Source: a virus. Taken from it: 22,698 nucleotides of DNA. Each line of letters starts with the position of its first letter. Within the stretch, counting starts at the first letter, position 1. Of the stretch, positions 1 to 22,698 are shown in pieces. Location of the stretch: positions 1 to 22,698 of the IMG/VR virus record IMGVR_UViG_3300020201_000279; one strand, 5' to 3'. The position numbers were made by a program, and so were the translations under genes. The notes under the pieces are model-generated. The model was not told the DNA's origin, did not search any database, and was given only the letters and a program-made list of their open reading frames with translations.

Positions 1-15
1 ACGAAAGGAAACATC

Positions 16-291
16 ATGCGCGCACTTCTCGCACTAAGCCTCATCTTGTCGTCGACAACGGCGATGGCGAACCCACCACCCCCAGTCCCTGACGGTCTGG
101 TCAGTCTTCACAGCCTGGACTGCTCCGACGAGGAAACCGGACAGCTCGGCTTCTGCGTCCTGTTCGTGGACGGCACGGGCCAGAACTGGCTCGGCTTCTA
201 CCAAGACGATGAGATTGCGATGATTCGCAAGCTTATGCCTGACGGGTCATATGTCACTACGTGGCGTGCTGACTGGTACGACACACTGTAG
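16..291 (+). CDS. Small secreted protein, unknown function
   Basis: A 91-residue protein. It has an N-terminal signal peptide: Arg2, a hydrophobic core at about residues 3-12, and a likely signal-peptidase cut after AMA near residue 18. A proline run and an acidic mature part follow. Two cysteines (36 and 47) could form one disulphide if the protein is exported. The ATG is supported by AAAGGA 7 nt upstream, a real SD site, unlike nearly every other gene here. The codons are rich in G and C compared with the rest of the window. I do not recognise the family. The differences in base composition and initiation signal suggest a recently acquired gene or a misjoined contig end. The reading frame looks genuine. 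Confidence 0.6.
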   Translation: MRALLALSLILSSTTAMANPPPPVPDGLVSLHSLDCSDEETGQLGFCVLFVDGTGQNWLGFYQDDEIAMIRKLMPDGSYVTTWRADWYDTL

Positions 292-304
292 AAAGGAGGT
301 GATC
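289..304 (+). promoter_or_regulatory. 16-nt complement of the 16S rRNA 3' tail, no start codon after it
   Basis: TAGAAAGGAGGTGATC, starting with the stop codon of the first gene, is the full reverse complement of a Bacillus-type 16S 3' tail. A second SD-like AGGAGG follows at 313-318. No ATG or TTG lies downstream before the terminator, and the only GTG, at 299-301, runs straight into TAA after two codons. It may be an SD for a lost gene, or an RNA that pairs with ribosomes. Confidence 0.55.
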
Positions 305-345
305 ATCTAATTAGGAGGCACGAAGACCCCTAACACCCAAACTTA

Positions 346-376
346 ACAGCTCCCCTGTGGAGCTGTTTTCTTTTTC
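346..376 (+). terminator. Rho-independent terminator of the first gene
   Basis: A perfect 8-bp stem, ACAGCTCC (346-353) with GGAGCTGT (359-366), closes a 5-nt loop. A T-rich tract follows to about 376. Confidence 0.85.
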
Positions 377-378
377 CG

Positions 379-387
379 TGATACAAT
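379..387 (+). promoter_or_regulatory. Extended -10 promoter TGATACAAT
   Basis: The TGn extension and TACAAT (382-387) lie 6 nt before the first paired base of the tRNA-like element at 394. A transcript starting at the usual distance would begin at its acceptor stem. No convincing -35 is visible. The same 9-mer recurs at 506-514 and on the minus strand at 20709-20717. Confidence 0.5.
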
Positions 388-393
388 GTCTGT

Positions 394-465
394 GGGCATT
401 TTAATGTAAGTAGTAACACTAAGGGTCATTCCTTTTGAATGTGGGTGCAAGTCCCACAGTGCCTA
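394..465 (+). tRNA. Degenerate tRNA-like element (CAT anticodon-like)
   Basis: A 7-bp acceptor stem, GGGCATT (394-400) with AGTGCCT (458-464), includes two G-U pairs. The T arm has a perfect 5-bp stem, GTGGG (441-445) with CCCAC (453-457), and a 7-nt loop TGCAAGT in which the usual second T is G. An anticodon-type hairpin at 420-436 has a 7-nt loop GTCATTC, reading CAT after a correct T, but its outermost pair is T-T. The D arm pairs over only 3 bp and lacks the GG pair. CCA is not encoded. A promoter lies just upstream and a hairpin just downstream. It could be a decayed tRNA-Met/Ile or a tRNA mimic. A covariance-model search would decide. Confidence 0.4.
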
Positions 466-472
466 TAAGGAG

Positions 473-503
473 CACCGCCATTCACGTGGCGGTGTTTCCC
501 CTT
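473..503 (+). terminator. Terminator hairpin after the tRNA-like element
   Basis: An 8-bp GC-rich stem, CACCGCCA (473-480) with TGGCGGTG (487-494), has a 6-nt loop. It is followed by TTTCCCCTTT, an interrupted T tract. Confidence 0.7.
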
Positions 504-505
504 TA

Positions 506-514
506 TGATACAAT
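506..514 (+). promoter_or_regulatory. Extended -10 promoter TGATACAAT for the structured RNA
   Basis: The 9-mer is identical to 379-387. It lies directly after the preceding terminator and about 7 nt before the predicted RNA start near 521. An ATG at 523 would give only a four-residue reading frame (MPAA, then stop at 535-537). Confidence 0.5.
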
Positions 515-690
515 AACACCACATGCCAGCAGCCTAGTGTAGTAGGTGGTACTGGCTCGGTAGTGTGCTGAGTCTGTACTACAGCACTACTTAAAGCAGT
601 GGCTGAAATAAGTGCCACCACCTCTGCTTCAGTAATGAAGCAAGTGCCATACAGAACCCCACGATAACGGCTACAACCGCGTGGGGTTTA
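515..690 (+). ncRNA. Structured RNA of about 170 nt, unknown function
   Basis: No convincing reading frame covers this stretch, but it has a promoter at its 5' end and a strong terminator at its 3' end. Visible pairings are a perfect 7-bp hairpin TGCTTCA/TGAAGCA (625-631/636-642) with a GTAA tetraloop, a long-range stem AGGTGGT/ACCACCT (544-550/617-623), and a hairpin GTGCTG/CAGCAC (565-570/582-587). An alternative stem TGTAGTA/TACTACA (538-544/577-583) excludes the long-range and hairpin stems, so two conformations are possible. The 11-mer GGTAGTGTGCT at 559-569 recurs in the second structured RNA at 2247-2257. I recognise no riboswitch or known RNA class. Confidence 0.55.
655..690 (+). terminator. 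Terminator of the structured RNA
   Basis: A 9-bp stem, AACCCCACG (655-663) with CGTGGGGTT (680-688), is extended inside by CGG/CCG (668-670/677-679). TTTATTACATT follows. Confidence 0.8.
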
Positions 691-731
691 TTACATTATC
701 CCCAGTGTGTCGGCATTTCTGGCGTACTGAC

Positions 732-740
732 TGCTATAAT
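732..740 (+). promoter_or_regulatory. Extended -10 promoter TGCTATAAT
   Basis: A consensus TGnTATAAT ends 8 nt before the ATG at 749. No -35 match is seen near 712-717. The transcript should begin within about 2 nt of the start codon. Confidence 0.65.
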
Positions 741-748
741 GGGGGCAC

Positions 749-991
749 ATGCACACCGAAGAAATCCAGGCAGATCTCACCTACTTACGTAAAAAGTTGC
801 GCGAATCATACCTCCAAAACGATTACCAAAAGACACAAGTGGCTAAATACGAGACGCAATACCGAAACCTACTTACAAAATACCAACAGCAACTTGTCAA
901 ATGTGTCGAGATACAACACTTAAATGACTACTATGAGGGTGAGAGAAACTACTATCTGGGGAAAAGAAAAGGAGTGGGGGTCAATTCATAG
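749..991 (+). CDS. Small coiled-coil protein, unknown function
   Basis: An 80-residue, mostly helical, strongly charged protein. Residues about 3-60 are rich in Glu, Lys, Gln, Leu and Tyr with heptad-like spacing, suggesting one long coiled coil. There is a single cysteine at about 52 and a basic C-terminus (GKRKG). No membrane segment is seen. The ATG lies 8 nt after a consensus extended -10 box with no SD, so the mRNA is predicted to be leaderless. That promoter placement, rather than homology, is the best evidence that this frame, and not the overlapping one at 681-923, is translated. It is followed closely by the lytic-enzyme gene on the same strand. I do not recognise a family. Confidence 0.65.
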   Translation: MHTEEIQADLTYLRKKLRESYLQNDYQKTQVAKYETQYRNLLTKYQQQLVKCVEIQHLNDYYEGERNYYLGKRKGVGVNS

Positions 992-997
992 TATAAT
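992..997 (+). promoter_or_regulatory. Candidate -10 (TATAAT) upstream of the lytic-enzyme gene
   Basis: TATAATTAGGG begins one base after the preceding stop codon. The same TATAATTAGG string occurs on the minus strand in front of the holin-like gene (4673-4682). No clear -35 is seen. Confidence 0.45.
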
Positions 998-1066
998 TAG
1001 GGTTCACCCAAAGGAAATAGGGTGCTTATAAGTTCAGCAGTTTCAAGTATAAAAAAAGTTAACAAT

Positions 1067-1399
1067 ATGAAAAAACTAGCAATAGGATTAATCCTTGCGT
1101 TAGGTGTATATGGAGGTATACAACATTTTAGTTCATCAACCACGGTGTATGTACAAGACGTAGCGACCAGTACACCATTACAAATAGAAGAAAAGGAAAA
1201 CCCTTTCGAGATAGCCAAGCGCGAGGCGATTGCCGCCGAGTGGGCTACCCGTGAGGGAGAAGCTAAAGAAAAAGCACAAAAAGAATACGACCGCATGATG
1301 GACGAGCAACGTGTAGCCTCAGACAAAGCTGCCTTAGAGGCACTGCGTAAGAGTCTACTTCCTGAGATTGAAGCACTAGAAAAAAAGCAGGGTTTCTAG
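1067..1399 (+). CDS. Membrane-anchored coiled-coil protein, zero-frame product
   Basis: A 110-residue reading frame. It has a basic start (MKK), a moderately hydrophobic segment at residues 4-22 that could be a signal anchor, then a long charged alpha-helical region rich in Glu, Lys and Ala (about 43-107). It stops at TAG 1397-1399, just after a run of seven A's. An in-frame GTG at 1022, preceded by AAAGGA, could add 15 residues; ATG 1067 is preferred because it puts MKK directly before the anchor. The frame stops just before a lytic-enzyme domain that continues in the -1 frame with no start codon of its own. This ORF may therefore be the short product of a frameshifted gene, or half of a gene broken by an indel. 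Confidence 0.6.
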   Translation: MKKLAIGLILALGVYGGIQHFSSSTTVYVQDVATSTPLQIEEKENPFEIAKREAIAAEWATREGEAKEKAQKEYDRMMDEQRVASDKAALEALRKSLLPEIEALEKKQGF

Positions 1400-1755
1400 T
1401 TAGCCCACGGGCAATAGCCCTCGCTAAAGCTATCCAAAAGCATGAGTCTGGCGGAAACTTTAACGCCCGTGGTGCGTCAGGAGAGGGTGGTAGCATGCAG
1501 TTTATGCGAGCTACCTACGTGGCGTATGCCCAGCAAGTGTACGGTGAGTATCGCGAGATGACACCCGAACGTGAGTGGTATGTAGCCGTAATGATGATTG
1601 ATGGTTGGCTACAGAAAGGTTACACAGCGACTCAAATTGCTGCCACTTGGAATAGTGGAAGTCCTTACAATTGGGAAAACAAACAAGGTATCAACAAACA
1701 AGGCGTTGCTTACGATGTCCCCATGTATGTAAGGAAAGTTCTTGCAAACCTATAG
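1067..1755 (+). CDS. Anchored lytic transglycosylase-like protein, joined by a -1 frameshift
   Basis: Joining 1067-1387 to 1387-1755 gives 229 residues: signal anchor (about 4-22), coiled coil (about 43-107), then an SLT/lysozyme-like domain (about 115-229). The domain shows HESGG with the probable catalytic Glu127 (codon 1444-1446), the downstream GGSMQFM motif typical of transglycosylases, and an AATWNSG segment near the end. In its own frame the domain is open only from 1372. It has no ATG, GTG or TTG before Glu127, and the first Met (1495) lies after the catalytic residue. Either ribosomes slip at A AAA AAG (1381-1387) or the gene is broken. The likely role is peptidoglycan cleavage at the inner membrane or during DNA entry. 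No terminase or tail gene is adjacent. Confidence 0.6.
1381..1387 (+). other. -1 ribosomal slip site A AAA AAG
   Basis: The zero frame reads GAA AAA AAG, so the heptamer has the correct X XXY YYZ phase; it is the same heptamer as in E. coli dnaX. The -1 frame stays open into the transglycosylase domain. A small hairpin GGGC/GCCC (1409-1412/1417-1420) lies downstream, farther away than usual for a stimulator. A homopolymer indel is the alternative. Confidence 0.5.
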
Positions 1756-1767
1756 AAAATACATTAT

Positions 1768-1794
1768 GATTACAAGGTTATTAGCCTTGTAATC
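1768..1794 (+). terminator. 10-bp hairpin after the lytic-enzyme gene
   Basis: A perfect stem, GATTACAAGG (1768-1777) with CCTTGTAATC (1785-1794), has a 7-nt loop. There is no good T tract. The 3' arm contains the -35 of the next promoter, and GCCTTGTAAT repeats directly at 1784-1793 and 1797-1806, so the hairpin may regulate as well as terminate. Confidence 0.5.
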
Positions 1795-1815
1795 TTGCCT
1801 TGTAATTGCTATAAT
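1787..1815 (+). promoter_or_regulatory. Promoter TTGTAA-17-TATAAT with TGn extension
   Basis: The -35 TTGTAA (1787-1792), a 17-nt spacer, the TGC extension (1807-1809) and TATAAT (1810-1815) are all present. The ATG of the endonuclease gene begins 7 nt after the -10, so the mRNA should be leaderless. Confidence 0.75.
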
Positions 1816-1821
1816 TATGGG

Positions 1822-2205
1822 ATGGCATGGAAAAACAAAGCAAAACAAGACGAGTACTGGAATAAAGTAAAAGACAAGTATAACTCTGAATTCAAGAAAA
1901 AATATGATGCGGATTCAGTCTTCCGTGAATCTGTGCTAAAGTTAAGAAGAGAGTGGAGAGAGAAAAACAAAGACAAGGTTCGTCTTTATCAACAAAAGCA
2001 ATCAAAAAGAAAGTTGGCTTATAGGTTCTATATTCTTAGTAGGGACAAGTTTACTTGTCAGTATTGCGGTAGAAAAGCTCCAGATGTAGTCTTAGAAATA
2101 GACCACGTACAGCCAAAATCTAAAGGTGGCAAGGATACGGAAGATAACTACAAAACTAGTTGTTTAGATTGTAACCGAGGTAAAACAAACACTGTCATAA
2201 ATTAG
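1822..2205 (+). CDS. HNH endonuclease
   Basis: A 127-residue HNH nuclease. Residues 1-65 are basic and helical (Lys, Arg, Glu, Gln). The C-terminal half is a zinc-stabilised HNH fold: CQYC with Cys79 and Cys82, the DH pair Asp94-His95 for the catalytic core, Asn109, and CLDC with Cys114 and Cys117. The longer frame from 1795 is rejected because those codons overlap the -10 box. ATG 1822 is the expected transcription start. Phage genes of this kind are often free-standing homing endonucleases or packaging-associated nickases. It is far from the terminase genes here, so a homing or mobile role is the better guess. No intron is visible around it. Confidence 0.85.
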   Translation: MAWKNKAKQDEYWNKVKDKYNSEFKKKYDADSVFRESVLKLRREWREKNKDKVRLYQQKQSKRKLAYRFYILSRDKFTCQYCGRKAPDVVLEIDHVQPKSKGGKDTEDNYKTSCLDCNRGKTNTVIN

Positions 2206-2321
2206 TGCCTATCAGGTCGCTGTCGTGAAGAACTATCTAGCGATGCGGTAGTGTGCTACACTGTAAATGACAGGCAGGCAGGTTTATCCCCAAGAAGCCA
2301 CTCGTAATTGGGTGGTTTTTT
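2206..2321 (+). ncRNA. Structured RNA segment downstream of the HNH gene
   Basis: The segment has no gene and ends in a terminator, so it is either the 3' UTR of the endonuclease mRNA or a processed RNA. Visible pairings are TGCCT/AGGCA (2206-2210/2276-2280), CTGTC/GACAG (2220-2224/2269-2273), TCGCT/AGCGA (2217-2221/2239-2243, which competes with the second stem), and the hairpin AGTGT-GCT-ACACT (2250-2262). The 11-mer GGTAGTGTGCT (2247-2257) is shared with the structured RNA at 515-690. I recognise no known class, and no separate promoter is obvious. Confidence 0.4.
2295..2321 (+). terminator. Rho-independent terminator
   Basis: A 9-bp stem with two G-T wobbles pairs AAGCCACTC (2295-2303) with 2310-2318. 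The loop is 6 nt, and a run of T's continues to 2321. Confidence 0.8.
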
Positions 2322-2329
2322 GGTATAGT
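2321..2329 (+). promoter_or_regulatory. Extended -10 promoter TGGTATAGT
   Basis: This TGnTAnnnT box abuts the terminator T run. Transcription would start near 2336, leaving an A/T-rich leader of about 20 nt with no SD before ATG 2357. Confidence 0.5.
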
Positions 2330-2356
2330 GGTTTTATATCAAAATAACAAACAAAT

Positions 2357-2845
2357 ATGGACTTACAAAAACTTATCAATTCAATGAATGAAACATCAGC
2401 TAGAGAAAAAAGCAATTACCATTTAACATATGGGGGACTTATCCAGGCATTAAAGTCAGCCGAAAAAGGTCAGACGTATGACCCTAGAATCAAAGGTATT
2501 GGTTCTTATCGAGGCTCTTACATTGAAGTAGCTATCTTTACGGATAATGAGGGACTGACTGCTGAAAAAGAAGAATACACTGATTACCCATACAATAATA
2601 CTAAGTACGAAGAATGGAGTAAGGAAAATGTAATTACGGCTGACGCCTTGCCGGAAACAGCCAACGAACTAGGTGTCCTGCTAGAGTCATTATTAGGGAT
2701 GTGTTTTGTTGGGTACAAAGGCGGCCATTACACAATTGAAAAGTACAAGCCAATTTGGTTATGTGCTGATTCTGGTGACAGTGGTAATCTCGCTGTGGTC
2801 GGAATAGACAAGGACTTACAGTTAATAACAAAAGAAATAGACTAA
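2357..2845 (+). CDS. Conserved phage protein of the SYRG/GYKGG type, unknown function
   Basis: A 162-residue soluble acidic protein. It carries a set of short motifs I associate with a small-protein family common in phages: LIQAL near the N-terminus, SYRGSYIEVAIF (about 50-61), then VGYKGGHYT (about 118-126) and PIWLCADSGDSG (about 131-142), ending with a VVGI strand. In that family the conserved text is roughly SYRGYY..LAF, G.KGG.Y.M and W.A..G. No function is established that I know of. The gene has its own promoter and terminator, so it is a one-gene unit expressed apart from the late operon. The ATG follows an A/T-rich leader without SD. Confidence 0.75.
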   Translation: MDLQKLINSMNETSAREKSNYHLTYGGLIQALKSAEKGQTYDPRIKGIGSYRGSYIEVAIFTDNEGLTAEKEEYTDYPYNNTKYEEWSKENVITADALPETANELGVLLESLLGMCFVGYKGGHYTIEKYKPIWLCADSGDSGNLAVVGIDKDLQLITKEID

Positions 2846-2851
2846 AGAAAT

Positions 2852-2875
2852 AAGCACCTGTAATAGGTGCTTTTC
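2852..2875 (+). terminator. Rho-independent terminator
   Basis: A perfect 8-bp stem, AAGCACCT (2852-2859) with AGGTGCTT (2865-2872), has a 5-nt loop and is followed by TTC. It ends the plus-strand block just before the minus-strand tRNA. Confidence 0.8.
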
Positions 2876-2881
2876 TTGTTG

Positions 2882-2978
2882 TGGGAGAGGTAGGAATCGA
2901 ACCTACTCATGGTCGCCCTATCTTAAGTAGTAACGCCCGTCGTTTCAAAAACTCGCTCTGCCAGTGAGCTACTCCCCC
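2882..2978 (-). tRNA. Unusual 97-nt tRNA, anticodon uncertain
   Basis: On the minus strand this has a 7-bp acceptor stem GGGGGAG/CTCTCCC (2972-2978/2883-2889), T and A at positions 8-9, a good D arm (GCTC ACTGGCA GAGC), and a textbook T arm (GTAGG TTCGATT CCTAC). Between the D and T arms lie 48 nt instead of the usual 22-38. The best anticodon arm is TACTA CTTAAGA TAGGG (2916-2932), with a TAA (Leu) anticodon, correct T33 and G37, and 4 of 5 pairs. That leaves about 21 extra nt after the D arm. A TTTGAAA loop (TGA, Ser) nearer the D arm has no usable stem. CCA is not encoded. The tRNA starts 2 nt after the stop of the 69-residue gene and is probably cotranscribed with it. Confidence 0.65.
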
Positions 2979-2980
2979 AT

Positions 2981-3190
2981 TTAGTCCTCAATTTCCTGGT
3001 CTATTCCCATGTCAAAACCTATGGCTGACGCAAGTTCTTTATATTTTCCCTCCTTCCAGTCGTCACTAATCCAAATCTCATCTGGTTCAGCTTTCATGCT
3101 AATACGTCTTGCTTCACTAAGACTCCTTGCCTTAACTGTTGTCTTACAAACGTACATCTTATACCCTTGGGGTGTTTTTTTCTTCATCAT
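2981..3190 (-). CDS. Small basic/acidic protein, unknown function
   Basis: A 69-residue protein. It has a lysine-rich start (MMKKK), a central strand-helix pattern (YKMYVCKTTVKARSLSEARR) and an acidic C-terminus (Asp and Glu). The string ARSLSEARRI looks like a helix packing on a strand, as in small single-domain phage proteins. No membrane segment or catalytic motif is seen. Its ATG overlaps the TGA of the upstream 41-residue gene (ATGA), which implies translational coupling. The unusual tRNA follows 2 nt after the stop. The two small genes and the tRNA form a short minus-strand unit with one promoter. Confidence 0.65.
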   Translation of the reverse strand: MMKKKTPQGYKMYVCKTTVKARSLSEARRISMKAEPDEIWISDDWKEGKYKELASAIGFDMGIDQEIED

Positions 3191-3312
3191 ATGTCGTTCA
3201 TCGATTCAGGCATTTCACACTCGTCACTATCCATTTCCGTACCGTAGACATCAAGTCCACTATACGAGTCGTAGATATACTGGTCGGTGCTTGAAATTTC
3301 ATCTTCATCCAT
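3187..3312 (-). CDS. Very acidic 41-residue protein
   Basis: The protein starts MDEDEISSTD and is dominated by Asp, Glu, Ser and Tyr; two Met-rich acidic stretches end it. The open frame extends up to 3483, but that extension crosses a promoter, a pseudoknot-like RNA and a 16-bp hairpin, so it is rejected. ATG 3312 lies 9 nt after the -10 box of a good minus-strand promoter. Such small acidic phage proteins are often DNA mimics or host-protein inhibitors, but nothing here proves that. It is coupled to the next gene by ATGA. Confidence 0.55.
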   Translation of the reverse strand: MDEDEISSTDQYIYDSYSGLDVYGTEMDSDECEMPESMNDI

Positions 3313-3321
3313 ATAGCATAT

Positions 3322-3350
3322 AGCATAAGTGTAGCACGGCACCTTGTCGA
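3322..3350 (-). promoter_or_regulatory. Promoter TCGACA-17-TATGCT
   Basis: The minus strand reads -35 TCGACA (3350-3345), a 17-nt spacer, and -10 TATGCT (3327-3322), with ATG 9 nt later. The spacer contains GTGCTACACT, a 10-mer also found at 2253-2262. The -10 is partly duplicated (TATGCTATATGCTATATG). Confidence 0.6.
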
Positions 3351-3372
3351 TAAAGCTAGGTGTCAACAAGAA

Positions 3373-3427
3373 ACCCGCCTGGTTCGCATGCTTGGTAGCA
3401 GAGGCGTGGCGGGTGTTGATGCTACCA
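3373..3427. ncRNA. Possible RNA pseudoknot
   Basis: Stem A pairs ACCCGCC (3373-3379) with GGCGGGT (3408-3414). Stem B pairs TGGTAGCA (3393-3400) with TGCTACCA (3420-3427). One strand of B lies in the loop of A and the other outside it, the geometry of an H-type pseudoknot, although the two could also be alternative states. Because the stems are complementary, either strand could fold. The coding strand is unknown. Confidence 0.4.
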
Positions 3428-3431
3428 GTAT

Positions 3432-3470
3432 AACAGCGAAAGCCACCGTCGTCTGGTGGCTTTCGCTGTT
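3432..3470. terminator. 16-bp hairpin, probable end of the late operon
   Basis: A perfect 16-bp stem, AACAGCGAAAGCCACC (3432-3447) with its complement (3455-3470), has a 7-nt loop. It sits 38 bases beyond the last late gene on the minus strand. T tracts are poor on both sides, so termination may need a factor, or the hairpin may stabilise RNA ends. Confidence 0.6.
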
Positions 3471-3508
3471 TATGAAAGATCACAACTGTTCCTTAGTCAG
3501 CTGCTCTA

Positions 3509-3673
3509 TTACTGTACCTTATTTGGTACTAGATAGACAGTGATGGCTGTTGATAAGGCAAAGATAAGAGCACTCACTAATTCAGTGATAGTGCTATCTC
3601 CGCTAATACCAAGAGGAATCAAGAAGGTGATAATCATTGGGGTGATAAACGCGATAATGGCTTTGTTGTACAT
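3509..3673 (-). CDS. Small two-helix membrane protein, holin/lysis candidate
   Basis: A 54-residue protein with two hydrophobic helices: residues about 5-23 (AIIAFITPMIITFLIPLGI) and about 32-49 (LVSALIFALSTAITVYLV). They are separated by a short polar turn with Gly25 and Asp26. The start is MYNK and the tail NKVQ. Its ATG is one base after the stop of the metallopeptidase gene (TAATATG), so it is translationally coupled as the last gene of the late operon. Size, topology and position fit a class II-type holin or an accessory holin/antiholin, since a second, larger holin-like gene lies two genes upstream. Confidence 0.75.
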   Translation of the reverse strand: MYNKAIIAFITPMIITFLIPLGISGDSTITELVSALIFALSTAITVYLVPNKVQ

Positions 3674-3674
3674 A

Positions 3675-4367
3675 TTATTTACCTATGGTTTTTTTATTTA
3701 ATAATCCTCGTAACCAGTCAATCACTTGTAATTGTACCTTACGATATGGTTCCAAATACATCTCCTTACGGCGGGCGTAGGCTGTTTTAAGGTAGGGAGC
3801 CATTAGTTCCATAGCCTTAGCATTGTCTTTCCATTTGATGTACTTCCATTCCGTAGTGTTCTCTTTCTCGGGCCTGCCCCCGTGGACGATGAATTTATCG
3901 TAAGGCATACCAAACAACTTAGTTACATCAAAGCCAGTGTGAGTTAGGATCAGCGCGTCAAGGCTGTGCATCCATTCGTGATACAGCGTCCCTAAAGAAT
4001 TGTTGACATTGCTATTATCGAACCGGACAAGGTGGACATGGTAGGTGCGGTATATATTGCTCCAGTTCGTACCCCAGATGCCTTTAAATATCCAGTTGTC
4101 GCGGTGTACCAGCATAACAACACTGTCTGTCCCCCAGTTACCGTAGTTTACATGCACCTTGTTTGTAAGGGCGGTGACGTAGGTTTGGGCGGGCTTTAAG
4201 TCCCCATCGCTGTCTGCCTCGGTAGGCACTCGACTAAAGTCTTCCTCCTGTACGTAAAAGACCGGGGTCAGCCCAGTGTGCTTGAAAATAAAAGCGTTGA
4301 ATTCTAGCTCTAGTTTCGCTAGTTGTTCGTATGAAATTTTAGTATCTTTTAGTATTAGAAAGCGCAT
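3675..4367 (-). CDS. HExxH zinc metallopeptidase, lysis-cassette candidate
   Basis: A 230-residue protein with the zinc-binding motif HEWMH at 130-134 (His130, Glu131, His134), followed by Asp137, which could complete the site; His152 is another metal-ligand candidate. The N-terminal third (about 1-70) has alternating strands and helices. The C-terminal 40 residues are basic and helical. No signal peptide or membrane helix is seen. It sits between two holin-like membrane genes, the place normally held by an endolysin, and no amidase, CHAP or lysozyme domain is seen in this operon. I infer a peptidase acting on the cell-wall peptide or a host surface protein. A virion-associated or regulatory protease remains possible. 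The start is coupled to the upstream gene by TAACATG. Confidence 0.7.
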   Translation of the reverse strand: MRFLILKDTKISYEQLAKLELEFNAFIFKHTGLTPVFYVQEEDFSRVPTEADSDGDLKPAQTYVTALTNKVHVNYGNWGTDSVVMLVHRDNWIFKGIWGTNWSNIYRTYHVHLVRFDNSNVNNSLGTLYHEWMHSLDALILTHTGFDVTKLFGMPYDKFIVHGGRPEKENTTEWKYIKWKDNAKAMELMAPYLKTAYARRKEMYLEPYRKVQLQVIDWLRGLLNKKTIGK

Positions 4368-4368
4368 G

Positions 4369-4656
4369 TTATTTCTTGTTTTTGATAACTGATTCTAGCA
4401 CGAACTTCATCGTCTGCTCTCCAAAGAATCCACCGATACCCGCCATCACAAACAGCATCGGTTCTGGTAGTGCCATTGTTGCACCAAAGACCGCAAAGAT
4501 GTAGCCAGTGAACCCTGCGACTGCACCACTGGCAAGAAAGATACTAATACGGAACGGTGTGCCAGTAGTGTACGCACTGAGGTAACGAGCAAACCCCCCG
4601 TAGACAGCTATCAGTACCACAAACAATTCAATCGGCAGGTTTTTAAGAAATTCCAT
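4369..4656 (-). CDS. Holin-like three-helix membrane protein
   Basis: A 95-residue protein with three predicted membrane helices at about 9-26, 36-58 and 64-80, glycine-rich turns, and a basic C-terminal tail ending KNKK. This is the pattern of class I-type phage holins such as the LydA-like family. It is the first gene of the lysis cassette and has a candidate promoter just upstream, which could time lysis apart from the structural genes. The metallopeptidase follows with only a C between stop and ATG. I am sure of the membrane topology, less sure of the exact holin family. Confidence 0.75.
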   Translation of the reverse strand: MEFLKNLPIELFVVLIAVYGGFARYLSAYTTGTPFRISIFLASGAVAGFTGYIFAVFGATMALPEPMLFVMAGIGGFFGEQTMKFVLESVIKNKK

Positions 4657-4676
4657 ACTAGTAATAATGTGTCCTA

Positions 4677-4685
4677 ATTATACCA
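4677..4685 (-). promoter_or_regulatory. Extended -10 promoter TGGTATAAT for the lysis cassette
   Basis: On the minus strand TGGTATAAT ends at 4677, within the 30-nt gap before the holin-like gene. The leader would be about 14 nt with no SD. There is no good -35; the box is otherwise consensus. Confidence 0.6.
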
Positions 4686-4686
4686 C

Positions 4687-5373
4687 TTACATGAACATGA
4701 AAAAACCACTGTTGACTACTGCTCCCTCCGCTGTAGGGTCAAAGCCAGCCCCACCGTTGTATAGTGATGTCACCTCGGCGGCAGTTAAAGCTACATCCCA
4801 TATTCCAATTTCATCAAGTTTGCCGTTAAATCTAAGCCCCCCATTACGCTGTCCAAGCCAAAGAGCATCGGTAGAGTAGTCTATGTTTCCTGACTGAGTG
4901 ACGTTAGAGGCTAAGGATACTGAAGCACCATCAACGTAAATTACTTGAGTAGTACCGGTGCGAGTAAAAATCACATGCTTCCATGTTGCCGTGCCTATCC
5001 CATCAGTTGTCCGACACTGGGCGATATTACCACCCATCTTCATCTGCACTTCAATCCGGGTAGTGGAGGCAAACGCTCGCATTTCATAACTGCGTGTGTC
5101 ACCCGCATTTTCACCTTTTGCTATTAACATTTGGTATGAGGAGGTTGAGGTAAAATTCACCCATCCCCCGAAAGAAATATCGCTGGTTGGTTTTAAAGCG
5201 GCGTTGTCCGAGATAGTATGAAACGCTGAACCTGCGTAGGTAGCAGCATTGTTTAACTTCCCCGCACCATAAGTGGCACTGGTGTTAGTAGCAACCAAAG
5301 AGTTAATCTGGTCGGTGGCATTACCAGATGACTCATCTAGTCTGAAATAGGTTAGTGGTGCTGTGACTGCCAT
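4687..5373 (-). CDS. LamG/concanavalin-type adhesin
   Basis: A 228-residue protein formed almost entirely of one LamG-like jelly roll. Typical features are the opening YFRLDES and a TDQINSL segment, the ISFGGWVNF strand (about 67-75), WKHVIFTRTGTTQVIYVDG (about 131-149), and the closing FNGKLDEIGIWDVALTAAEVTSLYNGG (about 182-208). These are the signature strands of the laminin-G/pentraxin-like fold that binds sugars. There is no signal peptide, so it is probably displayed on the virion, as a fibre tip or receptor-binding part. It sits between the tail-fibre genes and the lysis cassette, and its ATG follows the previous stop by one base (TAATATG). Confidence 0.85.
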   Translation of the reverse strand: MAVTAPLTYFRLDESSGNATDQINSLVATNTSATYGAGKLNNAATYAGSAFHTISDNAALKPTSDISFGGWVNFTSTSSYQMLIAKGENAGDTRSYEMRAFASTTRIEVQMKMGGNIAQCRTTDGIGTATWKHVIFTRTGTTQVIYVDGASVSLASNVTQSGNIDYSTDALWLGQRNGGLRFNGKLDEIGIWDVALTAAEVTSLYNGGAGFDPTAEGAVVNSGFFMFM

Positions 5374-5374
5374 A

Positions 5375-5563
5375 TTATTTTAATTGCGCGGTAAAAAAGT
5401 CTTTAAAAATTATTGCCCGTTCTTTTTTTTCTGCCACGCTTTCAAAGATACAGAAATCATGCCCATCTATAACGACAGAGTAGACAGTCCCCTCGGGTAT
5501 CGCTCTTTTTGACACAACCGTATATTCATCTCTTTCTGTTACTTTTAAGATTTCTGATTTCAT
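5375..5563 (-). CDS. Small protein between fibre and adhesin genes
   Basis: A 62-residue protein with alternating beta strands (EILKVTE, YTVVSK, VYSVVIDGHDFCIFE) and a short helical end. No membrane segment is seen. It could be a small beta-barrel accessory to the fibre or adhesin. I do not recognise it. It begins 7 nt after the tail-fibre stop and is joined to the adhesin gene by TAATATG, so it is certainly in the same operon. Confidence 0.65.
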   Translation of the reverse strand: MKSEILKVTERDEYTVVSKRAIPEGTVYSVVIDGHDFCIFESVAEKKERAIIFKDFFTAQLK

Positions 5564-5570
5564 ATAAAGT

Positions 5571-7364
5571 TTACGCTACTGCTACACATTGCCAGAGTGA
5601 CTTACTAGCAGACCAGATAAAGCCAATCGTAAGAGTAGCTGTGGTTGCTGCGGTTGTACTTGGTAGAGTAACTGTAGTTGACCCAAATGCTACGTTCCAC
5701 GTTAAGGCACGCGCGACTGTAGTTGATGACGCGACGGAAATCTTTAGCATCTGTCCGTCATACTTAGTTCCGCCCGGGGCGTTAAAGAGTAAAGCTCCAG
5801 TTTGAGCCGTGACGATAAAGAAGTCTAAGTTATCTACGTTTAGTGATGTGCCTGTGTCAGTCGTATATGAAGCGGCTGAAAGTACCTTTGGTCTGGCGGA
5901 TAGTACTCGGATGCCCTCTACTGCTATCTCTCCAGCAGCAGTCCTTGCTATGGTAGTATCAGTAGCGTGACCAAGTTCTATTGTCCCTAGACCAAGAGCT
6001 AATGATATTGAGTTCACTAGTCCTGATATTGGTAGACCAGTGGCATTAGTTAGAGTTACTGATGTTGGTGTACCTAAGACTGGAGTTACAAGGGCTTGTG
6101 AGTTAGGTAGTACTACTGTGCCAGTGAAAGTAGGCGAAGCAAGTGGAGCTTTAAGGTCGAGTGCAGATTGTAACCCGCTTGTCTTAGCGATAGAAAGCGC
6201 AGCATCAGCAATGGCTGTAGCGTTCCCAGTGGAAGTTACTACTCCTGTTAGGTTAGCGTTGGTTGTTACGTTTCCTGCCGTTAGACCTGATGCAGTACCT
6301 GTGAGGTTTGTAGCAGTTCCCGATGAGGGAGTACCGAGTGCACCTCCTGAAACAAGGTTGCCTGATGCAGTTCCTGTGACGTTACCTACTAGGTTTGCGG
6401 TGACGGTGGTTGCAGTAATGAGTGTTGTAGCGAGCGTGTCGGTTGTAGTATCAAATGTGAGTGCTGTATCGCCTTCAAGAGTACCATCGCCTGTCCATAC
6501 ACCTACCTGATTGTTGACTGGTGTGCCTACTTTAGCAACGTCTCCACTTCCTGCGGGAGTAGCGAATGAAGGTGCAGAGGAAGCACCGTTAGACTTCAAG
6601 AATGTACCATCAGCTCCTAGTGCTAACTCGGTAACGTCACCTGAGCCGTTTGAGTAGAAGACACGATGTGCTGTTTGGTCTACAAATGAAGTGAGGTTTG
6701 TGTAGCCCCCACCGCCACTACCTGCTCCCCATGTTTTTGTAGTGCTGTTATATGTAAGAACTTGACCGTTTGTTACGCCCTCAATGCTCACATCTAAAAT
6801 TTGGTCTAGCCTACGTGCGATGATAGCAGTAGTGTGTCCACGTTCTTCTGCTTGTCGTTTGTCAAGTTCTTCTCGGAGGTCTTGAATGGAGTCGATTGAC
6901 TGTTTTTCTCCATCGGGGAGGGATTCTAGTGCGTTGCGGATATTCTCTCCACTTATTAGTTCAGAGATTTTAGCAAGTAGTTCGGTATGTTCTTCTAATG
7001 ATTTCTGTATCTCTGTAGCGTCAAACTCGTCTGGCATTATAGGCATTGACTCCTCAAGACGTTTTACCTCTTGTGCTACAAGTCTTCGGAGGGTAGCTGT
7101 TTCAGTAGTTGAGTTTTCTTTAGCGTCCTTTATAAGACTTTGAATGTCTCTATGGGCTTGAGCAATTTCAGCCTTTAGAGATGTAATAGAGCGCATACTC
7201 GTCTCACTGGTGTCCTTGATTTGGCTTAGGAAAAGCTTTTCTGAGTGCTTGATAATAACCATCACAGCTTCCATTGCCTCTATAAGCTCATTAGGCTGTA
7301 CTGCACCACTGTCAAAAGCAGAGAGGAGTGTTTCAAGGCGTTTTTGGTTTTTATCGTTGAGCAT
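5571..7364 (-). CDS. Tail fibre protein
   Basis: A 597-residue protein. Residues about 1-205 are helical and charged with heptad character (trimeric coiled coil). The hinge NGQVLTYNSTTKTWGAGSGGGGY (about 207-229) is the usual start of a phage fibre shaft. The middle (about 320-450) is Thr/Gly/Ala-rich with repeated GTASGL, NLTG and LGTP elements, and SPTFTGTVVLP is a typical fibre segment. The last 90 residues form a beta-rich cap. Similar DNA repeats show in the gene (CCTGATGCAGT at 6286 and 6360). The ATG lies 6 nt after a TATAAT box, so the gene may have its own leaderless mRNA besides the operon transcript. The likely role is host recognition. Confidence 0.85.
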   Translation of the reverse strand: MLNDKNQKRLETLLSAFDSGAVQPNELIEAMEAVMVIIKHSEKLFLSQIKDTSETSMRSITSLKAEIAQAHRDIQSLIKDAKENSTTETATLRRLVAQEVKRLEESMPIMPDEFDATEIQKSLEEHTELLAKISELISGENIRNALESLPDGEKQSIDSIQDLREELDKRQAEERGHTTAIIARRLDQILDVSIEGVTNGQVLTYNSTTKTWGAGSGGGGYTNLTSFVDQTAHRVFYSNGSGDVTELALGADGTFLKSNGASSAPSFATPAGSGDVAKVGTPVNNQVGVWTGDGTLEGDTALTFDTTTDTLATTLITATTVTANLVGNVTGTASGNLVSGGALGTPSSGTATNLTGTASGLTAGNVTTNANLTGVVTSTGNATAIADAALSIAKTSGLQSALDLKAPLASPTFTGTVVLPNSQALVTPVLGTPTSVTLTNATGLPISGLVNSISLALGLGTIELGHATDTTIARTAAGEIAVEGIRVLSARPKVLSAASYTTDTGTSLNVDNLDFFIVTAQTGALLFNAPGGTKYDGQMLKISVASSTTVARALTWNVAFGSTTVTLPSTTAATTATLTIGFIWSASKSLWQCVAVA

Positions 7365-7370
7365 ATTTTA

Positions 7371-7376
7371 ATTATA
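7371..7376 (-). promoter_or_regulatory. -10 TATAAT for the tail fibre, leaderless
   Basis: Minus-strand TATAAT ends 6 nt before ATG 7364. The -35 is weak. It is back to back with the plus-strand promoter at 7397-7424. Confidence 0.5.
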
Positions 7377-7396
7377 ACGTATTGTGGATAAATTGG

Positions 7397-7424
7397 TTGA
7401 CTTTTGGTGGTTTAGGCGTATAAC
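7397..7424 (+). promoter_or_regulatory. Promoter TTGACT-16-TATAAC
   Basis: This is the best sigma70-type promoter in the window: TTGACT (7397-7402), a 16-nt spacer, and TATAAC (7419-7424). ATG 7433 follows after 8 nt. Confidence 0.7.
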
Positions 7425-7432
7425 GGTTGTAT

Positions 7433-7537
7433 ATGGGACACATAATTTTCCTTATCTGTGCAATATGGCTTGCTATACTGTTTCCTTGGTTGTGGCTTGT
7501 GTATATTGCACTGTTTGCCGTTAGTGCTAGTCGATAG
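7433..7537 (+). CDS. 34-residue membrane peptide on the opposite strand
   Basis: The peptide starts MGHI and is hydrophobic from about residue 4 to 30 (Ile, Leu, Phe, Trp, Ala), with four Trp and a basic end SASR. That is one membrane helix. It is the only convincing plus-strand gene inside the 19-kb minus-strand late block, and its last 11 bases overlap the 3' end of the 582-residue internal-protein gene. A strong promoter ends 8 nt before the ATG, so the mRNA should be leaderless. Possible roles are an accessory lysis or superinfection-exclusion peptide, or a small membrane toxin. No family is recognised. Confidence 0.6.
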   Translation: MGHIIFLICAIWLAILFPWLWLVYIALFAVSASR

Positions 7538-9275
7538 CTTCTAACAAAGCCCTAAGTGCCTTTCTCTGATCTTCTGTGTCTGCCTTTCCAGCCTCCATTA
7601 TTGCACCTGCAATATCTGACAATCCAGCTCGTATACCACCTTGGAACCCTGCCTTTGGTACCTTCTCAGGATATAACGCTCTTATTTCCTCCGCAAATGC
7701 AGCTACTTCTTTAGGTGATGCGCCTTCGTAGCCGAGTTGTCGTGAGATGGTGTCCATTTCGTCTGCAATCGCTTCGTAGGCTGGTGAGCTTTGAGCTTCA
7801 CCAAAGATGCGCCGTAAGTTTACCTTTGCAAACTCAGACGGGTCAGTGTTTTTAGTTATCTCAAAGTTTGGTGTTTTAAAGATACTGTTTTCAATATCTT
7901 CTAGGAGCGTTGCCACGTTTCTATACTGTGAGTTTAGCTTTTTAATCTCAGGTGACAGTACGTCTAACTCGTTTGAGTAAACGTCTCTGAAAGCTCTAAA
8001 CAAGTCTGTTGTTTGTCCATCTACGGTGGTAAAGATTACATCTTGAACAGCATCAGATCGTGACTCTCTTTGGATAGCCGAAAACAACTGATCTTTCTCT
8101 CGGATTTGTAGTGGGGATAATGAATCTCCACCTTCTGTGGCTTTCTTGTATAAGTCAGTTACTACTGTTCTTTGTTTTTCTGTCAGTTTTGATTTACTAA
8201 AATCGAGTTTAACTCCGGTGTTAGTAAGTCTTTTACTTATGCCTATATCCTCCAAGACACTATCAAGTTGGGAGTAAGCTCCTGTCATGTTTATATTTTC
8301 TATCTTGCCGAGTTTGGCCGTTTCTACATTCATTGCTTCACCGATACTCTTGCGCTGTGCCTCGATGGTATCGTATTGCTGGGACGCCCTATTCCCAGCA
8401 ATAATCGCTGGGTTCTGTTTTTGTCCTAGCGTAGTTTTAGGTGTGTCGGCAATATCTAGTACTTCTTTAAATGCTTGTTTAGTTACAGGGTTGGCATTTT
8501 TGACAGGGTCAATTAGTGGTTCAGGTAAACCTGACTTAATAGCTTTCTGTACTAGTGGTGTTGATGTTTTTATGCGTTCTGCCCTGACACCTGCTTCTCG
8601 TACATTTTCCGATACCTTTCCTATAAAACGGGGTACTCTGTCGCCTAGCTCTGATGCAGTTTGTTTAATACCAGACAGTGTTTGTGATTCAGGTAACGCA
8701 TTTGATATAGTTTGCCCAGCATCTCTGACAACTGGTGTAGCTTTGTTCTTTAACGCACCAATACCTGCCGCTGCCCCTTTGATGGCTACTGGAGCTACAC
8801 CACCAATAACAGTTCCTAATCCAGGAGTTGCTACTTCTTTTGCTGACTTCTTATTAACTAGGTCTTGACCAACATCGTAGGCATAGCCAATACCAGCTCC
8901 AACTGCCGCTTGTCCGAGTACAGATGTACCTCCAGTTAGTGCAAAGCCAGCAGGGATAGTTGCTGTTTGAAGGGCAGCTCCAACAACCTGACCACGTGTA
9001 GGTTTTTCAATAAATTCTTGTGTAACTTCTTTTGATGCGTCTGTTCCAATACCTTGCCTTGCAAGTAAACGCCCAAAAACATCTGTAGCACCCCCTAAAC
9101 CTAAAGTGTCAGTAATTCTGTTTGAAAGAGGTTTTTTAGGAGCTTCTGCTTGAGATGCCTGATTAGGCTGTGACTGTGTCTCTCTATGTCTTGATAGAGC
9201 CATCATTATTTCATTTGGATTTTTGCCATTAGTCTTTCCAAACTCTACAATTTGCCTTTCTGTTGCTGATAACAT
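7527..9275 (-). CDS. Internal/ejection protein with membrane-active segment
   Basis: A 582-residue protein. The N-terminus (1-50) is polar and Gln-rich. Residues about 95-180 are Gly/Ala/Val-rich with several hydrophobic stretches (TIPAGFALTGGTSVLGQAAVGAGIGYA), which could insert into a membrane. The remainder (about 230-582) is helical with coiled-coil character and ends with KALRALLEAID. This composition is typical of podovirus internal proteins injected with the DNA. The gene follows the other large internal protein with a TAAATATG junction. No enzymatic motif is seen. An ejection role is inferred from composition and position. Confidence 0.6.
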   Translation of the reverse strand: MLSATERQIVEFGKTNGKNPNEIMMALSRHRETQSQPNQASQAEAPKKPLSNRITDTLGLGGATDVFGRLLARQGIGTDASKEVTQEFIEKPTRGQVVGAALQTATIPAGFALTGGTSVLGQAAVGAGIGYAYDVGQDLVNKKSAKEVATPGLGTVIGGVAPVAIKGAAAGIGALKNKATPVVRDAGQTISNALPESQTLSGIKQTASELGDRVPRFIGKVSENVREAGVRAERIKTSTPLVQKAIKSGLPEPLIDPVKNANPVTKQAFKEVLDIADTPKTTLGQKQNPAIIAGNRASQQYDTIEAQRKSIGEAMNVETAKLGKIENINMTGAYSQLDSVLEDIGISKRLTNTGVKLDFSKSKLTEKQRTVVTDLYKKATEGGDSLSPLQIREKDQLFSAIQRESRSDAVQDVIFTTVDGQTTDLFRAFRDVYSNELDVLSPEIKKLNSQYRNVATLLEDIENSIFKTPNFEITKNTDPSEFAKVNLRRIFGEAQSSPAYEAIADEMDTISRQLGYEGASPKEVAAFAEEIRALYPEKVPKAGFQGGIRAGLSDIAGAIMEAGKADTEDQRKALRALLEAID

Positions 9276-9277
9276 AT

Positions 9278-11005
9278 TTATTGTTGATACAAGTTAGTAA
9301 TATAGTGAGAGCCTGTTGATGTTTGTACTGAGTTCGGAAGAGCAATATCTACACCCATACCATTTATTTCGTCTAAGTCCTCTGGCGCGAACGCAGACCA
9401 TGTAATTGAGTTCGATTGTGCACCAACACCTAACCTAGCCTCGGCAGTTGCTTTTTGTCTTTCTGTCTGAGTAATAAAGGTGTCTAATTGAGTTACTAAC
9501 TTGCTCGCTCTACGTCCTGTGATGTTTGTGAGTGGGTTAAAAGTACTAGTCGGTTCTTCTCCTAAGATTTGTTCCATTAAAGTCAATACCCCAACATCAA
9601 GTGTGCCAAGTGTAGCGGCTTTTTTATACTCTGCGGTCATCAAAGCTCGTAAAGAACTTATCTTACCTAGTTTTTCAGGACTACCACCAATAGTATTAGT
9701 GAAGCCACTTGTTTTAATAATACCCCTATACTCATTAGCAAGGTTTATTAGTGAATCTTGTGAACTTACTGCGTCTTCTAGCTGTCGTCTTACTGTTTTA
9801 TCCACTTCAATTTTTCCGCTAGTACCAGCTCCAAATGTTTTAATTACCTCTCCTGTTTGTGAGTTGACTAGCACCTTACTTCCATCCGCTTGTTCGATAA
9901 CTTGTGTATCAAGTTTTGATGCTGACGGGCGGTTTGCTCTGTTTGCTGAGGCTAACTGTGCTTGCTGTACCTGTCGTCCAAGTACATCCCCGTTGTATAC
10001 TCCTGCTGCAAGTATCGCCTCTTGTTTTGTACTGGCGTTTTTTACCGCGTTATAGATTGCTGCAGAACCTTGCTGTGAGAGGACACTGCCAAGGAGTGCG
10101 TTTTTTGTGTTGATGAAGTCTTTATTTTCTTGGTAGGTTCGTTCGTTCTTTGCTTTTAGTTCGTCAATTTTCTTGAACTCAATCCCTACAGCAAAGTCTC
10201 TGACGCTGGTGAGTAGGTCTTTCTGTCTGTTGTATTTGTTTGTAGCGTCATTCATTAGGATAGACCCCCATGTGTTTATGTGGGCTTCTGCCAGAGCAAC
10301 GTTACCTTGAGCATGAGCGAGTTGTGCTTGTACAGGGAGCGCTTGAATAGCCGCCTCTCTATTGATGCGTGCTTGTTCACCACCAATAAATCCTGTTGTT
10401 TGACCACGACCTTGTCCTTCGAGTGCGAGTTGTGATGCATCACGATTATTTTGAATAGTATTTATCTGCGAAGCAAAGTCGTTCTCCTGCTGACGTAAGT
10501 TCTTTATGCCTGTTTCTTTTTCTAATTTGCGCTGTATATCAGCACCCGATGGTGTGGCAAGGTTATATATTTCATCATTCTTTTCCTTGAAAGCGGCTAA
10601 TACAGAACTAAATGTTTCCTTTTCGGGTTCTGGTGCTGGTGTTTGTGCAAGTACTCCACCTGATTGTGTGAGGCTCGATTCTCCTCCAGTAAAACCAATG
10701 TTGTTTGCAGCGAAATCAGGGACTTGGGATACCTTTTCTGTAGGGACAGGTGTAGTAGTAACAGGCTTGATTGAATTTGAAGTTATAATGTTTCCTGTTG
10801 CATCTCTTTGTGAGAGTGGCGCACCTTTCGAAGTAGTGCCTTTCCCCTCAAAGGAATCATTGTAACCGGGGGCATCTTTTACAGAACGATAGTAGGTAGT
10901 TACTCCTTTTCGGTTGGTTGTAGAGTACTTAGCATTGTTATTACTAAGACTTTTCGCCTGTCTTACTTTCTTATTTCCGCCACGTCTTAATGAGATTTTC
11001 GCCAT
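9278..11005 (-). CDS. Internal/ejection-type structural protein, coiled coil
   Basis: A 575-residue protein. The first 20 residues are very basic (RRGGNKKVRQAK) and could bind DNA. Residues about 60-135 are low-complexity Ser/Thr/Pro/Gly. Residues about 135-350 are long, Gln/Ala-rich helices with coiled-coil spacing (QARINREAAIQALPVQAQLAHAQ region). A helical region to about 520 contains SLRALMTAEYKKAATLG. The C-terminus is beta/loop. No signal peptide and no tape-measure-like membrane pattern are seen. With the adjacent 582-residue protein it forms the likely pair of internal proteins. Its ATG lies 11 nt after an extended -10 box. Confidence 0.6.
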   Translation of the reverse strand: MAKISLRRGGNKKVRQAKSLSNNNAKYSTTNRKGVTTYYRSVKDAPGYNDSFEGKGTTSKGAPLSQRDATGNIITSNSIKPVTTTPVPTEKVSQVPDFAANNIGFTGGESSLTQSGGVLAQTPAPEPEKETFSSVLAAFKEKNDEIYNLATPSGADIQRKLEKETGIKNLRQQENDFASQINTIQNNRDASQLALEGQGRGQTTGFIGGEQARINREAAIQALPVQAQLAHAQGNVALAEAHINTWGSILMNDATNKYNRQKDLLTSVRDFAVGIEFKKIDELKAKNERTYQENKDFINTKNALLGSVLSQQGSAAIYNAVKNASTKQEAILAAGVYNGDVLGRQVQQAQLASANRANRPSASKLDTQVIEQADGSKVLVNSQTGEVIKTFGAGTSGKIEVDKTVRRQLEDAVSSQDSLINLANEYRGIIKTSGFTNTIGGSPEKLGKISSLRALMTAEYKKAATLGTLDVGVLTLMEQILGEEPTSTFNPLTNITGRRASKLVTQLDTFITQTERQKATAEARLGVGAQSNSITWSAFAPEDLDEINGMGVDIALPNSVQTSTGSHYITNLYQQ

Positions 11006-11016
11006 GTTATTTAATA

Positions 11017-11025
11017 ATTATATCA
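11017..11025 (-). promoter_or_regulatory. Extended -10 promoter TGATATAAT
   Basis: Consensus TGnTATAAT on the minus strand in the 26-nt gap before the 575-residue protein gene. It ends 11 nt before the ATG. No -35 is seen. Confidence 0.5.
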
Positions 11026-11031
11026 GTTATT

Positions 11032-11292
11032 TTATGTTTGAGTACCAACTAATGTCCAATTATTTGCAGATGTACAGACGTACAGTTTCCCGTTGGTTGC
11101 ATTTGCATATACATCCCCAATAGAAGCTACAGTTGGTGCTGTTGCAAAGACAGGGACTCGGAGTCTTGTGTTAAAACGTGAGTGCTTGTTAAAGTCTTGA
11201 GACGCAGTAAAGTTGTTGGTGTAATACTCAGAGTTCAACGCCTCTATTTCTGAGCGTAGTTGGTCTATTTGTTTTTGAATGTCTTGTGGCAT
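11032..11292 (-). CDS. Short fibre-like virion protein
   Basis: An 86-residue protein with an N-terminal coiled coil (about 4-25, QKQIDQLRSEIEALNSEYY) and a C-terminal beta motif, GDVYANATNGKLYVCTSANNWTLVG. Such a motif, in which a displayed value ends in NWTLVG, is common at the ends of phage fibre and whisker proteins. ATG 11292 is chosen over 11307 because it gives the recurrent TAATATG junction with the preceding stop. It may form a small trimeric spike or collar part. Confidence 0.6.
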   Translation of the reverse strand: MPQDIQKQIDQLRSEIEALNSEYYTNNFTASQDFNKHSRFNTRLRVPVFATAPTVASIGDVYANATNGKLYVCTSANNWTLVGTQT

Positions 11293-11293
11293 A

Positions 11294-12784
11294 TTATGGA
11301 ACGTCATTTATACGAGCCTTCGCTTTAAATCCAGTAATTTCAAGACCACCAGTGCTGAGGAGTTGGAATTCATACTCCTTACCTGACGCAAATGCGTCCC
11401 CTGTAGCCTCAATATTAAGGAAGGTGCGTGATAGTTCGCCTGTAGTTGAGAATGTGCCGATAGTAGTCCATGCAGTAGCACCATCAACTCGGTATTTTGC
11501 GGTGAGACTTTCACCTGATGCGAGTTTTCTAAAATACACACAGAGTGATTGAAGTGTTTTGTCAGCATCTTGGTCACCAAAGTTAAATACCTGTGACTCA
11601 TAGACACTTGAAAATGTGTAGACAGCTACATCGTTTGTCTTATCAATAGAGCCGTCACCTGAATGTGATATGAAAAAGTAGTTTGCGGCTGAACCGATAG
11701 CTTGAATGCCACTTGTATTTATATTCTCATCAATGATATCAAGTGTGAGTGCAAATGGGTACAGTGAGTTCTTACGCCCGAATGACCAAACACCCTCGTT
11801 GTATGTAGTTCCCGCAGTGTTAGTCATTATCTTGCCCGCCCAGAATAGACGGTTGTTCTTTACCGCTTTTTGAAGTGGAATTGACTTGTTTGTGAGAGCT
11901 TGTGTAAATACCTCTTTGATTACTTGTGGTGTACCACCTGAATACATTTGTATAATCATTGAACCACGCCCTGCACCTGTAGCGTTATTAAGGTAGCGGT
12001 CTGTTACCCCTACCAAGTAGCCTTCAATCGTTTCGAGAATGCGTAGTTCACCCTCTCCCCAGTCAATCTTCTCCTGTAAGTCTGTTGATGTGCCGTCCCA
12101 TAGAAATACCTTTGATTGTCCGTTAAATGTTGAAATAGGTGCAATAGCAATAGCTATATATTTCCCCCACGCTGTCATTGAGGTAATTTTTACGTTGGTT
12201 GGCAAGACAAGAAAACCATCGGAGAATGTAGTTGCGTCTGTTGCCCTCCAGATCCTGTTATTGTATGCAAGATATAAATAGTCGTTAAATACAAGACCGT
12301 TTGCTACTGAGGTAATGGTAGCTCCCGTAGTGCTTGCTGAGTTTGCAATGGTGTTTGTAGCTATTGTCCACTTCCATATTTGGTTTGTACCCTGAAAGCC
12401 CCACAAGATGTCCTTGTATTCTAGAAAACAGCCGTTCTTTACTGCTCCGTTGCCTTCTGATGTTGCAGGGAGTGACCAGTTGCCTGTAGTTGCATCGGCT
12501 TTTTGTACAATTTTAGTTAATCCTGCCCCTGTTTGCCCTAGTCCAAAGAGTTTTGCCGATGCTGAGTGATACAGGTAGTCTTGGACAAAGTATTGCTTCA
12601 TTCCAGTAGCGGTAGCACCATCATTAGTATCAGCTTCTAGGCTTCTGTATGGGATTAGTCTAGTTGGGTCGGTAAACGTATCAAAATGCTTCGTAATTTG
12701 GTATTTACTAGCGTTGTCTTCACGTGGGGAGTCACTAGTACCCCCTGAAAAGGTGTTTATTTTGATTTCTACTAGTTTAGACAT
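11294..12784 (-). CDS. Beta-propeller-like tail protein (nozzle/hub candidate)
   Basis: A 496-residue, almost entirely beta-stranded protein. It has recurring blade-like segments with aromatic and Trp residues (KDILWGFQGTNQIWKWT about 123-139, LYLAYNNRIWRATD about 170-183, KVFLWDGTS about 225-233, NNRLFWAGKI about 308-317), which suggest a propeller of several blades. A C-terminal beta sandwich (about 395-496) resembles other tail proteins. Podovirus tail nozzles (P22 gp10, T7 gp12) are propellers of this kind, so a DNA-retaining nozzle role is my inference. The start overlaps the previous stop by one base (TAATG). Confidence 0.6.
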   Translation of the reverse strand: MSKLVEIKINTFSGGTSDSPREDNASKYQITKHFDTFTDPTRLIPYRSLEADTNDGATATGMKQYFVQDYLYHSASAKLFGLGQTGAGLTKIVQKADATTGNWSLPATSEGNGAVKNGCFLEYKDILWGFQGTNQIWKWTIATNTIANSASTTGATITSVANGLVFNDYLYLAYNNRIWRATDATTFSDGFLVLPTNVKITSMTAWGKYIAIAIAPISTFNGQSKVFLWDGTSTDLQEKIDWGEGELRILETIEGYLVGVTDRYLNNATGAGRGSMIIQMYSGGTPQVIKEVFTQALTNKSIPLQKAVKNNRLFWAGKIMTNTAGTTYNEGVWSFGRKNSLYPFALTLDIIDENINTSGIQAIGSAANYFFISHSGDGSIDKTNDVAVYTFSSVYESQVFNFGDQDADKTLQSLCVYFRKLASGESLTAKYRVDGATAWTTIGTFSTTGELSRTFLNIEATGDAFASGKEYEFQLLSTGGLEITGFKAKARINDVP

Positions 12785-13914
12785 TATGAGTATGTAATTA
12801 CTACAGCAATACCAGCGCCTCCATTACCTCCAACACCACCGTTATGTGCTATTGAGCCTGACGCTCCTCCTCCACCGCCACCACCTCCCATTACTCCATT
12901 TCCGCCAGCTCCTCCAGCCGCGTTGTCCCCTGTATCACCTCCGCCTCCCCCTCCTCCTGTACCACCAATTCCATCCACCAAAGAAAATGAGTTACCACTA
13001 GCACCGACACCACTGTTATTAGCACCCGCAACACCTCCAGCCAAAACCGCAACATTAGTGCGAGCACCACCAGCCGAGCCAGCCGAGCCTACGTTACTAG
13101 TAGATACCCCACCACCAGAACCACCGCCTGTTGGCGCAAATGTTGTTGTCGCTACCCCAGCGTTACCAGGAGAGTTTACGACACTAGAACCGCCGTTAGT
13201 CCCGTTGGCAATATTACCGATACCCGCACCCGTGCCGCCTGTACCTGGAGAAGCACCAGAACCCGCTGCTCCTCCCGTAGCGATTAAAAGTGCTCCAAAA
13301 GAAACATCACCACCAGCTACACCGTTTGAGCCGTTCCCGTCGCTCCCTGTTCTTCCTGCTCCACCAGCAGAGGCGGCTGGAACAGTTACAGTAACCGTTG
13401 CACCAACAGAACTAGCGTTAAACTTATAGTTTGACAAGCCTCCTCCTTGTCCCCCTGCACCACCAGCTCCGTCTGTTGTACCAATAGAGCCTCCACCTGC
13501 ACCACCACCACCGCCAATTAAAAGTACTTCAACAAATTTAGCTCCGGCTGGTTTTGTATATGTACCGTTGGCTGTAAATACTTGGACATCAGTACTTGGT
13601 AAGTTATCAGGGGAAACAGCTAGGATGGCACCAGTAGCACCTGTTCTAGTGCGTGTAGCTACCTCAGCCACTGTAGCAATTTCTACAATACCTCTAGTAG
13701 TCTCACTAGCGTTCACGTTACCGCCTGTGTCCACATAAGCCTTAACTGCCTTCTGTGATGGGTAGAGTGTGTCTGAATTGGCAGTAAACGCTGTGTCAGT
13801 TGACTTGTTTGTTACTTCTTCCTTGTCTGCATTTAAATTACTAAAGTTAGTATTTATGACAGTGCGAGACGATGTAATTGTATCCGCACCAAGTAGTGTA
13901 GAAATTGTACTCAT
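12784..13914 (-). CDS. Glycine-rich tail fibre/spike
   Basis: A 376-residue protein. Residues 1-115 are a fibre attachment region (SQKAVKAYVDTGGNV, ETTRGIVEIATVAEVATRT). TFTANGTYTKPAG-like text at about 114-127 marks the start of a Gly-rich domain. Residues about 135-375 have long Gly runs with Ala/Ser/Asn, the polyglycine sandwich type found in some phage fibre tips. Proline-rich frames on the plus strand here are shadows of the Gly codons. It overlaps the previous gene by ATGA and the next by TAATG. The probable role is receptor binding. Confidence 0.8.
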   Translation of the reverse strand: MSTISTLLGADTITSSRTVINTNFSNLNADKEEVTNKSTDTAFTANSDTLYPSQKAVKAYVDTGGNVNASETTRGIVEIATVAEVATRTRTGATGAILAVSPDNLPSTDVQVFTANGTYTKPAGAKFVEVLLIGGGGGAGGGSIGTTDGAGGAGGQGGGLSNYKFNASSVGATVTVTVPAASAGGAGRTGSDGNGSNGVAGGDVSFGALLIATGGAAGSGASPGTGGTGAGIGNIANGTNGGSSVVNSPGNAGVATTTFAPTGGGSGGGVSTSNVGSAGSAGGARTNVAVLAGGVAGANNSGVGASGNSFSLVDGIGGTGGGGGGGDTGDNAAGGAGGNGVMGGGGGGGGASGSIAHNGGVGGNGGAGIAVVITYS

Positions 13915-14102
13915 ACAGGTTTTGCGCTATTAGTAATACTTGTTGTTGGTTTGCTTGGATTGATAAACAGGGAGCCTGTAGCGTCCCATGTTCTTGGTTC
14001 ACTAGTCCACGTTGTAGTAATCGTAGACCACAATTCAGCGAAAGACACCTTGTCGGTGTTCATGAGTGTGGTTGTCGGTTTTGATACGTTTGTAAGTGCC
14101 AT
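13911..14102 (-). CDS. Small SKPTT-repeat virion protein
   Basis: A 63-residue protein with repeats near both ends (NVSKPTTTLMNTDKV and NPSKPTTSITNSAKP), flanking a Trp-containing central segment WSTITTTWTSEPRTWD. Short proteins with such NxSKPTT repeats often lie next to head-tail genes in phages. They may be beta-hairpin minor structural proteins. Junctions are TGATATG upstream and ATGA downstream. Confidence 0.6.
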   Translation of the reverse strand: MALTNVSKPTTTLMNTDKVSFAELWSTITTTWTSEPRTWDATGSLFINPSKPTTSITNSAKPV

Positions 14103-14103
14103 A

Positions 14104-14829
14104 TCAGATAGAGTTTATTGCAGGGGTAGTAAGTACAGGGATTTCATCTGTATTTCTGTTTCTAAAGTATGTTTCCATTTTGATACGTTCTTTCTCCATT
14201 TCTACTGAAACAGCTTGTAGGTTTGCAGAGCCTATTCCTGCTAGAAGCGCATCATATACAGAAGCGATGATGAAGCCTCTGTGGAGTAGTGGTGGTACAC
14301 CAGGAGACTTTGTGGTGTCTGATACTGTAAAGTATGAGCCTGTTCGTTGGAAGTAGAACTTAAGTCCTGCGGTGACGCTAGAAACAGGCTTGGGGGTCAG
14401 TCTGATGATGTTGTCGGCTATCTTGTCATACTCGGTTGGTAGTCCTGCTGTAGTAAGGAGCGTATCTTCTGCGAGGTCATTATCTGCCATGTCTCGTACG
14501 TCTAGTTTTCGGTAGAGTCCATTCGAGTCAAGAATATCTATGCGGGTTAAGTTAAGAATTGCATTACCCTGTTGGTCTGTGAGGAATGAGTAGTCTGATT
14601 GGTCTGCCACTAGGTTAGTTGTGCCGATAGGAAGCTTCGTGTGGTTTGTGTCATCCCATTGGAAGCGTCTGTCTGCTCCGATAGCGTAACCAGTAACAGT
14701 ATCAAGCCAGTTGTTGTATGAATTGACTACACGAACAGTAGGGTACTGTGTTGCATCTACACGCAACATGTTTCGTACTTGTTGGAGTCCTCCTGTGAGG
14801 TTTACTGTGTCACTAAATGATATGCTCAT
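14104..14829 (-). CDS. Probable head-tail adaptor
   Basis: A 241-residue protein just downstream of the capsid genes. It has an N-terminal helical part (about 1-60), a beta domain (about 70-170) with IDILDSNGLYRKLDVRD and LRLTPKP-like strands, and a helical C-terminal part with PLLHRGFIIASVYDALLAG (about 179-197) and MEKERIKMETYFRNRN. The position, size and helix-beta-helix layout are like those of head completion/adaptor proteins in short-tailed phages. No enzymatic motif is seen. I am moderately sure it is virion-structural; the exact adaptor class is inference. Confidence 0.55.
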   Translation of the reverse strand: MSISFSDTVNLTGGLQQVRNMLRVDATQYPTVRVVNSYNNWLDTVTGYAIGADRRFQWDDTNHTKLPIGTTNLVADQSDYSFLTDQQGNAILNLTRIDILDSNGLYRKLDVRDMADNDLAEDTLLTTAGLPTEYDKIADNIIRLTPKPVSSVTAGLKFYFQRTGSYFTVSDTTKSPGVPPLLHRGFIIASVYDALLAGIGSANLQAVSVEMEKERIKMETYFRNRNTDEIPVLTTPAINSI

Positions 14830-14850
14830 ATTTTATTTAATTGCTATATC

Positions 14851-14877
14851 CATCTCCCCAAATAAATTGAAGAGATG
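14851..14877. other. Intergenic hairpin between decoration and adaptor genes
   Basis: A 9-bp stem (two G-T wobbles on the minus strand) pairs 14851-14859 with 14869-14877, with a 9-nt loop. It has no T tract, so it may slow RNase or polymerase rather than terminate. Confidence 0.45.
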
Positions 14878-14886
14878 AGATAACCT

Positions 14887-15357
14887 TTAAGAGGTTGCGA
14901 ACGGAGTAACTACTACTCCTGTTGCTAGGGTTGTACCTGTTACTTGCCACTTTGTGCTTGTCACCTTTGTCAGAATAATTCTGTCTCCGATAAGACCACC
15001 TGATGTAGTCCCATTGAGAGTGAAAGAAATATTGCTTGTACCTACGAGTGACTTCCACGATGCTACAGCATCACTAGTGTCAGTGTCAGTATTGATGATA
15101 TTTCCTACCATCAATTCTGTTGCTGCTCCTGTGATTACTTTTAGCCCGACTGAGGTTACTGTAGTTCCAATAACAAACTCAAAGAATGTTCCGTTATCAC
15201 AAGCTGCTGGAAGTGTTGTGGTAAATCCTGCTGCTGCGTTAAAGACAACTACTGCTCCTGACTCGTCTGCCCGTAGTGTACGAGCAGCGGCTAGGGTAAT
15301 AATAGGTCTTCGTGACGGAGTGTTGAGTGTTGGGATAGTTCCGTTATTGTTAGCCAT
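14887..15357 (-). CDS. Capsid decoration/fibre-type structural protein
   Basis: A 156-residue beta-rich protein. The ITLAAARTLRADESGAVVVF opening (about 20-39), the TTTLPAACDNGTFFEFVIGT strands (about 46-65) and the closing GDRIILTKVTSTKWQVTGT (about 123-141) are typical of a small beta-sandwich domain that recurs in phage head and tail decoration proteins. It directly follows the major capsid gene, where decoration proteins are usual. The ATG comes after a 40-nt A/T-rich gap without SD. Confidence 0.65.
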   Translation of the reverse strand: MANNNGTIPTLNTPSRRPIITLAAARTLRADESGAVVVFNAAAGFTTTLPAACDNGTFFEFVIGTTVTSVGLKVITGAATELMVGNIINTDTDTSDAVASWKSLVGTSNISFTLNGTTSGGLIGDRIILTKVTSTKWQVTGTTLATGVVVTPFATS

Positions 15358-15397
15358 GTTTGTTACTAATTAGCTGATAAAGTATCTTCTAATTAAG

Positions 15398-16246
15398 TTA
15401 CGCCATAAGCATATCAAAGAGGATCGGTGTGACTTTGTTCCATGCCTTGAATTTAAGGTCAACGCGTGATTCAAGTCCTACTCCTGAGATTTGAGCTGAG
15501 GATACTACTGGATTGATGATAGTCTTCATCTTTCCGTATGTAGACTTTACGATTCCTACTTGGAATGTCTTCTTTACTCCTCCAAATACGTGTCCTGCTA
15601 CGTTCTTAGAAGTTGAGTAGTGTTCTACACCAAGGTATTTGAAGCCTTGCTTGATACCGTTCTTGAGAACGTCATCTGCGGTGTTGAATCCTTCGCTTGA
15701 AGCCAAGAGTTCTACGAGTTCGTAGTCAGCTTCTCGCCACTGGATGAAAGCACCGTTTCGGTTCATCATCTCAGCACCTCCAGCTTCTCGAATTTCTCGC
15801 TTCATTGCAGCTATAATGTTCTTGACGTTAGAGATAGAAACAGTGATGTTTCCAGCACCGCCTCCGATTGCAGCGTTGTCAAAGTTTGTCCACTGTGCGT
15901 GTTCTGCAAGCATCATAGTCTCAACCTTTTCGTTGAGCATTGTTCCCATGTTGTCTGCAATCTCCATAAAGTCGGAGAATGTCTTTTGTGCAAGGTCTGC
16001 ATCGTCAATATGCTGTGCAGAATAAACGTAATCTGAGATAGTTACTGTTTCGTCAAGCGTTGCTACTGCTGTTGATGTGTAGCCTGTTCCACGTGTTCCT
16101 GTACCGACTGTTGAATCAGTAAGGTATGGGTTTCGTAGGATACCTGAGTTTGTGTACTTTACGTTAAGGATTTCTTTCCACACCATTGGTGCATCTAGTC
16201 GTTCTTGTAGTCGAGTCTCGTACTCTATTGTTGGGATAATCGCCAT
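15398..16246 (-). CDS. Major capsid protein
   Basis: A 282-residue protein with HK97-fold-like features. These are an N-terminal arm (1-40), a segment with TSTAVATLDETVTISDYVYSAQHIDD (about 55-80), a helical spine (about 90-120, MGTMLNEKVETMML), a glycine-rich loop, MKREIREAGG with a helix (about 145-158), and a C-terminal strand domain ending KVTPILFDMLMA. The gene follows the scaffold gene, as expected. Length is typical for a phage without a separate head protease or a fused delta domain; no protease is seen nearby. The start is ATG after TAATCAATTATC, with no SD. Confidence 0.85.
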   Translation of the reverse strand: MAIIPTIEYETRLQERLDAPMVWKEILNVKYTNSGILRNPYLTDSTVGTGTRGTGYTSTAVATLDETVTISDYVYSAQHIDDADLAQKTFSDFMEIADNMGTMLNEKVETMMLAEHAQWTNFDNAAIGGGAGNITVSISNVKNIIAAMKREIREAGGAEMMNRNGAFIQWREADYELVELLASSEGFNTADDVLKNGIKQGFKYLGVEHYSTSKNVAGHVFGGVKKTFQVGIVKSTYGKMKTIINPVVSSAQISGVGLESRVDLKFKAWNKVTPILFDMLMA

Positions 16247-16287
16247 GATAATTGATTAGTTATTAAGTAATCAGATGGCGTTGGGGT

Positions 16288-16806
16288 CTAGGAGTTGTAG
16301 AATTTGCCTTGGCTATTTTCTTGCTTTAGCTTTGCGTTCACCACTTCTCGGCGCATATTTGCTGGTACGTCCTCTATGGGTTTTGCTAACCAGTAGTCTA
16401 CGCTTCCTGTAGCTACTCCACCTGAACGTTTGCCTGTTGGGACAGCGTCTTTAGTTTTTGTAGTTTCTCGGTGTTTCTCAAGCTTTGCTTTAAAATAGTC
16501 ATTTTCCAATAAGGAATCTATGTCTGTTTCACCTGATGCTTTCATCTCGGCTTTTACAAAGTCAAATTCTGTTGATGCAATACCTGATGCTTTCAAGTAT
16601 CCCTTTACGTCTAGTCCAAAGTCGTCTGATTTTTTTGGTTCTTTTTGGGGTTTGTTCTTGTTTCGTTCGAGAATAGCTTTGTTCTTTAAAGCTTCCGCTT
16701 TCCAATATTCAACTCCTTGTTCTTCCTCTTGTTCTTGTTCGACTTCTACTTCTTCTGACATTATTTCAAGGTTGTCTTCCTGCTCCTCAATTTCATCGTT
16801 TATCAT
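16288..16806 (-). CDS. Scaffolding protein
   Basis: A 172-residue protein directly before the major capsid gene. The N-terminus (1-35) is extremely acidic (long Glu/Gln runs), then basic (about 40-60), with a helical middle and a basic C-terminal region (about 145-172, ANMRREVVNAKLKQENS). This charge pattern, helical content and position fit a phage scaffold that is not kept in the mature virion. It has its own promoter. The antisense frame at 16520-16819 is a shadow. Confidence 0.8.
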   Translation of the reverse strand: MINDEIEEQEDNLEIMSEEVEVEQEQEEEQGVEYWKAEALKNKAILERNKNKPQKEPKKSDDFGLDVKGYLKASGIASTEFDFVKAEMKASGETDIDSLLENDYFKAKLEKHRETTKTKDAVPTGKRSGGVATGSVDYWLAKPIEDVPANMRREVVNAKLKQENSQGKFYNS

Positions 16807-16861
16807 AGTGATGATCTAGTTAATGCGCTGTTTTGCAAAGTTGCGCTTCTTGTTACTTGTA

Positions 16862-16890
16862 ATTATACCAACGTTCTGTGCTGTACGCAA
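16862..16890 (-). promoter_or_regulatory. Internal promoter TTGCGT-17-TATAAT for scaffold and capsid
   Basis: Minus strand: -35 TTGCGT (16890-16885), a 17-nt spacer ending in TGG (extended -10), and TATAAT (16867-16862). The leader would be about 50 nt with no SD. It would raise capsid and scaffold output above that of the terminase and portal genes. Confidence 0.65.
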
Positions 16891-16912
16891 CTACACTACT
16901 TCATTAAATATA

Positions 16913-18376
16913 TTAGTAAGTATCATATCCTAGAGTAATATTGGCTGTACCTCCTACTGTTACATAGATTCCACGGGTTACATCAAGTCCTCCAAAGTCT
17001 ATAAATCGTTCTCCTGTGGTTGCTACTACGCTCAAGGTGATGGTGTCAATCAAGACACTTCCTGTTGCTCCTGCTCCTGAACCCATAACAAGTGCTGTGA
17101 AAGCATAGTTAGCCATAGTTTCAGTTGTAGCGATAGAGTTACCTGCTGTACCTGTATTCTTTGCGTTGAATACCTGTGTTGTGTTCGTGTTGGTTGTAGC
17201 TACTATTGTTGGGTGTGCTGTTGTACCAGTACCGTAATCAGTTCCCATTACCCCTGAAAGGTTTACTGCTGCCTTAATGTTGTCTAGGAATACTGCCTCT
17301 GTTGTTACCCAAAGGATTTGATTAGGTACTGCTGTTATTCCTAGAGTTTCAGCAAGTACGATTACTCCTGTATAGGTTGTAGTGTCTAGTGTGAATGTTG
17401 CCGCATCTGATGTTACTGCACCTGACATTGTTGCACCAGTCCAGCCTGTGTTAGCCATAGTCTCGGTGGTTGCAATAGCATTTAATGCAGTTGTTTGTGC
17501 TGCTGTTCCGATAGTTCGTGTACGGATAATTTGTGTAGTATCTGTATTGGTTGTTGCGATTACATCTGGGTGAACCAAAGTACCTGTTGAGTATTGAGTT
17601 CCTGCTGTTCCTGATGCGTTGATAGCTAGTTTAAGGTTATCAAGCATTGTTGCTTCACTTGCTCCTCTGAGAACTTGATACGCTACTGCTGGTGCTCCGT
17701 ATGTTTCTGATAGAGCATCTACTTGAGTGTAGATTGTTGTTCCGATAGTTACGGTAGCCGCACCTGTAGTTACACCTGCGTCAGAAGCTCCTGTGCCTCC
17801 TCCAAGTGTTGTATCTGCCCATACTGTCCGTAGTGCTGTTCCTGTAGTTGCTACTGAATCGAGTGATGTTCCTGGCACTATTCCTCTTACTGTGAGAGTA
17901 GTTGCGTCAGATGCTACTGCTCGTACTTGTGTGTTTATTACTGTTCCAAAACCATACGTCACACCCAACATGCCAACACCTGCTATTAAATTGATAGCGT
18001 TCTTTGCGTTTAGAAGTGTTGCTGTGAGAGTTGTGCCAACTAAGATTTCATCTGCTGCACCTGTTAGTTCAGCCACGAATGTATATGTTCTTGTTCCGAT
18101 AACCATTACGTTAGTTGCAACGATAGCGTCACCAGTCAAAACTGATACTGCGTGAGTCGCTGCTACGCTTGCACCTGTTGAGGTTAGTGTTGACGTACCG
18201 TAGTTTGCTGGTGCACAAGCACCTGTACTTGTAAGAGTTGTTGTTGCTACTACTCCTGTCTCTGTTCCGTCAAAGATTCTGACTGTTCCTGATGTGTGAC
18301 TGTTGATAATGAGATTGTTTAGTTTCCCATGACCTGTTTGGACAATTCCACTTTCTGTTATATTTTTACTTAACAT
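16913..18376 (-). CDS. Head fibre/decoration protein with three tandem repeats
   Basis: A 487-residue Thr/Ala/Gly-rich beta protein without membrane segments. Residues 1-48 (SGIVQTGHGKLNNLIINSHTS) and the last about 45 (GLDVTRGIYVTVGGTANITLGYDTY) look like the two halves of one small phage decoration domain. Between them lie three related repeats of about 115 residues (about 72-190, 197-315, 318-435). Each has the order strand-TYT, then AAxEILVGTT-like, then LDNIKAAIN, then TGTxxHPxIVATTNTDTTQ, then IATTETMAN. It lies between the head gene at 18378 and the scaffold, so a head fibre or decoration spike is likely. The stop-start junction upstream is TAATATG. Confidence 0.65.
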   Translation of the reverse strand: MLSKNITESGIVQTGHGKLNNLIINSHTSGTVRIFDGTETGVVATTTLTSTGACAPANYGTSTLTSTGASVAATHAVSVLTGDAIVATNVMVIGTRTYTFVAELTGAADEILVGTTLTATLLNAKNAINLIAGVGMLGVTYGFGTVINTQVRAVASDATTLTVRGIVPGTSLDSVATTGTALRTVWADTTLGGGTGASDAGVTTGAATVTIGTTIYTQVDALSETYGAPAVAYQVLRGASEATMLDNLKLAINASGTAGTQYSTGTLVHPDVIATTNTDTTQIIRTRTIGTAAQTTALNAIATTETMANTGWTGATMSGAVTSDAATFTLDTTTYTGVIVLAETLGITAVPNQILWVTTEAVFLDNIKAAVNLSGVMGTDYGTGTTAHPTIVATTNTNTTQVFNAKNTGTAGNSIATTETMANYAFTALVMGSGAGATGSVLIDTITLSVVATTGERFIDFGGLDVTRGIYVTVGGTANITLGYDTY

Positions 18377-18377
18377 A

Positions 18378-18701
18378 TTATTCTGCGATATTAACGTTTG
18401 TCTTTATAAGTTCTGGTTTTTCACTCTTGATGCTTTCTAGCTTGTCGAATCCGTTCTTGAGGATGTTCACTCCTGACCACATACCTCTAATGTGCGCACC
18501 TAGTTGTTCGTCTGGCACTGGATTGTCCATTGCTAACGATACTAGGTTAAACGCTCCATTGATTAGCGGGTTGTGTTCCTTGCCTTCTACAACTCCATGA
18601 GAGTAAAGGCTTGCTAAGAGCACACACCGTACTGCTTCGTACATCTCTCTGTCTGCACAGAAGGCTTCTATCTTTACTTTTTGTAAGTCTGTTAGTTCCA
18701 T
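18378..18701 (-). CDS. Small helical head-region protein
   Basis: A 107-residue, mainly helical, acidic protein without signal peptide. Helices at about 3-40 contain AVRCVLLASLYSHG; a second set at about 45-90 contains INGAFNLVSLAMDN and GAHIRGMWSGVNILKNG. It sits directly after the portal gene with TAAATATG. No family is recognised. It may be a small connector, packaging or head-associated protein. Confidence 0.6.
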   Translation of the reverse strand: MELTDLQKVKIEAFCADREMYEAVRCVLLASLYSHGVVEGKEHNPLINGAFNLVSLAMDNPVPDEQLGAHIRGMWSGVNILKNGFDKLESIKSEKPELIKTNVNIAE

Positions 18702-18703
18702 AT

Positions 18704-20440
18704 TTATGCGGTTACTTGTTGTTCTGGTAATTCAGTGAACTGTGCAAAATTGATTGGTGACATTCCACTTTCCTCTAAGAGTTCGTTAAATGCTTTTCCA
18801 ACTCCAGGTATCTGCTGGAACGCTTGAGGGTTTGCAATAATCTCTCTCAGTACGTTAGTGATTTTGTCAGCGTTCTCTGCCATTTTTCGTTGCTTGCCTT
18901 TGATGTTCACAAACACGTCAAGAGGTAAATCATCGAGTTCCCCCTCAATAGTTTCAAAGAAGCCTCTCGTGCCTCGCTTCATAATCTCTCCTTTCTTAAG
19001 CTTTACGAGTTCGTCTATAATTTCTTGCGTCACTTCTTCTTCTGCCAGTACTAGTTTAAGTTTTTGTTCCTCCCCAAAACGCATAGACATAGTGTCTGCA
19101 ATCTCCTGTAACTCATCGAGTGTTAAATCCTCGGAGAACTTTTTACCACCGTTCATGTCCTTGACGATATAACCGAGTATCCAGTCACGGTAGAGCACAT
19201 CAGCAAAGAATGTAGCAATCTTGCCTTGTCTGTATTCATGTATACCTTGTCCTTCTTGTACGATGAGGTTTTGAAGAGCAAACGGTGTGCCTGATGTTGG
19301 GTTTATACCAAGTGCACCCTCTGATGCAGAGCCGAGCATTCGAGCATTGCTTCCCATTTCTGCTTGATAGTTTGAAAATGCAGGAAGATTTTGTAGTGTT
19401 CCATCAAGTTTAGTTATAGGTCGGTCTGGTTCATGTTTAAGGACGGTGTTTGTTTTCAAGTCAGAGAGCTTCTGGTTTCCAAATTGGTCACTTGATGACT
19501 GGAACACGGTGAGAGCCGAGTCAAGAAGGTCTTTGATTTTTATACCTGCATAGTTATTCCATACTTGCGGTTCAAAGAGTGTCTCTACAATGGAACGGCC
19601 ACACGCACGACCCTTAGAGCGTACTTGGTCAATTTTAAGAGCTTTAAAGTTATCTTTTAGTGGCTTGTCTTTACCTTTAAAGAGGGTGATGCCCGTCTTT
19701 GCTCCTGAGCTGTTAGTGTAGTAACAGACGATGTGCATCTGTGGGGTATAGCTGTATTCCTTAGCCTCTTTATCAATCCATACCTCTGGTAAGTCTCCAC
19801 GAAGTTCAAACACTTCTATGTACTTTGCATGGGTCTTTACCACTTGGTCTTCGGCAATAGCTATTTTCTTTTCTGCTGTCGCTTGCGTAATAGCCATGTC
19901 AATAGCTTCATCATCCCATTTTCCTCTAAAGGCATTAAGTTCTGATGTAGTGTACTGGTGTTTTATACAAATAGGGGCTGCGAGTACATCTGATTGGTCA
20001 CAAAATGCAAGGGTAGTTAAATCAACTACTTCTGGGCGTACATTATTTATATTCTTAACAAGAACGAGGTCGTAGATAATTGAGGTTTCAACTACTTCGT
20101 CAATGAATGTGTCGAGTTCGTGTTTACGCGCCCACTGTGGGTGATATTTCTTTACAAGAAACGACTTGTAGTAGTTCTGTGCATCGTTTACAAACGGTAC
20201 AATGTCCTTTACATCAAAGCCTTCTGAACGGAACGCTACGTTGATAATAGGTGTGACAATATCGTTGTATGGTCGCATCCCGTCATTCTTACCCTGGTGA
20301 TACCATGCGTTTGATACGTTCTTGCAACGCTGAATATGCTCGTACATATTCCAGTCTTTTGAGTTAGTTATAGGGATACGAGCGGTACGCCAGTTGTTTG
20401 ATTCAGCAGTTATGTACGAGAATACATCTTGGTGTTCCAT
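18704..20440 (-). CDS. Portal protein
   Basis: A 578-residue protein. The wing/stem/crown order is suggested by an N-terminal region with IQRCKNVSNAWYHQGKN (about 35-51) and PIINVAFRSEGFDV, a mixed middle (about 160-290), and the loop KSDLKTNT/KLDGTLQNL near about 330-350. The helical segment GINPTSGTPFALQNLIVQEGQG (about 378-399) is the characteristic portal helix. A C-terminal clip/crown with EKLK-type coils ends at QQVTA. Order terL-small gene-portal-head genes is standard. The start follows TAAAC with no SD. Size matches podovirus-like portals. Confidence 0.75.
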   Translation of the reverse strand: MEHQDVFSYITAESNNWRTARIPITNSKDWNMYEHIQRCKNVSNAWYHQGKNDGMRPYNDIVTPIINVAFRSEGFDVKDIVPFVNDAQNYYKSFLVKKYHPQWARKHELDTFIDEVVETSIIYDLVLVKNINNVRPEVVDLTTLAFCDQSDVLAAPICIKHQYTTSELNAFRGKWDDEAIDMAITQATAEKKIAIAEDQVVKTHAKYIEVFELRGDLPEVWIDKEAKEYSYTPQMHIVCYYTNSSGAKTGITLFKGKDKPLKDNFKALKIDQVRSKGRACGRSIVETLFEPQVWNNYAGIKIKDLLDSALTVFQSSSDQFGNQKLSDLKTNTVLKHEPDRPITKLDGTLQNLPAFSNYQAEMGSNARMLGSASEGALGINPTSGTPFALQNLIVQEGQGIHEYRQGKIATFFADVLYRDWILGYIVKDMNGGKKFSEDLTLDELQEIADTMSMRFGEEQKLKLVLAEEEVTQEIIDELVKLKKGEIMKRGTRGFFETIEGELDDLPLDVFVNIKGKQRKMAENADKITNVLREIIANPQAFQQIPGVGKAFNELLEESGMSPINFAQFTELPEQQVTA

Positions 20441-20442
20441 GT

Positions 20443-20700
20443 TTAGTTAAGAAGTAGATTATTTATAAATATCTGTCGGAACATAGCATCGTTAAAGAGT
20501 TTCCGTGATTGTATGAGATTAAGTTTTCGTTCTGATGTTGCTTTTCCTTTCGTAGCGGTGACGTATGTTTCTATATATACCATTTCAGGTTTTAAGTCTT
20601 GTATGGCTTCGTCTAAATCATTTGTGGTGCGCGTAAAAATCTCACCGTTTATCTTCATCTCTAATTTGTATGCAGGAGTTTTTTTAGTAGCGGTTGCCAT
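20443..20700 (-). CDS. Small protein between terminase and portal genes
   Basis: An 85-residue protein. A Thr/Lys-rich start (MATATKKTP) precedes a beta motif, YKLEMKINGEIFTRTTNDLDEAIQDL (about 11-36), and an ending FNDAMFRQIFINNLLLN. The longer frame from 20730 overlaps the terminase end and is rejected in favour of ATG 20700, which lies 9 nt after TGATACAAT, without overlap. I do not recognise the family. It might be a small DNA-packaging or portal accessory. The gap to the portal start is 2 nt. Confidence 0.65.
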   Translation of the reverse strand: MATATKKTPAYKLEMKINGEIFTRTTNDLDEAIQDLKPEMVYIETYVTATKGKATSERKLNLIQSRKLFNDAMFRQIFINNLLLN

Positions 20701-20708
20701 GTCAGATA

Positions 20709-20717
20709 ATTGTATCA
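20709..20717 (-). promoter_or_regulatory. Extended -10 promoter TGATACAAT
   Basis: The minus-strand 9-mer is identical to 379-387 and 506-514. It ends 8 nt before ATG 20700. The stop of the large-terminase gene is next to it. Confidence 0.5.
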
Positions 20718-20719
20718 CA

Positions 20720-22192
20720 TTATATTGCAATGTTCATCACATTCTCTTCATCTCGAAGTGATAGCGGTGGTCGGAATGGTGCGCGAGCGTGAGGTAACTG
20801 CATCGAGAGGGAATCGATGCAATCATCATGTTGTCCATTAGGAAAGACTCGCATCTCGTCTAGTAATTCTAAGTTATCACCTACTAAAAAGATAGAACGA
20901 TTCTCCCAACGGGGGATGAGTCCTCTAATGCGTGTCTCTTTGTTTATACCTCGATGTTTAACAGGTGTTACAGAAAAGAATAAACTGCGCTTTCGCATTT
21001 CTTCTTCTAAGAATGGTTGAATAGCCATTGTAAACGTAGTCTCCTCTAGTCCTATGAATGTAGGGTTGTATTCTTTCTTTAGATAAAACAGGTGATCAAT
21101 CAAATCCTTGCTGTTGACCTTTAGTCTGTATGTCTTTATGTACCATTTGTTCTCTGTGGATATTCTGTTGATAGTAACTCCTGTGTAGTCAGCACTCTCT
21201 TTTTCACTCACCGCACTGTCAATGGTGATATAGCATGAAGTATCACGCTGTTTAAGTTGTTCTTCTGTCTCAAACGCAACAAATCCTTTCTTAAACTCTG
21301 CGAGCATTTCGTCAACAGGGTTGTTCATCATCTCGTATGAGAACGCAAGTGAGCCGAGTTGTCGTTGCTTGTCTTCAATAGATACCTTTCCTTCTTCTTT
21401 TGCTTGTATGTCGGTAAGGGCATATTTAGAAGACCATGTGGGTACGTTGTCTATCATTACAGGAATATTACGGATGCGTATACCTGTATCGTTTTTAGCT
21501 CTGTCTATAAGCCACTGTACGTTCCCGTATTCAGTAAGGTAATTAGCGGTATAGAGAATTGATGCAGATGGAGCCATTCCTCCCATAGCAGAGGACATAT
21601 TGTTTTTTATAGTCTGTGTGACCTTTGAACTGTCCTTTGTGTCCATTGTTTCAAAGTCATCTAGCCATCGGTAGTCGGGGCGATATTCAAAGTGTTTTCT
21701 TCCTCGAACGTCTATCTGTGTGGTGCTTGCTTCAACACGGATGTTATTTGAGGTAGTGAAGTTGTCTATCTTGTTTTGCTTCATCTCGTTTAACTTGCGT
21801 TCCTTTGAGTACAAGTTTCCAAAGTCTGCTATAAGACGTTGATTGTTTAAAAGCTGAAAGGCTACATCAAAGAGTGAGCGTTCAGAGTTGTTACCACTGT
21901 ATGCGTCTACGTTTATATACTTCTTACGGTCATAGCAAATAAGCCAAATAAGTGCTAACTGAGCAAAAGTAGTCTTGGCACTTTCTCTGAAACCTACCCA
22001 TACAACCTCGCGTATCGTATTGTCTGCTAAGTCTTGTACGTCCTGTATAAAATCGTAATGGTACGGTGCTAGGGGATATTTAAAATAGTCTTGGAAGTAG
22101 TATATGCAAAACAAACCAAATGATTCACCACAAAGGTATACGCGTTCTTGCTTTGTACCGTTAATTACTCTATTGAGTGCTTCCGTGGTCAT
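20720..22192 (-). CDS. terL: Terminase large subunit
   Basis: A 490-residue packaging motor. The ATPase has a deviant Walker A, GFRESAKTT (67-75), and a Walker B, WLDDFE (176-181), with the catalytic Glu at 181. The C-terminal RNase H-type nuclease has Asp325 (ITIDSAVS), Glu383 (GLEET) and Asp456-Asp457 (QHDDCID). Length is normal for a full protein with both domains, so headful or site cutting can be done by this protein. It overlaps the small subunit by 23 bases, and no SD is seen. It moves DNA through the portal into the prohead. Confidence 0.95.
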   Translation of the reverse strand: MTTEALNRVINGTKQERVYLCGESFGLFCIYYFQDYFKYPLAPYHYDFIQDVQDLADNTIREVVWVGFRESAKTTFAQLALIWLICYDRKKYINVDAYSGNNSERSLFDVAFQLLNNQRLIADFGNLYSKERKLNEMKQNKIDNFTTSNNIRVEASTTQIDVRGRKHFEYRPDYRWLDDFETMDTKDSSKVTQTIKNNMSSAMGGMAPSASILYTANYLTEYGNVQWLIDRAKNDTGIRIRNIPVMIDNVPTWSSKYALTDIQAKEEGKVSIEDKQRQLGSLAFSYEMMNNPVDEMLAEFKKGFVAFETEEQLKQRDTSCYITIDSAVSEKESADYTGVTINRISTENKWYIKTYRLKVNSKDLIDHLFYLKKEYNPTFIGLEETTFTMAIQPFLEEEMRKRSLFFSVTPVKHRGINKETRIRGLIPRWENRSIFLVGDNLELLDEMRVFPNGQHDDCIDSLSMQLPHARAPFRPPLSLRDEENVMNIAI

Positions 22193-22541
22193 GTACTAAA
22201 AGTGATGAAAGATGTTTTTTATCTTCTTCTGTAAGGGTTTGTACTAGTAAGTCTATCTTACCCTCTGTCTTGTCTACCATCTTTCCTCTTAGTTTAAATG
22301 CTAACTCTAGTTCAGCTTTGCGATTACCCTCCTTCTTTTCTATATCATCAGAAAGAGCACCAAGAAGCATGTCATCAGGTAAGTAATCCTCCATAAGCTC
22401 TAGCCAGGCATCGCTCTTAGTTAAATTGTCGGGGTTATTAACAGTCGTTTCGGCGTAGCCAGCGTCACGCATTGCTTTAGTTACGTTCCCACCGTTTTCC
22501 ACGACGTTGTCAATAGCTTTCTTTTGTCTTAATGTGGCCAT
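22170..22541 (-). CDS. terS: Terminase small subunit
   Basis: A 123-residue protein with an N-terminal helix-turn-helix (about 5-45, including NVTKAMRDAGYAETTVNNP), the DNA-recognition part. A helical oligomerisation region (about 48-100, DDMLLGALSDDIEKKEGNRKAELELAFKLRG) and an acidic/His-rich tail follow. Position before terL with overlap is diagnostic. The ATG follows a very A/T-rich stretch (AAATAAAA) without SD, 16 nt after the tRNA-like minihelix. Confidence 0.9.
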   Translation of the reverse strand: MATLRQKKAIDNVVENGGNVTKAMRDAGYAETTVNNPDNLTKSDAWLELMEDYLPDDMLLGALSDDIEKKEGNRKAELELAFKLRGKMVDKTEGKIDLLVQTLTEEDKKHLSSLLVHDHGSTQ

Positions 22542-22556
22542 TTTTATTTAAATTTA

Positions 22557-22617
22557 TGTCCCCGAAATGAATCGAACATTTCCTAATTGTCTACGTTTAT
22601 CTTTTCTTACCGGGAAC
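22557..22617 (-). ncRNA. tRNA-like minihelix upstream of terS
   Basis: On the minus strand, a 7-bp acceptor-like stem GTTCCCG/CGGGGAC (22611-22617/22558-22564, one G-T) is stacked on a tRNA T arm, AAATG TTCGATT CATTT (22565-22581). The T loop TTCGATT is canonical. Only 29 nt lie between the two elements, against about 41 in a tRNA, and they form no D or anticodon arm that I can find. A -10 box ends 8 nt before its 5' base and terS starts 16 nt after its 3' base. It would be the 5' end of the late mRNA. Confidence 0.5.
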
Positions 22618-22658
22618 GTAAGAGGAGTGTATCAATATCAAACAAATATGACGTAGAC
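22589..22658. repeat. 8-bp inverted repeat GTCTACGT ... ACGTAGAC
   Basis: The arms 22589-22596 and 22651-22658 flank the promoter and the 5' part of the tRNA-like element. It could be an operator pair, or chance. Confidence 0.35.
22626..22634 (-). promoter_or_regulatory. Candidate late promoter, extended -10 TGATACACT
   Basis: This minus-strand box ends 8 nt before the tRNA-like element and is one base different from the recurrent TGATACAAT. It is the only candidate seen upstream of the terminase genes, so it may start the main late transcript. The remaining bases 22659-22698 show nothing further. Confidence 0.45.
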
Positions 22659-22698
22659 GAGTGAGACCAACTGGGGGCGGGTGTTGACGGGATTAGAA

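Follow-up and report, generated by a model that had tools for sequence, protein, structure and literature searches.

A phage gene that very probably yields both a membrane-anchored stem protein and, by recoding, an anchored lytic transglycosylase

Analysis of a 22,698-base virus record (the whole of this stretch of DNA is hereafter termed the window) indicates that one of its genes very probably undergoes programmed recoding, so that one gene would give an anchor-stem protein as its main product and an anchor-stem-enzyme protein in smaller amount, a reading that is drawn from sequence comparison. Under the proposed mechanism a single mRNA would give rise to two proteins. Most ribosomes would halt at the TAG codon at 1397 and release a protein of 110 residues that consists of the membrane anchor and the charged helical stem, while a minority would slip into the -1 frame at the heptamer A_AAA_AAG and go on to make a 229-residue anchored lytic transglycosylase. 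Because the anchor and the stem are shared, both products would be expected to occupy the membrane together, the enzyme being the less abundant of the two. Relatives of this gene would arrive at the same pair of products, some through -1 slippage at U_UUU and others through readthrough of an in-frame UGA codon.

Gene layout and the enzyme domain

The zero-frame ORF starts at GTG 1022 or ATG 1067 and terminates with the codons GAA AAA AAG CAG GGT TTC TAG, in which GAA AAA AAG occupies 1379-1387 and the TAG stop 1397-1399. The -1 frame, which encodes an SLT domain, stays open between 1372 and a stop at 1753-1755 and overlaps the zero frame by 28 nt (1372-1399). The features of the gene and of its surroundings are as follows.

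992..997, + strand: TATAAT, probable -10 element of the gene's own promoter (sequence; similar elements lie about 75-200 nt upstream of homologous genes)
1067..1129, + strand: signal anchor MKKLAIGLILALGVYGGIQHF (translation; a hydrophobic N-terminal segment is common to all homologous genes)
1130..1396, + strand: charged helical stem of the short product (translation; long helix in the model of the L014 homologue)
1381..1387, + strand: slippery heptamer A_AAA_AAG in -1 phase (sequence; codon-shuffle test)
1397..1399, + strand: TAG, zero-frame stop (sequence; translation)
1397..1432, + strand: possible stimulatory stem-loop, 9 nt behind the heptamer (marginal)
1387..1755, + strand: SLT lytic transglycosylase in the -1 frame, catalytic Glu codon at 1444-1446 (PF01464; structure model with pLDDT 87.8)
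3675..4367, - strand: convergent HExxH-bearing protein, conserved neighbour of the putatively recoded gene (43% identical to L016 4649-5329)
4369..4656, - strand: holin (PF16083, E 7e-11; phrog_785 holin)

The original prediction had placed the heptamer in perfect -1 phase at a frame break and had proposed that slippage would give a single protein of 229 residues. Our check of ORFs and translations confirmed the break, its coordinates and the phase of the heptamer, and the fused anchor-stem-enzyme product is indeed 229 aa long. It had also held that the enzyme frame has no start ahead of its catalytic Glu, which is correct in that the first ATG of this frame, at 1495, lies past the Glu codon. 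Upstream of that codon there is no ATG, GTG or TTG, and only ATA or ATC are available. As for transcription, the TATAAT at 992..997 was not among the two-hexamer promoters listed by a consensus promoter scan. A small secreted protein with a signal peptide is encoded upstream of the gene (window 16-291, +), and similar small secreted proteins occur near the corresponding gene in L083 (8437-8748, -) and L085 (4753-5142, -).

The domain encoded by the -1 frame matches the SLT family profile PF01464 above its cut-off (E 1.3e-6), and its AlphaFold model matches the Slt, MltE, MltC and MltF lytic transglycosylases by Foldseek and further structure comparison. The best structural match is Cj0843 (Z 12.8, 2.5 A over 111 residues), with other Slt structures matching as well. 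Residue Glu25 of the model, the catalytic residue, is invariant and resides in helix 1 (residues 12-26); judged from the model, initiation at 1495 would thus give a fragment without the catalytic residue. The domain therefore combines the family profile, the catalytic Glu and the lysozyme-like fold of SLT-family lytic transglycosylases. Direct homologue searches with the window enzyme returned only SLT domains of virion proteins, or no matches. The SLT type found in the window also forms the N-terminus of a large protein, probably of the virion, in L002 (3986-4390), L081 (3977-4360) and L082 (3977-4378). The window's likely counterpart of this large protein (7527-9275, -) is without an SLT domain, and it seems that the domain has moved between entry and lysis-type contexts.

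Relatives with a broken anchor-stem-enzyme layout

Six further viral loci display the window's layout of an anchor, a stem, a break and an enzyme of the SLT or SLT_3 type that lacks a good start. The loci with a stem thus number seven, namely the window, G001 (L013/L014), L016, L086, L083, L084 and L085. No near DNA match across the window was found among named phages, and G001 (L003, L013) is about 93-97% identical to most of window 5932-22679. At the DNA level the left arm of the window bears almost no relation to that of G001, and at the corresponding place G001 has the same gene layout with a different sequence. An anchor and charged stem (L013 9729-10034) are followed by an in-frame TGA and then, in the same frame, by an SLT_3 lysozyme-like domain (PF18896, E 1e-6) with no good start ahead of its catalytic motif. 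L015 is a second record carrying this gene. In L016 a UGA is present at the same place and the enzyme is 76% identical to that of G001, while the major capsid protein of this phage is only 23% identical to that of the window over the aligned part. Among the few stretches over which the left arms of the window and G001 can be aligned is the one that surrounds an abiF RNA-like hairpin (Rfam RF03085); the hairpin scores 42.5 bits in L013 (10941-10976, -), above the gathering score, and 28.5 bits in the window (3373-3413, -), below it.

The HExxH-bearing neighbour is common to the window and L016 (43% identity). A scan of viral contigs with this neighbour recovered four further records that were not selected for a break. 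All four contain, beside the HExxH gene, an anchor-stem ORF and directly behind it, on the other side of a break, an SLT or SLT_3 frame. L083, L084 and L085 have a TAA stop with the enzyme in the -1 frame, the break being conserved at the same boundary in all three, while L086 has an in-frame UGA. L083 and L085, being closely similar, are counted as a single lineage, so the three -1 U_UUU loci represent two lineages.

Relatives that lack the stem are uninterrupted, as seen in L072 (9560-10036), lyZ1 of MW202577 and G017; the enzymes of G015 and G017 are both without a stem and in an unbroken frame. The frame break consequently tracks the stem (7/7 loci with a stem versus 0/3 without), although these numbers are small. 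The original prediction had raised the prospect that relatives might all encode one uninterrupted frame, which did not materialize since every stem-bearing locus is broken and the unbroken ones are stemless. Its idea that the gene would produce an anchor alone together with an anchored enzyme is well supported by this comparative evidence. Two peculiarities among the relatives are also noted. The frame of the SLT_3 enzyme at L067 1330-1450 (record G017) has no ATG, GTG or TTG before its signal peptide, making a non-standard start or a further recoding event possible. Additionally, the L085 enzyme ORF has a second frame break at an A-run (about 3240-3250, -) that is absent from its close relative L083.

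Conservation of the enzyme begins directly behind the break, where the window enzyme is 47% identical to that of L084 from [VI]SPRA on. In the enzyme frame of L083 and L084, identical codon positions number 46/64, 50/63 and 22/64, and codon differences between the L014 and L016 enzyme frames comprise 42 synonymous versus 24 nonsynonymous changes. These codon-level comparisons together show purifying selection on the enzyme frame of the relatives in two separate lineages.

Recoding sites and alternative explanations

The slippery motif of the window lies in phase, ahead of the stop of the zero frame and where the -1 frame is already open, as expected for -1 frameshifting. When codons of the ORF were shuffled, the overlap contained the exact heptamer in phase in 0.8% of shuffles; the figure was 3.4% for any of 14 slip-prone heptamers and 4.6% for any X_XXY_YYZ. 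The heptamer by itself is therefore only moderately surprising, and the weight of the argument comes from relatives. A search for homologues with the same frame break and heptamer, as had been proposed, gave a divided result in that the break recurs in relatives but the window's own A_AAA_AAG is present in none of those found. There is no clear SD-like element upstream of the window heptamer. The downstream hairpin at 1397-1432 (-11.1 kcal/mol) is marginal, with 39 of 1000 synonymous shuffles folding as low; hairpins at the corresponding place are significant in L016 (p about 0.01), not significant in L013 (p 0.1-0.2) and weak in L084. A single stimulatory RNA structure for all loci was consequently rejected, as only the L016 hairpin is significant.

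Collectively the loci point to three modes of recoding, comprising -1 slippage at A_AAA_AAG in the window, -1 slippage at U_UUU in L083, L084 and L085, and an in-frame UGA in G001, L016 and L086. The original reading of -1 slippage is thus well supported by comparison, with the amendment that relatives appear to use U_UUU slippage and UGA readthrough as well. The 19-base block ACGTCTTTTCAATAAGCCC, which holds U_UUU in zero phase, is identical in L083 and L084 and is the longest identical run of their genes; its flanks are 43% (90 nt upstream) and 59% (90 nt downstream) identical. In E. coli, A_AAG and U_UU[U,C] constitute the three most shift-prone tetramers, and these predominate among the tetramers of IS1 and IS3 elements (PMC4066793).

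All three UGA loci read TAT TGA AG, and their stem ORFs are only 24-41% identical. The shared position of the UGA in three genes that have diverged, together with a conserved enzyme frame, is what readthrough would predict. In E. coli a UGA is leaky when the next base is A. A different genetic code was rejected, as UGA serves as a stop in these phages, with long genes lacking internal UGA and some ending in TGA. ARAGORN found no tRNA that could act as a phage suppressor of UGA, and the Rfam tRNA in L013 was rejected for this role since its anticodon loop is read as Lys. The window itself contains, at 2882-2978 (-), a tRNA-like element (Rfam tRNA, 41.6 bits) that is missed by ARAGORN and that has a long insertion in its anticodon or variable region.

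Several other explanations for the broken frame were weighed against programmed recoding. Homopolymers are error-prone and the L085 enzyme has its extra break at an A-run, so a sequencing or assembly indel in the 7-A run could in principle have split a gene that is really single-frame. When genes of the window were compared with those of L003 and L013, however, each non-triplet gap was offset by a nearby gap or located at a gene end, the structural genes were free of uncompensated frameshifts, and two T7 runs in coding sequence were intact. A lone indel at 1380-1386 is for these reasons not the default expectation. An indel also leaves unexplained the UGA codons and the conserved blocks of homologues, and with six other loci broken at the same domain boundary by different means, this alternative, which the original prediction had itself put forward, is very unlikely. 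Decay of the gene, with the enzyme surviving as a pseudogene, would account for the broken frame and for the second break in L085 but is extremely unlikely given that enzyme frames are open and under purifying selection in two separate lineages, with the catalytic Glu and the fold retained.

Slippage by RNA polymerase on the A7 run is known in bacteria (PMC5009743) and the window does have seven A's, yet such an event would not explain the U4 site and UGA cases of the homologues, which makes it quite improbable. Termination followed by reinitiation, or use of a non-standard start, would make the enzyme a separate cytoplasmic protein, and potential starts do exist, such as TTG at +27 in L016 and L086 (CTG in L014), ATG at +20 in L083 and L085, and an ATA that overlaps the TAA in L083-L085. 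There is nonetheless no start common to the loci, as the window offers nothing but ATA or ATC ahead of the catalytic Glu and L084 only a GTG at +35 inside helix 1. Additionally, in the stretch from the UGA to the Leu codon at +27, L014 and L016 agree at 6, 8 and 2 of 9 first, second and third codon positions, a codon-like pattern, and an SD-like sequence precedes only 4/24 gene starts in the window. We consequently give reinitiation a small chance of being correct. The scarcity of SD-like sequences at window gene starts also suggests a host that makes little use of Shine-Dalgarno initiation.

The two products, comparable systems and implications

The L014 homologue is predicted to contain a long charged helix in a model of low overall confidence; the enzyme part of this AlphaFold model of the UGA fusion has low confidence and the model was used for the helical stem only. 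The earlier description of the stem as a coiled coil was not borne out, as 3.5-residue heptad periodicity in the window stem does not rise above shuffles (p 0.28) and is nominally above them in only one of six stems, that of L084 (p 0.02). A coiled coil was accordingly rejected. The short product gave weak Rz-like profile matches (E 0.002-0.009), but identity as an Rz spanin was also rejected since shuffled stems score equally and no homology was shown; no o-spanin partner was identified. Its N-terminal membrane helix and charged helical domain do resemble Rz-type i-spanins in broad layout, and possible roles for the short product are those of a scaffold, a competitor or a spanin-like protein.

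We infer that recoding occurs, as well as its rate and the co-assembly of the products, and we likewise infer a role in host lysis rather than in entry. Lysis is the likely stage because the holin and HExxH genes are nearby. The ratio of the two products is probably what selection maintains, since relatives swap mechanism yet keep the two-product layout, an argument made by analogy with tail chaperones and Gag-Pol. The Gly/Ala-rich sequence of the anchor only suggests SAR-type membrane release upon depolarisation.

In tail assembly chaperones of the lambda gpG/gpGT type, low-level recoding likewise sets the ratio of a short to an extended protein, and different phages use -1, -2 or +1 shifts (PMC5009743); in contrast, the product here is an anchored wall enzyme and readthrough appears to be used too. 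The A_AAA_AAG heptamer is shared with -1 frameshifting in dnaX and the IS3 family, where the products differ and where, unlike here, a clear upstream SD-like stimulator exists. A_AAA_AAG and A_AAA_AAA make up 72% of the IS1- and IS3-family heptamers, and U_UU[U,C] tetramers also serve there (PMC4066793). SAR endolysins of the phi21 R21 type also have an N-terminal membrane anchor on a muralytic enzyme (PMC6139136), but these are made directly, whereas here a long stem intervenes and the enzyme would need recoding. Frameshifting has been raised as a possibility for LysA of mycobacteriophage Ms6 (PMC3111421). A Lactococcus phage lysin is cited in a listing of frameshift-containing genes (Shearman 1994, reference 35 of PMC10885494). 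Within an open-access library, no account turned up of an anchored transglycosylase for which alternative recoding modes are used.

The pairing of a structural protein with a minor enzyme-bearing fusion is also reminiscent of retroviral Gag-Pol, which uses frameshifting or readthrough depending on the member. There is no shared ancestry with Gag-Pol, and co-assembly is only presumed here. We tentatively entertain, as somewhat short of probable, a Gag-Pol-like phage system in which the anchored stem protein and the stem-transglycosylase would co-assemble at a fixed ratio, with recoding mode and enzyme family (SLT or SLT_3) exchangeable, and so meter digestion of the wall.

In these genomes, standard gene callers would annotate an anchor of unknown function, with the enzyme truncated or overlooked. 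Among tailed phages, the most familiar cases of recoding are tail chaperones and extensions of the capsid or tail. Were a wall hydrolase to depend on recoding in distant phages, with three interchangeable mechanisms preserving it, this would constitute a new use of recoding, and would suggest that selection acts on how much anchored muralytic enzyme is made relative to the anchor.
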